DNA of 64,000 bases, taken from Planctomycetota bacterium. Lineage in GTDB: Bacteria > Planctomycetota > Planctomycetia > Planctomycetales > Planctomycetaceae. The stretch lies in assembly GCA_018242525.1 (NCBI GenBank), contig JAFEBS010000015.1, positions 27,330-91,329 on the forward strand, given 5' to 3'. Below the pieces are notes generated by a model, which was not told where the DNA came from, did not search any database, and saw nothing but the letters and a program-made list of their open reading frames with translations. Positions 1 through 64,000 of this stretch are shown one piece after another (the first letter of the stretch is position 1; the number at the start of each line of letters is the position of its first letter). A program made the position numbers and the translations under genes.

Positions 1-11
1 GGCACCCCAAT

Positions 12-1526
12 TTGAAACAGGCGACGGCCCTCCCGCCGACCGGTCGAGCAGTCGGCGTTGACCTGACAGCACGTGCCCGGCGGATACTCGGCTGGTTCGT
101 GATTTCCGTCGTGTTGCTGCTGGCGCGACCGGTACCAGCAGTCGCTCAAGCCAGACCATCGGCACCTGGCGACGTCGAATGGCACTTTCGCCACGAACTG
201 TTTCAGATGTTGCTCGAAGAACGCGGATTGACCGTTGAAACATCGCTCGAAGCGGCGCTGGCGTCTCCCCGGGAATCCATTCTGGTGGTACTCGGCACAC
301 TGGATCGGAAACAGGTCGATTCGGGAAAGCTGATTCCGTTCGCCACCGGAGGTGGGCGAGTCTTGCTGGCTTCAGACCGCGCTGGCCGAATGGGTCCGGC
401 GGTCAGTTTCGTGGCGGGTCCGATCACAGCCACCAACCAGTCGACGCAATATCAGCAGCTTCCTGATTGCCTGCGCGTGACGGAACTGGTCGAGACGCAT
501 CCTGTCATGGAAGGTGTCCATGAAATCATCGTGAACCGATCTGGCTGGCTCTCTTTGCTGCCGGAGCATTTGATGAATTGGCAGGTGATCGCGACTGTCC
601 CTGAGACCTGCAAACCACAGCGCAGCCGTGGTGAACCATTGATTGCTGTCAGTCAGATCAGCCGTCCGGGCGCGGGATCCATGATCATCGCCGCCGATCC
701 CAGCCTCTTCACAAACAGTATGATGTGGCACGGTGATAATGCGATCCTGGCAATTCGGATCAGCGAGGAATTGTGTCGGGGCAAAAAGTCAAAGCTCGTA
801 TTTATCGTCGATGGCCAACCACTGCCCAGTTACCGGCAAAGCCCATTGCTGGATGAGTCAACTCAGCCGGTACCACCGGTGCCCCCGCCCCCTCCGCAGT
901 CCAGGCCGCGATTGCCCGGTCCGCCACCGAAGCCGACCTGGGAACAACGATTGCGTGTGGCCAACGCGGTAATCGAGCATGTCGAGGAATCCAATATCCA
1001 CAACGAAGCGCTGATCGATAATCCGCGTTATCCGAATCATCGACTTTATCCCCGCGCGATTCTCCTGATCCTGGCCGTCCTCACGGCGATCTGGCTGCTG
1101 TCCAAGTTGCGGCAATCGGCCAGCGTACGACCGGGGGAGCCCGCACCGCGTGAGATGAAAACTGCCAAACGAATGTCCGCCGATACGGCGGGCTCGGCCC
1201 GCAACTACGCGTCGATTGCCCAATCGCTGGCGCGGGAATTGTGCCGTGAATTGACTGGATCACCCGTACCCCGTGACTGGCACGACCAATTGTCGGATCC
1301 CGACAGTCATCCCACTCTGGCCACCCTCACGAACGCCCAACGGAATGACCTGGAGGCCATCGTTGAACTTGCCACCGACCGGAACATCGCCCATATTTCA
1401 GCCAGTCAACTGCGACGCTATGGTTCCATGATTCTGCAGCTTCGCTCTGTCCATCGCAGCTCCGCCTTGACCGCAGGTTCGGACTTACGCACTTCCGACA
1501 CGACATCACTCCTCTCAGCAAAGTAA
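12..1526 (+). CDS. DUF4350-like exported/membrane protein (5' end uncertain)
   Basis: First gene of an operon with MoxR and DUF58 genes, the setting in which DUF4350 proteins are usually found; the family has no firm biochemical role but is linked to envelope or stress functions. The product of about 504 residues has a hydrophobic N-terminal segment ending in an Ala-rich cleavage-like site (residues 28-46), a soluble domain, a proline-rich stretch near residues 285-312 and a second membrane segment near residues 345-362, then a roughly 140-residue cytoplasmic-like tail. The start given is a TTG with no visible Shine-Dalgarno. The frame is open to the left edge, so the true start could lie outside the window. 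It ends 8 bases before the MoxR gene. The family call is by context and overall architecture. Confidence 0.7.
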   Translation: MKQATALPPTGRAVGVDLTARARRILGWFVISVVLLLARPVPAVAQARPSAPGDVEWHFRHELFQMLLEERGLTVETSLEAALASPRESILVVLGTLDRKQVDSGKLIPFATGGGRVLLASDRAGRMGPAVSFVAGPITATNQSTQYQQLPDCLRVTELVETHPVMEGVHEIIVNRSGWLSLLPEHLMNWQVIATVPETCKPQRSRGEPLIAVSQISRPGAGSMIIAADPSLFTNSMMWHGDNAILAIRISEELCRGKKSKLVFIVDGQPLPSYRQSPLLDESTQPVPPVPPPPPQSRPRLPGPPPKPTWEQRLRVANAVIEHVEESNIHNEALIDNPRYPNHRLYPRAILLILAVLTAIWLLSKLRQSASVRPGEPAPREMKTAKRMSADTAGSARNYASIAQSLARELCRELTGSPVPRDWHDQLSDPDSHPTLATLTNAQRNDLEAIVELATDRNIAHISASQLRRYGSMILQLRSVHRSSALTAGSDLRTSDTTSLLSAK

Positions 1527-1534
1527 CCTGATTC

Positions 1535-2521
1535 GTGACATCCACCAGCTTTAACTCGACCGCCACGAATTCGGCCGCCAATCCACCACTGTCACAGCGA
1601 GTCAGTGACCTTCGTTCGCGAACTCAACGCGCTGTTGAACAGGTTGTGGTTGGCATGAACGACGTCACCGATCAGATGCTCATGGCGCTGCTGGCGGGCG
1701 GGCATGTGCTGCTGGAAGGGGTTCCCGGCACCGCCAAGACGACTTTGTGCCGCACCTTCTCGATCGTGCTGGGAATTCATTTTGAACGCGTCCAGTTCAC
1801 GCCTGACCTGCTTCCATCGGACGTGACGGGAACCCAGGTCCTCGATCAGCGAACCAGCGATTTCGTGCTGCGCAAGGGACCGATCTTCTGCCAGTTGCTG
1901 CTGGCCGACGAATTGAATCGCGCACCCGCCCGAACTCAGTCGTCGCTGCTGGAGGGGATGCAGGAACGGCAGGTGACGATCGAAGGCAAGACCTTGCGGT
2001 TGCCCGAGCCATTCATGGTGCTGGCCACTCAGAATCCGATTGAACAGGAAGGGGTCTATCGTCTGCCGGAAGCCCAACTGGACCGCTTTCTGTTCCGGAT
2101 TCAAGTCGGCTATCCGCAACGGGACCAGGAGATCGACATGCTGGCGCTGCATAGTCGGCCTACGTTTCAGTCCGTGGCGGTGACGACGGTGGAAGAGATC
2201 ATCGGCATTCAACGTCAGGTGGATTCCGTGTTCAGTTCCCGTGAGCTGCAGGAGTACATCATCGACCTGGTCCGCAAGAGTCGGCAGCATCCGGATCTCG
2301 CCCTGGGGGCCAGTCCGCGGGCTGCCATCAATCTGCTGAAGGCGGGACGGGTTCACGCATTGCTCTGCGGGCGCGATTTCCTTACGCATGAAGATGTTCA
2401 GGCGATCTGCCTCCCTGTGCTCGCTCACCGCCTGATCATTCGTCCCGAGTCCGAAATGGACGGCCGGACGATCGTTGAGATTGTGAAGCAGTTGATTCAA
2501 TCGATTCCCGTTCTGCAGTAG
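1535..2521 (+). CDS. MoxR-family AAA+ ATPase
   Basis: A 328-residue MoxR/RavA-type AAA+ ATPase, a family of chaperone-like ATPases that act on partner proteins, usually in operons with DUF58 and VWA proteins. Walker A is GVPGTAKT at about residues 62-69 and Walker B is LLLADE with the Asp-Glu pair at 125-126. The sensor-1-like ATQNPIEQEG follows, and the C-terminal lid domain has the usual ASPRA motif. Length fits the family. The start is a GTG 8 bases after the previous stop, and the DUF58 gene follows closely, so the genes are probably cotranscribed. No VWA (BatA/BatB-like) partner is visible here. Confidence 0.93.
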   Translation: MTSTSFNSTATNSAANPPLSQRVSDLRSRTQRAVEQVVVGMNDVTDQMLMALLAGGHVLLEGVPGTAKTTLCRTFSIVLGIHFERVQFTPDLLPSDVTGTQVLDQRTSDFVLRKGPIFCQLLLADELNRAPARTQSSLLEGMQERQVTIEGKTLRLPEPFMVLATQNPIEQEGVYRLPEAQLDRFLFRIQVGYPQRDQEIDMLALHSRPTFQSVAVTTVEEIIGIQRQVDSVFSSRELQEYIIDLVRKSRQHPDLALGASPRAAINLLKAGRVHALLCGRDFLTHEDVQAICLPVLAHRLIIRPESEMDGRTIVEIVKQLIQSIPVLQ

Positions 2522-2615
2522 TTGCCCGTGGATGAAGGGGGCTGACCGGTCTGACCATTTGGAGTGCAATAGATTCACGTTGAATCCCTTTTTCCGCGGG
2601 CTGTCAGGAGCGACG

Positions 2616-4352
2616 ATGACCACTCAAGGCCTGTCATTGATGCTTCCCGCACTGGTGGGGTTGCTGCTGGGAGTGGTGCGGGGACAGACCGAACTGGCAT
2701 TACTGTCGTTGTCGGTGCTGGTCTGGATGGTCGCCGAATGGTCCCTGTTCACATGGCGGGTCTGGTTTGAGTTGCCACGCATTGAGATCGAACGAACCGT
2801 CAACGGCCGCCGTGAAGCGAGGGGCCTGTTGTGGGCGGGCCGCACAGTGACGGTCCATATTCAGGTCACAATGACCAGAGGCACCAATCGGCTCGGTGCC
2901 AGTCTGGGGCCCACGGTCCTGTTTCGTGATGTGATGCCTGACAACATGGAAGTCCTGTCCAGCAATGGCGAATGGGACGGGAATCAGTTTGCACTGCGGA
3001 CACGAAGTTCCAGCGTGTCGTTTGGCTATACCGCTCGAGTTCGCGCGGCAGGGTTGGTCGAGTTGCCCGGTGTTCGGGTCTCAGTTCAGGATGGACAGGG
3101 ATTCTTCCTCGCCGAACGTTTCCTCCGACTGCCGCAGTCGTTTCGAGTCCTGCCTGCGTTTGCGGATGCCGGGGATGCACGGCCACTGGTCAAGCGGACG
3201 AACGCGATTCCGCAGCATGGGATTCATCGCCTGCAACGCTCCGGGATGGGCTCGGAATTGCTGGAATTGCGGGACTACGTCGCCGGGGATCCGCCAAAGT
3301 CGATCGCCTGGAAAGTGTCCGCACGTCGCGGCAAGTTGATGACCCGCCAATACGAATCGGAAGTCCCGGTGCGAGTTCAGTTGTTCATCGATGGCTCGAT
3401 CGGAACGCGGATTGGGGGATACGGCCGTCGTTTACTGGATCAGATGCTGTACGTGGGGGCCAGTGTCGCACGGTCGGCGATTTCCGTCGGCGATCCCGTG
3501 GGGGCGACCCTGCTGGACGAGCGGGATATCACGCGGTTACCGCCGCTGGCCGGGGAACGTGGTTTTCATCGATTGCTCGAAGCCATGGCCGAGTTTTCCG
3601 CGGACCTCGCTCCCCCGCCGGTACCGCTGTCACCCGCGCTGCTGCAGATGGCGTTGAAACATGCCGCCGATCGCCATCCGGAATTACTGGATCGTCGAGT
3701 GAACCAAACGCCCGCGACACTGTTCCCCATCCTGCCGTTCAGTCGACGGAGATTTCGTCAACGTTGCCTGTTGGCCGGAGTCATGACGGAAGTCTTCCAG
3801 TTGTCAAACACGGACAACATCGGGTTGATCCACGATGACGGGCTGATGGCCAGGTACGCGCAGCGATTCCTGATGCGGTGCGGCCTGTCCTGGATGGAAC
3901 CGGTCGTGGTCCCGCGCGGTTCCAGCGCGTGGATCGGATTGCGGATGGAAACGCTGGCGGATGCCCTGGTGAGGGGGGTCACTCACGCACGTGATAATGA
4001 AGTATTTGTCGTTTTTGCCGAACTTCACGAGTGTGTGCCGGGACTGTCGACATTGCTCCCGGCGGTGAAGATGGCCCTGGGGCGACATCATCGAGTGGCG
4101 TTTGTCTGCCCGTCGCCAACATTCCGGCGTCCCACTCCCTCATCGACGGATCCCCAATCCGATTCGGTGGATGATCTGGTGGCAGCCGCCGAACAGATTC
4201 GGACCCGGGATCTGATCCTTCGACTTCAGCGGGAATTGCGCCGCATCGGCGCAACCGTCACCTGCTCTGGAGAAAAGGAGGCGGTCCAGATGATCCTGTC
4301 CGAAATGGAACTGGCTCGAACCGGACGACTGAGTCCCGCAGGAGCACATTGA
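2616..4352 (+). CDS. DUF58 domain-containing membrane protein
   Basis: A 578-residue DUF58 protein, the usual partner of MoxR ATPases. Two adjacent N-terminal membrane segments (about residues 8-50) are followed by a beta-rich region and the DUF58 signature ELLELRDYVAGDPPKSIAWK, then a VWA-like fold begins at VRVQLFIDGS. The ATG at 2616 is preferred over an upstream in-frame ATG at 2532 because AGGAG lies 6 bases before it and the protein then begins directly with the membrane hairpin. The stop overlaps the next start in a TGATG junction, indicating translational coupling. The exact function of DUF58 proteins is unknown. The C-terminal extension after the DUF58 core is longer than usual. Confidence 0.9.
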   Translation: MTTQGLSLMLPALVGLLLGVVRGQTELALLSLSVLVWMVAEWSLFTWRVWFELPRIEIERTVNGRREARGLLWAGRTVTVHIQVTMTRGTNRLGASLGPTVLFRDVMPDNMEVLSSNGEWDGNQFALRTRSSSVSFGYTARVRAAGLVELPGVRVSVQDGQGFFLAERFLRLPQSFRVLPAFADAGDARPLVKRTNAIPQHGIHRLQRSGMGSELLELRDYVAGDPPKSIAWKVSARRGKLMTRQYESEVPVRVQLFIDGSIGTRIGGYGRRLLDQMLYVGASVARSAISVGDPVGATLLDERDITRLPPLAGERGFHRLLEAMAEFSADLAPPPVPLSPALLQMALKHAADRHPELLDRRVNQTPATLFPILPFSRRRFRQRCLLAGVMTEVFQLSNTDNIGLIHDDGLMARYAQRFLMRCGLSWMEPVVVPRGSSAWIGLRMETLADALVRGVTHARDNEVFVVFAELHECVPGLSTLLPAVKMALGRHHRVAFVCPSPTFRRPTPSSTDPQSDSVDDLVAAAEQIRTRDLILRLQRELRRIGATVTCSGEKEAVQMILSEMELARTGRLSPAGAH

Positions 4353-5185
4353 TGACCAACGAAGATCTGCCCCCCTGGAATAATCGACCTCCCACGCTGC
4401 CCGCGTGGAACACTGCGCTCGCGGACAGCGGGGCGGTGTCAGAAACCGGTTCGCACGCGGCCGTCGATGCAGCGTCGGAAATCGTGAACAGCCTGCTGCG
4501 CCTCGTGGTCGTCACGGTTCTGGTCGGCGCGCTGCTGATACCCGAGGTGGAACTTCATGCCAGCTTCAAGGTGTTGATGATTGCCTTGCTGCTGATTCTG
4601 ATCGGCCGCACGACGGCCGCACCGTTGCTGGTCGCATTTCAAACGGTTCTCTACTTTCGGCCTCCTCATCATGATCGGTGGGCCGATCTGCCGGGCTCGT
4701 GCCTGTTTGTGATCACGGTGATGGGGTTGCTGATGTTCCTGAGCCGGGATCGAACGCTGAGGTGGATCGTCAGACAGTCCGTGGTGGACCTGTGGAAAAC
4801 CGTGTTCAAGAATCCCGGATCGGCGATGTCGACCACCAGGTTCCCAACCCGCTCCGAACCCCCGGGCTCATTCCTGCGCATGATCGTGTGCCAGGCGATC
4901 TGCGTGGCGATCGCACAATTTGTGCTGTTGCTATTCCCTCTGCGCGAATCCGGCCTGGCTGCGTCTGGTGAAGCGACCTCGCACATTCGGACCACGGTGG
5001 CGACGCTGGCCTTCCCACTGACCATCTTTGTCGCTGTTGTGGTCGTGCTGTCCGAACTCGGGTGGCGCCGGTTGTCAGCACCACAGGCGTCGCTTTATCT
5101 GAGGTCGACATTCATGAGCCTGATGTACGCGGATCTGCGCATGGTGGTGCTGCGACGTCTCAGGCTGCGGCATCGCAAGAAATAG
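4352..5185 (+). CDS. Polytopic membrane protein of the MoxR-DUF58 operon
   Basis: A 277-residue protein with about five hydrophobic segments: two near residues 50-90, one near 110-125, one near 175-195 and one near 215-235. It starts at an ATG overlapping the DUF58 stop by one base. I do not recognise the family. Its position as fourth gene in a MoxR-DUF58 operon suggests a membrane partner of that complex, where transglutaminase-like or other membrane proteins are often found. No transglutaminase Cys-His-Asp signature is visible. Confidence 0.75.
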   Translation: MTNEDLPPWNNRPPTLPAWNTALADSGAVSETGSHAAVDAASEIVNSLLRLVVVTVLVGALLIPEVELHASFKVLMIALLLILIGRTTAAPLLVAFQTVLYFRPPHHDRWADLPGSCLFVITVMGLLMFLSRDRTLRWIVRQSVVDLWKTVFKNPGSAMSTTRFPTRSEPPGSFLRMIVCQAICVAIAQFVLLLFPLRESGLAASGEATSHIRTTVATLAFPLTIFVAVVVVLSELGWRRLSAPQASLYLRSTFMSLMYADLRMVVLRRLRLRHRKK

Positions 5186-5261
5186 CAGACGATTTCAGCG
5201 CCCGCAACCAGATTCAAGTGAAACAATTTGACCTTCTATCCCTTCGACAGGATCACACACC

Positions 5262-5489
5262 ATGTTCTGGTTCCGAGAAATCGCTGGTTGGTCCCTGGTA
5301 GTCTTCGCCCTCGTCATGCTTTATACAGGCTTGGGATATGTCACCAACCTTGAACGTCCCAAAGTGGTGGAAGCGACTGCCATCATGTTCGCGGCACTCG
5401 GCGTGATGCGCGCCGGAATCATGCTGATCCGCCTGTCGACCGCAGCGAGGATCTGCCAGACAGACCGAACTGGACCGCGCGCCGTTTAG
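5262..5489 (+). CDS. Small two-helix membrane protein
   Basis: A 75-residue protein with two clear hydrophobic helices (residues 8-27 and 39-57) joined by a short polar loop NLERPKVVEA. A weak Shine-Dalgarno (AGGAT) lies about 10 bases upstream of the ATG. It follows the membrane gene of the MoxR operon by 76 bases and could be cotranscribed. No family recognised. It looks real because of its helix-loop-helix pattern and clean start, but short length limits certainty. Confidence 0.6.
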   Translation: MFWFREIAGWSLVVFALVMLYTGLGYVTNLERPKVVEATAIMFAALGVMRAGIMLIRLSTAARICQTDRTGPRAV

Positions 5490-5639
5490 TGTCGCGTACC
5501 TGAAATTCTGCACCTGAAACGGTCACAAAAACGACCGCCGCGGATTGCTCCCTCCGAACGCGACACAGTTCTGGCGCCCGCATACACCCACATGCTGGAT
5601 TGTTGAGCCGGGTGAGCCGCCTCCTTGATTCTGAAACCA

Positions 5640-5684
5640 TTGACGCGGCGTCGACAATTGAATATGTTGACGCCGTGTCGACAA
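5640..5684 (+). promoter_or_regulatory. Promoter with two BlaI-type operator-like repeats
   Basis: A -35 box TTGACG (5640-5645) and a -10 box TATGTT (5663-5668) are separated by 17 bases. Two 18-bp direct repeats, 5640-5657 and 5667-5684, match at 16 of 18 positions and follow the pattern TTGACG...TCGACAA. They have dyad character (TTGnCG...CGnCAA). One repeat covers the -35 and the other begins inside the -10, so a bound repressor would block RNA polymerase. The obvious candidate is the BlaI-like protein encoded 30 bases downstream, by analogy with autoregulated BlaI/MecI systems. Confidence 0.6.
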
Positions 5685-5713
5685 GAACAGGGTTCAGCAG
5701 GAGCGTCCCGGGA

Positions 5714-6121
5714 ATGGCAGAATCTCAGCGACAACCGATGAGTGATGCGGAACGGGAAGTTCTCAAGGTGCTGTGGGACCATGGGCCGCTCGCCGTGCGG
5801 GATGTCCTGGCGAAGATTGTCGAGGCAGGACAGGAATGGTCGCGGTCCACGGTGATCACGCTGCTGCAGCGCCTGGAAAAAAAGGGGTATGTGCTCAGCG
5901 ACAAGAGCCAGTTTGCATTTGTCTTTCGGGCGGTGGTCTCACGCGAGGACGAAATGCGGGCCCGCATGAACGATCTGGCCAGTGAATTGTGCAATGGCGA
6001 AGCGTTGCCACTGGTCCTGGCATTCACCGAAAAGCACCGGTTTGCCCCGGAAGAATTGGCCCGGTTCCGCCAGATGATCGATTCGATCGAAGCGCGGAGC
6101 GGAAAGCGCGGTGCGAAATGA
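5714..6121 (+). CDS. BlaI/MecI/CopY-family transcriptional repressor
   Basis: A 135-residue winged-helix repressor of the penicillinase-repressor family. The N-terminus reads MSDAEREVLKVLWDHGPLAV, the wing helix region WSRSTVITLLQRLEKKGYV is typical, and the C-terminal half is a dimerisation segment of the usual length. The ATG at 5714 is preferred over an upstream TTG in the same frame at 5600, because the upstream part would run through the promoter. Its TGA overlaps the BlaR1-like gene (ATGA), a standard blaI-blaR arrangement. It probably represses its own operon through the repeats just upstream and is released when the partner protease cleaves it. Nothing nearby is a beta-lactamase. Confidence 0.93.
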   Translation: MAESQRQPMSDAEREVLKVLWDHGPLAVRDVLAKIVEAGQEWSRSTVITLLQRLEKKGYVLSDKSQFAFVFRAVVSREDEMRARMNDLASELCNGEALPLVLAFTEKHRFAPEELARFRQMIDSIEARSGKRGAK

Positions 6122-9100
6122 GCGCGGCACTTTGGTATCTGGCTTGGAACTCCGTCACCGTGGCGTTGCTGGTCCCGCTGGCTCTTGGGACCGTTCATTT
6201 GTTCCGTGATCGACCGGCCGTGCAGCACGCGGTCTGGTTGCTGTTGCTGCTGAAGTTTGTGACCCCTCCGCTGATTGCCTGGCCTTGGGGAATCGATCTG
6301 GTGCCGGTCAACACCCGGGCCGTGCCAGAACCTGTTGCGGGTGTTGCTCCGCGTGAAGCCAGCATCGACCCGGAAATAGCGAGTCCAACAGCAGATTTCG
6401 ACGATCTGCCCCTCGCGACGCAGTCAGTAGAACCAGTCACACCGATTCCATCCGCCGCTGTCGCACCACAACCGCCGCCTGTGGACTGGGTCGGTACGCT
6501 GTCATCAACCTTGATGGCCGTCTGGTTGACGGGTGCGGCCGTCAGCCTGGGTTGGCAGTTGCGATCGATCTGGCGACAGGCACGCCTGGTTCGCAGTGGC
6601 AGAGCGATTCCATCGGAACTCAACCGGGAAATTGCATCCGCAGCCGTCCTGCTGGGGATCGCGCCGCCCCGGACGGTTCAAGTCAGGGGAGTCGTCTCGC
6701 CGTTCATCTGGTGTTGGGGTGGAACCCGGCTGGTCTGGCCCGAGTCACTGATCGGGCCAGACGACCTTGTTCGCTTCCGCGGGATCATCGCTCACGAATT
6801 GGCGCATCTGCGACGGCGAGATCACTGGATCGCGTGGCTGGAACTGGGTGTGGGCATCGTCTGGTGGTGGAATCCGCTCTTCTGGTTCGTCCGGCGTCGA
6901 TTGCGGGAAACCGCCGAGATGGCGTGCGATGCAATGGCGATCGCGACCAACCCCGACGGTCGGCGCGACTATGCCGAACTGTTGCTGGAACTGTCGGCGG
7001 GATTTCATCAGCGGATTCCCACGGCGCTGGCAGTCGGTGCAGGATCGCTGGCGTCGTTTGAGCGACGCTTCCGAATGATCCTGTCGGACCGGGTTTCCGG
7101 CCGGGTCTCGTCGCAGGGAGTTGCCGCGATCATCGGACTCGCGCTGCTGGCGCTGCCGCACTGGTCGCTGGTCCATTCCGCACCCATCTCGGAACCGGGT
7201 GATCAGGTTGTCCAACCGGAAACCAAATTAGCGTCCGATGTCCCCCAGGCTGGTCAAAGCGATCCACCTTCCGAGGCCGGGCCGTCGAGCGTCACTCAGG
7301 AAGTGGAACCGCTCGATTTGAAAGACGAAAACGGCTGGGGCCTCGTCGAAGTTCCCGGACAGGTCGTCGATCCGAACGGGAAGCCGGTTGCCGGAGCCAT
7401 GGTTTTTCGGCACGGATATCAAATCAAGAAGCCGGCCCTGGTGGCGAAGACGGATTCGGACGGCCGATTCAAGTTTCAATCCACGCGTCAACTCGGTCCG
7501 AAGCGACAACCGGATGATCCCGAGTCCGTGAAACGAATGAGGACATTTCCGTCCGGGGTCACGTTGCCGGTGATCGAGTACCCTCGAACGGACGCCGAGG
7601 AGATTGACCAAATCAAGAACTGGCTGCTGGCAGCGAAGCCAGGCAACGGGTTCGGCTATTTGAGTCCTGGCGATGGCGTAACGCTGCAGTTGGCACCCGA
7701 CATCCCAGTGACCGGCCGCGTCACCGATCAGGCAGGTCGGCCTCTCGCCGGCGCCCGGGTGCGGGTGCGCGATGTGTTCTGGCCCCTGCGCGCCGGCGAT
7801 CCATTGAATGCGCTGGCCGACCGGCGCAGCCGTCGTCCCGTCCCGCCAGCATCCCAGGAGCAAGGGCTGGAGCCGTGGCTGGCGGCCGTCCGCCGGGCGG
7901 TGAACATGAATGAATACATCGCGGCGCGGGAATACCTGAGCGGACTGATTCAATTCAATTCTCTGGGAGATAAGCCCAGCGTCTACGCTCCGTTGATTCC
8001 GGCGGAGACAAGTGATAACGACGGGCGGTTTTTGCTCCGTGGAATCGGGGCAGAACGGGTGGCCGAGTTGTACATCGACGGTGTCACCGACAAGGCATCG
8101 AGCTTGGTCGTGGTCGTCACCCGGCCACTCGACGAGCCAGTTTTAGTCGCCAACCACTCGCAAGCGGTCAAACAGTTCATCGCGAACAACAGAGCAGATC
8201 TCGCTGTTTATGGAGCGACGTTCGAAACGTCGCTCGCTGCCGGTCGGACGATTGCAGGAGTGGTGACGGACCGTGCGACCGGCCTGCCCGTGGAGGGAGC
8301 GAGAGTGATCGGTCCCAACCTGACCTGGCTGGAGTATCCCGGGTTTGATCGTTTTTTCGCGACAACGGATGCCGAAGGGTATTACCGGATTGAAGGGTTC
8401 CCCCTGCGGACGAGCGAACGGTTTGTCGTGGATGTCCCGAACGACTCCCCACTCTTCGGTCGGACCGTGAACCTGAAGATCGAGGCTGGCTTCGGCCCGC
8501 AGGTGGCGGATTTCTCCCTGGCAAAAGGAGTCTGGATCACGGGGAAAGTCGTCGACGACGCCACCGGCCAGGGGCTTGATGGAGAAACCATTGAGTACCA
8601 CGTGTTCAAAGACAATCCTCATCTGCAAAAGGATCTGGCAGACGGCATCGCCCCCCAGTTCGGTCGGAGCCAGACTACGGAACGGGCCGACAATGCCGGC
8701 AACTTCCGCATCCGGGGTTACCCCGGACGGGGAATCGTCACCGCAGGAGGAGGCAACACTTTCCTGTATGGGATCGGCGTCGAAGCGATCAAGGGGCTTA
8801 AGCAGGAAGAATTCCTGGAATCACTCTATGGCAACGTTGGATTCAGTCCGTACCTTCGCAATACGACCATCGAAGTGAACATTCCGGAAGGGAACGATCC
8901 GTTCAATTGCGTGGTGCGGCTCAAGCGGGGCAAGAGTCGCCAGGTCCATGTGGTGGGGCCGGATGGTGAGCCGCAGTCCACGATCGAAGCCAGTGGACTG
9001 GCGAATCAGATTCAGAACCCGATCTCGGAAGTCTCCACCAGTGACTTCACGGTGACGAATCTGTATCCCGGAGAAAGTCGCGAAGTCGTGGCCCGATACG

Positions 9101-9474
9101 TCCCGAAGAAGTTGATGGGGATGGCCATTGTCACCGACATGTCGGACGAACCGGTGACGCTGACGCTGATGCCCTGGGCGACCGTGATCGGACGGTTGGT
9201 CGACGATCAGGGCAACCCTCGTTTTCAGGGCCTGCGAATCCAGCTTGAGGACGGCAAGCTGCCAATCCACACCGTGAACGGCAGAAACTACGACAAGGAG
9301 GACTTCTCGATCGATCCCAACGGCCGATTCCTGCTGGAAGGCCTGGTGCCCGGAGCGAAGTATCGCCTGCAAGTGGTTCAAGACTCTGTGCTGATCCTGG
9401 GCGATTTGACGAAAGTGATCACGCTGAAACCCGGGGAACAACGGGACCTTGGAGACGTCAAGTTAATGAAGTAG
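6118..9474 (+). CDS. BlaR1-like M56 membrane metalloprotease with carboxypeptidase-regulatory repeats
   Basis: A 1118-residue membrane protease. The first ~290 residues form the M56/BlaR1 domain with several transmembrane segments; the zinc site HELAH is at residues 226-230, followed by the WWWNPLFW segment and ETAEMACD, which supplies the third ligand in this family. After a final membrane segment (about residues 335-350) comes a long exported region with at least five carboxypeptidase-regulatory-like beta domains, each opening with a pattern such as VTGRVTDQAGRPLAGA. There is no penicillin-binding sensor domain. By family, it would sense an outside signal and cleave the BlaI-like repressor. 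The start overlaps the blaI stop by four bases; an upstream in-frame start at 5989 lies inside blaI and is rejected. Confidence 0.9.
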   Translation: MSAALWYLAWNSVTVALLVPLALGTVHLFRDRPAVQHAVWLLLLLKFVTPPLIAWPWGIDLVPVNTRAVPEPVAGVAPREASIDPEIASPTADFDDLPLATQSVEPVTPIPSAAVAPQPPPVDWVGTLSSTLMAVWLTGAAVSLGWQLRSIWRQARLVRSGRAIPSELNREIASAAVLLGIAPPRTVQVRGVVSPFIWCWGGTRLVWPESLIGPDDLVRFRGIIAHELAHLRRRDHWIAWLELGVGIVWWWNPLFWFVRRRLRETAEMACDAMAIATNPDGRRDYAELLLELSAGFHQRIPTALAVGAGSLASFERRFRMILSDRVSGRVSSQGVAAIIGLALLALPHWSLVHSAPISEPGDQVVQPETKLASDVPQAGQSDPPSEAGPSSVTQEVEPLDLKDENGWGLVEVPGQVVDPNGKPVAGAMVFRHGYQIKKPALVAKTDSDGRFKFQSTRQLGPKRQPDDPESVKRMRTFPSGVTLPVIEYPRTDAEEIDQIKNWLLAAKPGNGFGYLSPGDGVTLQLAPDIPVTGRVTDQAGRPLAGARVRVRDVFWPLRAGDPLNALADRRSRRPVPPASQEQGLEPWLAAVRRAVNMNEYIAAREYLSGLIQFNSLGDKPSVYAPLIPAETSDNDGRFLLRGIGAERVAELYIDGVTDKASSLVVVVTRPLDEPVLVANHSQAVKQFIANNRADLAVYGATFETSLAAGRTIAGVVTDRATGLPVEGARVIGPNLTWLEYPGFDRFFATTDAEGYYRIEGFPLRTSERFVVDVPNDSPLFGRTVNLKIEAGFGPQVADFSLAKGVWITGKVVDDATGQGLDGETIEYHVFKDNPHLQKDLADGIAPQFGRSQTTERADNAGNFRIRGYPGRGIVTAGGGNTFLYGIGVEAIKGLKQEEFLESLYGNVGFSPYLRNTTIEVNIPEGNDPFNCVVRLKRGKSRQVHVVGPDGEPQSTIEASGLANQIQNPISEVSTSDFTVTNLYPGESREVVARYVPKKLMGMAIVTDMSDEPVTLTLMPWATVIGRLVDDQGNPRFQGLRIQLEDGKLPIHTVNGRNYDKEDFSIDPNGRFLLEGLVPGAKYRLQVVQDSVLILGDLTKVITLKPGEQRDLGDVKLMK

Positions 9475-9643
9475 CTTCGCGGTACGCGTGACCTTCGAAT
9501 GCGACAATCGAATGGACGGATCGTCAAGCTGGAAAAAGTTATGTTCTCTGTGGCGGATCTCCAGTTCGACAAGCTGCTGCAGGAAGTCGTACAGTGCTCG
9601 AGGCCCCAGTTGAGGCGAACCGATTCTAGGTTGTCACAATGTC

Positions 9644-10612
9644 CTATTTCCCCGGCATCGTCAGGTCGGCGGGCTGTGGGCCGTCGAGGACGATTTTGGA
9701 TTTCGCGCGGGTGAGCAGATCGCGGACGGTTTCCAGATAAAGTCGTTTCAGGGTCAGGTTGCGAGATAGCGCGTCATCCCGACCTGAGGTTCTGGCATCG
9801 CGCTGAATCTGATCCGCCAGCTTGGTGAACCTGTCGGCGGCCCCCCTGGCTCCCGAGGATTTGACACCTCGTTCTTGTTCCGCCCGGTCGATGATCTGTC
9901 GGACATCTGCCTGGGATTCGGCCATGCGTTGTTCGGCATACGAACGTGCTTCGTTAATCGAACGCGCCATGTCAGCCCGGGCGTTGGAAACGTCGAGGAA
10001 TTCCGCCTTCACACGCGAGGGGGGTTCGGCGCGATCGATGGTCACCTGTTCCACGTCGCACCCCAGTCGCTGGCTGCGCGCCACCGCGCGGACTGCCAGT
10101 AACAGTCGATTGTTCAGTTCAGACAACCCCTGGGTATGAACAAAGTCGACACCACTGCTTGAGACCAGATCTGCGACCGTTGTTTCGATCAGCATCCGCA
10201 GTCGACGTTCCGGGGCGTCGGCGGCATACAGCCATTCGGCGAGGAACTCTTCGGAGACTCGATATTGAACGGAAATCCGCAACTGCAGCAGATTTCGATC
10301 ACCGGTCAAAAACGTGGTCGGTTGAGTACTGGGGGAAGACAGAAACTCATTTGCTTCGTCGGTGGCTTCGCCAACGGTCAATGTCCGGATGGCGTTCAGA
10401 TTGACGCGATCGACCTGTGTCCACGGCCAGGGAAGGTCGTAATGCAGCCCACTGGATTGGGCTGGCCAGGTGGCGCGGCCGAATCGCCGCACGACGACAA
10501 TCTCGTTCGCCGGGACAGTAAAGAATCCGGTCAGCAGGTAGGCCACGACAGCCAACCCGATGGCGACGCGCAACACGGGAAGACCGGTCCTGGCACCGGC
10601 AGCGGCCGTCAT
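9644..10612 (-). CDS. hflK: HflK-like SPFH-domain membrane protein
   Basis: A 322-residue protein with one N-terminal membrane segment (about residues 14-31) followed by an SPFH/band-7 domain: the start GFFTVPANEIVVVRRFGRAT and the region HYDLPWPWTQVDRV are typical of HflK. A long charged, Ala/Glu/Arg-rich helix near residues 210-280 is the usual coiled-coil of the HflK/HflC complex, which surrounds FtsH and limits its access to membrane substrates. It overlaps the hflC-like gene by four bases, so the two form an operon, though here hflC comes first. Its stop faces that of the BlaR1-like gene across 169 bases with no clear terminator. Confidence 0.85.
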   Translation of the reverse strand: MTAAAGARTGLPVLRVAIGLAVVAYLLTGFFTVPANEIVVVRRFGRATWPAQSSGLHYDLPWPWTQVDRVNLNAIRTLTVGEATDEANEFLSSPSTQPTTFLTGDRNLLQLRISVQYRVSEEFLAEWLYAADAPERRLRMLIETTVADLVSSSGVDFVHTQGLSELNNRLLLAVRAVARSQRLGCDVEQVTIDRAEPPSRVKAEFLDVSNARADMARSINEARSYAEQRMAESQADVRQIIDRAEQERGVKSSGARGAADRFTKLADQIQRDARTSGRDDALSRNLTLKRLYLETVRDLLTRAKSKIVLDGPQPADLTMPGK

Positions 10613-11757
10613 TGCGCCGCCTCCGCACCTGACTTGGGACCATTGGCAGGATCGAGGGCCGACGGCTTCAGTTCCGACGATGGCTGGTCAGGGGAACGCT
10701 CGGCGGGATGAACCGGAATCCCTTCCACCAGCAGTTTGAGCAGGCTGTTGGAAGCCGACAGGACCAACGTCGTTCGCTCGTTCAGGATCTGCTTGTACGC
10801 GTCCAATGTCTGCAGGGTGGACGCAAATTCGGGATCACGGCTGTGAGCTTCATTCAGGATTCGGATGGCATCGGCATCCCCATCTCCCCGAATCCGTTCG
10901 GCTTCGGCGTTGGCCCGGGCCAGAAGTTCACCCGCCTGGCGATCAGCCTGACTGCGGATCATGCGGTTTTCAGCCAGTCCCGCGCTGCGATACCGCTCGG
11001 CGATTTTCTGCCGTTCGCTGCGCATCCGTTCGAAGACGGCCCGCATGTTGCCAGCGGGCAGATTCAGCCGCCGAATCCGGACGTCGACGATTTCGATCCC
11101 CTGTCGGTCCTTCAAGGAGTCTTTCTCGTCGGTGCGTTGAATCAATTCACGGCGGATTTCGGCCGAGATTTGTTCGAGCGAACCGGGCGCGTCCGAAGGA
11201 GCCGCTTCGGAATCCGCTGCCCCCAGTAGTTCTGTCAGTTCACTGCGTCCGATTTGCTCGGTCAGAATCGATTGCAGGCGGCTGGTCAGACGTGCTTCGG
11301 CAACATCAACGCTGCCGAGGCTGCGAAAAAACCGGAGCACAGGCGGGGACGAGACGTCGCCAGCATCCCCGTCGGCCACTTTCCACAGCACGTACGCTTC
11401 AACGGTGACGTTCTTGCGATCGTGCGTGAAGGCTTCGCGGCCCTGAGGGGACAGCAATTGCAATCGTCGATCAAATCGGCGGACCGTGTCCAACGGCCAC
11501 GGCAGCTTAAACTGCAAACCACGTTGTTCCGCCCGGTCATAAACCGACACAATTCGGCCAAACCGAGCCACGATGACGAATTCCGTTTCATCCACAAAAA
11601 TGACGGTCGTCGAAATCAGCAGGCAGGCGGCAATTCCCAGAATCCAGCGGGCAAAGTGCGACAATCTGCCGCGGTCGACGCTGCCAGCAACCTGAGAGGC
11701 TGATACGCGATCGGCGCTAGTCGTTTCATGTGACATGGACGTTTGAATTGAAGCCAT
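10609..11757 (-). CDS. hflC: HflC-like SPFH-domain membrane protein
   Basis: A 382-residue prohibitin/stomatin-family protein. A membrane segment (about residues 37-55) is followed by EFVIVARFGRIV, then LQFKLPWPLDTVRRFDRRLQ, close to HflC. A helical region near residues 240-330 contains the HflC-like sequence RMRSERQKIAERYRS, and the tail reads LNERTTLVLSASNSLL. It would act with the HflK-like product at the inner membrane as an FtsH modulator. The frame is open further upstream to 11874, but the membrane segment position favours a start at 11757 or at the next ATG, 11736. Neither has a good Shine-Dalgarno. Confidence 0.87.
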   Translation of the reverse strand: MASIQTSMSHETTSADRVSASQVAGSVDRGRLSHFARWILGIAACLLISTTVIFVDETEFVIVARFGRIVSVYDRAEQRGLQFKLPWPLDTVRRFDRRLQLLSPQGREAFTHDRKNVTVEAYVLWKVADGDAGDVSSPPVLRFFRSLGSVDVAEARLTSRLQSILTEQIGRSELTELLGAADSEAAPSDAPGSLEQISAEIRRELIQRTDEKDSLKDRQGIEIVDVRIRRLNLPAGNMRAVFERMRSERQKIAERYRSAGLAENRMIRSQADRQAGELLARANAEAERIRGDGDADAIRILNEAHSRDPEFASTLQTLDAYKQILNERTTLVLSASNSLLKLLVEGIPVHPAERSPDQPSSELKPSALDPANGPKSGAEAAQ

Positions 11758-11947
11758 TTCTGCGGAAGGTGTTGCGAAACGTAGGGCGGGCATCAACCTG
11801 CTTGCGCATCGGGCGGGAGTTCGACGCCGATCCCACAATTCTAGAGAGGCCACCGAAGCGCACGCAATCGGCATCCGCTCGCAGACCGTGAAGTTCCGGC
11901 GTATACTCTATGCCTGTCACCAGTTCGATCTCCGAGGAGTCTTCCCG

Positions 11948-12967
11948 ATGCTGCTTCCATTGTTGCTGGCCCTTTTATCCGCTCCCCCGGAAACGGATTC
12001 CGTTGCCGAAGCGAAACAGATCGCCAATGTGCGGCAGGTGACGTTTGGTCTCCCGCGGGCCGGAGAAGGGTACTTTTCGCCGAAGGGGGACTGGATCGTC
12101 TACCAGGCGTATCCCGTCGGCTACCCGTTCTACCAAATCTATGTGCAGAAGCTGGACGAGAAAACGCCACGGTTATTGAGCACCGGTCGGGGTCGGACCA
12201 CGTGCGCGTACTTTTCACCGGATGGCGAGAAGCTGATTTTCGCATCCAGCCACCTGGACCCTCAAATCGAAGAGACCGAATTCAAAGCGAGAGAAGCGGC
12301 GGCGAAGGGGGGGCGGCGGCGATACCAGTGGGATTTTGATCCGCACATGGACATCTATTCCATCAATCTCAACGGAACAGGCCTGCGCCGCCTGACTGAT
12401 GCTCCGGGTTACGATGCCGAGGGAAGTTTTTCGCCGGATGGAAAGCAAATCGTGTTTACGTCCTCACGCGATGGCGACCCGGATCTATACATCATGAATG
12501 CGGACGGATCGAACGTGCGACAGCTCACGAATCAGTCCGGCTATGACGGCGGTCCATTCTTCTCACCGGATGGAAAGTGGGTCATTTTCCGATCCGATCG
12601 TCAAAAAGAACACATGCTGCAACTGTTTGCGATCTCGGTGGATGGCAAAACCGAGGTGCAATTGACGAACAATCTGGACCAGGTCAACTGGTGCCCGTAC
12701 TTCCATCCGAGCGGGAAGTACCTGGTCTGGTCCGGGGCCGATTACAGCCAGGGGCCGATGTCCGCCTATTTCAATCTGTTCACGATGGATCTGGAATGGG
12801 GCGGGGGCACTGTCAAAGCGGGTGAAGTGAAACAGGTGACGTTCAGCACGGCCGCTGACGTGTTGCCCGTTTTCAGTCCGGACGGCAAAAGCCTGATGTG
12901 GACCTCCACGCGCACGCCCGATGGAACCAGTCAATTGTGGATCGCCGACTGGTTGCGGGGGCGCTAA
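11948..12967 (+). CDS. TolB-like PD40 beta-propeller, exported
   Basis: A 339-residue protein with a short signal peptide (MLLPLLLALLSAPP) followed by at least five PD40/WD40-like repeats with the motif FSPDGK or close variants (for example YFSPDGEKLIF, SFSPDGKQIVF, FFSPDGKWVIF, VFSPDGKSLMW). The fold is that of TolB C-terminal propellers, but the TolB N-terminal domain is absent, so it is not TolB itself. Such proteins may bind partner proteins or ligands in the periplasm. The ATG at 11948 has GAGG about 10 bases upstream. A -10-like TATACT occurs at 11902-11907. Divergent from hflC. Confidence 0.8.
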   Translation: MLLPLLLALLSAPPETDSVAEAKQIANVRQVTFGLPRAGEGYFSPKGDWIVYQAYPVGYPFYQIYVQKLDEKTPRLLSTGRGRTTCAYFSPDGEKLIFASSHLDPQIEETEFKAREAAAKGGRRRYQWDFDPHMDIYSINLNGTGLRRLTDAPGYDAEGSFSPDGKQIVFTSSRDGDPDLYIMNADGSNVRQLTNQSGYDGGPFFSPDGKWVIFRSDRQKEHMLQLFAISVDGKTEVQLTNNLDQVNWCPYFHPSGKYLVWSGADYSQGPMSAYFNLFTMDLEWGGGTVKAGEVKQVTFSTAADVLPVFSPDGKSLMWTSTRTPDGTSQLWIADWLRGR

Positions 12968-13187
12968 TACACGTCCACGGCGGACGGGGACGTTGGACCT
13001 TCCAACATTGCAACAATTCCAATCAAAAGTTGTCGGACCGGCGTAAGCAGCAGGGGATTGTCTCCAAAGCTCGTCCCTGAATGGATCGCGGGCTCGGCCC
13101 GAGTCCGTTGCGATTTGCGAAATCGGCCTGCGATACTTGTTATCTCACAATCACTTACATTCTCAGTTCAATCGGAAATCCACCACG

Positions 13188-15404
13188 ATGTCAGATCGAA
13201 TTCGTTCCAACCAGCCTGGACGGACGGATCGTCCATCCCACAGATTGTGGTCGTGGATGTTCCTGTTTTGCCTGTTTCTGACCGTGGGAATCTGTGGATG
13301 CAAGTCGCGAACAACGGACAGCACATCTGCAGGCGACGAGGGGGCACCGGTTGCGGCTTCCGGTGGCAGTACCTCCAAAAGCAAGATTATTCCGGTTCGG
13401 CGCGACGTGAAATCCCTGGATGGCAACTGGGTGATGGTGGTCACGGTCAAGGGACGCGACAACTACATCTGGCTGGTGCAGTTAAAGAAGGATGCCGCGG
13501 GATATCTGCAGGGAGAAATGATTGACACCTATAACGACAAGTTGGATCCGAAGGTGGTCTCGACAACCGTCGATGGGAACTCCGTCAATCTGAAGCTGAA
13601 GAACAATATCGCATCGATTGAATTTGAAGGGGCGTTTGACGGAATCGCAATTCGTGGCACGCTGGCCAATGGCCCGCAGGAGATTTATGTCGGCCGGTTG
13701 TTGCCGACGGACGCGGTAAATCTGAAGGACTATGCGGCGGATGCCCTCCCTCCGGCCGCAGATGTCTTCATGAAGGCGATCCAGGGAATGCAAAAGGAAC
13801 CTCAGCCCAAGGTGATCCTGGCACTCGCGCGCGAGCACCGGACCAGCCCCATTGCCCTCGAAGCTGTGTTCAGCCTGCTGGCCATGAATTCCCAAATCGG
13901 GTTCGACGACGCGACACTTCGGGAGATTGCCGCCCAATACATCGATCTGGCGAAAATCTGGGGACACAAGATGCATGTGCAGGCCGAATTCGTCGTCGCC
14001 CAGCATCTTGTCAATCGCCTGCCGGGCGATTGCTTAAAGCACCTGGATGAAGTGGACCGGATGGCTGGCGAGAAAGCCGTGGTTCTGAAATCACGCGTTC
14101 AAATGTTTCGGGATGAAGCTGTCGTTCAACTGTCACTGGCGAAGAGCCGGTCCAAATCCGAAGCGGACCGCAAGGCCGCTCACGAAGAGCTGCAGGAGGG
14201 GCTGAAGAAGCAGCCATTCAATGCAGAGATCCTGCAGGCTTTGGGAGACTACTGCATCGCCAACAAGCAAACCGAAGGTGCGATCGAGTACTATTCGTCC
14301 ATCGTGGCGCTGCCGATGCTGGAATACCTGTTGTTGGCGCGCCGTGCCGGTCAGCCAGCCGGAGATCCGACACCAACCCAGATCCTGACGAACCTGTGGA
14401 CCGAACAGCACAAGAATGCGGACGGTTTGCCCGAGTATCTGGCCAAACTCCACAGGGATCGACTGGCCGCGTTGCGAAACGAAATCCGCTCGGCGGGTCC
14501 GGCTGCTCTTCCAGACGATGTCGGCGATCACACAGTTCTGGTGGAATTCTTTACCGGCGGACAGATGCCGCAGGCGGTCGCCACGGAAGTGGGTATCGAT
14601 GTGTTGCGCGAGGTTTACCCCCCCTCGAAGGTCGTGACCTTGCGATTTCATCAGCACATACCGGGACCGGATGGACTGGTCAATCAGGATGGCGAAGACC
14701 GCCTGGCCTTTTATGAAGTCGCCAAGGTTCCGTTATTGGTGTTGGACGGTGCCGCCATGGATCCCGACAGGGTTCCCTTCGGCGGATTTCTGCAGGCCAG
14801 TCAGAATGTTTACAACATCCTGCGTACGGTCGTTGACGCGCGTTTGAAGCAATCGACCGCCATCCGACTGGATCTGTCCGGGAAGATCGAGAACGGAGAC
14901 CTGTCCATTACTGCCAACGTCACGGGAGCGACCGACGAGCAGTTGTCAACTTTGCGTCTGAGAATGGCGCTGGCCGAAGAAGTGGTTGATGCCTCAATGC
15001 CGAACGGGATCCGTGATCATGCCATGGTCGTCCGGGAAATGCCTGGCGGAGCACGTGGCATTGCCCCGAAAAAGGGGGAATTGAAGTTCTCGTTCTCAAT
15101 GCCTGTCACGGACCTGCAGCAACATGTGAGTGAATACATGAGTCGCTACGAGGCCGGGAACAAGATTGAGATGCCCGCGACCATGAAGCCCGCCATTCGC
15201 GGTCCTTTGTATCTGGTTGGCTGGGTCCAAAATGACAAACTCGACAACGACCACCCGGAAATCGGCCGGGCGATTCTGCAGTCGGCGATTGTTTCCATTC
15301 AGGGGACGATGCCGGAACAGGCGACGGAAGGCAAAGCCAAAGTGGAATCGGCAACCAGGACGACCACGCCGACGACACCCCCGGCTCCTGCGTTGCCCGA
15401 GTAA
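13188..15404 (+). CDS. Large lipoprotein with cysteine-free thioredoxin-like domain
   Basis: A 738-residue predicted lipoprotein: the N-terminal hydrophobic segment ends in the lipobox LTVGICGC. Residues ~60-170 look beta-rich, residues ~180-400 are helical and TPR-like, and near residues 440-530 there is a thioredoxin-like region opening VLVEFFTGGQMPQAV and continuing FHQHIPGPDGLVNQDGEDR. In related planctomycete domains the FFTG is followed by a CxxC motif; here those positions carry GGQMPQ, so no redox pair is present. The C-terminal ~200 residues are beta-rich with a Thr/Pro tail. The ATG at 13188 is preferred to the upstream TTG at 13137 because it gives a normal lipoprotein signal. Function unknown. 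Confidence 0.8.
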   Translation: MSDRIRSNQPGRTDRPSHRLWSWMFLFCLFLTVGICGCKSRTTDSTSAGDEGAPVAASGGSTSKSKIIPVRRDVKSLDGNWVMVVTVKGRDNYIWLVQLKKDAAGYLQGEMIDTYNDKLDPKVVSTTVDGNSVNLKLKNNIASIEFEGAFDGIAIRGTLANGPQEIYVGRLLPTDAVNLKDYAADALPPAADVFMKAIQGMQKEPQPKVILALAREHRTSPIALEAVFSLLAMNSQIGFDDATLREIAAQYIDLAKIWGHKMHVQAEFVVAQHLVNRLPGDCLKHLDEVDRMAGEKAVVLKSRVQMFRDEAVVQLSLAKSRSKSEADRKAAHEELQEGLKKQPFNAEILQALGDYCIANKQTEGAIEYYSSIVALPMLEYLLLARRAGQPAGDPTPTQILTNLWTEQHKNADGLPEYLAKLHRDRLAALRNEIRSAGPAALPDDVGDHTVLVEFFTGGQMPQAVATEVGIDVLREVYPPSKVVTLRFHQHIPGPDGLVNQDGEDRLAFYEVAKVPLLVLDGAAMDPDRVPFGGFLQASQNVYNILRTVVDARLKQSTAIRLDLSGKIENGDLSITANVTGATDEQLSTLRLRMALAEEVVDASMPNGIRDHAMVVREMPGGARGIAPKKGELKFSFSMPVTDLQQHVSEYMSRYEAGNKIEMPATMKPAIRGPLYLVGWVQNDKLDNDHPEIGRAILQSAIVSIQGTMPEQATEGKAKVESATRTTTPTTPPAPALPE

Positions 15405-15429
15405 CCAACATCGGCAGTGCGTGCCTCAT

Positions 15430-17319
15430 TCACAATGATGACTTGTCTTGAACTGACTGAAGCCCAAGGACAGCAGCATTGGTTCCGGGCACTATTCGCA
15501 ATGCCATCTGGAATTCGACCGCGGCTTCTTCGCGGCGATCCAGGGCCGTCAACGTCAGCCCCAGGCCAACATGCAAGTCCGCTCGAAAACGGGCGGGGGC
15601 CGCATCCGGGGTCGCGCGAATTGCACGCCGATAACAATCCTCGGCCTGGTCGTATTCGCGTTGCGTCCAATGCATTTGTCCCAGCCGGGCCAGGGCAAAG
15701 AAGTCTTCGGGATTACGACGCACCGCGTCGACATAGCAGGCGAAGGCCTCTTCGGATTTGCCGCTCTTTTCGAGAAGTCGTCCCTTGTAAAACATGACAT
15801 CGGAAAGGCCGGGGAACAGTTCTTCGGCTCGCTCCAGCGGTCTCATCGCCTCGGCATTCTTCCCTCCCCAGCTGAGCACCTGAGCGACCTGGACGAGTGC
15901 CAGCGCCTGCTTCCGGCCATCCAGGTCACGGAGCACTTTTACAGAGATTCGCTGGATCACCTCGTCATTGGACGGCACCGAATGAACGACATCAAGGGCG
16001 ACCAGTTCATCGAACAGGGCCCATCCCAGTCGTCGATTGTTTTCAATGGTCGGATGCACGTGATCCAGGAATGATTCGTCCCCCGGGATGCGGTGTCCCG
16101 TCGTTTTTTCCAGCTCATCGGCAATGATTCGTGGAAAATCCACCAAGGGAACGTGTTGTTCGCGCGCGACCGTTTCGATGGCGGTCTGGATTTCCGAAAC
16201 GGCCCTCAATGGACAGACATCTTCGTCGATGGCTCGTTGAAAATACGGCAGCGATTCCTCCATCCTGCCAGACAGGGCCAGGGCATTGCCGGCATTCCAT
16301 TGCGTCATGGCGTGGTGCGGATCGACGGAAGCCGCGGCCAGGTAATCCGTCGCGGCCTCTGCGAATTGCCCGGCCTCATAAGCTCGGCGTGCCCGATTCG
16401 TTAACAGACTCCAACGACCGGGATCCGCCGGATCGACAATCCCCCGTTCGCTCTTGAAGGGGGTAAAATCGCGCACGTTTGAGGCGGGCTTGACGATCAC
16501 CAGCCTGGCTCCTGAGTCTCGTGCCAGGCCGCAGACTCGCTGAAGACTGCGCTGAAAGTGAACGATCACAGCATGTCGCCAGGCGGGATCGCGGTGGTAT
16601 TGTTCGGGACCGACGGAATGATCCAGGATCGTATCGACTTCGGGCGACAGCATCGGCTTTCGTTCCGTGGGCTGGCGTCCCATGATCGAGGCGAGCGCGG
16701 TGCCAACACGCGTTCGCGCCACGACCAGATCCGCCGCTTGAGTGACAACTCCCCGACGTTTGAAACTACCGTAAGTTCGCTCTTCCAGAAATTCGTTGTG
16801 TCCTTCGTAGAAGATAAACATGTCCGGTTGGAATTCCTCCAGTTCCTGCATCAATCGACTGATCCGGTAACTGGCGTACGAGATCCCGCCGCAATTGATC
16901 ACCTCCCAGTCACGATCTGGTTCGGCATCCTGCAACCGGGCGCGCAACCACCCCACAAACGACGTGGAGTCATGGTAGGGGTGGCCAAACGTTGTTGATC
17001 CACCGAGACAAAAGATCCGATACGTGTTTTGCTTCTTGCAGGCTGCGAAACTCTGATCATTGAAGAACATCCGCTTTGACGGATTTGTCTGGTACAAGTC
17101 ACCCTCGCGAACGAACAGTGGGGGCCCCGGACGGAACCCCACAAACGGGTCCGCGGACAGGTACTGCGGTTTGACACCTGCCATGGCCAGTGCCATTTCG
17201 AGCACCGTCAGCAGTAAACATGTCGAAACCAGGCTGAACACAATTCTCTTGCGAAGCGTCAACGGCTTCCGCGCCCGCCCGGACACTACGTTTGAAGTGG
17301 AGGAATGGATGTCGGTCAT
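15430..17319 (-). CDS. Membrane-anchored SGNH-hydrolase-like protein with C-terminal TPRs
   Basis: A 629-residue protein with one N-terminal membrane segment (about residues 25-48). An SGNH/GDSL-like domain follows: block I FCLGGSTTFG with the nucleophile Ser, block III YEGHNEFLE, and the late DHVHPTIENNRR with the catalytic Asp-His pair. TPR-like repeats lie inside (around residues 295-345) and at the C-terminus (around 470-615). The family acts on esters of sugars or lipids; the substrate is not evident. It begins 4 bases after the stop of the CRTAC1-like gene, so it is the third gene of the cytochrome-CRTAC1-SGNH operon. Confidence 0.82.
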   Translation of the reverse strand: MTDIHSSTSNVVSGRARKPLTLRKRIVFSLVSTCLLLTVLEMALAMAGVKPQYLSADPFVGFRPGPPLFVREGDLYQTNPSKRMFFNDQSFAACKKQNTYRIFCLGGSTTFGHPYHDSTSFVGWLRARLQDAEPDRDWEVINCGGISYASYRISRLMQELEEFQPDMFIFYEGHNEFLEERTYGSFKRRGVVTQAADLVVARTRVGTALASIMGRQPTERKPMLSPEVDTILDHSVGPEQYHRDPAWRHAVIVHFQRSLQRVCGLARDSGARLVIVKPASNVRDFTPFKSERGIVDPADPGRWSLLTNRARRAYEAGQFAEAATDYLAAASVDPHHAMTQWNAGNALALSGRMEESLPYFQRAIDEDVCPLRAVSEIQTAIETVAREQHVPLVDFPRIIADELEKTTGHRIPGDESFLDHVHPTIENNRRLGWALFDELVALDVVHSVPSNDEVIQRISVKVLRDLDGRKQALALVQVAQVLSWGGKNAEAMRPLERAEELFPGLSDVMFYKGRLLEKSGKSEEAFACYVDAVRRNPEDFFALARLGQMHWTQREYDQAEDCYRRAIRATPDAAPARFRADLHVGLGLTLTALDRREEAAVEFQMALRIVPGTNAAVLGLQSVQDKSSL

Positions 17320-17323
17320 GTGT

Positions 17324-19684
17324 TCATAGATCCGTCGGGATCAACACCTGCTTTTGGGGAAGCGCTGCGAACTCATCTGTTCCCTCGGTAATCTCGATGG
17401 CCTGATCGCACTCAATATCACGGAAGGTCTGCGTCGTGCCGGACGTCGGCCACGTGACCTGGAGTTCCTTCACGGACGTCGCGTCGCGCAATCCCAGGGA
17501 CTCAACGAGGGAATTGCCGCCGAAGCTGGCATTATTGCCAATCGTACGATGAATGGTTCGCTCGGTCCCATCGGGTGCCGAGATCGTCGCCTTGATGTGA
17601 GCCCCCAGGGCCGCACGATTCGTTTTGGTGCCTGTCAACTTGACTTTCAACCAGTGATTGCCTTGACCGGGGTTCATAAAGAGCAAGTTGTACGCCCGGT
17701 CGCCGGGAACAGCACCACCCGCTTCCACAAACAGGTCCAGGTTGCCATCACAGTTCCAGTCGGCGAAGGAGATTCCATGTCCCTTCTGCAGGTGTCCCGT
17801 CCCGGAGGACTTGGTGATGTCCAGAAACTTCCGGCCACCGTCATTCTTGAACATCAGGTTGGGAACCAGAACTTCCAACGCCATTCGTCCGGTTCCCATG
17901 TAGACATCCAGGAATCCATCATTGTCGACATCGCCAAAATTACATCCCATCGGCATCATGGCCTGATCAAGTCCCACATCGGCCGTCACATCACGAAATC
18001 CGTCCTTCCCCAGATTGCGATACAGGCAGGGTCGGCTGGGATGTTCCTGGGGGATGTGCAGTGAATCGGCGACGAATTCGGCCAGAGTGCTCGTATAGTC
18101 GTTCACGTAGATGTCGAGCCGCCCGTCGTTGTCGTAGTCCCAGAACCAGCAGGCAAAGCCGTGTGCCGGGCCCGTGATCCCCAGTTCCGGTGCGACATCG
18201 CGAAACGTCCCGTCCTGTTCCTGGTGATAGAGACGACTGGGTGCATTCATGTTGGACACAAACAGATCGAGTCGACCGTCACCGTCGTAGTCACCCCAGG
18301 CCACACCCTTGGTGCACTGTTCGTTTTCGACGCCCAGTTTCGCGGCCACATCCACAAACGTACCGTGCCCCTCGTTGTGGTACAGCCGACACCGATTGCG
18401 AACTTCGGGTCGCGGGTTTTCGCCAGTTGGAAAGGCAGGCAGATACTCACCGCCGACATAAAGGTCCACCAGACCGTCGTTGTCATAGTCACCCCAGGCC
18501 GCCGTCTCGGACGAAATCGGTGCATTGAGTCCACTGGCGATCGTTGCATCTTCAAACTTGCCGTTCCCCAGGTTTTTCAAGAGTGACAGTCGCATCGGCT
18601 GTTCCCATCCCCCCCTCAGCAGCAGGACATCCGGATGCCCGTCATTGTTGTAATCGGCCCGGATCACATTGAGTGCGTAGATCTGATCGGCGAGGCCGGC
18701 TTCGTCGGACTGGTCTTTGAGTTTTCCATGGCCGTCGTTGACGAAGAACGACGCCCCCCGGTCCAGATCCAGTGACGTGACGAACAAATCGGGCAGGCCA
18801 TCGCCAGTGAAGTCGTCGAACACACTTCCCCCCGCCTGATTGGGCCCCCGTGACGTCAGCCCCACTTCTGGAGCAACGTTATGGAATCGGCCGACGTCGG
18901 CCGCGGACGAGAGTCGGTCCAGTGGAACCAGGTACTCGGGAGGAACCTTTGCCGGGTACTCACCCAGTGTCATGTAGGCGAGATTCAACATCCACCGCAC
19001 TCGCAAATCACCCGGGGCAACCTTCAGATATTCGGTAAAGGTTTCGACCGCCTGGCGGGATCCAGTCTGTTTCTTGTGAACAGCAGCACTGGAAATTGGC
19101 AGGATGCAACTGGAGGGGCCAACGCATCCGATACAGTTGTCGACTTCACCTCGGCGAAACGCCAGGACGCCATTGATGGCCTTCAGATTCGCCAGGACCG
19201 GCAGTGGCATTCCTGACTTCTGTCCGATCAACATTGCTTTGTCAATCGCTTTGACGGCCTCATCCAGCCGTCCTTCGTACGTCAGCATCAATCCGATCTG
19301 AAAGTACAGTCGGGCGATTCCAAGATCCTGGGGGTGCCCGGACTTTTCGATCGTTGCCAAGTCCGTCTGCAGTTCCGACAGCCCCGCATTTCCCCGCTTC
19401 TCCAGTGCTTTCCGGAGATCATCGAGAGAGTCTGGATTTTGAATGTCCCCGGTGTACCGATTTGCCAAGGCAATCCCGGCATCGGCCAATTGGGACTTAT
19501 CGAGATAGACTTTCCCCTCGTGAATCAAGCCCGTCAGAGGTGCCATCCGCTCCTGCTCAACAACCGTTTTGGAAGCGGCGTTTTTTAACGGATCGCGTTT
19601 CCCGAATTCTGTGTTCGCAACGACAATCACCACAGCGACAGCGCAGACCATTCCCGCCACGATCAGATACTTCGGTCGTTTCAT
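17324..19684 (-). CDS. CRTAC1-like protein: TPRs, FG-GAP/VCBS repeats, ASPIC/UnbV domain
   Basis: A 786-residue protein with an N-terminal membrane anchor or signal (residues 8-24), a TPR-like region to about residue 260, then at least seven FG-GAP/VCBS-type blades with calcium-loop motifs such as DYNNDGHPDVLL, DYDNDGLVDLYV and DYDGDGRLDLFV, and a C-terminal ASPIC/UnbV domain with GNHWLKVKLTGT and VTWPTSGTTQTF. A cysteine-rich insert NCIGCVGPSSCILPI lies in the TPR part. The ATG at 19684 is chosen because GGAG lies upstream and a membrane segment follows; the frame is open to 19750. It lies between a heptaheme cytochrome and an SGNH protein in one operon. Likely an envelope binding or scaffold protein; no enzymatic role is established. 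Confidence 0.87.
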   Translation of the reverse strand: MKRPKYLIVAGMVCAVAVVIVVANTEFGKRDPLKNAASKTVVEQERMAPLTGLIHEGKVYLDKSQLADAGIALANRYTGDIQNPDSLDDLRKALEKRGNAGLSELQTDLATIEKSGHPQDLGIARLYFQIGLMLTYEGRLDEAVKAIDKAMLIGQKSGMPLPVLANLKAINGVLAFRRGEVDNCIGCVGPSSCILPISSAAVHKKQTGSRQAVETFTEYLKVAPGDLRVRWMLNLAYMTLGEYPAKVPPEYLVPLDRLSSAADVGRFHNVAPEVGLTSRGPNQAGGSVFDDFTGDGLPDLFVTSLDLDRGASFFVNDGHGKLKDQSDEAGLADQIYALNVIRADYNNDGHPDVLLLRGGWEQPMRLSLLKNLGNGKFEDATIASGLNAPISSETAAWGDYDNDGLVDLYVGGEYLPAFPTGENPRPEVRNRCRLYHNEGHGTFVDVAAKLGVENEQCTKGVAWGDYDGDGRLDLFVSNMNAPSRLYHQEQDGTFRDVAPELGITGPAHGFACWFWDYDNDGRLDIYVNDYTSTLAEFVADSLHIPQEHPSRPCLYRNLGKDGFRDVTADVGLDQAMMPMGCNFGDVDNDGFLDVYMGTGRMALEVLVPNLMFKNDGGRKFLDITKSSGTGHLQKGHGISFADWNCDGNLDLFVEAGGAVPGDRAYNLLFMNPGQGNHWLKVKLTGTKTNRAALGAHIKATISAPDGTERTIHRTIGNNASFGGNSLVESLGLRDATSVKELQVTWPTSGTTQTFRDIECDQAIEITEGTDEFAALPQKQVLIPTDL

Positions 19685-19751
19685 AACAATGGATTCTCCG
19701 GACAAACGCATTTCTGCGCTGGCACGATGGATGGACGAGTCACGTGTCATG

Positions 19752-21632
19752 CTACCGCGAAAATCGATTCAATTGAATCCGATTGCCGAGATCGCGGTAG
19801 ATCTGCTCCTGTTCCTTGTTACCGATCCGTCCGTACAGCTGTGCCAGATGGTGGTAGGTCTTGGGATTGGAAGGGTCCAGCTCAATCGACTTTCTTGCCG
19901 CCTCGATCGCCTTGTCCGTTTCGTTGGCCCGGGACAGCAGGCCCGAATACCGTCCCCACGCGCCACCGTAGTTCGGTTGAACTTTCAGGTACCGCTCCAG
20001 CATGGCGCGCCCTGCATCTGCTTTACCCTGGTTGAGCAGCAGCGTGGCTGTTGTCGAAAGTGTCAATTCCCGATTCGGATCAATCGCCAGCACGGCGTTC
20101 CAATAGGTCATTGATTCCTGGAAACGACCATTCACTGCAGCAGCAGTCCCCAGAGCATTCAGCACCTCGACATCGTTCGGCCGCTCGCGGAGCACTCCTT
20201 CAAGGATTCTTGATGCCTGCGTGGCCAACTGAGGATTCGTCAACCGTTCGGCCTGCTCCGCCAGCCAGATTCCTTTGGCACGATCAACGACGATTCCCGG
20301 CAGTCGTTGTTCTGCACCGTCATACAACGCTGGCATCTCGAAGGTTTGGTCACCAGCCGGGATCGGCGTGACGGGTGCGCGTAGAATGCGATGATCCGAC
20401 TGCGTCGTATGGGGGACGTCGGAAGCATTCAATCGGGGCATATGGCAGGCGATGCAGGAGTCATCCGGCTGCCGTGCGCGCCGGTCGGATTCCGTGACCG
20501 CACATCCCCGCTCCGCATGACACTTCAAACATCGCTCGCGATAGAACGAGGTTTGAGTGTTCGCCGGCGGTTGCGAATGCGGATCATGGCAGGAAGTACA
20601 TCCCAGACTTCCTCCACTGTTCAGGTAACACGTGCTGGATCGCATTTGCTCAACCTGACTGACAGCACGCGTTTTCCCATCGTCGGTCGTCCTGTTTCCG
20701 CGAACGAAGATCAAGTAGGTCTCTTCCAACCGGGTTCCGGGCTGGAATTCTCCGAAGTGGCATCCGTCTCGCAAATACCTTCCCTCACCAGAAAGATGGC
20801 ATTGCGAGCAAACGTCCTCTCGCTGCGCCGGTTCCAGCTTCGACGGGTTGACGATTGGATCCGATTCGAATGATCCAGTCTGCTGGCGACGAAATTGAAT
20901 GTGGTCCGCCCCTGGTCCGTGACACCGTTCGCATCCGATGGCGATTTCCCGAAAAGGGGGATCTTCAAAAACGTCCGGGCGATCTGTCAGGTTCATCTGG
21001 CCGGCGTGACATTCCAGGCACGCAGAGGGAACCCGTCGATCAAATCGACGATGAGACGGCAGCTTGTATCCGGGAGAGAGATCCCACTTCCCGGAACGGC
21101 TGTACCACCCGATCGGGGACATGAACAACATTCCGCCACGATTGAACAGGTACGAACGCCCTTGAAGACCGGATCCGACGACAAATTCCACCTTGTACGC
21201 CTGGTCATAAATCGTCTGGCCTTTGTCATCTGTCAGTCGCTCGTGATGGAAGACCCCTTCCATTGTCTTGACAACCGAATAGTGATGATGTCCATCGGGT
21301 GAGAACGAGACGTTATGATTGTAGTCTTCCAACGGAGGTGCACTGCCAACTTTCCAAAGTGACTGCCCCATTCCACTGGCATGGAATCTCGCGGCAATTT
21401 CGGCATGACATTCAACGCAACTGTCGCTCCCCACAAACTTCGCCTTCAAGGCAGCGCGTGCTGCGGAAGAATCTTTCGAGGGTAAGTTGATGGCGGTCGA
21501 GGCCTGCGAACGGTCGGCTTGATCCAACGGCCGTTGATGTCCCAACCACGAAGAGACCCAGAAAACCACTCCACCTGCAACCGTGACCGCGATGATCAGG
21601 CCGGCGATTCGGGCTCTCGGCAACCGATCCAT
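19752..21632 (-). CDS. Seven-heme cytochrome c fused to TPR repeats
   Basis: A 626-residue protein with an N-terminal membrane anchor (residues 10-30). Seven CxxCH heme-binding motifs are visible: CVECH (72-76), then CLECH, CERCH, CSQCH, CTSCH, CLKCH and CIACH. The pattern GCERCHGPGADH is typical of multiheme cytochromes related to the doubled-CXXCH group. The last ~170 residues form TPR repeats. It would sit on the outer face of the inner membrane and carry or store electrons. The ATG has GAGG 14 bases upstream. It is first in an operon with a CRTAC1-like and an SGNH gene, divergent from the lipoprotein gene at 21981. A second copy lies at 30129-32069. Confidence 0.9.
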   Translation of the reverse strand: MDRLPRARIAGLIIAVTVAGGVVFWVSSWLGHQRPLDQADRSQASTAINLPSKDSSAARAALKAKFVGSDSCVECHAEIAARFHASGMGQSLWKVGSAPPLEDYNHNVSFSPDGHHHYSVVKTMEGVFHHERLTDDKGQTIYDQAYKVEFVVGSGLQGRSYLFNRGGMLFMSPIGWYSRSGKWDLSPGYKLPSHRRFDRRVPSACLECHAGQMNLTDRPDVFEDPPFREIAIGCERCHGPGADHIQFRRQQTGSFESDPIVNPSKLEPAQREDVCSQCHLSGEGRYLRDGCHFGEFQPGTRLEETYLIFVRGNRTTDDGKTRAVSQVEQMRSSTCYLNSGGSLGCTSCHDPHSQPPANTQTSFYRERCLKCHAERGCAVTESDRRARQPDDSCIACHMPRLNASDVPHTTQSDHRILRAPVTPIPAGDQTFEMPALYDGAEQRLPGIVVDRAKGIWLAEQAERLTNPQLATQASRILEGVLRERPNDVEVLNALGTAAAVNGRFQESMTYWNAVLAIDPNRELTLSTTATLLLNQGKADAGRAMLERYLKVQPNYGGAWGRYSGLLSRANETDKAIEAARKSIELDPSNPKTYHHLAQLYGRIGNKEQEQIYRDLGNRIQLNRFSR

Positions 21633-21980
21633 CGTGATTCAAGCCTCTTCATGGAACGAGGAACACAGGAAACGAGCAAAATCATGTCTTGGGAATCGAT
21701 CAGCCAGCCTCGAGACGTCAGGATCGAGTGCCTTCTACAATACTTTGTTGACCCGCTGCCTCAAATCGTGGCGAAATCCACGCTGTGAAAGTCCAGGTTC
21801 CGAGTTCGACGGATGGAATTCCATCCGAAATCCGGATGAAGAATTGCAAAAATCTGAAATGCGTGGAAGAATCTGGCAATACTCTTGACACTTGGTGAAA
21901 TTATCGTAAATCTCCATATCAATCGCAGTCGATTCATCTCAAATTCATCTTTCCTCTTTTCACAAATCGCGAGTCGATAC
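21633..21980. promoter_or_regulatory. Divergent intergenic region with a possible promoter
   Basis: This 348-base stretch separates the minus-strand cytochrome gene from the plus-strand lipoprotein gene and is visibly richer in A+T than its surroundings. A consensus -35 hexamer TTGACA occurs at 21885-21890 facing the lipoprotein gene; the best -10-like sequence at the right distance (TAAATC, 16 bases on) is weak. Both transcripts must start here. No gene is seen; the short open frames are shadows or leader sequence. Confidence 0.4.
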
Positions 21981-22451
21981 ATGCGCAGTGGATTTCTACT
22001 TGGCTTGGCATTTGTCGTTGGAATCGCCGGATGTGGTGCGCCCGCTGTTCCAAAGGCGCAACTGTTTCCCGTCAAAGGACGAGTTACTTTGGGAGGAGCG
22101 CCACTCACTGGCTGCACGCTGATTCTGATCCCGATCAAGGCTGATCCCGGAGCGGACGATGGCTATTCGGGTGTCTTGAACGACAAGGGTGAGTTCGAAC
22201 TTTCCTCGATGAAGGGGAAGGCGGGGGCGGCTGCCGGGAAGTACAAGGTGACGTTCTCGGTAGCGACCGTGGTGGATCCAAATTCAGAAGAGGGTCGTCA
22301 AGCCGCGATGAAGGCGATGATGTCGGGTGCGAGCGGCCCGCCAGCGGCCCCGAAGGAGCCACCCTATCCTGCCGAATACGGTTCGTTTAGTACGTCCAAA
22401 AAAGAAGTTGAGATTACTCGCGAAGCGAATGAGCTGTTGATCGCTTTGTAG
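21981..22451 (+). CDS. Small lipoprotein, carboxypeptidase-regulatory-like
   Basis: A 156-residue lipoprotein with signal MRSGFLLGLAFVVGIAGCG; the lipobox is GIAGC. The mature part starts with VKGRVTLGGAPLTGCTLIL, the pattern of the small transthyretin/carboxypeptidase-regulatory-like lipoproteins common in planctomycetes. These are often found beside DUF1559 genes, as here. The ATG at 21981 is chosen because it gives a proper lipoprotein signal; the frame is open to 21885. Function unknown. It probably shares a transcript with the DUF1559 gene 104 bases downstream, ending at the terminator at 23585-23617. Confidence 0.8.
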   Translation: MRSGFLLGLAFVVGIAGCGAPAVPKAQLFPVKGRVTLGGAPLTGCTLILIPIKADPGADDGYSGVLNDKGEFELSSMKGKAGAAAGKYKVTFSVATVVDPNSEEGRQAAMKAMMSGASGPPAAPKEPPYPAEYGSFSTSKKEVEITREANELLIAL

Positions 22452-22555
22452 TCATAGTCCTGTTTAATTCCGCTTATTGATTTAGGTTTGGCCAACGCGA
22501 TTTGCGTTTAAAGTCTGGCATTCTCCGTTCTGTCTTTTTTTTGAAGAGGTGTTTT

Positions 22556-23554
22556 ATGCAGAAGCGTTGCAGGCAAAGTCACTTGAAATGGCTGCGTGGA
22601 TTCACATTGATCGAGCTGCTTGTTGTGATTGCAATCATCGCAGTCTTGATCGCACTTCTGCTTCCTGCTGTTCAACAGGCGCGCGAAGCAGCACGGCGGA
22701 CGCAATGCAAGAACAACCTGAAACAGCTTGGGTTGGCATTGCACAATTATCATGACTCGAACAGATTGCTGCCAATCAACCGGTTCGGCAACCGAAATGT
22801 TGGATCGAATTTCATGACATCGACATGGGGGTCTGTCGGATGGATGGCTCAGATTCTGCCATTCATTGACCAGGCACCAATGTACAATCTGATCAACTTC
22901 AGCGATCAAACTGGCGGAAGTTCCTCCATCACGAACTCAAGTCAGGCGAACAACCTTGCCGTCCGTCGGTCGATCATCAATGCATTCCTGTGCCCCAGCA
23001 ATCCGCAGCAAGCGAAACAGACGAACGGGTCTGCTGGCGGGGACGATTGGGGGTCAGGCAAAGATGGCGGTCGAACGGATTATGTCGGGAACATGGGCTG
23101 GATGAATGCTGGGCACCGTGATTGTCCCCAGGGAATCTACAGCGGCAATTTCAATGGTGCTGCCTGGGCGGATGCAACCGACACCAGTCAGATGGCGGGC
23201 TGTAATGGTGTGATCGGCTGGCAATTCTGTGTTGGCCTGAACAATCTGACGGATGGTACTTCCACCACGATGATGGTTCTGGAAGACCACCATTGGCAGA
23301 CCAAGTCAAACCCTGGGAGCAGTTTTGGCGACAACTTGTGGTTTGGCCCCTATGCAATTCACAGCACCAAAATGCCGATCAACTGGGATCCAGCGAACGA
23401 TTTCCGCTGCGACCAGTGGAGCAGTGTCCACGTTGGTGGGGCACACGGCCTGTTGGCGGATGGCTCCGTGCGGTTTGTGGGAGAAAACGTGGATTGGCAA
23501 GTTCGCCGCGCTCTGGGGACTCGTGCTGGTTCCGAAGTTGCCGGGGAATTCTAA
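22556..23554 (+). CDS. DUF1559 protein with type IV pilin-like N-terminus
   Basis: A 332-residue protein of the planctomycete DUF1559 family. The prepilin-type signal RGFTLIELLVVIAIIAVLIA is followed by LLPAVQQAREAARR and CKNNLKQLGLALHNYHD, all family hallmarks; the H-X9-DG C-terminal motif appears as VGGAHGLLADGSVRFV. Such proteins are pseudopilin-like and exported, processed by a prepilin peptidase and probably assembled by a type II/IV pilus-like machine. The ATG at 22556 follows a GAAGAGGT Shine-Dalgarno. It is followed by a strong terminator. Confidence 0.93.
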   Translation: MQKRCRQSHLKWLRGFTLIELLVVIAIIAVLIALLLPAVQQAREAARRTQCKNNLKQLGLALHNYHDSNRLLPINRFGNRNVGSNFMTSTWGSVGWMAQILPFIDQAPMYNLINFSDQTGGSSSITNSSQANNLAVRRSIINAFLCPSNPQQAKQTNGSAGGDDWGSGKDGGRTDYVGNMGWMNAGHRDCPQGIYSGNFNGAAWADATDTSQMAGCNGVIGWQFCVGLNNLTDGTSTTMMVLEDHHWQTKSNPGSSFGDNLWFGPYAIHSTKMPINWDPANDFRCDQWSSVHVGGAHGLLADGSVRFVGENVDWQVRRALGTRAGSEVAGEF

Positions 23555-23584
23555 ATCGTCGGCGATTTGACAATCGAGACCGAG

Positions 23585-23617
23585 CAAGCCCTTGGACAAC
23601 CCAAGGGCTTGTTTTTT
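23585..23617 (+). terminator. Rho-independent terminator after the DUF1559 gene
   Basis: An 11-bp perfect stem, CAAGCCCTTGG (23585-23595) and CCAAGGGCTTG (23601-23611), with a five-base loop and six T residues (23612-23617). It ends the lipoprotein-DUF1559 transcript and separates it from the TPR/CRTAC1 genes that begin 59 bases further on. Confidence 0.9.
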
Positions 23618-23675
23618 GATTGGCGCGATCACAAAAAACACATTGGCAGGTTAAGCTTCAAAAGCAGTCGTTCCC

Positions 23676-24962
23676 ATGGGAAACAGCGAGAATCCCGGTT
23701 CCACCGAAGTGACTCAGTGTTCACTGTCCGAACGCGAAGCATCCGTTCGAAGCCTTGACTCCAAGGATTCCGCTCCCAACGTTGGGAGAAGGTTGGTCCG
23801 ATATCTGGCGGTTGCCTTGCTCGGTGCGGGATTCTTCTTCGGACATCGTTATTGGACCAGATCGTGGGAACAGACTTACCTGATGAAATGTCGGGAAGCC
23901 AGGGACGCTCGCCAGTGGCCGGAACTTCGTAGAATCAGCGAGCAGTGGGGGGCCTGGGACCGATCGAATGCAGATGCCACGTTGTTTCTGGCGGATGCAG
24001 CCAACCATTTGCGAGATTTTGAGACGGCCGCAAGGTGTCTCGCGCTGATTCCGGAATCCCACCCGAAGTCGTTGCCGTCGCTCGTGGCACTTTCCACACT
24101 ACAATTTGGGCCGTTGAACCAGCCCATCGACGGTGTGCGAACCTGCGAGCGGATTTTGAAACTTGATCGCAGGGCGACGGCCGCTCATCAGCAGTTGATC
24201 GAATTCTACGCGGTGACGCTGCAGCGACGAAAACTGGAGCACCAAATCAGGTTCGCCATTGAATGTTCACGCGAACCCCCCAAGGCGTACATTTACCTGT
24301 TTCTGATGGACACGATGAGAATCTCGGGAGCCAGTGAATCGAATACCCGGTGGCTGGAACAGTCTCCAGAATCGGAACTCTTCGCAGTCGCCCGGGTGCT
24401 GCACATGCCGGAACCTGACAGCGGACTCCGAACGCCCTCGGGAGATGACAAGTACTCATTGGTGGATGCACTGTTCAAGCGTTTTCCCGGGAACCTGGAA
24501 TTACTGGCTTACAAGGTCGATGTGAGTTTGCGGAGCGGAGACATTCAGGAGGTGACTTCGCTGCTGTCGTCTCTGCCACCCGAAGCCGATGACGATAACC
24601 GCTTCTGGCGAGCCAAGGGGTGGTTGCATCTGAACCGCAACGAGTTGACGAAGGCCAGGGACGCATTGAACGAGGCGGTCCATCTTTTCCCCATGGATTG
24701 GAACGCCCGCAACTTGCTGGCGGATGTCTTGCGACGGGAAAGCCTGCTGGCCGACGCCGAGAAGTTGCATGATCTTGTTCAGTCGGCACGGCAGTTGAGA
24801 ATCCAGATCAACGCGATCGCACTGGACTCGGAAATTCCCACGGAAGTCCTGACCGAATTAGCCAGGCTCGCGAAACAATGTGGTGATGCACAGGTCGCCG
24901 ATGCATTAAACCGGCGTTTAGGTTTGGCCCCGTCCGATGCGGGGGGCGGCCACCCACGTTGA
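23676..24962 (+). CDS. Membrane-anchored TPR protein (paralogue 1)
   Basis: A 428-residue protein with a single membrane segment (about residues 45-62) after a polar N-terminus, then TPR-like helical repeats. It is a paralogue of the TPR proteins at 26982 and 33966: they share blocks such as LQFGPLNQPIDGVRTCERIL, VTLQRRKLEHQIRFAIE and FWRAKGWLHL followed by LFPMDWNARNLLADVLRRE. No catalytic motif is seen. It is followed directly by a CRTAC1-like lipoprotein gene and very likely works with it at the cell envelope. No good Shine-Dalgarno precedes the ATG, so the start is not certain. Confidence 0.8.
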   Translation: MGNSENPGSTEVTQCSLSEREASVRSLDSKDSAPNVGRRLVRYLAVALLGAGFFFGHRYWTRSWEQTYLMKCREARDARQWPELRRISEQWGAWDRSNADATLFLADAANHLRDFETAARCLALIPESHPKSLPSLVALSTLQFGPLNQPIDGVRTCERILKLDRRATAAHQQLIEFYAVTLQRRKLEHQIRFAIECSREPPKAYIYLFLMDTMRISGASESNTRWLEQSPESELFAVARVLHMPEPDSGLRTPSGDDKYSLVDALFKRFPGNLELLAYKVDVSLRSGDIQEVTSLLSSLPPEADDDNRFWRAKGWLHLNRNELTKARDALNEAVHLFPMDWNARNLLADVLRRESLLADAEKLHDLVQSARQLRIQINAIALDSEIPTEVLTELARLAKQCGDAQVADALNRRLGLAPSDAGGGHPR

Positions 24963-25037
24963 CAGTTGGAATCGTGCAAAATAGCATCGAATTCGTGCCA
25001 AACTTTCTTCCGCCTCTTCTCCTCATCGGTGACTTCG

Positions 25038-26939
25038 ATGTTCGATCGCTTCGATTCAAGTCGCCCAGGAGATTCCCCAGCGGGTGGCAAGGTGGGTCAT
25101 TCGACTGGCCCGATAAATCATCGAACCATCGTCATCGTCTCCGATCAGACTGTCACGGTGCTCTCGCGTCGCTGGCGACTTGTGGTCTCGTTGATGGTGT
25201 TCCTGATTCCCGCGTGCAATTCGTCTTCAACGCCCGTCGCCACAACGGCTCCTTCACCGGCGGCGGGGTTGCTGGCGACAAGCAAGCCGGTTGTCTTGAG
25301 TAAGGTGTTTGATCTGCGGTTGCCAACCGCTCCGGTGAACCCGTCCAGCGATTTGAAATCGCCTGTTTTTGACGATGTTGCTCGTTCCACGGGTTTGAAT
25401 CATACCTACGAGACGGGCGAAAAAAGCCTGTTGTTGATGGTTCAGCCAACGGGTGGTGGATGTGGTTGGATCGACTATGACGTTGACGGACTTTGGGATT
25501 TGTACTTGAATCAGGGAGGAAATCCGTCACAAGTGCGATCCCCCGATCAGCCTTCGGATCAGTTGTTCCGCAACATGGATGGGGGACAATTCCAACCAGT
25601 CACAAGTCTGGCAAACATCGACGAACGCGATTACAGCCAGGGTGTCTGTGTGGGCGACTTCGACAACGATGGATTCAGCGACATCCTGATTACCAACGTG
25701 GGGCTCTGCACCCTCTTCAAGAATCAGGGAGATGGAACCTTCCGCGACGTGACCGAAGCAACCCTTGATCAGATCGCCGGATGGCATAGCAGTGCCGCCT
25801 GGGGGGACATCGATCGTGATGGCGACCTGGATCTGTATGTGTGCCGCTACGTCAACTTTGATCGCTTCCACCCGCAGATCTGCCGTGCAGCCGATGGTAC
25901 TCAGCGGATGTGCCAGCCGAATGAAATCGATCCGAGGCCGGACGAGTTGTATCTGAACGCAGGCGATGGAAACTTTAAGGCAGTGGCACGCGAGCGTGGG
26001 GCGTACGGTCCTTCCAACAAGGCGTTGGGAGTTGCCATCGCGGACTTCAACAACGACGACTGGCCCGACATTTATGTTGCCAACGATGCAACGCCCAACT
26101 TCCTGTTCCTGAATCAGCAGGACGGTCAATTCGTGAACATGGCCGACGTACTGGGGTGCGCCGTCGGCTCTGATGGTCGCGCCCAGGCGAGTATGGGTGT
26201 CGCCGTGGGGGATTACGATCACAATGGTTTTCTCGATCTGTACCTGACCCACTATGAGGGTGAATGGAGCACTCTTTACAGAAACTTGGGAGCTCAGGGC
26301 TTTTCCGATGTCACCGCCGCTGCCGGTGGCGTATCCATGACTTCCCCCCTGGTGGGGTTTGGTACGGTGATGGAAGACTTCAATCAGGACGGGTACGAAG
26401 AACTTGTGATCGTCAACGGTCACCTGGACGATCCCGGGCATCTGGGAATCGATTTGGCAATGAAACCGCAGCTCTTCAGCTTAAGTGGACTAAAAATCAT
26501 CGATAATTCGGCGCGGGGCGGTGAGTATTTCAATCATCGCTATATTGGGCGCGGCCTGGCCACCGCTGACTACGATGGTGACGGTGATCTGGATGTGGCG
26601 ATCGTCCATCAGAACACCCCGATGGCACTGCTCCAAAACAACTCGTCACGCGGACATTGGCTGCAGCTGCGGTTTATCGGGCGCGCCAGCAATCGGCACG
26701 GGATCGGCGTCCGTGTGACCGTGCGCAGCGGCGAGGATGTATTCATGCGCGAACTGGCGGGCGGGACAAGTTACTGTTCGTCTCAACAGCCCGTGCTGGT
26801 GTTTGGGCTCGGGAATCGCATTCGGCCGTGTGATGTGACGATTCAGTGGCCCAACGGGATACGTCAAACGCTTTTGGATGTTGCAGTCGATCGATCGATG
26901 GTCATCGTCGAACCCACAGATGGCGAATTGCAGCAATAA
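25038..26939 (+). CDS. CRTAC1-like lipoprotein (FG-GAP/VCBS + ASPIC/UnbV), copy 1
   Basis: A 633-residue predicted lipoprotein: the hydrophobic stretch ends in LIPACN. The propeller has FG-GAP/VCBS blades with acidic loops such as DYDVDGLWDLYL, DFDNDGFSDILI, DIDRDGDLDLYV and DFNNDDWPDIYV, and the C-terminal ASPIC/UnbV domain contains GHWLQLRFIGRASNRHGIG and IQWPNGIRQTL. A pair of cysteines sits in the inserted loop (ICRAADGTQRMC). The ATG at 25038 is used; the frame extends to a TTG at 24966, 3 bases after the previous stop. It is closely similar to the protein at 28193-29953. The acidic loops suggest calcium binding; role unproven. Confidence 0.87.
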   Translation: MFDRFDSSRPGDSPAGGKVGHSTGPINHRTIVIVSDQTVTVLSRRWRLVVSLMVFLIPACNSSSTPVATTAPSPAAGLLATSKPVVLSKVFDLRLPTAPVNPSSDLKSPVFDDVARSTGLNHTYETGEKSLLLMVQPTGGGCGWIDYDVDGLWDLYLNQGGNPSQVRSPDQPSDQLFRNMDGGQFQPVTSLANIDERDYSQGVCVGDFDNDGFSDILITNVGLCTLFKNQGDGTFRDVTEATLDQIAGWHSSAAWGDIDRDGDLDLYVCRYVNFDRFHPQICRAADGTQRMCQPNEIDPRPDELYLNAGDGNFKAVARERGAYGPSNKALGVAIADFNNDDWPDIYVANDATPNFLFLNQQDGQFVNMADVLGCAVGSDGRAQASMGVAVGDYDHNGFLDLYLTHYEGEWSTLYRNLGAQGFSDVTAAAGGVSMTSPLVGFGTVMEDFNQDGYEELVIVNGHLDDPGHLGIDLAMKPQLFSLSGLKIIDNSARGGEYFNHRYIGRGLATADYDGDGDLDVAIVHQNTPMALLQNNSSRGHWLQLRFIGRASNRHGIGVRVTVRSGEDVFMRELAGGTSYCSSQQPVLVFGLGNRIRPCDVTIQWPNGIRQTLLDVAVDRSMVIVEPTDGELQQ

Positions 26940-26981
26940 CCCGCCCGACGTCTCCCACTTCCGAATTGACAGACATCGATC

Positions 26982-28193
26982 ATGCATTTCTGGCACACGA
27001 ACAATCGCTGGCGAATACTGGCGTTCCTGTGTCTGCTGATCGCCGCTGTCATCAGTTTCTGTGTTTACAGGCTGTTTGTTCCGAGCATTGCTCAACTGCG
27101 GCAGGAATGTCTGCAAGCGGCAAACGCGGGTCAATGGAAGTCGGTGGAGGCGATCGCGACGCGCTGGATCAGGATCGCCCCCAACAGTGGAGAGCCCCGG
27201 ATGCAACTGGGTGAATCTCTCTTTCGGCAGCGAAAGTTCCAGCCAGCCCTGGCATGTTACCGAAGCGTTCCTCAAACCGCGCCCGAGGCCGAATCGGCGG
27301 CGATTTCCCTGATGGAATTGCAGTTTGGCCCACTCAACGAGCCAATCGATGGCGCGATCACGTGCCGGCAATTGTTGGCGCGCAATCCTCATTCCAAAGT
27401 TGCCCGGCAGCGCCTGATTTTTTTCCTGGCACTAACCCTGCAGCGAACTGAACTGGTCCACCAGATCCGATCAGCGATCGAGTCGGATAGTGAACCAATT
27501 GAGGCGTACGTCTACCTGTTTATGGTCGATTCGCTGATGTTCTCGAACGGAATTGAAGCCAATTCGCGTTGGCTGCGGGGAGATCCGAATTCGGAATTGT
27601 TTGAAGTGGCCCAGGCGATCTTTGTGGCTGAAATGCTCGACTTCAACATTTCGCTGGATGACTTGGCTGCCGCGCAAGCCGCGCGGCGTGATGCCGCCAG
27701 AAAGGAAGAAGTTCTGCAGAAGCTGCTTGCCAAATATCCCCACAATGCCGAATTACTGGCCTACACGATCCAGAAGTTAATCCAGGTTGGAGACGTGACA
27801 GCGGTGGTCAAGTTGCTGGCCGAAGCGACCGTGGAGTGTGAAACCGACTCCAGGTTCTGGAGATACAAGGGTTGGGTCCATGTGCAAAGAGGCGAGCTTG
27901 TGGATGCCCAGGCATCGTATCGTCGGGCCATCGAGCTGAATCCGCTCGACTGGGTCACTCGTCACATGCTGGCGGACGTACTGCAGCAGGAACTGCGCTT
28001 TGACGAGGTCAAAGCCCTGCGCGAATTGACGGTCCGCGGTCGCAAACTTCATAACGCCCTGCGGAATGCACCGAGTGCCCGGGACGTTCCCCGGGATCTT
28101 CTCGTGGAACTCTCCGAATTCTCGGCAAGTTGCGGTGACGAACAAGCATCCGGAGCCCTGCGGAAGCGGATTGAACAGGATCGAGGCCGGTAA
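26982..28193 (+). CDS. Membrane-anchored TPR protein (paralogue 2)
   Basis: A 403-residue protein with an N-terminal membrane segment (residues 10-29) and TPR-like repeats. It is a clear paralogue of the proteins at 23676 and 33966 (shared blocks LQFGPLNEPIDGAITCRQLL, LTLQRTELVHQIRSAIE, FWRYKGWVHVQRGELVDAQ). Its TAA overlaps the ATG of the next CRTAC1-like gene by one base, which implies translational coupling and matched production of the two proteins. Confidence 0.83.
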   Translation: MHFWHTNNRWRILAFLCLLIAAVISFCVYRLFVPSIAQLRQECLQAANAGQWKSVEAIATRWIRIAPNSGEPRMQLGESLFRQRKFQPALACYRSVPQTAPEAESAAISLMELQFGPLNEPIDGAITCRQLLARNPHSKVARQRLIFFLALTLQRTELVHQIRSAIESDSEPIEAYVYLFMVDSLMFSNGIEANSRWLRGDPNSELFEVAQAIFVAEMLDFNISLDDLAAAQAARRDAARKEEVLQKLLAKYPHNAELLAYTIQKLIQVGDVTAVVKLLAEATVECETDSRFWRYKGWVHVQRGELVDAQASYRRAIELNPLDWVTRHMLADVLQQELRFDEVKALRELTVRGRKLHNALRNAPSARDVPRDLLVELSEFSASCGDEQASGALRKRIEQDRGR

Positions 28194-29953
28194 TGTCGAT
28201 GCATAAATCCGTGTCCAACACTCTCCGGCAGCGTCTCCTCTGGCTTGCGGTGGCCACCTCTGCCTGGGTTGGCTGCCACTCGTCAACGAGCGTGCCCTCA
28301 ACCCCACAGGCGACGGAACCGGCGAAAGTCCGGGCAACCGTCTCGCGAATCTCCGAAGATATTCGCGCCTTGCGGAGCGAAGGGGCGAAAATCAAGAACA
28401 GCACCTTTTTTACTGAGGCCGATTGTGGAATCGATTTCACCTATCTGAACGGTGTGACGGGCAAGGCATTGATGGTGGAGTCGACGGGCGGAGGGTGCGC
28501 CTGGCTGGACTACGACAGGGATGGCTGGCCCGACTTGTATCTTGGTCAGGGGGGCGACCCCGCTGCGCCTGCTCAGGAGACTCGACCCATCGATCGCATC
28601 TATCGAAACCTTGGTAATGGATCGTTCCAGGATGTGACAGCGGGCACGGGAATCGAAGAACATGGTTATGGCCAGGGTGTGGCCGCTGGCGATTACGACA
28701 ACGATGGGTTCGAGGACATCTTCGTTACAAACGTTGGCTTCAACGTGCTGTTTCATAACCAGGGAGACGGCAGCTTTCAGCCCGTCGAGCTCACGGTTCC
28801 CGCGGCAGAAAGGCTGTGGAGTACGAGTGCCGCCTGGGGAGACATTGATCGCGACGGCGACCTTGATCTCTACGTCGCACGCTACTGTGACTACGACCCC
28901 TATCACCCCAAGCCGTGTTTCCGTCAAAACGGGGCGCCGGGAACCTGTCATCCCAAGGATGTCGAACCGTATCCGGACGAATTCTACCTGAATGAGGGAA
29001 ACGGGACCTTTCGGCCAGTCGCCAGAGAACGCGGATTGTCTGGCCCCGGAAACCGCGCCCTTGGGGTGGCCATCGCCGATTTTGACAATGACGACTGGCC
29101 CGACATCTTTGTTGCGAACGATACCACCATGAACTTCCTGTTCATTAATCGCAAGGACGGTTTCTTTGATGACAAGGCTGAGTTCCTGGGATGTGCAGTC
29201 AATGTCAATGGCAACCCCCAGGCCAACATGGGAATCGCCGTGGGAGATTATGATGGAAATGGGTTTCTCGACTTGTATGTGACGCACTTCCATTCCGAAT
29301 GGAATACGCTCTACCAGAACCTGGGACCAAACGGCTTTCACGACGTGACTGCGCACGCGAAACTGGCGACGCCGACAATGGAAAAGCTGGGATTCGGTAC
29401 GGTGATGGCCGACTTTGACCAGAATGGTCTGCAGGAGTTGCTGATGGCCAACGGTCACATCGACGATGTCACTGACAAGGGAATCGAATACGAGATGAAA
29501 GCCCAGTTGTTCGCGTACAACGGCAAGACCTGGGACGACACGAGTGGTAACGCGGGGGCGTTTTTTCACAAGAAGACAGTTGGTCGGGCCGTGGCCACTT
29601 CCGATTATGACCTGGATGGAGATCTGGATGTCGTCTACGTTCCCCAGAATTCGCCGACCACCCTGCTTCGAAATGACTCACGACGCGGCCACTGGTTGAA
29701 GCTCAGGTTCATCTGCCGAACCAGCAACCGGTTCGGCATCGGAACACGGGTCACACTTCATGGCGGTTCGTCAAAGTGGATGCAGGAACTGGCCGGTGGA
29801 ACCAGTTATTGTTGTTCCCATGAACCCGTCCTGGTGTTCGGCCTGGGGGACTCGATCGGTCCCTATCAACTGAAGATTCGGTGGCCCAACGGACAGACAA
29901 GTACCATGTCCGACATTCAGATCGACCAACCCCTGACCATCTTCGAACCGTAA
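28193..29953 (+). CDS. CRTAC1-like lipoprotein (FG-GAP/VCBS + ASPIC/UnbV), copy 2
   Basis: A 586-residue lipoprotein (lipobox AWVGC). Acidic-loop blades include DYDRDGWPDLYLGQGG, DYDNDGFEDIFV, DIDRDGDLDLYV and DFDNDDWPDIFV; the ASPIC/UnbV domain has GHWLKLRFICRTSNRFGIG and IRWPNGQTSTM. It mirrors the copy at 25038 along its length, including the loop with two cysteines (CFRQNGAPGTC). The start overlaps the stop of the TPR gene. The pair 26982/28193 therefore looks like a duplication of the pair 23676/25038. Confidence 0.88.
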   Translation: MSMHKSVSNTLRQRLLWLAVATSAWVGCHSSTSVPSTPQATEPAKVRATVSRISEDIRALRSEGAKIKNSTFFTEADCGIDFTYLNGVTGKALMVESTGGGCAWLDYDRDGWPDLYLGQGGDPAAPAQETRPIDRIYRNLGNGSFQDVTAGTGIEEHGYGQGVAAGDYDNDGFEDIFVTNVGFNVLFHNQGDGSFQPVELTVPAAERLWSTSAAWGDIDRDGDLDLYVARYCDYDPYHPKPCFRQNGAPGTCHPKDVEPYPDEFYLNEGNGTFRPVARERGLSGPGNRALGVAIADFDNDDWPDIFVANDTTMNFLFINRKDGFFDDKAEFLGCAVNVNGNPQANMGIAVGDYDGNGFLDLYVTHFHSEWNTLYQNLGPNGFHDVTAHAKLATPTMEKLGFGTVMADFDQNGLQELLMANGHIDDVTDKGIEYEMKAQLFAYNGKTWDDTSGNAGAFFHKKTVGRAVATSDYDLDGDLDVVYVPQNSPTTLLRNDSRRGHWLKLRFICRTSNRFGIGTRVTLHGGSSKWMQELAGGTSYCCSHEPVLVFGLGDSIGPYQLKIRWPNGQTSTMSDIQIDQPLTIFEP

Positions 29954-29991
29954 CGACTTCCCACCTGCGATTTGCGATTCTCCAGGCGTAG

Positions 29992-30011
29992 CCGATCTCG
30001 TGAGAGATCGG
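29992..30011. repeat. Perfect 8-bp hairpin between convergent genes
   Basis: CCGATCTC (29992-29999), loop GTGA, GAGATCGG (30004-30011). It lies in the 175 bases between two convergent genes, where a terminator is expected, but no T run follows on either side, so it may be an unusual terminator, an RNA-stabilising hairpin or a short dispersed repeat. Confidence 0.45.
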
Positions 30012-30128
30012 ATGTCGAGTGACAAACATCGTGAATTCTCACGAATTCAGCGACAAAAGATCGTTCCCCGGCGTTGAATGCCACTGGGTTTATCGATGAG
30101 ATCCGCGTGATCCGTGGTCGTCAGCGAA

Positions 30129-32069
30129 TCATTCGGGCTGCTCGCGAACTTCTGTCCCCTCTGCAGGAGCATCGGCGGGACGTTCGCGGGCGAGCAACTG
30201 TTGATGTCGCAGTGCGGCTGCCCGGTCGCCGACTTTTGTATAGACATCCGCCACGAAGCCATGCAGCTTCCAGAGCGACGGATTCAGTTCCAGGCCGCGT
30301 TCGGCCGCCGCGATCGCACCTGCGGCATCACCGCGATGCATCAGCGTGCCCGCCAGCCGACCGTAGTACGACGCGTGCCAGGGATTCATCGCGATAAAAC
30401 GCTTCAGCATGCGTTCCGCGGGAACCAGTTGGAAATTATCGTGATACAACGCCGCGAGGGCTTGAATGGTTTGTTCGTGTCGAGGATTCAACTGCAGAAC
30501 CTTTGTCCACCAGCGTTCCGCTTCTCTCGGCCGATCTTGCAGAATCTCGCAATTCCCCAGTGCGATGTAAAGTTCCACATCTTCTGGCGCCTTGGCAATC
30601 AATTGCTTAAGACGCGTAGCAGCCGACTGAGCGAGATCGCTTTGGTCCGGGAATTCGCTGGCGTCACTGGCCATCTTGAGCGCCTTCGCACGCTCGATCT
30701 CGTACTCGGGAATTGGCGTGCTGGCGAACTGAAAGATCTTGGATTTCAGCGGCTCGACATCCTCTTCTGCGGCGACCGGTTCGCGGAGGATGCGATGATC
30801 CGCCACGGATCGATGCAGGACGTTTTCGGCGGAAATCGACGGCATGTGGCAGTTGGTGCAGCGATCCAGATACGGTGCCGCATCACGTTTTGATTTCGGC
30901 AGGGAACACCCTCGATCTGCGTGGCACGTCAGGCACTTTTGCCGGAAGTACTCGTCCTTGACCGCGGTTTCCGGCAGCGAGTGCGGGTCGTGGCAGGACG
31001 TGCAGCCCATGCGTCCCTCACTCCGTTGAAAACAGGTGCTGGAAACCATGTGCTCGGCCTGAGTCGCCGCTCGGCCCGATCGAGTGATCCCCGGCCCGTG
31101 TGATTTGACAAACACAATCCAGTTGTCCTCCAGGCGTTCGCCGGGTCGAAAATCATGGGGCGTCCGCCCGGTTCGCAGAATGCGGGTTTCGCCCCGCAGA
31201 TGGCACTGGGCACAGATCGCCTCGCGGCGATCCATATCAAGCCGGCGGGGATTCACAATGGGGTCATGAGCACTCTCGCCGGAATTCTGGAGCGCAACAT
31301 GTTCGCGACCGGGACCATGACATCGTTCGCAACCGATCGCCTCTTCCAGGAACGCGGGGACTTTGAATCGATCCGGTTCTCCACGAGTGAAATTGGGAAG
31401 ACCGGAATGGCAGGTCAGACAGCCGCCCGTTACGCGTCGCTCAAAGCGCATGTGGGATTCCGGCAGATAATCGGGCGACAGCCCCCATTTCCTGGTGTCC
31501 GAGTACCACGAAATGCTGGATTTAAACAACAGCCCGTCGTGATCGATGACGTATCCTCGTCCCCGCTTTCCGGAACCAAGCACATATGCAACGGGAAATG
31601 ACTGGTCATAAATGACTTCACCCGCGGAATCCACCATGATTTCATGGTGCCGAATTCCATCGGCTGAGACTTCCACGCGATACCGGCGATTGCCTGGCGG
31701 GGCGAAACTCAACTGCTTCGTGTAATCCTCAATCGGGGAGGCGTGTTCTACTTTGGCGAACGATTTCGCCATGGGATGCGACTGATATTTCTCCCAGATT
31801 TCTGAATGGCAGTCGCGACACGCATCGCTCCCGACGTAGTCCGACAGGGAAGGATCGATCGCATTGTCGACTCGATAGGGGATTGGCAGTTCATGACCGT
31901 TTGAACTCACGGTCTGGCTGTAATCCGAGGACTTACTTGATCGATCAGGCCGAACGGGCTCCCCGAGCCTGAACCAGAGGAAAACTGTGGCGATCACCAA
32001 GGGAACGGTCAGGCACAGTGCGAAAAATCGTCGATGGAGCACGAGTCCAATCCTTGTGATGCACGACAC
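30129..32069 (-). CDS. Seven-heme cytochrome c fused to TPR repeats, second copy
   Basis: A 646-residue relative of the cytochrome at 19752-21632. After an N-terminal membrane segment there are seven CxxCH motifs: CRDCH, CLTCH, CERCH, CAQCH, CTSCH, CLTCH and CTNCH, in the same order and spacing style, and a TPR region near residues 490-620. The start given is a GTG. A second GTG at 32042 has AAGGA upstream and would place the membrane segment right at the N-terminus, so it may be the true start. Divergent from the CRTAC1-like gene at 32189, with about 120 bases between for both promoters. Predicted periplasm-facing electron carrier. Confidence 0.9.
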   Translation of the reverse strand: MSCITRIGLVLHRRFFALCLTVPLVIATVFLWFRLGEPVRPDRSSKSSDYSQTVSSNGHELPIPYRVDNAIDPSLSDYVGSDACRDCHSEIWEKYQSHPMAKSFAKVEHASPIEDYTKQLSFAPPGNRRYRVEVSADGIRHHEIMVDSAGEVIYDQSFPVAYVLGSGKRGRGYVIDHDGLLFKSSISWYSDTRKWGLSPDYLPESHMRFERRVTGGCLTCHSGLPNFTRGEPDRFKVPAFLEEAIGCERCHGPGREHVALQNSGESAHDPIVNPRRLDMDRREAICAQCHLRGETRILRTGRTPHDFRPGERLEDNWIVFVKSHGPGITRSGRAATQAEHMVSSTCFQRSEGRMGCTSCHDPHSLPETAVKDEYFRQKCLTCHADRGCSLPKSKRDAAPYLDRCTNCHMPSISAENVLHRSVADHRILREPVAAEEDVEPLKSKIFQFASTPIPEYEIERAKALKMASDASEFPDQSDLAQSAATRLKQLIAKAPEDVELYIALGNCEILQDRPREAERWWTKVLQLNPRHEQTIQALAALYHDNFQLVPAERMLKRFIAMNPWHASYYGRLAGTLMHRGDAAGAIAAAERGLELNPSLWKLHGFVADVYTKVGDRAAALRHQQLLARERPADAPAEGTEVREQPE

Positions 32070-32188
32070 GATGTCGAATGGAACTCCGCCGATGGCATCG
32101 ATCTAACTGGATGCGAGTGTAACCGGAGGATATACTTGCCGGAAGCCATTGGTCGTCAAGCGTTTGTTTAAGGCAGATATCGTCGACC

Positions 32189-33934
32189 ATGTCTCGCGTG
32201 AAACTCTTACTGGCAATGCTCTGGGTGGCGATCGTGGTCGCGGGATGTGGTGCGCCCGAGCCGTCCAGGAATGCACCCGTTGAACAAAAGCTCGGCACAG
32301 AGAGCGCTTCACCGGCACTTCTGTTTCCAACGGTCAAGCCGAGTGGCGATTCATCGGAATCATCCGTACCGGGAACACTCGCATTCGTCGATGTCGCCAG
32401 GGAACGCGGATTGACCTATGAGTGGCCGATGAAACCGCGCCCCATGACGGCACTGGATGCATTTGGTGCAGGCTGCGCGGCATTTGATGCTGACAATGAC
32501 GGCTGGCAGGACATTCTGCTGGTTGCCAGCCCGACTCCTCTGTTGTTTCGCAATGAGGAGGGATTGAGATTCACGAATCTCACGGACGAGAGCGGCCTGA
32601 AATCGATCTCCGGCCACTGGACGGGTTGTGCCGTTGGTGATTACGACGCAGACGGTCTGCTGGATCTGTTCATCACGGGTTATCACCAGTTAAGACTGAT
32701 GAAGAACGTTGATGGCCGCCATTTTCGTGACGTGACCGTCAGCGCCGGTCTCGATCCGTCCAATCAAGGGTACTGGGGAGCCAGCGCTGGGTTCATGGAC
32801 TTGGATGGTGATGGATGGATTGACCTCGTGATTCTCAACTACGTCGTGTATGGCCCGGATTCTCAAAAGTATTGCGAGTATGCACCCGGAGTGATTTCGG
32901 GGTGCGGACCAAGAACCTATCCCCCGGAGCGGGGTCAAATCTGGCGAAACAAGGGTGGCACTGGTTTCGAGCTCGTGCCTGAAAGCCAGGGAATGCAGCA
33001 GACTCATGGTGTTGGTCTGGTGCTGGCGTTTACCGACCTGGACGATGACGGTCGGCAGGATTTCTATATTGGTAATGACGGAGTCACAGCGGATCTGATG
33101 TTCAATCGGGGGAACTTCGAGTTTGAAAACATTGCCGTCCTGGCCGGAGTCGCCACGTCCGACGACGGCGGTGCCGTGTCCGCCATGGGGGCCGACTGGG
33201 GGGATTACAATCGCGATGGGAGGCTGGACCTGGCCGTTACGAACTGGCAGGGTGACTCGTTCGTACTGTTTCAGAACCTTGGAAATCGATTGTTCGTCGA
33301 TTGTGCCAGGTCAACCGATCTCGCCCGGGCGACCAGGAATCACTTGGGATTCGGGTCAAAATGGATCGATTTTGAAAACGATGGCTGGCCGGATCTATTC
33401 TTCGTCAATGGTCATGTCTACGACAACTCGGCCGAAATCCATGGATCGAGCGTTCCCTTCCGACAGCCAATGTGCCTTTTCTGGAATGACCGCGGACGGA
33501 AGTTTTTTGACATTGTGCCCCGGCTTGGCACCGACGTTCAACGGACCATGGTTGGGCGCGGATCCGTCACGATCGACTTTAACAATGATGGTCGGGTCGA
33601 TCTTCTGGCGGTCGATTACGAGGGACCAACGGTCCTGCTGGAAAACAGGACCGACACCTCGAACCATTGGCTGACAATCGACCTGAGGGGAAAGGCGCCG
33701 AATACGTTTGCCTACGGAACTCGCCTCACCGGAAAAGCTGGCGACCGAATCTGGGTGGCCGAAGTCTCGCCAGCTTCCAGTTATCTTTCATCGAGCGATC
33801 CGCGGATTCATTGGGGATTGGCGGAATTGAAAAGCCTGGAATCGCTCACGATTCGCTGGCCAACCGGAGCCAGTCAAACCTTGAACAACATTCCTGCCGA
33901 CAGGGTCCTGCGTGTCGTTGAGGGACAGCCCTGA
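32189..33934 (+). CDS. CRTAC1-like lipoprotein (FG-GAP/VCBS + ASPIC/UnbV), divergent type
   Basis: A 581-residue lipoprotein with lipobox VVAGC. Acidic propeller loops include DADNDGWQDILL, DYDADGLLDLFI, DLDGDGWIDLVI and DFNNDGRVDLLA; the C-terminal ASPIC/UnbV-like domain has NHWLTIDLRGKAPN and IRWPTGASQTL. It lacks the loop shared by the copies at 25038 and 28193 and has instead KYCEYAPGVISGCGPRTYPP, so it belongs to a different subgroup. It is followed by a TPR paralogue; here the order is CRTAC1 then TPR, the reverse of the tandem pairs upstream. Confidence 0.87.
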   Translation: MSRVKLLLAMLWVAIVVAGCGAPEPSRNAPVEQKLGTESASPALLFPTVKPSGDSSESSVPGTLAFVDVARERGLTYEWPMKPRPMTALDAFGAGCAAFDADNDGWQDILLVASPTPLLFRNEEGLRFTNLTDESGLKSISGHWTGCAVGDYDADGLLDLFITGYHQLRLMKNVDGRHFRDVTVSAGLDPSNQGYWGASAGFMDLDGDGWIDLVILNYVVYGPDSQKYCEYAPGVISGCGPRTYPPERGQIWRNKGGTGFELVPESQGMQQTHGVGLVLAFTDLDDDGRQDFYIGNDGVTADLMFNRGNFEFENIAVLAGVATSDDGGAVSAMGADWGDYNRDGRLDLAVTNWQGDSFVLFQNLGNRLFVDCARSTDLARATRNHLGFGSKWIDFENDGWPDLFFVNGHVYDNSAEIHGSSVPFRQPMCLFWNDRGRKFFDIVPRLGTDVQRTMVGRGSVTIDFNNDGRVDLLAVDYEGPTVLLENRTDTSNHWLTIDLRGKAPNTFAYGTRLTGKAGDRIWVAEVSPASSYLSSSDPRIHWGLAELKSLESLTIRWPTGASQTLNNIPADRVLRVVEGQP

Positions 33935-33965
33935 TGGTGACGATTTGAAGAGATGCTGGATTCTT

Positions 33966-35180
33966 ATGACTTCCCATCGGCGCTTCATTCTGATCGCTGC
34001 CTTGACCGTTGCATTTGTCGCTGCGCTCGGTTCACCGGTTGCCTGGCGACGCTGGAACGATCATCGGCGGAGCCAGCTCACCAGACTGTGTCGGACTGCT
34101 CGTCAGAGCCAGCGATGGGAGGATTTGCAGGACCTGGCTGATGACTGGACTCGATGGGATCCGCAGAACGGCGACGCCTGGATGCAGCGCGGCATTGCCG
34201 CCAGCGCCCGGCAGGCATGGGGGGACGCTGCGGAATCCTTCTGGCGCATTCCCGACTCAGATCCGCAGGCGATTCCTGCCATGATCGAACTCTCCAAACT
34301 CGCCTTTACACATCTCAATGATCCGCTGAAAGGCGTTGAAGCGTGCGAGCGAATCCTGAGGATCGACCCGCGTACCCCCGGCGCTCGACAACAACTGATC
34401 TGGTTCTATGCGATGACACTGCAAAGGGCAAAACTGTTGCAGCAAATCCGTGAGGCCATCGAGTTGCAAAGTGAACCACGCGAAGCCTACGTCTATTATT
34501 TTCTATTATACTCGCTGAGATCCCAGGATGCCGTCGATCTGAATACGCGCTGGTTGCAGGCGACGCCAGACTCGGAACTGTTTCTGGTTGCGCGTGTGAT
34601 CAATCAGCCGGACCCGCAATCCGAGTCCCCCGAAACGCCCGCCACATTGCCGGCAGCGACGGAAAGTCGCGGCGAACTGTCGACAAAATCAAAACTGGAT
34701 CAGGTTCAGGAACTCGTGATTCGATTCCCGCACAACCTGGAATTGATCGCCTATCAGGCCGAGGAACGCCTGACAAACGGCGACGTCTCAGCGGCTGCTG
34801 CGATCCTGAAAAACGCACCCGAATCAGCCGCGCAGGATGGTCGTTTCTGGCGTTTCAAGGGCTGGCTTCACGAGTCCAATAATGAACTGGATGCAGCGGT
34901 TGCGGCCTATCGAAGAGCGCTGGAACTGCACCCGGTTGACTGGAATGCCATGAACCGTCTGGCCATCGTCGAGCGTCGGCGACAGAACCTTTCTGAAGTT
35001 GAGAAATTGACGAATCTCGTCGAGCGTGAAAACGAAGCTCGAAAAAACCTGCGGCAACAAAAGGTGGAAACACCATCCCTCCAGATCCTGCAGGAACTGG
35101 CCGGACTGTTTCGTGACTGCGGAAACCAGGAGTTCGCAGTTGCTCTCGAACGACGATTGACCGGGACACGAAGACGCTAA
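33966..35180 (+). CDS. Membrane-anchored TPR protein (paralogue 3)
   Basis: A 404-residue protein with a membrane segment at residues 8-25 and TPR-like repeats. It is the third paralogue of the family at 23676 and 26982 (LAFTHLNDPLKGVEACERIL, MTLQRAKLLQQIREAIE, FWRFKGWLHESNNELDAAV). The ATG at 33966 is chosen because the membrane segment follows at once; the frame is open to 33912, where it would overlap the end of the CRTAC1-like gene. Probably cotranscribed with that gene. No enzymatic motif. Confidence 0.82.
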   Translation: MTSHRRFILIAALTVAFVAALGSPVAWRRWNDHRRSQLTRLCRTARQSQRWEDLQDLADDWTRWDPQNGDAWMQRGIAASARQAWGDAAESFWRIPDSDPQAIPAMIELSKLAFTHLNDPLKGVEACERILRIDPRTPGARQQLIWFYAMTLQRAKLLQQIREAIELQSEPREAYVYYFLLYSLRSQDAVDLNTRWLQATPDSELFLVARVINQPDPQSESPETPATLPAATESRGELSTKSKLDQVQELVIRFPHNLELIAYQAEERLTNGDVSAAAAILKNAPESAAQDGRFWRFKGWLHESNNELDAAVAAYRRALELHPVDWNAMNRLAIVERRRQNLSEVEKLTNLVERENEARKNLRQQKVETPSLQILQELAGLFRDCGNQEFAVALERRLTGTRRR

Positions 35181-35227
35181 CGCTTCAGATCGCGTCTGAA
35201 TTCGACAATGCAAGTGCCGATGGGCAA

Positions 35228-35839
35228 TTAACTGGGCAACAAGGCAGCCAGGTCGGCATGCGGACGAGCAATCACGTCGGCCAGGATCAACTTGCCGCCG
35301 AGTCGTTCGACCGTTTGGCGGCCAACCTCGATGGCAGTTTGAACAGCAGCAACATCACCACGAATCATGATCGTTACATAGGCCGCGCCGATCTTTTCCT
35401 TGCCGGCCAGCGTCACATTGGACGACTTCAGCATGTCATCCGTGGCGTGCAGGGCGGCGACAAGACCTTGAGTTTCCAGCAATCCGAGGGCGTTGGTCGT
35501 GCTCATGACGTTCTCTTTGGGAATTCGCGAATCGTAAACACCAAGCAGGGGACTAAAAGCAGGCTTTGAATCGGCCAGCTTACGAGTTTCTTCCAGGGGA
35601 GCGGCCATCACCGAGAACATGGCCGAACTGCCCATGCGTTGAGCCAGTTCCATGCCGTGTTCCGCCGCCGCTTGAACATCGGCAACCGAACCGACCAGTT
35701 TCAGGCACTGGGCGGCTCCATCGGTGCTTTCAATGCCGATGATGCGGATGTTGGCCATCTTGGAGCAGGCATCGGCGACGATAAACGACGGCGCAAGATT
35801 GCTCACTTCCAACAACGCCAGACTCAACGAGTCACTCAT
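35228..35839 (-). CDS. Tandem-domain bacterial microcompartment shell protein (BMC-T)
   Basis: A 203-residue protein with two BMC domains, the layout of BMC-T (PduT/EtuB-like) trimers that form pseudohexameric shell tiles. Domain 1 (about 1-95) contains the segment LKLVGSVADVQAAAEHG. Domain 2 (about 108-200) opens with the classic NALGLLETQGLVAALHATD and includes VTIMIRGDVAAVQTAIEVG. The second of two adjacent ATGs (35839) is chosen because GGAAGGA lies six bases before it. No other shell protein and no signature microcompartment enzyme is found in the window, so it is a solo shell gene here. It ends against the TPR gene (convergent, 47 bases apart). Confidence 0.9.
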   Translation of the reverse strand: MSDSLSLALLEVSNLAPSFIVADACSKMANIRIIGIESTDGAAQCLKLVGSVADVQAAAEHGMELAQRMGSSAMFSVMAAPLEETRKLADSKPAFSPLLGVYDSRIPKENVMSTTNALGLLETQGLVAALHATDDMLKSSNVTLAGKEKIGAAYVTIMIRGDVAAVQTAIEVGRQTVERLGGKLILADVIARPHADLAALLPS

Positions 35840-36509
35840 CATCGATCCTTCCGCCTGTCGCGGTGCAGGGTAGCGGGGACGAAGGGCTTTGCATGCAGCC
35901 CTACTGCAAAACAGCGGTCATCCGAAAGAAGTCACCAGCTACTGATCGACTTAGACGGTCCCGTTTGTTGACTCTACACCGGCCTCCCCGTCCTGACAGG
36001 GTTCAGATGTTGCCAACGGAGATCATTTTGAGGTTCCGGGGTGACTGGGTCAACTTTGACGGCAGGGTGAATTCCTGGCAGGGGCAAACATTGATGCGGG
36101 CTCTGCAATCGGTTCAATCCGCAGAATCGGAGCAACTGCACTTCGTTCCAGGCAACTTCAGCGGCTTTGTCCGCCAAATGGGGTCTGACCCCCTCCCAAT
36201 GTGGTTCCTATTCAAATCAGGTACCTGTGGCTGGGGTCTGACCCCATTTTGTTGGGCACAGCCAGGTTCCGCGACTTTTTCAGGTTTGAATGGCAGATTC
36301 AGGTGTCTGGTTCGTTGCCGATTTGACGCATCGTCAACATGACGTAGGTTGGATGCGTAGAACCATCGAAGTCGCAGTGCGGTGTGGACACCGACTGCCA
36401 CGAATGAATGTGGGCCCTTCAGGACCAGCCAGAAGGCATCGCACAAATTGGGTGAATCCCATCCTTGTCACGATCGCAGTACTGTCCGGACCTGGAAGAG
36501 AAGAGCGAA
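35840..36509. other. 670-base intergenic region
   Basis: Holds the promoter side of the divergent BMC-T and HD/PAS/GGDEF genes and a pair of GGGGTCTGACCCC palindromes listed separately. An open frame crosses 35863-36342 on the plus strand, but its composition is not protein-like and it runs through the repeats, so I do not call it a gene. Confidence 0.5.
36176..36251. repeat. REPIN-like inverted pair of GGGGTCTGACCCC palindromes
   Basis: The 13-base near-palindrome GGGGTCTGACCCC occurs twice, at 36180-36192 and 36233-36245. The left copy is preceded by CAAAT and the right copy followed by ATTTTG, so the two units face each other as an inverted pair about 40 bases apart. This is the layout of REPIN-type elements mobilised by RAYT transposases. 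It does not match the repeats around the transposase remnant at 51.7-52.3 kb. Confidence 0.6.
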
Positions 36510-38672
36510 ATGAGTGTCGTAGCGGAATTTCCGATCAGCGGAGTCACCCCGGCTCCCCCATGGCGACCGAGCCCGGCACGTGCCGACGGAGAGGTTCGGA
36601 CTTCGCGCACGCATTCATCGGAATCGTCTCGAGCCCTGCTGAACCTGCTGAAGATTTCGCAAACCGCCGCCCGTGAAATGACGGATGCCACGGCCGATTC
36701 GGCGTTTACCGGAGTCATCAGCAAGGGTGTGCTGCGATCGCTGCTGGGAACCCTGCATCATCGGCACATGGCGACCATGCAGCACAGCCGCCGCGTGGCC
36801 CTGGTGGCGTTCGGGCTGGCAAGCCATCTGGGCTGGGACGGCAAACAACTGCGAATTCTGGAAGTGGCCGGGTTGTTGCACGATATCGGAAAAATTGGCG
36901 TCCCCGACACCGTCCTGGAAAAGCCCGGAAGACTCAGCCCTGAAGAAATTGAACTCATCACCCTGCACAACAATGTCGGGTTCGACATCTTGCAGGCATG
37001 CCGAGTCGATCGACAGGTGCAGGAAGTAATCAGCCAGACCCAGGATGTCTATTGCCCAGATCTGGAATCTGCAGAAAACCTGCGCGGTCATGAATTACAC
37101 ATGGGAGCCCGGATCCTGGCGATCGCCGACGCCTACGATTCATTGGCGACCGAACAACCTCATCGCCACGCCAAAGGACACGCGGAAATCATGGCGGTCC
37201 TGCAGGAAGGGTCAGGAACGCAATTCGACGCCAATGTCGTCAGTGCCCTGGACCGGTGGGTCAATCAAGAAGGTCTCCCACCGGCGGCATCCAACGAGAA
37301 CAGCCAGAATCCTGCACCTTCGCCGTGTCCGATCGATGATCGCGAAGCGGATACCATCGGTCAGATCTTCTCCCACCTGCATACTCTGGAACGGTTGTAT
37401 GACGGTTTTCATCTTGTGGATACCGATGGTCGAATCCTGATCTGGAATCGACGGGCAGAACTCCTGTTGGGACGTACGGCCGAACAGATGCTCGGTCAGC
37501 GCTGGTCCTGCGAGCTGCTCGGTTATCGTCACCTGGACGATCGACCGATGGTGGCCTCCGAATCTCCCATGCTGAAGGCGATCGAAACAGGTAAGACGTC
37601 ACTGCTGCCGCTGCTGGCCACACACAAGAATGGCCAGAAAATTCAAATCGAATTGCAGGCTGCCCCATTGTTTGATGAACAGGGACGTTTGCAGGGAGTC
37701 GCGGAATTCTACCGGGATCTGTCACGGAACACCGGCAAGCAGTCACACAACTTCCGTGATCTGAAACTGGCCGCCACGCGCGATGCGTTGACGAACGTCG
37801 CCAATCGTCGCGAGTTGGAAAACCAACTGGTCGCCATGATTGAGGAATTCAACGCGAAACGTCGCGAAACCTTCAGCGTTATTTTTGCCGACGCCGACCA
37901 TTTCAAGCGGGTCAACGATACATTTGGCCATGGCGTCGGAGATCAGGTCTTGATTGATCTGGCACGACTATTGACTCAGGAAACATATTCGGGAGAACTC
38001 GTCGGCCGTTACGGGGGCGAGGAATTTGTCGTCCTGTGTCCGGACACCGATCTGGAACAGGCTGTCCGTCGCGCCGAACGGCTGCGTACCACCCTGCGGA
38101 AATCCAAGATCGGTGGGCTTGATCGACTGCGCGTCACCGCTTCGTTCGGTGTGGCCCAGGCAGAACCGGGCGAAACGGTTGACAGCCTGCTGCGTCGAGC
38201 CGACAAGGCCCTGTACAAGGCGAAGGGAGAGGGACGCGATCGGACATGCTCGTATACGACTGCCGATCTCCTGAATTCCGATACCACGGTGAATTTGTCC
38301 TCGGTCATGGAGCCGTTCCTGTACCAGAGCAGGTTCACTGCTGTCGTCGCTGCGGACATGATCACGTATAAACTGGGAGGATTCGTTAACGATCACCACG
38401 CCCGATTGACAACAGTGACATCGGAACAGGTGGTCATGACCATTGGCAAAACCGGCCTGCTGGCATCGTTGAATCCGTTCATCCGGGAAACCCCCGTGGA
38501 ACTCGATCTGACCATGGACGGATTGTCGGATGCCCTCGCGAAACGAGGTGTTCCCCGCATCCAGTTCACGGTTTCCATCCGTCCGCTTCGTTCGGTCCGC
38601 AGTTCTACGGCCTTTCACGAACGGGCTGGCCTGTTGACGGCGGATCTCAAGCGGTATTTCGTGGCCGACTGA
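36510..38672 (+). CDS. HD-domain / PAS / GGDEF signalling protein
   Basis: A 720-residue protein. An HD-GYP-like domain spans about residues 85-255: H92 (QHSRR), LHDIGKIGVPD with H124-D125, and LHNNVGFDIL, but the HHE and GYP parts are missing. A PAS domain follows at about 285-410 (GFHLVDTDGRILIWNRRAE). The GGDEF domain has NDTFGHGVGDQ and the active-site GGEEF at 502-506, without an RxxD inhibitory site. The last ~150 residues resemble nothing I recognise. Expected activity is c-di-GMP synthesis. The ATG at 36510 is preferred over an upstream start (36465) because GGAAGAG lies just before it. Soluble; no membrane segment. Confidence 0.88.
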   Translation: MSVVAEFPISGVTPAPPWRPSPARADGEVRTSRTHSSESSRALLNLLKISQTAAREMTDATADSAFTGVISKGVLRSLLGTLHHRHMATMQHSRRVALVAFGLASHLGWDGKQLRILEVAGLLHDIGKIGVPDTVLEKPGRLSPEEIELITLHNNVGFDILQACRVDRQVQEVISQTQDVYCPDLESAENLRGHELHMGARILAIADAYDSLATEQPHRHAKGHAEIMAVLQEGSGTQFDANVVSALDRWVNQEGLPPAASNENSQNPAPSPCPIDDREADTIGQIFSHLHTLERLYDGFHLVDTDGRILIWNRRAELLLGRTAEQMLGQRWSCELLGYRHLDDRPMVASESPMLKAIETGKTSLLPLLATHKNGQKIQIELQAAPLFDEQGRLQGVAEFYRDLSRNTGKQSHNFRDLKLAATRDALTNVANRRELENQLVAMIEEFNAKRRETFSVIFADADHFKRVNDTFGHGVGDQVLIDLARLLTQETYSGELVGRYGGEEFVVLCPDTDLEQAVRRAERLRTTLRKSKIGGLDRLRVTASFGVAQAEPGETVDSLLRRADKALYKAKGEGRDRTCSYTTADLLNSDTTVNLSSVMEPFLYQSRFTAVVAADMITYKLGGFVNDHHARLTTVTSEQVVMTIGKTGLLASLNPFIRETPVELDLTMDGLSDALAKRGVPRIQFTVSIRPLRSVRSSTAFHERAGLLTADLKRYFVAD

Positions 38673-38818
38673 TGACGGATTGCGACGCGCCACGCTGCCC
38701 ATGTCACCGCCTGTTCCCCCGACGGCTGATTCCCGGACCATTTTCCAGCAGGAATTCGTCCGAACCTTGAACGAAACGCCGCGATGCTTCATCCTGCAGC
38801 TTCTGCAGGTGGAAAACG

Positions 38819-41485
38819 GTGACTTTGTGGGATCGAATCGTGTCGCTTGATACGCGCTATAAGATTCTGGAAAAAATCGGTTCGGGCAGCTTCGCAACCG
38901 TGTATCGGGCTCGGGATACGGAACTGGGGCGCGAAGTTGCCATCAAGCAGTTACATCAGGAATTTGTCGACGATCCCCAGCGCATGGAGCGGTTCTGGCA
39001 GGAAGCCCAGTTACTGGCTTCGCTGCAACATCCCAACATCGTCACGATTTTTGACATCGTCCGCGAACGGGGGTGGCTGGTTCTGGAACTGATGCAGGGG
39101 AGCCTGGCCGAACGACTGGCTGGTCGACAAATCGATCTGCGAGCCCTGCGGGCCACCCTGGCACATGTCTTGCGAGCCCTGAAGTATCTGCACGCGCAGG
39201 GAATTATCCACGGCGACATCAAGCCGGGCAACCTGATGATCGATTCCAGGCGACGGGTCAAGCTGGGCGATTTTGGCCTGGCCTGCCGTGTCGCCACTGT
39301 TGACGGCAGCCTGCTGAAGGGGACCACAAAATACATGGCCCCGGAAACGGTCTCGGATGATTTTGGCGAGGTCGGCCCGGCCAGCGATTTGTATTCCCTT
39401 GGTTTTTCCGCCTACGATCTGATGTGCGGTCCGAACTTCGAGGAACTCTTCCCTGGCCTGAACGCCAGGGGACGCAATCAGCAGGTCGCATGGATGATGT
39501 GGCATGCGGCTCCGGATCGGCGGTTGCCGGAAATCGGTCGCGTCCTGGAAGGCGTGCCGCCGGACCTCGCCAAGGTCGTCCAGAAGCTGACTCAGAAGGA
39601 ACAGGATCAGCGCTACAAGACTGCCGACGAAGCTCTGTCGGACCTGCAGATCGACTTGAAACTGGTGGGTGGACAATCTGGCACCGAAATGGTGACGGAC
39701 GCTCCCGCCGACGACGGCAAACGTCGCACGCTGATCGCCGCCGGTGCCCTCGGCTTTTCGGTCTTGATGAGTGTTGCGCTGTTGTTCTGGCCCGGTGGAG
39801 GTCATGGTCCAGCCCAGATACAAAAACTGCGGGGTCTGATCCATGAAGTTTTGGACGACAAAAACGAATTCATTGTCCAGGACTTGAACACGGGAGCACT
39901 GGAACCGTTCAGGGTTCCGCGCAAGCAGCGGATCTTCCTGCGGAACGAAAAGAAGAACATCCTGCTGCGAGAGTTGAAGCCGGGTGATCACGTGGAAATG
40001 GATGTCGACAAGGTTCAACGCGATCTGGTCGTCAACATGTTTGTGGATCGCCCTGTGCATACGCACGGAACGCTCAAAGAATTGATGCTGAACGAATCGC
40101 GACTGGTCCTGACGATGGAAGAGGGGAACACCCGCGATGACCTGCCGGTTCGCGTTCCTGAAAGCGCGACGCTGAAGCTGAATGGCCAGACGATCAAGCT
40201 GCGCGATCTGCAACAGGGTGACCGGTTGGAGATCACACACCTGTCCGAACCGGGCGAGAACCGGGGACAAGTCCTGAACACGTTGCTGGCACGGCGCACG
40301 GTGACCACGGTGGGTTCGGTTGCGGGCTATGATGCGGACAAGGCCATTCTTTCCGTCCAGATCGGGCAGGGAACAACCGCAGGATCGTTGAAGTTGCCCG
40401 TGGCTGCCGACTGCACTGTGACGGTCAACGGCAATTCCAAACACGAAAACCAGATCCTGACTGCGGCCGATCTCAAGCCAGGTGACCGGGTTTCCCTGCA
40501 GCATGACACCGAGATTACCGAAATCGCAGCCACGCGCAGCCTGCAATTCGATGGCGCTGTCCAGTCACTGGATGTCGATGGCGAGTTGTTGACCGTGTCG
40601 CTGTCCAACGGCGAGCGACACACGCTGATTGTCGGGCCCAAATGCGAAGTCACCCTGGCACTGGACAAGGTCAATCTGGGTGACCTGAGGCCCTATGACA
40701 ATGTGCGGGTCGCGTATTCGGAATCTGCTGAAGGAGCCTTGTCCGCCTCGACGGTCGATGCACGACGTCCCGTGAAATCGGATCGCTGGACGGTGATCCT
40801 GGGGACTCAGTCCTATACAGATCCGACGCTCTCGCCACTCAAGTCGGCCCTGCTGGATGCCCGGTTGGTACACAGTCGGTTGTTGTCTCGATACGCGGTG
40901 TCCGACCAGCGTGGCAGCCTCGTGGCCGATGGGACGTTGAAGGATTGGCAGCGTCAGTTGACGGAAGCACTCACCAGCGCCGTGCCTCAGACCCAGGTGC
41001 TGATTTATGTGACAGGACACGCGTACCAGGCGGACGACAAGACCGTCTACCTGGCGCCGAAGGATTTTCGGTTTGACAACATGGCCGCCACCGGGCTTTC
41101 CCTCGACTGGCTCGCCGAAAAATTGAACGAATGTCCTTCGCAAGACAAACTGCTTATCCTGGATGTCAGCGCTGCCGGAACAGGAAAGGACTTGAAACGT
41201 CAATTGGCGGGGAAGGCCCTGCTGGCAAACCTGAAGCCGCCCCTCAAGTCGACGACTACCATCATTTCGTGCGACGAAGGCCAGCAATCGCACGTCTGGG
41301 AGGACCAGCGACAGGGCCTGTTTGCCTGGACGTTGGCGAAAGCCATCGAAGGGGCCGCCGATACAGATCGGAACCTGCACCTGACGCCGCAGGAATTGTT
41401 TACTTACTTGAAGCAACAGGCCGCGCTGGCTCCTGATCGTGTCTTCACCGAACAAACGCCGGTCCTGGTCGAACCGTCACCGTGA
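38819..41485 (+). CDS. Ser/Thr protein kinase with membrane segment and C-terminal caspase-like pseudoenzyme domain
   Basis: An 888-residue protein. The kinase domain (about residues 14-285) has GSGSFATV, Lys 43 (VAIKQL), HGDIKPGN at 131-138 (HRD replaced by HGD, catalytic Asp 133), DFG at 151 and KYMAPE. A membrane segment lies at about 303-323. A beta-rich repeated region follows (about 330-650). The last ~230 residues look like a caspase-like (C14) domain: WTVILGTQSYTDPTLSPLK at its start, YVTGHAY with His 734, and LLILDVSAAGTG where the catalytic Cys of LDAC is Ser 784. GTG start; the next gene begins 10 bases after the stop. Confidence 0.88.
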   Translation: MTLWDRIVSLDTRYKILEKIGSGSFATVYRARDTELGREVAIKQLHQEFVDDPQRMERFWQEAQLLASLQHPNIVTIFDIVRERGWLVLELMQGSLAERLAGRQIDLRALRATLAHVLRALKYLHAQGIIHGDIKPGNLMIDSRRRVKLGDFGLACRVATVDGSLLKGTTKYMAPETVSDDFGEVGPASDLYSLGFSAYDLMCGPNFEELFPGLNARGRNQQVAWMMWHAAPDRRLPEIGRVLEGVPPDLAKVVQKLTQKEQDQRYKTADEALSDLQIDLKLVGGQSGTEMVTDAPADDGKRRTLIAAGALGFSVLMSVALLFWPGGGHGPAQIQKLRGLIHEVLDDKNEFIVQDLNTGALEPFRVPRKQRIFLRNEKKNILLRELKPGDHVEMDVDKVQRDLVVNMFVDRPVHTHGTLKELMLNESRLVLTMEEGNTRDDLPVRVPESATLKLNGQTIKLRDLQQGDRLEITHLSEPGENRGQVLNTLLARRTVTTVGSVAGYDADKAILSVQIGQGTTAGSLKLPVAADCTVTVNGNSKHENQILTAADLKPGDRVSLQHDTEITEIAATRSLQFDGAVQSLDVDGELLTVSLSNGERHTLIVGPKCEVTLALDKVNLGDLRPYDNVRVAYSESAEGALSASTVDARRPVKSDRWTVILGTQSYTDPTLSPLKSALLDARLVHSRLLSRYAVSDQRGSLVADGTLKDWQRQLTEALTSAVPQTQVLIYVTGHAYQADDKTVYLAPKDFRFDNMAATGLSLDWLAEKLNECPSQDKLLILDVSAAGTGKDLKRQLAGKALLANLKPPLKSTTTIISCDEGQQSHVWEDQRQGLFAWTLAKAIEGAADTDRNLHLTPQELFTYLKQQAALAPDRVFTEQTPVLVEPSP

Positions 41486-41495
41486 CTGAGGACTA

Positions 41496-43625
41496 ATGAG
41501 AATCAACGCCATGATCTCCCGCCAGATTGCCCTGACCCTGTTACTCGTCCTGCCGACGACCGTGTTTGCCGACTTGCCGTCACCTCAATTGCATCGCATC
41601 ATGCCGATTGGCATCAATGCCCCCGGCGAGGTTGAATTGAACATCGTCGGCGCGGATCTGGAAGGGGTTGATGCCCTGCTGTTTGAGCATCCCGGGTTGA
41701 AAGCCGCGTTCGTCAAAGACAAGGTGTTCAAACTGACCGTGGCGGCGGACGTCCCGGCCGGAACTTATGACGTGCGCGCGGTGGGACGATTCGGTGTCAC
41801 CAATCCTCGACTGTTGTCAATCACTCACGGCCTGCAGGACGTGACTGAGGTCGAGCCGAACAACGCGGCCGAAAAGGCCCAGTCGATCACCGTCAATTCG
41901 GCTGTCGACGCTCAATCCGATGGAAACAACCAGGACCTGTATCGCGTCGCCCTCAAGCAGGGGCAGCGAGTCGTCATTGATGTTCAGTCCGCTCGACTGG
42001 ATGCCGAGATGGATGCCACGCTGGTTCTGTTTGCTGCCAGCGGGCAGCAACTGGCCAGCAACAGCGACTACTACGGCCGCGACCCCCAGATCGATTTCCA
42101 GGCCCCGGCGGACGGTGACTATCTGATCGAAGTCCGCGACTTGACCTACCGTGGTGGCTATCCGTACCGGTTGGTCGTGTCCCATCGACCGCATATCGAG
42201 AACATATTTCCCCGCGCAGTCCAGGCAGGGCAAACAGTTGAACTGGAGGTCCTCGGTCAGAATCTGGGGGCGGGCGCGCAGCCATCCGCATGGAAGCTGG
42301 GCGATCTGCCGCTGGAAATGCTGAAACTGCCGGTCACCGGTTCGACGAACATCCTGCCCACGGGAGCGTATCGGTTTCTGGAACATGCCTCGCAGCACTC
42401 GGTGCTGCCGACGGCCGCCACCTGCACGTTGGTTGGCGAACAGATCGCACCGTTGAACGCCAATCCCCAGATCCTGCTGCTGACGGATTCCCCGACCGCT
42501 GTGGAAGCGGAACCGAACGACACGAAGGAACAGGCTCAACCACTGACATTGCCGTCGATCCTGAGCGCCCGCTTTGATCGGGAACGGGATGTTGACTGGT
42601 ACACGTTTGAAACGGATGACAAAGGGGGCGCCTACGGATTTGATGTCTATTGCGAACGGATCGCGGGTCGCGCCGATCCGTACCTGTCGGTGACCGACGA
42701 AAAGGGAAACGTGGCCGGGTCGCTCGACGACTTCGGCCATCGCATCGCCTCGTTCGATGGCCACCTGCGAGATCCATCCGGCACCATCAACCTGTCCCCG
42801 AAGACGAGATATCGGGTCATGGTGAAAGACGCGTACGGGCGGGGCGGAGCGCGTTATCAGTACGTGTTGAGTGTCCGCAAACCTCAACCTGACTTCTTCG
42901 TCGCGTCCATTCAACCGGGTAACAACATGTCCGGAACCACGATCTGGCAGGGTGGTGCGGAGCAACTGGACATCGTGGTCCATGCCAAAGACGGCTTCAC
43001 AGATTCGATTCAGGTCACTGCCGAAGGTTTGCCACCGGGCCTGCATGCCGCACCGTTGACGATCAGCAACAACCAGCGCGGCACCCTGGTGTTGTGGGCC
43101 GACGACAACGCCGCCCCCTGGACCGGCCCCGTCAAACTGTTCGCCACGGCGAAGGTCGGTGAAGTCACACGACGACGCGAAGTTCGCGCCTTCTGCCGGG
43201 TCTACAACCAGGTCGGCAGCCGCGAAACGCGTGAACACGTCTTCGCAGTCCGCGAACGGGCACCCTTCAAACTGTGGGTCGAACCGGAACAGATCACCGT
43301 CGAAGCGGGACAAAAAGCGGACGTCAAACTGCGCCTTGTCCGCCACTGGAACGACTTCAAGAACGCAGTCGACTTCCAACCGTTGAACTTTCCGGGCCAG
43401 TTTCAACTGGGGAACGGCAAGATTGCCGCAGACCAGACCGAGATTGCAATCTCCATGACCGTCCAGGCGGGAACTCGTCCCGCCGACTATACACTCGTGA
43501 TTCAAGGTCAGGCCCAGGTCCCCTTTAACAAAGACTCCGCGAAACCAGACAAGCCGAACACTCTGGTGTCAGCCCCCAGTTTGCCACTGACGATCACTGT
43601 GACCGAGCCACCCAAGAAACCGTGA
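41496..43625 (+). CDS. Exported PPC-domain protein
   Basis: A 709-residue protein with a signal peptide (MISRQIALTLLLVLPTTVFA) and at least two bacterial pre-peptidase C-terminal (PPC) domains, marked by VEPNNAAEKAQSI followed by DLYRVALKQGQRVVIDV, and by VEAEPNDTKEQAQPL followed by DVDWYTFETDDKG. The N-terminal IPT-like stretch PSPQLHRIMPIGINAPGEVE and the beta-rich C-terminal domains are as in other planctomycete exported proteins. No protease domain is present. It begins 10 bases after the kinase gene with GAGG ahead of its ATG, so it is probably the second gene of a kinase operon. Confidence 0.85.
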   Translation: MRINAMISRQIALTLLLVLPTTVFADLPSPQLHRIMPIGINAPGEVELNIVGADLEGVDALLFEHPGLKAAFVKDKVFKLTVAADVPAGTYDVRAVGRFGVTNPRLLSITHGLQDVTEVEPNNAAEKAQSITVNSAVDAQSDGNNQDLYRVALKQGQRVVIDVQSARLDAEMDATLVLFAASGQQLASNSDYYGRDPQIDFQAPADGDYLIEVRDLTYRGGYPYRLVVSHRPHIENIFPRAVQAGQTVELEVLGQNLGAGAQPSAWKLGDLPLEMLKLPVTGSTNILPTGAYRFLEHASQHSVLPTAATCTLVGEQIAPLNANPQILLLTDSPTAVEAEPNDTKEQAQPLTLPSILSARFDRERDVDWYTFETDDKGGAYGFDVYCERIAGRADPYLSVTDEKGNVAGSLDDFGHRIASFDGHLRDPSGTINLSPKTRYRVMVKDAYGRGGARYQYVLSVRKPQPDFFVASIQPGNNMSGTTIWQGGAEQLDIVVHAKDGFTDSIQVTAEGLPPGLHAAPLTISNNQRGTLVLWADDNAAPWTGPVKLFATAKVGEVTRRREVRAFCRVYNQVGSRETREHVFAVRERAPFKLWVEPEQITVEAGQKADVKLRLVRHWNDFKNAVDFQPLNFPGQFQLGNGKIAADQTEIAISMTVQAGTRPADYTLVIQGQAQVPFNKDSAKPDKPNTLVSAPSLPLTITVTEPPKKP

Positions 43626-43746
43626 GCGATTTGGACCAATAGTGGTGCCATGGATGGACGATGAACGGCTATCCGTTAGTTACTTCGTGGATGAGATCAG
43701 CACGAATCTGTGGTACGGACGTGGCGTTGTCGAGCGGTTGCAGAAC

Positions 43747-44343
43747 CTACTTACGGGCTTGCTTCCGGAGCATGATCGCAGCGCCCACCACGAACAGCGC
43801 CACCAGAGCCAGGGCACCGAATAGCAGATAATTCGGACTGGCGGACGGTGCAGGTGCGGCGGGAGTCGCGACGGTGGGAACGACATCGCCCGGCGACGCG
43901 GAGGCCGCAAGCTCAAGCCCGGTCGCCTGATCCCACGCTCGGACACCGGCGAATCGGAGGGTTGTTGGGCCGGTCTGCGAATCCGTCCATTCAAAGCTCG
44001 CCTGGTAAATCGCACCCGTTCCAGTGACGTCCTCTCCACCGGCGAACGCGATTTTCACGTGGCCGGGATCAACGAGATTTGCATCGATCAGTGTGTTGGC
44101 CGTCAGTTTGCCTGCATCGCCGCCGACCCAGTGCAATCGCTGAGGATCGTAGACCAATTCCAGTTGAGCCGCGCCAACAGTTCCCTCCGCGGTCACCATG
44201 ATCGGTATTGAAATCGTGGAGCCTGAGGTTTTTCGTTCGCTTCCAACTGTCACATGAAACTGCGCCGCCTGAAGCGAAGCTGCAGACAACAGTGACATGA
44301 CCATTGGGACAAGCAAACCGAATCGATTCTGATCGAGGGACAT
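43747..44343 (-). CDS. Membrane-anchored cohesin-domain protein
   Basis: A 198-residue protein: signal peptide (about 1-26), a cohesin-like beta domain (about 28-150; GSTISIPIMVTAEGTVGAAQ, then LELVYDPQRLHWV), an Ala/Pro-rich linker, and a C-terminal membrane helix (about 170-190) followed by the basic tail RKQARK. This is the layout of a surface or membrane-tethered cohesin. The ATG at 44343 is used; an in-frame GTG lies at 44349. It starts 31 bases after the stop of a gene encoding a cohesin plus dockerin, so the two are probably made together and may bind each other. Confidence 0.8.
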   Translation of the reverse strand: MSLDQNRFGLLVPMVMSLLSAASLQAAQFHVTVGSERKTSGSTISIPIMVTAEGTVGAAQLELVYDPQRLHWVGGDAGKLTANTLIDANLVDPGHVKIAFAGGEDVTGTGAIYQASFEWTDSQTGPTTLRFAGVRAWDQATGLELAASASPGDVVPTVATPAAPAPSASPNYLLFGALALVALFVVGAAIMLRKQARK

Positions 44344-44373
44344 GATCACACCGTTTGCGAGGGGCTTATTCGA

Positions 44374-45945
44374 CTACTTGCCAACGACCTTTTGCAGAAT
44401 CATCCGGGCATCGTTGGAGGTGATTTTGCCGTCGCCGTCGACGTCGGATGATTTCTTTTCGGGCAGAAGTTTGACGGACATCTTCAGTGCAGCCAGTGCG
44501 TCGCCAGCAGTCAGCGTTTTGTCGCCATCGCTATCGCCCGGAACGCCACCGGTCTCATCGAGAATCAAGATGGCACCCGCAATGGTATCTGCATCAAGAG
44601 TCGTGCCGTCGACACGGTTGGCTGTCGACACGGTGACTTGCAGTTCGGCGCGGTCGCCAGGTTTGCCGATGATCTTGAATGGGATATGGGCGAGGATCCC
44701 TGAGTCACTGAGTGGCTTGTTACCGGCCATGCCGATGCGGGCCTGACCAGAGTCCCCGGGGTTCGCCTCGAACAGAGCGTTGCCGAGCACATTTCCACGC
44801 GCGATTTTACCCTCGGCCTGTGCAACAGCAGAGGGATAGCTGATCGTCACATTGAGGTTGGCGACACCGTCCGGGTTGAGGAGATAGACGGGTACCGTGA
44901 CGATTTCGCCCGGTTTGCCTTCGCGCTGTCCAGCCTGGATTGTGAAAGCATTCACGCTGGCAGGTTCGGGAGTCGTCGTTGGCGTTCCCGTGGCAGTCTC
45001 CTTTCCGGGTGTCGAACGACCTGTTGATGTGGTCCTCCCGGGCGTTGTGGGAACGGGTGTTGACGTTCCCGGGGTCCCTGGCGTCGAGCCAATTGGCTTG
45101 GCGGTCGTCCCGGGAAAGGCGGTCCATCTCTCTCCGCCAACTCCCCCTTCACCCACGGACCACCCTTCACCGTGAGTGCCGTCCGGTTTGATTTCGACAA
45201 TACTGACTCCCTTCCTCTGCTGGCCCTTCACCGTGGTTGTGACCCAGTCGATGTAGACCTTGTTGCCCTTGACCTTCGCCGTGCCCGTGATGTTATCGTA
45301 TCCCTTCTCGACGACTGTGTACTCGCCAGTTACTCCCGTCGGGGTGAACGTGAGTACCGCGTTCTCGTCGCCGTGAAGCCACTTGCCCGCCACATCGACT
45401 TGGGGGGCGGGCCCGGATTGTGAACTGATCTCGTCGAACGGGACGAAGTTGACCTTCAACACCTGGTTTGCTGCGAGTTGGTCCCCTCGGCCGCTGATTT
45501 GGAACGCCTGCCAGCGGTGAGGGGCCTGCAGAGCCGCCCGCAGGTTCAGCGGCTTTTCGCGGTTCGCACATAACCAGTGCTGTTCGAATGTGTACCTTTG
45601 TCCTGGGATGCCCGGATCGGGGGTACGTTTCAGGTAGATCCCCGTGCCAATGACGAAGTTTGACAGGTTGACCTCTTCAAGAGGTATCATGCCACCCTTG
45701 ACGTCCGCATAGTACGGTTCACCGACGTAAACCATCATCAGCATTCCCGCCTTTGAAAGGCTGAATTCCTGCTTCGCGGCTTGAACCGGGTTCTTTCCGT
45801 CGTAGGGCCTTGCCTTGGAGTCCACCTTCAGGTCGACCAGCTCGCCCTGGCCAACAGCGTTTTGCGAGACGACCGCCGTCAGCATGCAAGCGCAGACCAG
45901 ATTGAAAATGCCACGCGGGAGGCACCGAAATCGACCGTTAGACAT
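44374..45945 (-). CDS. Secreted cohesin-dockerin protein
   Basis: A 523-residue protein. The signal peptide covers about residues 1-33. A domain of unknown type follows (about 35-185), then a small beta-barrel-like domain (about 190-290; VAGKWLHGDENAVLTF), a Thr/Pro-rich linker (about 295-335), a cohesin-like domain (about 338-462) and a type I dockerin (about 466-523) with two calcium loops, DSDGDKTLTAGD and DVDGDGKITSND. The ATG at 45945 is chosen because AAGGG lies about 9 bases upstream and the signal follows; the open frame extends to 46323. Carrying both a cohesin and a dockerin, it could link to other copies or to the cohesin protein downstream. Confidence 0.83.
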   Translation of the reverse strand: MSNGRFRCLPRGIFNLVCACMLTAVVSQNAVGQGELVDLKVDSKARPYDGKNPVQAAKQEFSLSKAGMLMMVYVGEPYYADVKGGMIPLEEVNLSNFVIGTGIYLKRTPDPGIPGQRYTFEQHWLCANREKPLNLRAALQAPHRWQAFQISGRGDQLAANQVLKVNFVPFDEISSQSGPAPQVDVAGKWLHGDENAVLTFTPTGVTGEYTVVEKGYDNITGTAKVKGNKVYIDWVTTTVKGQQRKGVSIVEIKPDGTHGEGWSVGEGGVGGERWTAFPGTTAKPIGSTPGTPGTSTPVPTTPGRTTSTGRSTPGKETATGTPTTTPEPASVNAFTIQAGQREGKPGEIVTVPVYLLNPDGVANLNVTISYPSAVAQAEGKIARGNVLGNALFEANPGDSGQARIGMAGNKPLSDSGILAHIPFKIIGKPGDRAELQVTVSTANRVDGTTLDADTIAGAILILDETGGVPGDSDGDKTLTAGDALAALKMSVKLLPEKKSSDVDGDGKITSNDARMILQKVVGK

Positions 45946-46367
45946 GAAATAACCCTTGGAAGGTGCCACTGAGCACACCGTATAATTCGGCTTCTGATTC
46001 AAGCCGACCACATGGTTGGAATCACAGGATTCTCTGCCCTTGACACTTCGCAAATTCCGGGCCGATTGTTTGGCAGCGTTGCCTTCGAACCCAATTCGGA
46101 GGCAAAGCATTGTCGGGTGCGATCTGGTGAGTGAACTTTCAGGCGACCTTGCACCGTTTGGTCTGTGAAGGGCCTTGCCGGATGGTTCGTAGTTTTCCGG
46201 TCGGCAAGAATTCGCCAGCGAATGATTGAAACAGCAAGTGAGGTCAAAGGCAGTTCGAAACTTCTCGTGCGCCAGCCGACCACCTTGGTTACCAGCAGTC
46301 TCCCAGCGGGTTCGTCCTGGCATTGCACATGGCGGAGCATCCGATTTCAGGTGCCTGATCTGTAGAT
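45946..46367. other. 422-base intergenic region, no gene seen
   Basis: Lies between the stop of the HEAT-repeat gene and the start of the cohesin-dockerin gene, both on the minus strand. The upstream extension of the cohesin-dockerin frame through this stretch has no protein-like pattern. The promoter for the cohesin-dockerin operon should be here, but I could not pick a convincing -35/-10 pair on the minus strand. Confidence 0.5.
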
Positions 46368-48452
46368 TCAGTTCGACAGAGATTCGTCGGCGTTGCCCTC
46401 AATCTTCGCGATCGCGTCGCGCACCACCTGCTGAACGGATTTCTGCAGGAACGGAGGACTCTTCGCTGCACTCATCGCGCGGTCATCCCACCGTTCCTTT
46501 TCGAGTTGGCCGTGTCGATCATCGGGTATGACCTCCAGACGCCAGTTGCGAGACGGGTACAGTGAATCCCGCCAATTCCCCTGGATTGATTTCAGGGCAG
46601 GCAGGGCCAACTGGGCTTGGGAGCCCATCGTTCCGAGTGTCCATGCTGCTGACTTGCGAATTTCCGGCGAATCGTCGAACAACAGGTCTGTCAGAAGAAC
46701 CACGAACTCCTGTCGATCACCGGCAAGTTGGCTGATTTCGAGAATGTGACCGAGTCGTTCCTGCGGCATGGAGAGGTCATGGAGCCACTTCTTGTAGATC
46801 GCGCGGACCTCGGGCGACTCGGGGGACAGTTGCGTCAACGCCCGCAGGGACAAGCGTTGCAACTGTCCATCTTCGTTCGTCAAGTGTCGTTGAATCGCGG
46901 CGAGGACCGCGGGGCTGGAATCACCGATCCGGACCAGGGCGGTCATCACCACGCCAGCGTGACCTTCAGCTCGAGTGGTGTTGAGCGGTCGCGAAAGCGG
47001 TGCATCATTCAGTTCAGCGAGTAGTGCGGGGATTGCGCTGCGCGAGGCCGAACCCATTGTTCCGATTACTTGGAAAAAGGTATGACGCGTCCAATGATCA
47101 TGTGCGGCAGTCCCCCGTCCAAGCTGTGCCAGTAACGTCGGGACCGCGGAGGCAGCCTGAGGGCCGATGTCCCTCAACGCCTTGGCCGCAACCGACGCCA
47201 AATGCGGCTGAGAGCATTCCAGCAACTTCGTCAGCGCCGGAATCGCTTCCTGTCCTGCGGGCGCCAAACCCCAGACAGCATCCAGAGCCTGCCGCTGATG
47301 AACCAGATTCTCAGGAGTTAGCAGCGGAAGTAATTGCGACACCTGTCGCCGGGCTTCCTCGGGACTGGCGCTGGCGCACAAACGTCCGGCGTGAAAGGAC
47401 TGATCGGTGTTCCCAGTCAACAGGTGTGGCACGGCGATCCCGATGACCTGTTCCGCGTCGCCACCAATTGCCAACAACGTCCACCCAACATCGATCCAAC
47501 AGTCGTCGGTGCCTTCCTTCGCCAATTGCAACAACGTGGGTGAGGCCACGCGAGGATCAGGTTTCATTTCCCGCAGTGCCGCCAGCGCCAATGCCCACTG
47601 TCGCCTGTTCTGGCGGCATTCGGCCAGTATCTGCAGGAGATCATCCACGTTTTCGGCCGCGGCGGGGCCGAGTCGATTGATTGCCCGCAGCGCCGTTTCG
47701 CGGGGACCAGGTTCCGCACGCGGATCATTTCGCAGACGATCTGCGGCGTCGGCGTGCTGCAGCAACTCGCGGATTTCGCCCGACGTGGGCTGGCTCCACA
47801 TGGCCAGTGTTCGCATCGCTTCCAATCGAACCTCGGGGTCGTTTGACTGCTCCCGCAAAACCTCGTCAATCTGTGGCGATGGCGCATCCCATCCAATCCG
47901 TCGCAGAACCGTCAGTGCAGGGATCCGTAAATCGCGAGCGTCGCTTCGCAGCGCATCCAGGATGGGGCGAATTGACTGCGGCCCGATACTCTCCAGGATC
48001 TTGCACGCAGATTCTCGCACATCCGCCTCGGGATCGCCGAGCATCGGTGCTGCAATTGCGGCAACGTCCTCGGGATCGCTGCGAATGTGCCAGTAGGCTT
48101 CCAACGCGAGCCACCGAACTTGCCCATCTGCATCCACCAGCCGTTCTCGAATCGCCGGGAGTGCCTCGACCGCCTCGGGCCCCATCGGTCGCAACGCAAT
48201 CAGGACATTTCGGCGAAACCGAAAGTTGGGACTTGCCAGCGCTGCGATCAGTTCAGGAACGCCCGCAGGCCCCGAACCCGCAATCGCTTCAACTGAACGG
48301 AGGTTGTCAAAGGCCTCAACGACGGGGTCGTTCACTTCTGGTTCACGAATCTCAGGCCAAAGAAACCAGATGGCACCGAAGGCACCGGTCGCGATCAGGC
48401 ACTGCCAGAAGGTTGGCACCGGGATACCGCGGGATGTGCAGTTTTCGGACAT
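46368..48452 (-). CDS. HEAT-repeat protein with N-terminal membrane anchor
   Basis: A 694-residue protein with a membrane segment near residues 15-32 followed almost wholly by HEAT/PBS-lyase-type helical repeats, for example GPAGVPELIAALASPNFRFR, GPEAVEALPAIRERLVDAD, GPQAASAVPTLLAQLGR and GSQAQLALPALKSI. Such solenoids bind partner proteins. The ATG at 48452 follows a G-rich Shine-Dalgarno; the triplet before it (TTG) is less likely. Function unknown. It is divergent from the GNAT gene across 187 bases. Confidence 0.82.
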   Translation of the reverse strand: MSENCTSRGIPVPTFWQCLIATGAFGAIWFLWPEIREPEVNDPVVEAFDNLRSVEAIAGSGPAGVPELIAALASPNFRFRRNVLIALRPMGPEAVEALPAIRERLVDADGQVRWLALEAYWHIRSDPEDVAAIAAPMLGDPEADVRESACKILESIGPQSIRPILDALRSDARDLRIPALTVLRRIGWDAPSPQIDEVLREQSNDPEVRLEAMRTLAMWSQPTSGEIRELLQHADAADRLRNDPRAEPGPRETALRAINRLGPAAAENVDDLLQILAECRQNRRQWALALAALREMKPDPRVASPTLLQLAKEGTDDCWIDVGWTLLAIGGDAEQVIGIAVPHLLTGNTDQSFHAGRLCASASPEEARRQVSQLLPLLTPENLVHQRQALDAVWGLAPAGQEAIPALTKLLECSQPHLASVAAKALRDIGPQAASAVPTLLAQLGRGTAAHDHWTRHTFFQVIGTMGSASRSAIPALLAELNDAPLSRPLNTTRAEGHAGVVMTALVRIGDSSPAVLAAIQRHLTNEDGQLQRLSLRALTQLSPESPEVRAIYKKWLHDLSMPQERLGHILEISQLAGDRQEFVVLLTDLLFDDSPEIRKSAAWTLGTMGSQAQLALPALKSIQGNWRDSLYPSRNWRLEVIPDDRHGQLEKERWDDRAMSAAKSPPFLQKSVQQVVRDAIAKIEGNADESLSN

Positions 48453-48639
48453 CAACGCCCCCCAGAAGCAGAACGGACCACTGGATCATAATGTGGATTC
48501 GCGGCGGTCACCACCGGTTGCCATTTCATTGACCATGCCGCGCTGCGGCAATCCGTTCGATTTCAGGTTGTTGCCTTCGATGCCCGAAGTCTCACGACTT
48601 CGGCTACGGCGGACGGACCATCGGCGTTACAATGCGGCC

Positions 48640-49581
48640 ATGAACATCGCCGTCACCCCTGCCACCGATGAACGCCGGATTCCGGCGCTGCGGTTGTTGT
48701 TTGCCCGATTTCCCGTAGATGAGCAGCAGACTCGATTGCACGACGCGCTGGCGGCGAGCGAACGCGGAACGCTGGACCTGAAGCATCTGCTGCTGGCTGA
48801 AATGGAGGGGATGCCAGTCGGATCCGCCCTGGTCATGCTGCAGACGGACGGAATCGCCCTGGTCTGGCCTCCGGTCGTCAGTTGCGGTGCGACAGATTCC
48901 ACGGTCGTGGAAGACGTCTTGATGCGGGAAATCTGCCACACGATTGACCACGGTTCCGCCCGACTCAGCCAATGCCTGCTGACTCCAGATGATGACGCGG
49001 AAACGGCCATTCTGAGCCGCCACGGTTTTGAACGGGCGACGGACATGTTCTTTCTGGCCCGGGCGATCTCCAGTGCCGACGCAACCGATGCGGATCGGAA
49101 CGACGGCCTGACCCGGATCAAAGTCGAACCGTATCGGCCGGAAAATGCGGAACGATTTGCCAGGTTGATCGAGTCGACGTACCAGGGAAGTTTGGACTGT
49201 ACCTACTTGAACGGGATCCGGAGCGGTTCTGAGGCGATCGTCAGCCACAAGTTATCCGGGAAGTTCGATCCCGCACGTTGGGGGCTGTATTCCGTGGACG
49301 GTGTCGATGCCGGTGTGATGCTGTTGAACGATCATCCCGATCAAGACGCGGTCGAGTTGGTTTACCTGGGTGTTTCGCCAACGGCACGCGGTCGGGGATT
49401 GGGACGACGCATGCTTCGCCAGGGTCTGGCAGACTCGGCACTCCGAGGTCAGGCCGTGATCTTTCTGGCTGTGGACTGCGAAAACCACTTTGCGAACTCA
49501 CTTTACAGCGAGTTCGAGTTTGCAGAGCTGGCGCGGCGGCGAGTATTGTTGCGGCGCCCGCCGGGTTTGGCACGACAGTAA
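48640..49581 (+). CDS. GNAT-family acetyltransferase (double-domain)
   Basis: A 313-residue protein. The second half is a clear GNAT domain with LVYLGVSPTARGRGLGRRML, whose RGxGxGR-type loop binds acetyl-CoA, followed by FLAVDCENHFANSLYSEFEF. The first half resembles a degenerate GNAT-like domain without the CoA loop, as in other tandem GNAT enzymes. Substrate unknown. The ATG at 48640 is used; the open frame reaches 48226, but that part lies inside the HEAT gene on the opposite strand. Confidence 0.85.
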   Translation: MNIAVTPATDERRIPALRLLFARFPVDEQQTRLHDALAASERGTLDLKHLLLAEMEGMPVGSALVMLQTDGIALVWPPVVSCGATDSTVVEDVLMREICHTIDHGSARLSQCLLTPDDDAETAILSRHGFERATDMFFLARAISSADATDADRNDGLTRIKVEPYRPENAERFARLIESTYQGSLDCTYLNGIRSGSEAIVSHKLSGKFDPARWGLYSVDGVDAGVMLLNDHPDQDAVELVYLGVSPTARGRGLGRRMLRQGLADSALRGQAVIFLAVDCENHFANSLYSEFEFAELARRRVLLRRPPGLARQ

Positions 49582-49957
49582 TCCACACCTTTTGCACACT
49601 CGTTCGTTTCGCCTGAACGACGATGTTTCGCAACCGCATCACTCAAACTTGGCCACTGGCAGGGACTTTCGCGATTGTGTTCGAACGACCAAAAAAAGAT
49701 CTGGAATTAATGAACGCCGGAGGTTTGACACCCGCCGTCTGCGAGCTAGGATCGTGCCCACGACGCGACTGGTTCGCGACCCGCGGGCTGCACGTCGCAG
49801 TGATCGTTTTCAATCATCAGGTCAAGCCTGACCGACTTCTCTCGAACTCTGTAATTCGAGCCACTGTTACGCGCCCAGCGATGAAGTCATCGTCCGCGAT
49901 CGTGGTCCGCGCCGAGTTTGTGAGACGTCGAATCATGCTCTGTTTGGGGGTGGCAAG
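49582..49957. other. 376-base region upstream of dnaA
   Basis: Contains the probable dnaA promoter (listed separately) and a long leader. One DnaA-box-like sequence, TAATCCACA (8 of 9 to TTATCCACA), lies at 49579-49587 over the end of the GNAT gene. No cluster of boxes or strongly AT-rich stretch is seen, so I do not call an origin. A 116-codon open frame across this region is not protein-like. Confidence 0.5.
49725..49752 (+). promoter_or_regulatory. Probable sigma-70-type promoter for dnaA
   Basis: A consensus -35 TTGACA (49725-49730), 16-base spacer and -10 TAGGAT (49747-49752, 4 of 6). It would give a leader of about 200 bases before the dnaA ATG. Confidence 0.5.
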
Positions 49958-51583
49958 ATGCAGCCCGGCATGACGCCGACTTTCGACGTGGACACGACTT
50001 CCACGACTCAACCTGCCTCAATTGACGTGGCCCCCCTGGTGGCACCGGGGGAGTCCTCCGATCCAATCCTGATCAATGCCATCCTGGCTGAGTTACAAGC
50101 CCTGCTGGGCGACAAGCGGTATACGCTCTGGATCGAAGGCAAAATCGGCCTGTCGATTTGTGACGACAGTCTGACCATCGCCGTCGGCAGCCCGTTTCTC
50201 CTGAGCTGGATGCAGCGACAGTTCAAGGAATCGATGACCGAAGCCGCACGCGCAGTCCTCGGACATTCGGCACGCGTTGCATTCACCGTCGATGCCTCAC
50301 TCTCCGTCAGCCGCAGTTCCGCACCGGAGACGCTGTCGACCGACAGAAGTGCCGGGTCACGACAATCAACGGCCACGTCTGCCGCCAAACAACCGCAGCG
50401 GCCTGTGGCTCCCCGGTCGTCCGCCGAGTTGAACGAAGCGATCCTGGCGGCCAACTCCCCGGCGGCAGGTGCGGTCGGTGCCCGGCCCGGTTCCACCGGA
50501 AGGTCGGCAGGATCTGGAACACCATTATTGGGGCCGCAGCGGGGGCGGCGACTGGCGGAATTGACCGAGTTCATTCCGGGACCACAGACGGAATTGGCAT
50601 TAACCGCCGCCAGGCAGGTCGCTGCCGGCCAGGCGACGATGTTCAATCCGTTGTATATCCACGGCCCGGTCGGCACCGGCAAAACCCACTTGCTGGAAGG
50701 AATCTGTCGGCAACTCAAACGGACTCAGCCGACGGCCAATGTGATGTTGCTGACTTCGGAAGCGTTTGCGAACTACTTTACTCAGGCGCTCCGCGACCGG
50801 TCGCTACCCAGCTTCCGGCAGCGGTTCCGCAGCGTGGATGTCCTGCTGGTCGACGACGTCGAGTTTTTCGAGTCCAAGCGAGTCTTTCAGGAAGAGTTTC
50901 TGCACACGTTTACCGAACTGGTCGATCATGGTCGCCAGGTCGTGTTGACTGGTTCTCGACATCCGCGCCTGCTAACCAAGCTGGGTGATGAACTGGCGAC
51001 CCGGTTTCTATCGGGACTGGTCTGCCGCCTGGATACTCCCGATGCCAATAGCCGGCAGAAAATCGTGGAAGCAAAGGCCGCCCGCATGTCGGCAGACTTT
51101 GCACCGGAAGCCCTGCAATTTGTTGCTCAACGCTTTCAGAGCAACGTCCGTGAGCTTGAAGGTGCGCTGAACTGTCTGCAGACCTATCACTCGATGACTA
51201 ACAAGCGGGTCACGCTGTCCGCCGCGCGGCAGATCCTGGCAGATCTGGAACGGGACTGCCTGCGAATCGTCCGGTTGGCGGATATCGAGCGTGTGATCTG
51301 CAGTCTGTTTGGCGTGAAGCCGAAAGACCTGCAGTCCGAAAGCCGTGTTCGCACGGTCAGCCAGCCTCGGATGCTGGCGATGTTTCTGGCTCGCAAACAC
51401 ACTCAATCCGCCTACACCGAGATCGGCCAGCATTTCGGCGGTCGCAATCACAGTACCGTGATGTCCGCTGAGCGCAAGGTCCAGCAGTGGCTGGACGAAA
51501 ACTCGACGATTCAGGTCGCCTCGCAGTCCTGGACGATCGGTGAGATCCTGTCGACGATTGAGCAGCAACTGCTGGCAGGCTGA
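49958..51583 (+). CDS. dnaA: Chromosomal replication initiator DnaA
   Basis: A 541-residue DnaA. Domain I is at about residues 35-110 (LLGDKRYTLWIEGK), domain II is a long low-complexity linker (about 115-195), and the AAA+ domain III has Walker A GPVGTGKT (236-243), Walker B LLVDDVEFF with Asp 299-300, and the box-VII segment FQSNVRELEGALNCL. Domain IV ends with the DNA-binding signature YTEIGQHFGGRNHSTVMSAE (His 498). The ATG has a G-rich Shine-Dalgarno. Its neighbours are a GNAT gene and a transposase remnant, not dnaN, so the classical dnaA-dnaN order is not kept here. Confidence 0.96.
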   Translation: MQPGMTPTFDVDTTSTTQPASIDVAPLVAPGESSDPILINAILAELQALLGDKRYTLWIEGKIGLSICDDSLTIAVGSPFLLSWMQRQFKESMTEAARAVLGHSARVAFTVDASLSVSRSSAPETLSTDRSAGSRQSTATSAAKQPQRPVAPRSSAELNEAILAANSPAAGAVGARPGSTGRSAGSGTPLLGPQRGRRLAELTEFIPGPQTELALTAARQVAAGQATMFNPLYIHGPVGTGKTHLLEGICRQLKRTQPTANVMLLTSEAFANYFTQALRDRSLPSFRQRFRSVDVLLVDDVEFFESKRVFQEEFLHTFTELVDHGRQVVLTGSRHPRLLTKLGDELATRFLSGLVCRLDTPDANSRQKIVEAKAARMSADFAPEALQFVAQRFQSNVRELEGALNCLQTYHSMTNKRVTLSAARQILADLERDCLRIVRLADIERVICSLFGVKPKDLQSESRVRTVSQPRMLAMFLARKHTQSAYTEIGQHFGGRNHSTVMSAERKVQQWLDENSTIQVASQSWTIGEILSTIEQQLLAG

Positions 51584-51631
51584 TCGCTCCTCGATCCCAA
51601 GCTCCACGTTCCCAAGCTCCAGCTTCGTTTC

Positions 51632-51681
51632 CTCGTTCCCAAGCTCCAGCTTGGGAACGCCCGTCTTTGAAGCTCCGCTTC
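51632..51681. repeat. Left 50-bp inverted repeat flanking the RAYT remnant
   Basis: Contains the hairpin GTTCCCAAGC..GCTTGGGAAC (51635-51658) followed by CCCGTCTTTGAAGCTCCGC. It matches the reverse complement of 52259-52308 almost throughout. Partial copies of the same hairpin arm lie just to its left (51599-51630). It sits 49 bases after the dnaA stop and could also act in ending that transcript, though no T run follows. Confidence 0.75.
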
Positions 51682-51699
51682 ACATTCCCAAGCACACCC

Positions 51700-52236
51700 C
51701 TACATCCAGTCCGTCACCACGTCGACCAATCCAGGTTGGCGAGCATAGTTGCGGGCGCTGGAGTATCTCCAGTGCGTGGGATCATCGACATAGCCGCGTG
51801 CAACCGGATTGTTGTGCGTATATTCCAGTTTCTGCCACATCATTTCGTCGCTCTGGATTTATTCAGGATGACTTCCTTCCTGCCAGACTTGATACGTGCT
51901 TTGCGTCTTGTGCCCTGCCTTGTGAGCCTTGAGTTGACGGAGCAACACATCGGCACCTCGTTGCTCCAGCAAATCGACGATTCGGCGCGCCGTGTAGCTT
52001 TTGACGCTCTTTAAGACATCGGAAAGTTCCGGAGCGCGAGCAATCAAATGAAGATGGTTTTCCAGCACGACGAATCCCAGGATCTGCAGTGCGGATTCCC
52101 TCTGATGATACCGCCACGCGTCGAACACACTTTCGACGGCTTCTTTTCGAGTAAAGATGGGCAACCATCCCACGATCGTGTGCGTCAGAAAGTATGGATA
52201 CTCCGTTTGGAAGATCTTGTATCGAGATCGCGTCAT
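51700..52236 (-). pseudogene. REP-associated tyrosine transposase (RAYT), broken by one in-frame stop
   Basis: Reads as a 178-residue RAYT (IS200/IS605-like Y1 family) if one stop codon is passed. The intact part (codons 1-125) starts MTRSRYKIF and has the HUH motif NHLHLI (His 61, His 63) and the catalytic Tyr 81 in SYTARR. A TAA at 51861-51859 is codon 126, where Leu is expected. The same frame then continues as IQSDEMMWQKLEY, HNNPVARGYVDDPTHWRYSS and ends at a TAG at 51702-51700, all typical of the family's C-terminus. A single T-to-A change (TTA to TAA) explains it. The element is bounded by the 50-bp inverted repeats. A start upstream at 52314 lies inside the repeat and is rejected. Confidence 0.85.
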
Positions 52237-52258
52237 GGAGTGATCTCCTACCGAACGC

Positions 52259-52308
52259 GAAGCGGAGCTTCCAAGACGGGCGTTCCCAAGCAGGAGCTTG
52301 GGAACGAG
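52259..52308. repeat. Right 50-bp inverted repeat flanking the RAYT remnant
   Basis: Reads GAAGCGGAGCTTCCAAGACG, then GGC, then the hairpin GTTCCCAAGC..GCTTGGGAAC (52282-52305) and GAG. It is the inverted partner of 51632-51681. Loop bases differ (AGGA here, TCCA in the left copy). Confidence 0.75.
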
Positions 52309-52382
52309 AAGCAAGTCGGCCGGGTCAGCTACCGTTTCCGTTGGGGCAGCCCAACGGAAACGGACATCGGCAACGCGACTGA

Positions 52383-53489
52383 CTACGGCAGCGAAATTGT
52401 CCGCAGATCCTGCGAATTCCCGGCGGTGACCAGGATCACGGCGTGAGTATCGTTCAACTTGTCAAGTTGCGTCACTTCCGTAAGTTCCTTGACCGTCTCG
52501 AACGGCTGACCGGCTGTGCCGCCACCGCCGACGGGCGTTGTCAGACCCTTGTTCTCGGCAATGTTTTCCGTGCTGATCTTCATGACACCCCGTGCGGAAT
52601 TCGACATCAGCAGGAACGTTTTGCCGTCCTTCTGATAGGCGATCATGTCCAGCGGCTTGTTGCGGTTCCCGAGTTCGGCGACTGTGGTCCCCTTGGTCTT
52701 GGTGCCTGGCTTCAGGCTGTCAATCGGGAAGCGGACCAGCGGCGTACAGGTAAACCCGGCCAGCAGACTGGGTTCGCCGTTGATGTTCAGCGGAATAAAG
52801 GTGCGAATCGTGGCGTTGTCTTCGCTGCGAGCGTGCGCAGCATGATAGATTTCGACACTGGCACCGCCGACTCCGTCCGAGAACGGGAAGGGAATCTGAT
52901 GTACGCTGGAGGGTGCTGCGGCCGCGGCCGTTCCCGACACGAAGACCTTTCCTTCGGCATAAGCCAGATCCGTAATCGATTCGTTCCGTGGATTCTGAGT
53001 GCGCCCGCCACGGGTCACCTCCTTGTCTTCGGGGGCATCGGGCAGCACCGCCTGCAGAAAGGGAATCTTCTTCAGCGAAACTTCCGTCAACTTGCCGGAA
53101 TCGATCTGAATGATGGCGGCAGTGGCGTCCGCACCCTTCCCCTTGGCGACGGCGACAAAGACCCGGCCCGTCATTGGATTCACCGCCAGGTCATTGATGG
53201 CGATGTTTTCGGCGGTGGTTCCCAGTGTTTCGGCAATCTTGAGGTTCAGACCAGTGATGTTGATGTTGGCGGCTCCCGCATCACCCTTGGTATCGCCCGT
53301 GCCGATCGCGAAGATTGCGGCACTTTTCGCGTCTCCGACAAACAGGATGCCGTCCGGACCAAACGCCAGCGCACTGGCCGTCTTGATCGCCGGTGCCCCT
53401 TCCTTGAGTCCCCATTCCGCCGTCTGCCCGACCGACACGGACAACAGCCAACCAGCAATCGCGCAGGAAATGATTCGTCGAGGTTGCAT
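52383..53489 (-). CDS. Exported propeller-like protein of unknown function
   Basis: A 368-residue protein with a signal peptide ending GQTAEW, then a sequence suggestive of a beta-propeller (ASALAFGPDGILFVGDAKSA, NDLAVNPMTGRVFVAVAKGK, ITDLAYAEGKVFVSGTA). No catalytic motif is seen. The ATG at 53489 has AAGGAG ideally placed; the open frame to 53612 is upstream sequence. It is separated from the desaturase gene upstream by a terminator, so it has its own promoter. Similar exported proteins occur in planctomycetes, but I cannot give a role. Confidence 0.78.
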   Translation of the reverse strand: MQPRRIISCAIAGWLLSVSVGQTAEWGLKEGAPAIKTASALAFGPDGILFVGDAKSAAIFAIGTGDTKGDAGAANINITGLNLKIAETLGTTAENIAINDLAVNPMTGRVFVAVAKGKGADATAAIIQIDSGKLTEVSLKKIPFLQAVLPDAPEDKEVTRGGRTQNPRNESITDLAYAEGKVFVSGTAAAAAPSSVHQIPFPFSDGVGGASVEIYHAAHARSEDNATIRTFIPLNINGEPSLLAGFTCTPLVRFPIDSLKPGTKTKGTTVAELGNRNKPLDMIAYQKDGKTFLLMSNSARGVMKISTENIAENKGLTTPVGGGGTAGQPFETVKELTEVTQLDKLNDTHAVILVTAGNSQDLRTISLP

Positions 53490-53692
53490 GCGCCACTCCT
53501 TACTGCCAATTCGTGGTGCCCGCCGCTCACGACGCAAGCCGGGTTCCGGGGACCACAGTGACAACAGTATGCGAAGCGACAGGCACGTTGTGAACAGAAG
53601 ACACCGACGCATTCAGGTTCTGCACAGGAACTGGCCGCGGTCGTTAAGGTGGATGTGGCACTCGCGTTTCACCTCTGAACCGGATTATACCC

Positions 53693-53728
53693 AATAAAAA
53701 ATGCCACGTTCGACGTCTCGAACGTGGC
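53693..53728 (-). terminator. Rho-independent terminator of the desaturase gene
   Basis: A perfect 11-bp stem, GCCACGTTCGA (53703-53713) and TCGAACGTGGC (53718-53728), with a four-base loop; on the minus strand it is followed by ATTTTTTATT (53702-53693). It lies 27 bases after the desaturase stop. Confidence 0.88.
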
Positions 53729-53754
53729 CTGGACCAATCATCACAAAACTTGCT

Positions 53755-54747
53755 TTAGACGGCTGTGGAGACGCTGGATTCCACGTCTGTATCCGCTTCT
53801 TCGTCAGCAGGCGCACGCCCGGTCGTCTTCATCGGAATTCGGTCATTGACATCGTACGCCAGTCGGCAGAACCGCAATGCCTTGATCGCCCACCAGGTGG
53901 GATCCAGTTCCCACCACTGATGACCGGCGGGTGCCACAGCGGGATGCGCGTGATGATTGTTGTGCCAGCCTTCGCCGTACGCCCAGATTGCCACCCACCA
54001 CAGGTTACGGCTTTCGTCGCGGACGTCGTAGTTCCGATAACCCCACAGGTGAGTTGCTGAATTCACGCACCATGTGCCGTGGTAAACCATCACCATCCGG
54101 ACACACAGGCCCCACAGCAGCATCGGCATGCCGCCAATTGCGTACAGGACCACGCCCGACAGGACCAGCCACAGGAAGTAGGTCTTTTCGAAGAACTGCA
54201 ACATCGGATCGTTCATCAGATCCGGGGTATACTTCTTGAACAACGCCGCCTGCTGAGCTGGAGTCCGCTTGACGAACAGCCATGTCAGGTGACCCCAGAT
54301 GGCGCTGATCAGCGGTGAATGCGGATCACCCTCCTGATCGGACCGTTGATGATGCAACCGGTGAGTGGCTGCCCAAACCAGCGGAGACCCTTCTCCAGAC
54401 AGAGATCCCGCCAGAAGTGTGACGAAACGCGCGGGAGCAACCAGTTTCAACGACTTGTGAGACAGGAAGCGATGATACCCCAGGCAGATACCGATGCTGG
54501 CGGTAAACCAGTGCAGCACGACCGCCGTGGCCAGCGAAACCCAGTTGAAATAAAATGGAGCCGCAATCGCTCCGGCATGCATCGCAACCATCCACCCGAA
54601 CACGATCCAGTCGATGTTGTTCCATCGCAGGCGATCGGGCAACCAGGGAGCCCAGACAGGTTCAGGAGTATTGGATGAGGTCGCTGCCGGCTCGACCGGA
54701 CGAGTGACGTGTTTACGACCGCGGCGGGACGGAGTGGAAATGGACAT
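53755..54747 (-). CDS. Membrane fatty acid desaturase (delta-9 acyl-CoA/lipid type)
   Basis: A 330-residue membrane desaturase that would introduce a cis double bond into an acyl chain using a di-iron centre. The three histidine boxes are present: GYHRFLSHKS, HRLHHQRSDQEGD and EGWHNNHHAHP. Four hydrophobic segments surround them (about residues 48-65, 70-90, 165-205), and the order matches stearoyl-CoA-desaturase-like bacterial enzymes. The ATG at 54747 is chosen because the upstream extension to 54831 is not conserved-looking. Its own terminator follows, so it is a single-gene unit. Confidence 0.93.
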   Translation of the reverse strand: MSISTPSRRGRKHVTRPVEPAATSSNTPEPVWAPWLPDRLRWNNIDWIVFGWMVAMHAGAIAAPFYFNWVSLATAVVLHWFTASIGICLGYHRFLSHKSLKLVAPARFVTLLAGSLSGEGSPLVWAATHRLHHQRSDQEGDPHSPLISAIWGHLTWLFVKRTPAQQAALFKKYTPDLMNDPMLQFFEKTYFLWLVLSGVVLYAIGGMPMLLWGLCVRMVMVYHGTWCVNSATHLWGYRNYDVRDESRNLWWVAIWAYGEGWHNNHHAHPAVAPAGHQWWELDPTWWAIKALRFCRLAYDVNDRIPMKTTGRAPADEEADTDVESSVSTAV

Positions 54748-55319
54748 GGGATTCCAATCTTTGGCAAAATTCCCTGAAACACGCCGAAGCAGGTCCATTG
54801 CTTCGCACCAGGCCACCCGGCGAATCGCCAAGGTGCCCGGTCAGGTGAACTTTATCCAAAGATCGGGAATTGAGTGTCATCCGTCCGTCATGTCTCTGTC
54901 AAACTTTTGTCAACGTTGTAAGTTGTTTCTGTGAAGAACATTGCGTTGTTATTTCTGGGATCGCTCTCAGCTTTGACACTGCTCGAAACTGGACATTTCC
55001 ATGCATCCGGGGTCAGGTCGATTCACAGCACCAGTTTCGCGGCTGAACCACGGCTGACTGTGGGTCAGGTTGACCGACTCGTTCGGCCCTGATGGCATCC
55101 CCCAATTCGCCAGAGCGTCAGGATTAACCCGGGATGTCATCGGTGCCGCGATTGAAGTGCATCGTGACATGACCTGCCTCGCTGACGCTTCGAGTGACAT
55201 GGTGGCGGTGGCATGAATCCTTTACTTACGGCGACATCGGGCTTTCGGCCCGCCGATACGACGCGTACACTGATGGAGTCTTCGATTCCCGCCAGAATCA
55301 CCCGCCGTATCACGTTGTC
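54748..55319. other. 572-base intergenic region with a gene remnant
   Basis: Lies between the divergent desaturase and DUF1549/1553 genes. Apart from the GxxExxY remnant listed separately, it holds only short open frames. A stem GGGC-TTTC-GGCCC lies near 55235-55250. Promoters for both neighbours should be here but none stands out. Confidence 0.5.
55115..55192 (+). pseudogene. N-terminal remnant of a GxxExxY-family gene
   Basis: In one frame the bases at 55124-55168 encode LTRDVIGAAIEVHRD, the characteristic N-terminal motif of GxxExxY proteins (normally followed by LGPGLLES..YE). The rest of the gene is missing: the frame continues only a few unrelated residues to the 55190s. No start codon with a ribosome binding site is seen. 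A decayed fragment of a small accessory gene. Confidence 0.6.
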
Positions 55320-57617
55320 ATGCTTTTCGGATCGCAATTCCACCGAGCTTCCTTTTCCTCAAGCCTGATGGGCCTGGTGTTCGCGGTCTGCGCGCTGGCG
55401 ACCTGGTGCGACGCGGCAGAGATTTCGTTTCGGAACGATGTCATGCCCGTCTTGTCAAAGTCGGGTTGCAACCTGGGAACCTGTCACGGCAATGCACGTG
55501 GCAAGGGGGGATTTCAGATCTCGCTGCGTGGACAAGATCCTGCAGGGGATTATGTCGTGTTGACGCGCGACTGGCTCGGTCGCCGGACGAATCCCAGCCG
55601 ACCCGACGAAAGCCTGCTCCTGTTGAAACCAACGATGCAGGTGGCCCACGAGGGGGGACGACGATTTGAGATCGGCTCGTCCGAGTATCAGATCCTGCGA
55701 GATTGGATTGCCGCGGGGACTCCGGAAGATTCGAAAACGTCACCCCTCCTGAAATCCCTCGTCGTCACGCCACGCGAGCTGTTTTTGGAACCCGATCCTG
55801 CAAGCCAATGGAAATCACAACTGACGGTTGCAGCCACGTTTTCGGATGGTTCCCGGCGTGATGTTACAGAACGGGTTGTCTATGAACTGTCGCGGCCGAT
55901 TGCCGAGGTATCGCCGAACGGGTTGGTGAACGGACTGCAGTCGGGTGAAACGACGGTCCTGGTTCGATTTCAACATCTGCAGGTGCCCGTCCGGCTGGCA
56001 TTTCTGGAACCGCGGTCCAACTTCCAGTGGACGGTGCCGGAACCCGCCAACGTGATCGATCAGCAGGTTCATGCCAAATTGAAACGACTGCGCATGCTGC
56101 CATCGCCGGTCTGCGACGACGCCACGTTCGTCCGACGGATCCACCTGGACCTGCTGGGGATCCTGCCAACGGCGGCGGAAGCTCGGACATTTGTCGCAGA
56201 CAGATCGCTCGATAAGCGGGCGCGTCTGATTGACGAATTGCTGCAGCGGCCGGAATTCGCCGACTGGTGGGCTCTCAAGTGGGCCGACTTGCTGCGGATC
56301 GAAGAAAAGACGCTGGACCGCAAAGGGGTCGAAAACTTTCATGGGTGGCTGCGGGATGCCTTCGCCACCAACAAGCCGCTCGACACGCTGGTGCAGGAAA
56401 TCATCGCCGCGCGCGGCAGTACGTACGAAGTGCCACCCGCCAATTTCTATCGGGCGCTGCGAACTTCCTTTGAACGGTCGGAAGCGGTTGGTCAATTGTT
56501 CCTGGGGGCGCGGCTGCAGTGTGCCAAGTGCCATAACCATCCGTTTGACCGCTGGACACAGGACGACTACTACAGTTGGGCCAGCGTCTTCGCCGCAGTC
56601 GACTACAAGATCCTGGAGAACAATCGCCGCGACACCAATGATCAGCATGAATTTGATGGTGAGCAGATCGTGGTTCATGGAGTCACGAATGCCGTCAAGG
56701 ATCCCCGTTCGGGCAAACCCCGGCCACCTGGTTTTCTGGGTGACAAGCAGAACCGCGGTGCACAAGACGAAATCCTTCAATCACTGTCGACATGGATGAC
56801 CTCGAACGACCGGTTTGTTGAGGTGCTGGCCAATCGAACCTGGCAGCAGGTGATCGGTCGTGGAATCGTGGATCCGGTTGATGATTTCCGAGCGACCAAT
56901 CCCCCCAGTAACCCCGAGTTGCTGGCGGAGCTTGTCCAATACTTGCGTGGTACCGGTTCACCAGCAACCCATGGTCAACGGGGGCTGCCAGGCAATCCGC
57001 GGCCGGCCTTCAGCCTGCGGCACCTGCTGCGTTTGATTCTGAATTCCCAGACATACCAGGCCACCTCCGAACCCAACGACACGAATCGCGAGGACGAGGC
57101 CAATTTCAGTCATACTCAAGTCCGTCGTCATTCGGCCGAACAGTTGCTGGACACCATCAGTCAGGTCCTGGATGTGCCACTGAAGTTCAGCGGCTATCCG
57201 ACCGGCCCGCGCGCGGCACAGTTGCCAGGGGTGCGCGTCCTGCGGCGACGTGAAGGGAGTCCGACCAAGGCGGATCTGTTCCTGACGGCTTTCGGCAAGC
57301 CACCCCGCCTGCAGTCGTGTGATTGCGAACGTTCGGACGAAACCACGCTGACTCAAACCTTTCAAATGGTCAGCGGCGAACTGGTGAACCAGATGTTGGC
57401 GGAACCAGGCAATCGGATCGGATCTCTGGCCAACAGTGAACGCACTACGGAGGACGTGGTGCAGGAATTGTACTGGACAATCCTGACTCGTTCCCCGACC
57501 GAAGATGAGTTGAACCAGACCAGCCGCTACATCACGGAACGGTCCTCGCGCCGGAAGGCTCTGGAAGACGTGACCTGGGGCCTGTTGAACTCACACGAAT
57601 TCCTGCTGCGACGCTGA
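55320..57617 (+). CDS. DUF1549/DUF1553 (PSD1-type) exported protein
   Basis: A 765-residue protein of the planctomycete DUF1549-DUF1553 class. After a signal peptide (about 1-31) comes a cytochrome-like region (GCNLGTCHGNARGKGGF), a bacterial Ig-like domain (about 165-240; SPNGLVNGLQSGETTVLV), DUF1549 (about 255-455; RRIHLDLLGILPTAAE, then CAKCHNHPFDRWTQDDYY) and DUF1553 (about 500-750; NRTWQQVIGRGIVDPVDDF). The role is unknown; such genes almost always precede a DUF1501 gene, as here with a 14-base gap. The ATG at 55320 is chosen for the signal; the open frame runs upstream to 55194. Confidence 0.93.
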   Translation: MLFGSQFHRASFSSSLMGLVFAVCALATWCDAAEISFRNDVMPVLSKSGCNLGTCHGNARGKGGFQISLRGQDPAGDYVVLTRDWLGRRTNPSRPDESLLLLKPTMQVAHEGGRRFEIGSSEYQILRDWIAAGTPEDSKTSPLLKSLVVTPRELFLEPDPASQWKSQLTVAATFSDGSRRDVTERVVYELSRPIAEVSPNGLVNGLQSGETTVLVRFQHLQVPVRLAFLEPRSNFQWTVPEPANVIDQQVHAKLKRLRMLPSPVCDDATFVRRIHLDLLGILPTAAEARTFVADRSLDKRARLIDELLQRPEFADWWALKWADLLRIEEKTLDRKGVENFHGWLRDAFATNKPLDTLVQEIIAARGSTYEVPPANFYRALRTSFERSEAVGQLFLGARLQCAKCHNHPFDRWTQDDYYSWASVFAAVDYKILENNRRDTNDQHEFDGEQIVVHGVTNAVKDPRSGKPRPPGFLGDKQNRGAQDEILQSLSTWMTSNDRFVEVLANRTWQQVIGRGIVDPVDDFRATNPPSNPELLAELVQYLRGTGSPATHGQRGLPGNPRPAFSLRHLLRLILNSQTYQATSEPNDTNREDEANFSHTQVRRHSAEQLLDTISQVLDVPLKFSGYPTGPRAAQLPGVRVLRRREGSPTKADLFLTAFGKPPRLQSCDCERSDETTLTQTFQMVSGELVNQMLAEPGNRIGSLANSERTTEDVVQELYWTILTRSPTEDELNQTSRYITERSSRRKALEDVTWGLLNSHEFLLRR

Positions 57618-57631
57618 ACGGGAGACGCTGG

Positions 57632-58993
57632 ATGAACGCCAACTTGATCTCCCGACGCAAAGCCCTGTCCATCGGTGGCCTGGGAATGCTGGGTGTGACG
57701 CTGCCCAAACTGCTCCAGGCCAAGGAAACTGCAGGCCGTCCGGGTCGCGCCAAGTCGGTCATATTCCTGTACCAGTTTGGCGGACCCAGTCACCTGGACA
57801 CGTTTGATCCCAAGCCGGATGCGCCGGATGGGGTGCGCAGCCATTTCGGCGTCATCGACACCTCGGCCCGCGGGATTCGCATCTGCGATCAGTTGCCGAA
57901 GATGGCCAGTGTGATGAACGAAGTGACGCTGGTCCGAACCGTGTATCACACGATGAAAAACCACAATTCCGCCGCCTATTACGCGCTGACCGGCCACGCA
58001 CCGCCGCTGGACGACATCCGCCTGCGGGATACGCTGGATCTGTTCCCCGCTTATGGTTCGGTGGTCGATCAACTGTCTCCCGTTTCCAACGGAATGCCGA
58101 CGTTTGTGGCGTATCCACACGTCCTGCGCGATGGCGAGATTACTCCGGGCCAGCACGCCAGCTTCCTGGGCAAAGCCCATGATCCGCTGCTGGTGACTTC
58201 CGATCCCAACGACGCCGGGTTCTCGCTGCCGGAACTGAGCCTGCCGAGCGGAGTCACCACGGACCGGTTGCAGAACCGGCGCGAGATTCAGCAGTTGATC
58301 AACCGCCAGACGCGGATCAACGAGTATTCTGCCACGGCCCGCGGTCTGGATGCCTATTACGACAAAACCCTGTCGATGTTGAATTCCTCGCGCGTGCGCG
58401 AAGCGTTCAATCTGTCCGCGGAACCGGCTTCCATCCGTGATCGATACGGTCGCACGACGTACGGACAAAGCTGCCTGCTGGCCCGCCGACTTGTGGAGTC
58501 CGGGGTCAAGTTCGTGAATGTCTATTTCTCGAATAACATCGGTGGTCGGACAACGTCGGGGGGCTGGGATACTCACGGGTTCGACAATACCCGGATGTAT
58601 CCGATCCTGCGCGATTACCAATTGCCCGTGACAGACCAGACATTGCCGACATTGATCCTGGACCTTAAAGAACGGGGTCTGCTGGACGAAACATTGATTG
58701 TCTGGATGGGCGAGTTCGGGCGAACTCCCAAGATCAATGACAACATCAGCCGCGACCACTGGCCTCAATGTTATACGGTCCTGCTGGCAGGCGGCGGAGC
58801 CCCGCGGGGATTTGTGTACGGCACGTCCGACAAGAATGCGGCCTATCCCGACAAGGATCCCGTCGTGCTGGACGACCTGACCGCGACGGTTTTTTCCCTG
58901 CTGGGGATCGACCCGCATACCGAAGTCCGCGACAAGCTGAACCGGCCATTGCCAGTTTCCGCTGGCAAGATCATCACCGGTCTGATGGCCTGA
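57632..58993 (+). CDS. DUF1501 protein with Tat-type signal
   Basis: A 453-residue DUF1501 protein, a family with the alkaline-phosphatase/sulfatase fold. The N-terminus SRRKALSIGGLGMLG resembles a twin-arginine signal. Family motifs include FLYQFGGPSHLDTFDPKP, HNSAAYYALTGHAPP, GGWDTHGFDN and LIVWMGEFGRTPKIN, which supply the metal-binding Asp and His residues. It follows the DUF1549/1553 gene closely with GGGAGACG before its ATG, so the two are cotranscribed and probably act together outside the cytoplasm. The substrate is unknown. Confidence 0.93.
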   Translation: MNANLISRRKALSIGGLGMLGVTLPKLLQAKETAGRPGRAKSVIFLYQFGGPSHLDTFDPKPDAPDGVRSHFGVIDTSARGIRICDQLPKMASVMNEVTLVRTVYHTMKNHNSAAYYALTGHAPPLDDIRLRDTLDLFPAYGSVVDQLSPVSNGMPTFVAYPHVLRDGEITPGQHASFLGKAHDPLLVTSDPNDAGFSLPELSLPSGVTTDRLQNRREIQQLINRQTRINEYSATARGLDAYYDKTLSMLNSSRVREAFNLSAEPASIRDRYGRTTYGQSCLLARRLVESGVKFVNVYFSNNIGGRTTSGGWDTHGFDNTRMYPILRDYQLPVTDQTLPTLILDLKERGLLDETLIVWMGEFGRTPKINDNISRDHWPQCYTVLLAGGGAPRGFVYGTSDKNAAYPDKDPVVLDDLTATVFSLLGIDPHTEVRDKLNRPLPVSAGKIITGLMA

Positions 58994-59006
58994 AGCGACT
59001 TGCCCT

Positions 59007-59261
59007 GTGCGGAACTCGTCGGAAAGCACCTGTTTTGCGATTGGATTGGACGACACTGCCGGAACAGATGTTTTTGCCGGCGATGACCTGGGCCTGCTGG
59101 GTTTGTCAGCCGAAGACATCCTGGAACGAGATCGGTTTGTTATTGACGAACTGCGTCGACACCAGGTGCCCACAGTGATGCTGCTGGGTGGCGGATACAC
59201 GTCTGAGAGCCATCGGCTCGTGGCCACGTCTGTTGCAGCGATCCTGGAAAAGCACCGTTGA
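59007..59261 (+). pseudogene. C-terminal remnant of a histone-deacetylase-superfamily gene
   Basis: Eighty-four codons whose C-terminal two thirds match the end of HDAC/AcuC-type deacetylases: AGTDVFAGDDLGLLGLSAED, RDRFVIDELRRHQVPTVMLL and GGGYTSESHRLV, the last containing the glycine-rich active-site GGGY. The N-terminal ~220 residues with the His-His and Asp zinc ligands are absent; upstream is the DUF1501 gene. A GTG at 59007 could start translation, but without the metal site it should be inactive. Probably a remnant left by a deletion. Confidence 0.75.
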
Positions 59262-59267
59262 TCGGCC

Positions 59268-60293
59268 TTAATCCGTCAACATCTCCATTCGTCGCTGGAG
59301 TTCATTCAGTCGCCTCTGGACAGCAATCTGATCGGCAAACGTCCTGCGATCCAAGTACAGCCATTCCAGCCACGTCCAACCGCTCAGCAGGACTCCGCTG
59401 CGATTGAGTGCGTCGACCAGTGTCAGTTCGCGGATCGTCAGTGGCCGCAGCTTCTGGTATTCGTTGAGCGCGAATTCCCATTCCGATCGATTGTCACCCA
59501 CCAGACTGCCGATCAGCCGTGCCAGGTCGCTGGTCACGTTTTCCCTGCGACACGCGGAAGGATCAATTAATCCCGTCAGCTCATCCTGACGAAACAGCAG
59601 GTGATCGTGCCAGACGTCCCTCAGGCAGGGTTGCAACCGGACTTCCGTCTCACAGACGCGAAGTAATTGATCATGAATCTGCCGCTGTCCTCGTCGAAAC
59701 AGGCTTAGAATTCGGACTGCCGTGTCGCGAATTGGCGACGGGTTCGCCTGCGAGAGCGAGTTTTCAATCGAACGAAGACGAGCTTCATTGGCATGGTCCA
59801 GAACGCCAAGCCGTTCGGCCACTGCGGGGCTGGGTGCCGATGCCTGACTGCCAAACCAGGCGGCAACGTCATGCTCGGGCCGATGCACTTCCGCAGCCAG
59901 ATGCCACTGTCCGAGAGCGACCATCGCCGCTCGCAGGCGGTCCCGAGTTGGCCGGTCATGAAAATCGGCCGTACCGGGCAGCCACGGTTCCAATTGCCAG
60001 TCGCGTCCGGCATCGCGGATCAATGTCGAACCATGGCGACCGGTCAACGGCACCGCCACAAATGGCAAACCGGTGTGTCCCAGATCTTCGAGCAACCGAT
60101 GCAGGCCAAGAATTCGCGATCGGGACAACCCGGCCCCCGGCCAGCACCGTAAGGCGAAATCGCCCTGCTCGGTGACGACCCGCCAGATTGAGGCTCCGCT
60201 AAACCCACCACGATTCTCCAGCGGGGCAACTCGCAGCGGAGAGACTCGCGGTTCGTACTGGACAAGAATCCGGCGGCAGACTTCGTCGATCAC
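59268..60293 (-). CDS. Aminoglycoside-phosphotransferase-like (APH) protein
   Basis: A 341-residue APH/choline-kinase-like protein. An N-lobe-like part (FSGASIWRVVTEQGDFALRC) is followed by the catalytic segment LRDVWHDHLLF and LTGLIDPSACR, which correspond to the HGD and IDF/IDP motifs of the family; the first His is Arg here. The start is a GTG at 60293 that overlaps the stop of cusA (GTGA), so it is translationally coupled to the metal-efflux pump. The frame is open much further upstream, but that part is a shadow of cusA. Substrate unknown. Confidence 0.82.
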   Translation of the reverse strand: MIDEVCRRILVQYEPRVSPLRVAPLENRGGFSGASIWRVVTEQGDFALRCWPGAGLSRSRILGLHRLLEDLGHTGLPFVAVPLTGRHGSTLIRDAGRDWQLEPWLPGTADFHDRPTRDRLRAAMVALGQWHLAAEVHRPEHDVAAWFGSQASAPSPAVAERLGVLDHANEARLRSIENSLSQANPSPIRDTAVRILSLFRRGQRQIHDQLLRVCETEVRLQPCLRDVWHDHLLFRQDELTGLIDPSACRRENVTSDLARLIGSLVGDNRSEWEFALNEYQKLRPLTIRELTLVDALNRSGVLLSGWTWLEWLYLDRRTFADQIAVQRRLNELQRRMEMLTD

Positions 60294-63200
60294 GCAACAT
60301 CTTCCACGGACTTGTGCGGCGGGGCAAACCACGGGTAGATCGTCGGCAACACCAATGTGGTCAACAGCGTCGATGTAATCAATCCTCCGATCACGACCGA
60401 GGCCAGTGGACGTTGTAATTCCGCTCCGGCCGTCGTGGAAAGGGCCATCGGAAGGAATCCCAGGCTGGCGACCATGGCCGTCATCAATACGGGTCTTAAT
60501 CGGACCATGGCCGCTTCTTCGGCAGCGGCGCGTGGTGTCTGACCCTCTTCCCGCAGATGCTCGGCAGCACTGACCCAGACCAGTCCATTTAAGACTGCCA
60601 CTCCGAACAAGGCGATGAAGCCAACGCCGGCGGAGATGCTGAACGGCATGCCGCGCAGTGCCAGGGCGAAGACTCCACCCGACGCCGCGATCGGGACGGC
60701 GGTGAAGATCAATGCGGCCAGACGCGAGGAATGGAAAGTCGTATGCAGCAACAGGAAGATCAGCAGCAGCACCACCGGGGTGACCAGAGCCAGACGCAGG
60801 CTGGCCGATTGCAGGTTCTCGAAATCCCCGCCCCACTTGATTTCATAACCGGCCGGCAACGGAACCTCCCGGGCGAGCCTGCGCTGTGCCTCCTGCACAA
60901 AACTCGCGACATCGCGACCACGGACATTGGACGAAATGTACGTTCGTCGTCGCGTCGCTTCATGTTCGATGCTCGGCGGCGTCTCTTCCACGATGACACT
61001 GGCGAGTTCCCCCAGAGGAATTTGACGACCATCGGCGGCTGACACCGGGATCTGCTCCAATCGGGACACGTCCGCGCGCCACGCCAGTGGAATTCGAACC
61101 GTGATTGGGAATCGCATCTTGCCGTCAAATACGAGTCCAGCGCGACGCCCCCCCAGGGCTGCGACGGTTTCCATGACTCGCGCGGCATCGATCCCGTAGC
61201 GCGCCAGGGCGTCCGGACGAACCTCGATCCGGACCGTGGGAAGATCCGCCTGGTGCTCGGCCTTCACGTCGGCAGAACCGGGGATCGTATGCAGGATTCG
61301 TTCAATCTTTTTTCCCAGGTGAGCGATCGTCGCCAGGTCTTCGCCATAGAGCAGCACGGCCACGTCCGCCTTCACTCCGGCGACCAGTTCGTCCACGCGC
61401 ATCTCGATCGGCTGCGTGAATCCGAAGATGACTCCGGGGACATTGTCCGACAAGAGCTTCTTCATCTCCTTGATCAGTTCATCGCGCGACTTGTGTTTGG
61501 GCCATTGCTCATGCGGTTTCAGCAGGACCCACAGGTCGGTCTGCTGGACACCCATAATGTCGTTCGCGATTTCCGGACGCCCTGTCTTGCAGAAGGCGGT
61601 TTTCACTTCCGGCAGCGTCAGCATCAGGGATTCCACCTGTTTTCCCATGGGGATCGCGTCTTCCAGCGTGGCACTGGGCAGGCGATTCAATTCGATCAGC
61701 AAATCTCCCTCGTCCAGCCGCGGCATGAATTCGGCACCCAGTTGCAGGGCGACCGGAACGCTGCAGGCGAAGACCGCAAATGCGATTGAGACCGTGATGA
61801 TGGGGTGAGCCACCACGCGATGCACCATCGGGTGATAGATGCGATGCAGCATGCGGATCAGCCAGATTTCCTTTTCTTCCATCTTCTTGGGCAGAGCCAG
61901 CGATGCGAGGGCCGGCATCAGGGTCAGCGACAAGACCAGTGAGCCTGCCAGGGCGAACAGCACCGTCAGGGCCATGGGGCGGAACAGCTTCCCCTCTGAA
62001 CCCTGCAGGGCCAGCAGCGGGACATAAACGATCGCCACGATCAATTCCCCGAACATGGTTGGCTTGCGAACCTCGACCGCCGCGTCACGGATGACGTCAT
62101 CGTGCGGTCGGCCGTCGCGATTGAGTGAAATGCGGCGGACACAGTTTTCGACCATGATCACGGAACTGTCGACGATCAGCCCGAAGTCGATCGCCCCCAG
62201 GCTCATCAGGCTGGCGCTGACACCCGTCAACCACATCATGTTGGCGGCGAACAGCATCGACAGCGGAATGGCGAGCGCCACAATAATTCCGGCCCGCAGG
62301 CTGCCCAGCATGATCAACAGCACAATGATGACGAGGATGCCCCCTTCCAGCAGATTCTTTTCGACGGTGTGCAGGGTCCGTTCAATCAGATCCGCGCGGT
62401 CATAAATGACCTCGATCTTGACCCCCTGGGGAAGTGTCTCGTTGATCTCCTCCAGTCGGGCCTTGGCGGCGTGGACAACCTCGCGCGAGTTCGCCCCGAA
62501 CAGCATCATGACCATGCCGGTGACCGCTTCGCCCTTGCCATCCCGCGTCACCGCCCCCTGCCGGGTCATCGGTTCGATGCTGACATCGGCCACGTCACGG
62601 ATCAGGACCGGTGTCCCGTTCCTGGCCGCCCGAATGACAACATTCTGAATGTCATCGACCGATGTCAGCAACGCCTGCCCGCGAATGAACCGTTGTTCAT
62701 CGTGATGTTCGACATACCCGCCACCGGCGGTTGAGTTATTCGATTCCAGTGCCGCGAACACTTCCGTCAGCGAGACTTCGAAGCTGGCCAGCCGATCCGG
62801 GTCGGGCCGGACCTGATACGACTTGTAGTATCCACCGTGTGAATTGACTTCGGTCACTCCCGGGACCTGGCGGAGTCTCGGCGAAATCTGCCATTCTAGG
62901 ATCGTGCGGAGTTCCATCGACGTCAGATGGTCGGCTGTCACCTGAAACTGCAGGATTTCGCCAAGCGCCGTGGTGAGGGGATTGAGGCGTGGAGTCCCGT
63001 AGCCCGGCGGAATTTTTTCGGCCGCATCGGCCAGTCGTTCCTGAACCAGTTGCCGTGCGCGATAGATGTCTGTCCCTTCATGAAATACGACGGTGACCAG
63101 CGAGATCCCAAGTCGCGAGATACTGCGGATCTCTTCGACGTTTGGCAGGCCACTCATCGTCATTTCGACGGGATACGTGACGTACTGCTCGACTTCCAGG

Positions 63201-63373
63201 GGTGACAGCGCCCCGGCGTCGGTGACAATCTGGATCTGCACATTGGTCAGGTCGGGAACGGCATCGATCGGCAGGATCAAGGCCGAGTAAACTCCCAATG
63301 CCCCCATGATGCCGATCAGGACCAGTACCAGCATCCGGTTTTTCAGTGAGATTTCGATCAGGTGAGCGAGCAT
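60290..63373 (-). CDS. CusA/CzcA-family heavy-metal RND efflux pump
   Basis: A 1027-residue inner-membrane RND transporter of the HME type. The N-terminus MLAHLIEISLKNRMLVLVLI and LPIDAVPDLTNVQIQI are typical, as is IDFGLIVDSSVIMVENCVRR in the membrane domain, with the proton-relay acidic residues. There are twelve expected hydrophobic segments in two blocks and two large periplasmic loops. It would export a divalent or monovalent metal (Cu/Ag or Co/Zn/Cd not distinguishable) together with the CusB-like adaptor just upstream. Length is normal. Confidence 0.95.
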   Translation of the reverse strand: MLAHLIEISLKNRMLVLVLIGIMGALGVYSALILPIDAVPDLTNVQIQIVTDAGALSPLEVEQYVTYPVEMTMSGLPNVEEIRSISRLGISLVTVVFHEGTDIYRARQLVQERLADAAEKIPPGYGTPRLNPLTTALGEILQFQVTADHLTSMELRTILEWQISPRLRQVPGVTEVNSHGGYYKSYQVRPDPDRLASFEVSLTEVFAALESNNSTAGGGYVEHHDEQRFIRGQALLTSVDDIQNVVIRAARNGTPVLIRDVADVSIEPMTRQGAVTRDGKGEAVTGMVMMLFGANSREVVHAAKARLEEINETLPQGVKIEVIYDRADLIERTLHTVEKNLLEGGILVIIVLLIMLGSLRAGIIVALAIPLSMLFAANMMWLTGVSASLMSLGAIDFGLIVDSSVIMVENCVRRISLNRDGRPHDDVIRDAAVEVRKPTMFGELIVAIVYVPLLALQGSEGKLFRPMALTVLFALAGSLVLSLTLMPALASLALPKKMEEKEIWLIRMLHRIYHPMVHRVVAHPIITVSIAFAVFACSVPVALQLGAEFMPRLDEGDLLIELNRLPSATLEDAIPMGKQVESLMLTLPEVKTAFCKTGRPEIANDIMGVQQTDLWVLLKPHEQWPKHKSRDELIKEMKKLLSDNVPGVIFGFTQPIEMRVDELVAGVKADVAVLLYGEDLATIAHLGKKIERILHTIPGSADVKAEHQADLPTVRIEVRPDALARYGIDAARVMETVAALGGRRAGLVFDGKMRFPITVRIPLAWRADVSRLEQIPVSAADGRQIPLGELASVIVEETPPSIEHEATRRRTYISSNVRGRDVASFVQEAQRRLAREVPLPAGYEIKWGGDFENLQSASLRLALVTPVVLLLIFLLLHTTFHSSRLAALIFTAVPIAASGGVFALALRGMPFSISAGVGFIALFGVAVLNGLVWVSAAEHLREEGQTPRAAAEEAAMVRLRPVLMTAMVASLGFLPMALSTTAGAELQRPLASVVIGGLITSTLLTTLVLPTIYPWFAPPHKSVEDVA

Positions 63374-63443
63374 GTTGTCTCAGGAATCTTTGAAGGAAAA
63401 CTGTGCGGGAAACGACGGACACAACTGGTCGCCCGGTCAGGAA

Positions 63444-64000
63444 TCATTCCTCGTCCGGTTCCGGTTCCAGCAGCAATTCGGACTTGAGCATGAACGTTCC
63501 CCCCACGGCGATCTTGTCACCCGGCTTCAGGCCGGACTTGATTTCGACCCACGGATCGACACTCAGTCCCAGCGTGACATCCCGGGGGACGTATTCGCTG
63601 GCCCCCGTGACCACGAATACAAACACTCGCCCTTCGTGCCTGACAACGGCGGAATCCGGCACGGCCAGGCATTCACTGGCAGGCCCATCGGGCAGCAGGA
63701 CCCGGACAAACATTCCCGGCTTCAGCAGGGAATTGTCGTTCTGAATATCTGCGACCAGCGGCGTCGCGCGGGTCTCCTGGTTGACGGTCCGGCCGATGAA
63801 CGCGATTTTCGCATTCAATGTGGTGTTTGGCAGGGCGGGCGATTGAACCTGGATCGTCTGTCCGGCGACAAGTGTCAGGGCGGACCAGTCCTTGTCGCGA
63901 ATGTCCGCCTTCACCCACAGTCGAGTTGTATCCGCCAGCAGAACAATATCTTCCCCCTGTGTCACCCGTTCCGAGGCGGCGACATACAGTTCCTCAACCG
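63444..64000 (-). CDS. CusB-like RND efflux adaptor (partial, runs off the window)
   Basis: The C-terminal ~185 residues of a membrane-fusion (periplasmic adaptor) protein. The frame is open to the right edge, where it reads VEELYVAASERVTQGEDIVL, and continues LADTTRLWVKADIRDKDW, then GKIAFIG-like beta-barrel and KPGMFVRVLLP segments and the membrane-proximal VTGASEYVPRDVTLG. The start lies beyond the window. It is 70 bases upstream of cusA in the same operon. Confidence 0.9.
   Translation of the reverse strand, partial: VEELYVAASERVTQGEDIVLLADTTRLWVKADIRDKDWSALTLVAGQTIQVQSPALPNTTLNAKIAFIGRTVNQETRATPLVADIQNDNSLLKPGMFVRVLLPDGPASECLAVPDSAVVRHEGRVFVFVVTGASEYVPRDVTLGLSVDPWVEIKSGLKPGDKIAVGGTFMLKSELLLEPEPDEE

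Follow-up and report, generated by a model that had tools for sequence, protein, structure and literature searches.

The two heptaheme cytochromes c encoded in the window, the whole 64,000-nucleotide stretch of DNA analysed here, belong to a real and widespread subfamily for which we found no existing name. Judged by its predicted structure, the heme part of these proteins is firmly assigned to the c554/OcwA/MccA superfamily and carries a beta-sheet insert. A sequence-only reading of the window had described both minus-strand ORFs, and the translations confirmed them together with their identical order of seven CxxCH motifs, including GCERCHGPG (Table 1). The C-terminal TPR region also held up in both proteins: Pfam TPR models scored above cut-off in the C-terminal third of each copy, and residues 454-628 of copy 1 form ten helices in the predicted model. 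The two copies share 38% identity over 614 aligned columns (E 6e-146), and GSG and WYS...W motifs sit in the beta-sheet insert of copy 1. A scan of positions 21400-22000 for promoters and terminators found none.

Table 1. Coordinates of the two cytochromes and their neighbours in the window.
Feature	Position	Strand	Remarks
Heptaheme cytochrome c with C-terminal TPR region, copy 1	30129..32069	-	GTG start, 646 aa
N-terminal hydrophobic helix, copy 1	residues 6-33		predicted model
Heme-motif region, copy 1	30846..31820	-	residues 83-407; residue 1 is the one following the start
CxxCH starts, copy 1	C83, C216, C246, C285, C355, C378, C403
Beta-sheet insert, copy 1, hemes 1-2	31479..31688	-	residues ~127-196; predicted strands and conservation
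TPR region, copy 1	30183..30707	-	residues ~454-628
Heptaheme cytochrome c with C-terminal TPR region, copy 2	19752..21632	-	626 aa
GDSL-like and TPR protein	15430..17319	-	4 bases downstream of the 17324..19750 ASPIC gene
FG-GAP / ASPIC-UnbV protein	17324..19750	-	1 base downstream of copy 2
Small-lipoprotein group member	21885..22451	+	own HMM; no Pfam match
DUF1559 protein	22502..23554	+	pilin-like N-terminal methylation motif
TPR protein	23676..24962	+
FG-GAP / ASPIC-UnbV protein	24966..26939	+
TPR protein	26982..28193	+
FG-GAP / ASPIC-UnbV protein	28193..29953	+	lipoprotein-like N-terminus by eye
FG-GAP / ASPIC-UnbV protein	32189..33934	+	divergent from copy 1; lipoprotein-like N-terminus by eye
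TPR protein	33912..35180	+

The family extends well beyond the window. The sequence-only reading spoke of two copies; both are present here, but this undercounts the source genome (8.45 Mb, 99 contigs), which holds eight homologues at E <=1e-10, each with seven motifs. Seven of the eight have a long C-terminal region, missing in L008 (399 aa). A first scan of the genome collection with a single protein as query gave no match. The later spread scan, with one genome per species, matched at least 593 stretches, at least 514 of which encode a relative, and the best 80 of these relatives, representing 79 distinct loci, were kept for study. By phylum labels that come mostly from metagenome bins and may be wrong, the 79 loci divide into 72 from Planctomycetota, 3 from Acidobacteriota, 2 from Bacteroidota and 1 each from Ignavibacteriota and Calditrichota. 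The fetched loci were also searched by HMM with no requirement for heme motifs, which matched 132 ORFs, a set that counts the same gene under several loci; exactly seven motifs occur in 125 of them, while the other seven have 8, 8, 6, 6, 5, 2 and 0. This constancy exceeds chance. The alignment used below contains 81 sequences, derived from 81 seven-motif locus genes by omitting L018:8476-9630 and L049:3410-5296 and adding the two window proteins (A3/A4). L059, with five motifs, was dropped before counting, and the cytochromes of L037, L042 and L074 were lost to the overlap filter, though each of these loci has a seven-motif ORF. No paper on the family was found among the listed titles and abstract openings of open-licence papers.

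Fusion of a heptaheme part to TPRs is common in Planctomycetota; TPR_14 matches the C-terminal regions in 75 of 78 cases. It is not limited to that phylum, since the wider search that the sequence-only reading had proposed found the fusion in four further phyla. TPRs occur in all six tested C-terminal regions from outside Planctomycetota, with none in the L062 region. Within Planctomycetota the family occurs sporadically: at E 1e-40 it was found in 19 of 199 sampled genomes, the source genome included, and at E 1e-30 in 15 of the 21 genomes formed by the source and 20 relatives. Homologues lacking TPRs also exist, namely L008 and the near-identical pair L087 and L088. A strongly hydrophobic stretch precedes heme 1 in 68 of the 81 sequences, and 13 conform to a simple lipobox pattern, which hints at export and anchoring of the cytochromes.

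A quick tree grouped copy 1 with L014 (SH-aLRT 96) and copy 2 with L053 (98). Since each copy pairs with a relative from another genome, the two must have separated before those splits; on this tree they are diverged paralogues rather than sisters, and the pairings rule out recent tandem duplication as the origin of the cluster. Locus L015 carries two cytochromes (4404-6521 and 9809-11752) with identical heme domains, each following an ASPIC gene, which reflects either a recent duplication of the cytochrome-ASPIC pair or an assembly effect. Cytochromes are arranged as tandem pairs in L024 (4728-8619), L041 (9029-12921) and L028 (2-3915).

The full-length model of copy 1 had a pLDDT of 88.0 and a pTM of 0.84. 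Because TPR proteins fill the search lists of the full-length protein, the heme part (residues 70-432) was modelled separately with AlphaFold (pLDDT 89.9, pTM 0.88). Foldseek placed OcwA first for this part (E 5.2e-9), followed by MccA (E 0.014). VIA-align gave a Z-score of 17.8 for OcwA (6I5B; 3.3 A over 297 residues), 12.9 for 6QVM (4.1 A, 248 residues) and 10.4 for MccA (4RKM; 4.2 A, 267 residues); the value for c554 (1BVB; Z 5.9, 5.7 A, 158 residues) lies close to that of the best unrelated row (Z 5.4). Neither NrfA nor HAO chains appeared among the 50 heme-part structure matches listed, which in itself excludes nothing. A profile of the 81 sequences matched the same solved structures, with OcwA at E 1.2e-18, c554 at 1.8e-10 and MccA at 1.6e-8, and hhalign paired it with OcwA at a probability of 99.2; the homology lies chiefly around hemes 1-4. 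Chain 6R2Q_A ranked second in this profile search, and with copy 1 alone as the query it came just above OcwA (E 6.9e-5 and 1.5e-4, respectively). We take this chain to be MtrA of an MtrCAB complex; its structure file labels it cystathionine beta-synthase.

The insert comprises eight strands in the copy 1 model. Across the 81 sequences G164 and G166 are invariant, W187 and W194 are kept in 76 and 75, respectively, and P198 and R210, directly past the insert, are again invariant. The OcwA report describes a beta-sheet domain as common to OcwA and MccA and as having no equivalent in other NrfA-family proteins (PMC6703420).

No full-length curated family in Pfam or NCBIfam passed its cut-off, while short generic heme domains did. 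Paired_CXXCH_1, the doubled-CXXCH model among the suggested checks, passed in both copies (29.4 and 39.6 bits; cut-off 20.6) and in 80 of 81 sequences at E 0.01, but it is generic and says little about function. Cytochrome_C554 (PF13435) gave partial matches (21.5 and 21.9 bits; cut-off 20.8) and likewise hit 80 of 81 at E 0.01; TIGR01905 passed in copy 1 (27.4 bits, cut-off 25.2) and failed in copy 2 (23.9). The NrfB and OmcA/MtrC homes that had been suggested for these proteins did not stand: none of these models passed its cut-off in the window proteins, and the best folds were instead OcwA, the undecaheme cytochrome, MccA and c554. For NrfB, copy 2 reached 19.4 of 184 bits with NF008659, and TIGR03146 and PF22678, neither listed for copy 1, hit 11 and 2 of the 81 sequences at E 0.01. 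For OmcA/MtrC, TIGR03507 gave 21.9 of 209.3 bits (copy 2) and PF22113 20.3 of 30 (both copies). NrfA was also rejected (PF02335, 15.4 bits for copy 1 against a cut-off of 24.1; 18 of the 81 sequences hit it at E 0.01, the strongest at 2.3e-6), as was the DmsE/MtrA decaheme group, in which copy 1, with seven motifs, reached 52.3 of 192.2 bits (TIGR03508) and 73.3 of 325 bits (NF041028).

We then examined conserved residues that could serve as distal heme ligands. The invariant His, Met, Cys and Lys residues outside the motifs are H256, C345, H362, H418, H424 and M408, the last of which adjoins a motif (CHMP) and was set aside from the ligand count. Position 99, located 12 residues past the heme-1 His, is Met in 73, His in 5 and Lys in 3 of the 81 sequences; the second cytochrome of the tandem pairs in L024 and L041 has Lys there. 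With M408 aside, six ligand-type positions stand against seven hemes, and this suggests one open heme, which by analogy with OcwA we infer to be probably heme 2; the predicted model itself carries no hemes. With one open heme, the heptaheme protein may itself be a reductase. As the sixth distal ligand, C345 or the less conserved H140 would have to serve. Seventy of the 81 sequences retain H140, which, like position 336, is not invariant, whereas C345 is present in 81 of 81.

The OcwA report gives bis-His ligation for hemes 1, 3, 4, 6, 7 and 8, His-Met ligation for heme 9, and open hemes 2 and 5 (PMC6703420). By profile alignment, the position of OcwA H281, the first active-site His of its heme 2, is His in 43, Gln in 34 and another residue in 4 of the 81 sequences, and this variation argues against a fixed ligand there; the residue that follows is mostly Val (53 of 81). 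A single numbering offset puts the published His-His pairs 281/282 and 380/381 on HH dipeptides, the sole two in the part of OcwA that aligned. How hemes 5-7 line up with those of OcwA is ambiguous: hhalign pairs them with OcwA hemes 5-7, while the CHDPH and CHMP motifs, together with the extent of the structural alignment, favour OcwA hemes 6-8. C387 is kept in 77 of 81 sequences. An obligatory C345-C387 disulfide is unlikely, as C387 is missing while C345 stays in L066, L068, L089 and L092, the rows from neither Planctomycetota nor Acidobacteriota; in L092 an unaligned Cys lies close by, and the loss may therefore partly be an alignment shift.

Both cytochrome genes lie in a cluster rich in ASPIC/UnbV and TPR genes. 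Its first half reads ASPIC(-), cytochrome(-), one unassigned ORF, small lipoprotein(+), DUF1559(+) and TPR(+), and its second half ASPIC(+), TPR(+), ASPIC(+), cytochrome(-), ASPIC(+) and TPR(+). Copy 2 and the ASPIC and GDSL-TPR genes behind it are spaced so tightly on one strand that they form an operon by layout. Across 90 cytochromes, a set that includes five stretches of the source genome and the window, an ASPIC gene adjoins 26, compared with a mean of 11.5 and a maximum of 19 in 2000 within-locus label shuffles. ASPIC genes make up 18% of immediate neighbours, as against 1 to 6.5% of genes two to eight places away. For these neighbour counts, genes were picked as longest ORFs and assigned with HMMs of our own making; many of the contigs are short, and the loci are not all separate, L014 and L021 for instance sharing a contig. 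The linkage is mostly confined to one clade of 43 rows that contains both window copies. Within three genes of its 42 mapped members, ASPIC was found in 27, DUF1559 in 17, TPR in 16 and the lipoprotein in 9, as against 4, 6, 4 and 1 of 39 outside the clade. DUF1559 lies within three genes of 27 of the 90 cytochromes, but it is numerous (75 match rows in the source genome), so its nearness counts for less. Of the 20 ASPIC matches in the source genome, 7 are accounted for by the window cluster, with 4, and contig C89, with 3; a third cytochrome copy is encoded on that contig. Five to seven DxDxDG motifs occur in 46 of 56 ASPIC proteins, and many of the N-termini look lipoprotein-like by eye. A Cys-rich motif in the first ASPIC protein of the cluster was rejected as a shared feature, being present in 1 of 56. 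Outside Planctomycetota no shared neighbour gene was seen by eye, with Pfam run on four such ORFs. We know of no function for bacterial ASPIC/UnbV FG-GAP proteins.

Pfam analysis of 30 window ORFs (29 of the 44 longest-ORF picks plus one other ORF) agreed with the earlier remark that no terminal reductase or oxidase gene is nearby. That lack may mislead, however, because the cytochrome itself has a terminal-reductase fold. Among the other window genes, a protein with two BMC (microcompartment shell) domain matches stands alone beside the cluster (35228-35842, minus strand), and a single ORF encodes a Ser/Thr protein kinase with a caspase-like domain (38819-41485, plus strand). A cohesin-domain protein (44374-46323, minus strand) adjoins a HEAT-repeat protein (46368-48455), and a DUF1549/DUF1553 and DUF1501 pair, with the planctomycete-specific cytochrome type, occupies 55194-58993 (plus strand). 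Beside another heptaheme copy, L011 (contig C36, 1204-9469) encodes a TPR-tailed sulfatase, two phosphodiesterase-like proteins and one sulfotransferase-like protein.

The reading that we tentatively prefer, at somewhat short of an even chance, is that these cytochromes are reductases or other oxidoreductases, probably held outside the cytoplasm by the N-terminal helix. Given the modelled fold, a reductase function is plausible. Electrons would come in from another cytochrome and pass through the c554-type four-heme unit and the three other hemes, ending at heme 2. The distal side of heme 2, where no His is invariant, would be the likely substrate site, near the insert. On the donor side, PF03264 (NapC/NrfH), the model for a quinol-oxidising partner, has no match in the source genome, which speaks against this reading. 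N- or S-oxyanions would be the first candidate substrates, by analogy with OcwA and MccA. The TPR tail may hold the cytochrome to co-encoded FG-GAP or other TPR proteins, and a complex with ASPIC/FG-GAP partners is plausible in the one clade only. The sequence-only reading had likewise proposed a docking tail. As a putative role this is reasonable and fits the one-clade ASPIC linkage, but the tail by itself is weak evidence because at least two unrelated kinds of protein from the same genome, a GDSL-like one and a sulfatase, also end in TPRs. A more specific version is distinctly unlikely as a whole: unnamed seven-heme reductases in which C345 and position 99 bind heme or belong to the active site, so that an OcwA-type core would contain a His/Cys or heme-thiol site, with the TPR tail docked to an ASPIC/UnbV (CRTAC1) propeller.

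A non-catalytic relay, in which seven six-coordinate hemes pass electrons between cytochromes and the TPRs clamp the partners, appears unlikely, though several results point its way. Two decaheme models, DmsE-like and GSU2203-like, cover hemes 2-7, though with scores far below their cut-offs; the 6R2Q chain stands high in both sequence searches; and H140 could be a further ligand. Yet the fold matches OcwA and MccA, both enzymes, 6R2Q is absent among the best 50 heme-part structure matches listed, MtrB_PioB has no match in the source genome, and neither H140 nor position 336 is invariant. That the two best folds are OcwA and the Carboxydothermus S-layer cytochrome would also suit an OcwA-like surface protein delivering electrons to minerals, humics or shuttles with the aid of the pilin-like DUF1559 protein. 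We regard this as very unlikely: DUF1559 is enriched near the ASPIC-linked clade, but its abundance means that nearness may mean little, and the missing MtrB_PioB weighs here as well. Least probable is a redox sensor or assembly scaffold whose hemes tune TPR binding and do no respiratory work. The TPR tails on the GDSL-like protein and the sulfatase fit it, as does the fact that the GDSL-like protein is the sole recognised enzyme among the scanned cassette genes; against this, a strict seven-motif set across five phyla would presumably be costly to keep, and the existence of TPR-less homologues indicates that the heme part has a use of its own.

These results add to a superfamily of nitrogen, sulfur and metal reductases a multiheme family from five phyla that no full-length curated model covers, and tie one of its clades to ASPIC/UnbV FG-GAP proteins. 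Should such a complex exist, generic repeat-protein labels have been hiding a respiratory or detoxifying system; if the C345 and position-99 reading is true, planctomycete FG-GAP genes would be partners of multiheme redox enzymes. A parallel exists in a different system: PMC12758564 describes a CRTAC1/FG-GAP gene between or beside hydrazine-synthase-like genes in planctomycetes and other bacteria, and extra c554 domains in some hydrazine-synthase-like proteins.

Among known cytochromes, the closest is OcwA, the nonaheme terminal reductase of Thermincola potens. Hemes 1-4 follow a like order in both, with CHGPGxxH at heme 3, and the OcwA beta-sheet domain (residues 75-156; PMC6703420) lies, like the insert, between hemes 1 and 2 by our numbering. 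OcwA membership was nonetheless rejected, as OcwA has nine hemes with hemes 2 and 5 open and both window proteins have seven CxxCH motifs. Moreover, OcwA continues after the heme part with a three-helix bundle and the window proteins with TPRs; the OcwA H281/H282 pair has no counterpart in copy 1 (Q-A) or copy 2 (Q-V); and C345 is extra relative to OcwA. The residue 12 past the heme-1 His, mostly Met in the family, is His in OcwA, c554 and MccA. MccA, the octaheme sulfite reductase of Wolinella, shows the CHDPH and CHMP motifs too when aligned with the family, but it has eight hemes and no TPR tail, and membership was rejected on the seven motifs of the family. MccA has two copper-binding cysteines, to which the C345/C387 spacing shows no obvious fit. 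The undecaheme S-layer cytochrome of Carboxydothermus ferrireducens (6QVM) has eleven hemes, and its sequence likeness to the family comes in short separate stretches. Nitrosomonas c554 resembles the family at hemes 1-4 and through the Cytochrome_C554 Pfam domain, yet it is a tetraheme protein of 211 residues without TPRs. The DmsE (TIGR03508) and GSU2203 (NF041028) decaheme models align with hemes 2-7 without large gaps and contain ten motifs, in contrast to the seven, followed by a TPR tail, of the window proteins.

Follow-up and report, generated by a model that had tools for sequence, protein, structure and literature searches.

A planctomycete membrane kinase with a cysteine-less caspase fold and a genetic tie to FHA-bearing Tad genes

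Introduction

Bacterial caspase homologues are usually discussed as cell-death proteases. A class of pseudo-orthocaspases has also been described (Klemencic et al. 2019, PMC6426788), mainly from alphaproteobacteria and cyanobacteria and often with Tyr-Ser in place of the catalytic dyad. Among inactive prokaryotic caspase homologues, Ser is the commonest substitute for Cys, and loss of the dyad in Planctomycetes is known in bulk, with 64% intact (PMC3501461). The planctomycete protein described here is like the pseudo-orthocaspases of PMC6426788 in its p20 fold, its substituted dyad, the frequency of Ser at the Cys position, the retained S1 Asp and the multiple origins of the substituted state. 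It differs from them in keeping the His, in being carried outside the cytoplasm on a kinase, as predicted below, and in belonging to a Tad-linked planctomycete orthologue group. Its caspase fold is shared with the MALT1 paracaspase and Arabidopsis metacaspase-4 (Z about 20-21), from which it differs in lacking the catalytic Cys.

On the kinase side, the PASTA kinases (PknB/Stk1/PrkC) offer a comparable arrangement, namely a cytoplasmic Hanks kinase, one span and a repeated extracytoplasmic part; in our protein, beta barrels and a pseudo-caspase take the place of the PASTA repeats. The PpkA-Fha threonine phosphorylation pathway, in which a Ser/Thr kinase and an FHA protein control type VI secretion (PMC3953482), likewise pairs a Ser/Thr kinase and FHA protein(s) with a secretion machine. 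Here, in contrast, the machine is of the Tad type, the motor ATPase itself carries an FHA domain, and phosphorylation is deduced from the genes. Class III CpaF/TadA proteins, as treated in the relevant part of PMC12019362, have the same architecture of an N-terminal FHA domain joined to a T2SSE ATPase. That part of the article states that FHA domains bind phosphothreonine peptides, places the proteins mostly in betaproteobacteria and names no kinase partner, whereas in the genomes studied here a dedicated kinase co-occurs.

Caspase domains are absent from the main text of a paper on planctomycete kinases (PMC11032199). Furthermore, a search of the open-access literature and a few subscription journals turned up no account of this kinase group, its repeated Cys loss or its association with FHA-Tad genes. 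New here is the co-occurrence of the kinase with an FHA-bearing TadA and/or an FHA membrane protein in a survey of 170 genomes.

Results

The gene and its surroundings

The window analysed was a stretch of 64,000 nucleotides from a planctomycete genome (GCA_018242525.1, contig JAFEBS010000015.1, positions 27,330 to 91,329). The gene occupies 38819-41485 of the window on the + strand as an uninterrupted open reading frame of 888 codons. K43, D133, D151, His734 and Ser784, the residues singled out by the original prediction, were all found at the positions claimed, and we retain its numbering, counted from 38819. Translation probably begins at a GTG at 38840 (residue 8), giving a protein of 881 residues, because an in-frame stop lies just 5' of this conserved GTG in two close orthologues. 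A single scan of a contig database returned only one relative, from another Schlesneria genome (a MAG).

A short stretch, ATGCTTCATCCTGC, lies 5' of the gene at about 38783-38800, and similar stretches precede the congeneric genes L044, L067, L068 and L069; it could be a promoter element. Directly upstream, at 36465-38672 (+), HD, PAS and GGDEF domains are joined in one protein of 735 residues, a probable cyclic-di-GMP enzyme. This protein and a PPC protein encoded downstream were considered as partners of the kinase and rejected, since neither is conserved around the orthologues. Elsewhere in the window, at 44374-46323 (-), a single chain combines a cohesin domain with a dockerin-like end.

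Kinase domain and topology

Residues 14-273 (38858-39637, +) matched the Pkinase profile (Pfam PF00069) with an E value of 9e-50. The kinase motifs, originally judged complete, are so indeed: K43, the catalytic D133 within HGD and D151 within DFG, together with the profile match, place the domain among the Hanks-type Ser/Thr kinases, and it is predicted to be active. HGD replaces HRD, which makes the kinase a non-RD type, and this replacement is common to 62 of 63 orthologues; the motifs are intact in 59 of the 63. Three orthologues of genus g4 (L052, L053 and L077) have Arg for the beta-3 Lys (VAIR). The same three keep both His and Cys in the caspase domain, a possible case of reciprocal loss of kinase activity. 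The best NCBIfam match of the kinase was the PASTA kinase family (Stk1/PknB), which scored 207 bits, below the cut-off of 450, and matched the kinase part only, and no PASTA repeat was matched by Pfam in the window protein.

The only stretch of the protein with a hydropathy above 1.6 is a single membrane segment at about residues 305-323 (39731-39787, +; maximum 2.33), just after the basic DDGKRR. Because of this basic stretch, the kinase should be cytoplasmic and the remainder outside, in agreement with the earlier placement of kinase and caspase-like domain on opposite sides of the span.

Beta-barrel stalk

AlphaFold modelling with 60 aligned sequences gave four beta barrels over residues 334-649 (pLDDT 93.6, pTM 0.75). 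All are encoded on the + strand: repeat 1 at about residues 334-405 (39818-40033), repeat 2 at about 413-492 (40055-40294), repeat 3 at about 495-572 (40301-40534) and repeat 4 at about 575-649 (40541-40765). Foldseek matched the barrels to cold-shock/S1/OB-like structures, and the barrels of some orthologues matched Pfam CusF and DUF5666, matches that bear on repeat 1; the CusF-like barrels might conceivably bind copper.

Caspase fold

The C-terminal domain, residues 655-888 (40781-41482, +), had been assigned the layout of C14 peptidases, and structure prediction had been proposed as the check. Pfam Peptidase_C14 (PF00656) matched residues 656-867 with an E value of 5e-6, above the curated cut-off. 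The AlphaFold model of residues 648-888 was a confident caspase fold (pLDDT 95.6, pTM 0.93). Its best VIA Z score was 21.2, to Arabidopsis metacaspase-4 (6w8s), followed by about 20 to MALT1 and caspase-6. The layout was thus confirmed by profile, model and structural comparison. When the caspase domain was used as a single sequence to search solved structures, nothing useful was obtained; in contrast, a profile of 54 orthologous domains did align it with them. When a phylum-wide sample was searched with the barrels and the caspase part, the only match outside the class was limited to the caspase part. Six long orthologues (L035, L033, L055, L056, L061 and L064) carry about 230 further C-terminal residues past the caspase domain, without a Pfam match and apparently helical.

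Residues 658-868 also matched the NCBIfam EACC1-associated caspase (NF047832; E 1.8e-20, 73 bits, below the cut-off of 140), which would fit a caspase domain working within an EACC1-like conflict or cell-death system. The conserved neighbours of the orthologues are Tad genes, as described below, and most orthologues lack the catalytic residues; against these observations we find such a system scarcely credible.

Catalytic dyad, pocket and loop

In the profile alignment, LDVS of the window protein was aligned with LLDMC of MALT1, so that Ser784 (AGC; 41168-41170, +) falls at the catalytic Cys. The catalytic His position is occupied by His734 (41018-41020, +), kept in 41 of the 54 orthologous domains. 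The lost Cys, with Ser at 784 and His at 734, thus proved to be correctly read in the original prediction. With His734 present and Cys replaced, the domain falls outside the active C14 peptidases (orthocaspases and metacaspases); by its p20 fold and substituted dyad it is a pseudo-orthocaspase as defined in PMC6426788, and it would be a pseudo-caspase without proteolysis.

Ser784 is not fixed among homologues, a point raised earlier: the nearest relatives have Thr, and two have Pro. Across the 54 domains, residue 784 was Ser in 17, Thr in 12, Cys in 11 and another residue in 14, among them Pro, Val, Ala, Gly, Asp, Asn and Phe. Both His and Cys are kept in only eight, and these eight may still cleave. 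As a control, we examined C14 proteins outside this orthologue group from genomes of the same bacterial family, of which 27/29 keep His and Cys (Fisher p 1.4e-12 against 8/54, for sequences that are not independent). Since Ser or Thr occupies position 784 in 29/54 orthologues and the His is kept in 10/10 of the window's own clade, one could suppose that Ser or Thr has replaced Cys as nucleophile, which would make the domain an unusual serine/threonine peptidase acting with His734. We regard this as very improbable: Pro, Val and the other residues listed with them above occupy the same position, Pro twice within the window's clade, and Ser is the substitute most often met in inactive homologues (PMC3501461).

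The features around the dyad are better kept than the nucleophile. Among 241 columns ranked by conservation, position 784 was 148th and His734 44th, with D848 6th and E859 7th. The two Asp residues of the metacaspase S1 pocket identified in PMC6426788, Asp95 and Asp211 of TbMC2, correspond by alignment to Asp680 (40856-40858, +; Asp in 47/54) and Asp782 (41162-41164, +; Asp in 47/54 and Glu in 6/54), respectively. An EF-hand-like loop, DTDRNLHLTPQE, lies between two helices at residues 848-859 (41360-41395, +). Its core pattern occurs in 50/54, with Leu at the usual Gly position, and it is a candidate binder of a divalent ion. The Asp pair and the loop are kept in most rows that lack the dyad.

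Two further observations concern caspase-like domains elsewhere. In the window's own genome (G000:C11:10600-11193, L111), a second such domain lies in a frame of 1010 residues, with Gln for His and without Cys. In genome G151, contig C8 carries nine consecutive C14 caspase matches (5186-28298), and the Tad-linked kinase of this genome has no caspase domain.

History of the caspase domain

Relatives were selected for their similarity to the window protein. When a tree was built from residues 1-650, the presence or absence of Cys required at least 8 changes. A second tree, with the longest branch removed, gave 7, of which well-supported branches force at least 6. A single clade of the Cys-bearing rows was rejected (p-AU 1e-55), a value used as support only, because the group is defined by the trait itself. 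Within the window's clade, Cys is absent in 10/10, His is kept in 10/10 and two members have Pro at 784; the loss is therefore old. An intact Cys in homologues had been named as a possible sign of recent mutation: some orthologues do have Cys, and the loss is nonetheless not a recent one.

The caspase domain is missing from nine orthologues of the set. Seven of these genes end just past the fourth barrel, one ends within it and one is cut by a contig end; on the tree, absence amounts to two changes. A search for caspase remnants near the short orthologues gave one marginal match (E 0.008) upstream of the gene, which we took as none. Pairwise dN/dS of the caspase domain was 0.05-0.17 in Cys-less pairs with moderate dS, which indicates purifying selection: the domain is constrained, though not as a Cys protease.

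These data bear on the main rival to ligand binding, namely that the pseudo-caspase is a remnant in slow decay that has no role itself, with the kinase and barrels serving the Tad machine and the terminal domain drifting and, in some orthologues, disappearing. The repeated Cys loss, the missing domains with their two changes on the tree and the rank of position 784 (148/241) fit a remnant. The low dN/dS, the freedom from stops and frameshifts and the retention of the S1 Asp pair and EF-like loop in most dyad-less rows do not, and we consider a remnant unlikely. Ligand binding is our preferred guess. The earlier suggestion of a binding pseudoenzyme is accordingly plausible as regards the retained pocket, loop and low dN/dS; the domain is absent in parts of the family.

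Link to FHA-Tad genes

At the window locus the neighbours are not conserved, and the kinase is not adjacent to Tad genes. A shared upstream block was found, however, at three orthologues that belong to different genera and to two families. It encodes a TadA-like T2SSE ATPase that carries an N-terminal FHA domain, two TadB/TadC-like T2SSF proteins and an FHA protein that has an FHA/YscD-like domain and a membrane segment. Of the machine, we followed these genes for the motor, both platform proteins and the FHA protein. At 23 loci, of which 17 are in family f1 and 6 in families f5, f7 and f12, the kinase is directly preceded by the whole block or at least by the FHA protein gene. Orthologues without the caspase domain show the adjacency as well.

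Subsequently, 170 genomes of family f1 were surveyed; the kinase was found in 56, the FHA protein in 53 and FHA-TadA in 54 (E <= 1e-250). TadA-FHA was present in 53/56 kinase-positive and 1/114 kinase-negative genomes, the FHA membrane protein in 52/56 and 1/114, and one or both in 56/56 and 1/114; the genomes are drafts in which an absence may be a missed gene, and the counts ignore descent. TadA-FHA is present in 32 of the 33 genera with the kinase; among the other genera of the 58, one has TadA-FHA but gave no kinase match. Within the window's genus, six genomes carry both the kinase and the FHA protein and nine carry neither; the genes are scattered in this genus. Outside f1, all seven kinase-positive genomes have TadA-FHA, and the TadA-FHA positives are the same seven plus one newly sampled genome. 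The kinase is thus assigned to the Tad machine by linkage and by co-occurrence with FHA-TadA, with adjacency seen in orthologues and not at the window locus.

Kinase and FHA-Tad genes might also be shared clade markers without a functional tie, in that the counts are not independent of descent. Adjacent co-directional genes at 23 loci in four families, and presence and absence that match within one genus (6 present, 9 absent) and between genera, make this highly unlikely.

In the window's own genome, FHA-TadA and TadB are on contig C32, and TadC and the FHA protein on contig C22. The FHA domain of this TadA retains GR...SxxH...NG, the phosphothreonine-binding motif of FHA domains. That of the second, membrane-bound FHA protein looks degenerate in Schlesneria.

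Discussion

The kinase is found almost exclusively with FHA-bearing components of a single machine and is therefore most simply the writer of the mark that these FHA domains read, a role that PpkA has for Fha in type VI secretion (PMC3953482). Its restriction, almost wholly, to genomes with one pilus or secretion motor suggests that it is probably a phosphorylation switch and not a cell-death protease. We propose, with a probability of roughly 0.58, that it is a membrane kinase forming a phosphothreonine switch for a Tad-type machine, and that the pseudo-caspase is an accessory extracytoplasmic domain that binds a ligand and does not cut it. Taking the observed genetic linkage as the starting point, we infer the kinase activity, its substrates, the ligand and the direction of regulation as follows. 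The four-barrel stalk would present the Cys-less caspase fold outside the cytoplasmic membrane. This fold would bind a ligand without cutting it, either a basic peptide in the retained S1 pocket or a divalent ion in the EF-like loop, or both. Binding would alter the state of the cytoplasmic kinase, which would phosphorylate threonines on components of the machine, a type IVc pilus or type II-IV secretion apparatus. The phosphothreonine would then be read by the FHA domains on the TadA motor and the FHA membrane protein, so that assembly or secretion is switched.

The caspase-less orthologues keep the Tad link, so the pseudo-caspase cannot be essential to such a switch everywhere. It is accessory, being absent in some members, with pocket and loop conserved in most. 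More tentatively, and at odds somewhat short of even, planctomycetes may have a Tad switch with a pseudo-caspase receptor, in which a protease fold, having repeatedly lost its nucleophile, has been reused as the extracytoplasmic sensor of a transmembrane kinase that signals to the FHA domain of a motor ATPase. The original prediction of a sensing pseudoenzyme relayed to the kinase held for the fold, the lost Cys and the span; the FHA-Tad link and the caspase-less members lay outside it.

Repeated loss of the nucleophile, set against other caspase homologues of the same bacterial family that keep it, offers a natural series for studying the role of a caspase fold in the absence of catalysis. 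For an uncharacterised family of planctomycete kinases, the nearly perfect association with a TadA motor that bears an FHA domain provides a concrete, testable target. Taken together, these findings suggest that the kinase-FHA control described for type VI secretion extends to a Tad-type machine.
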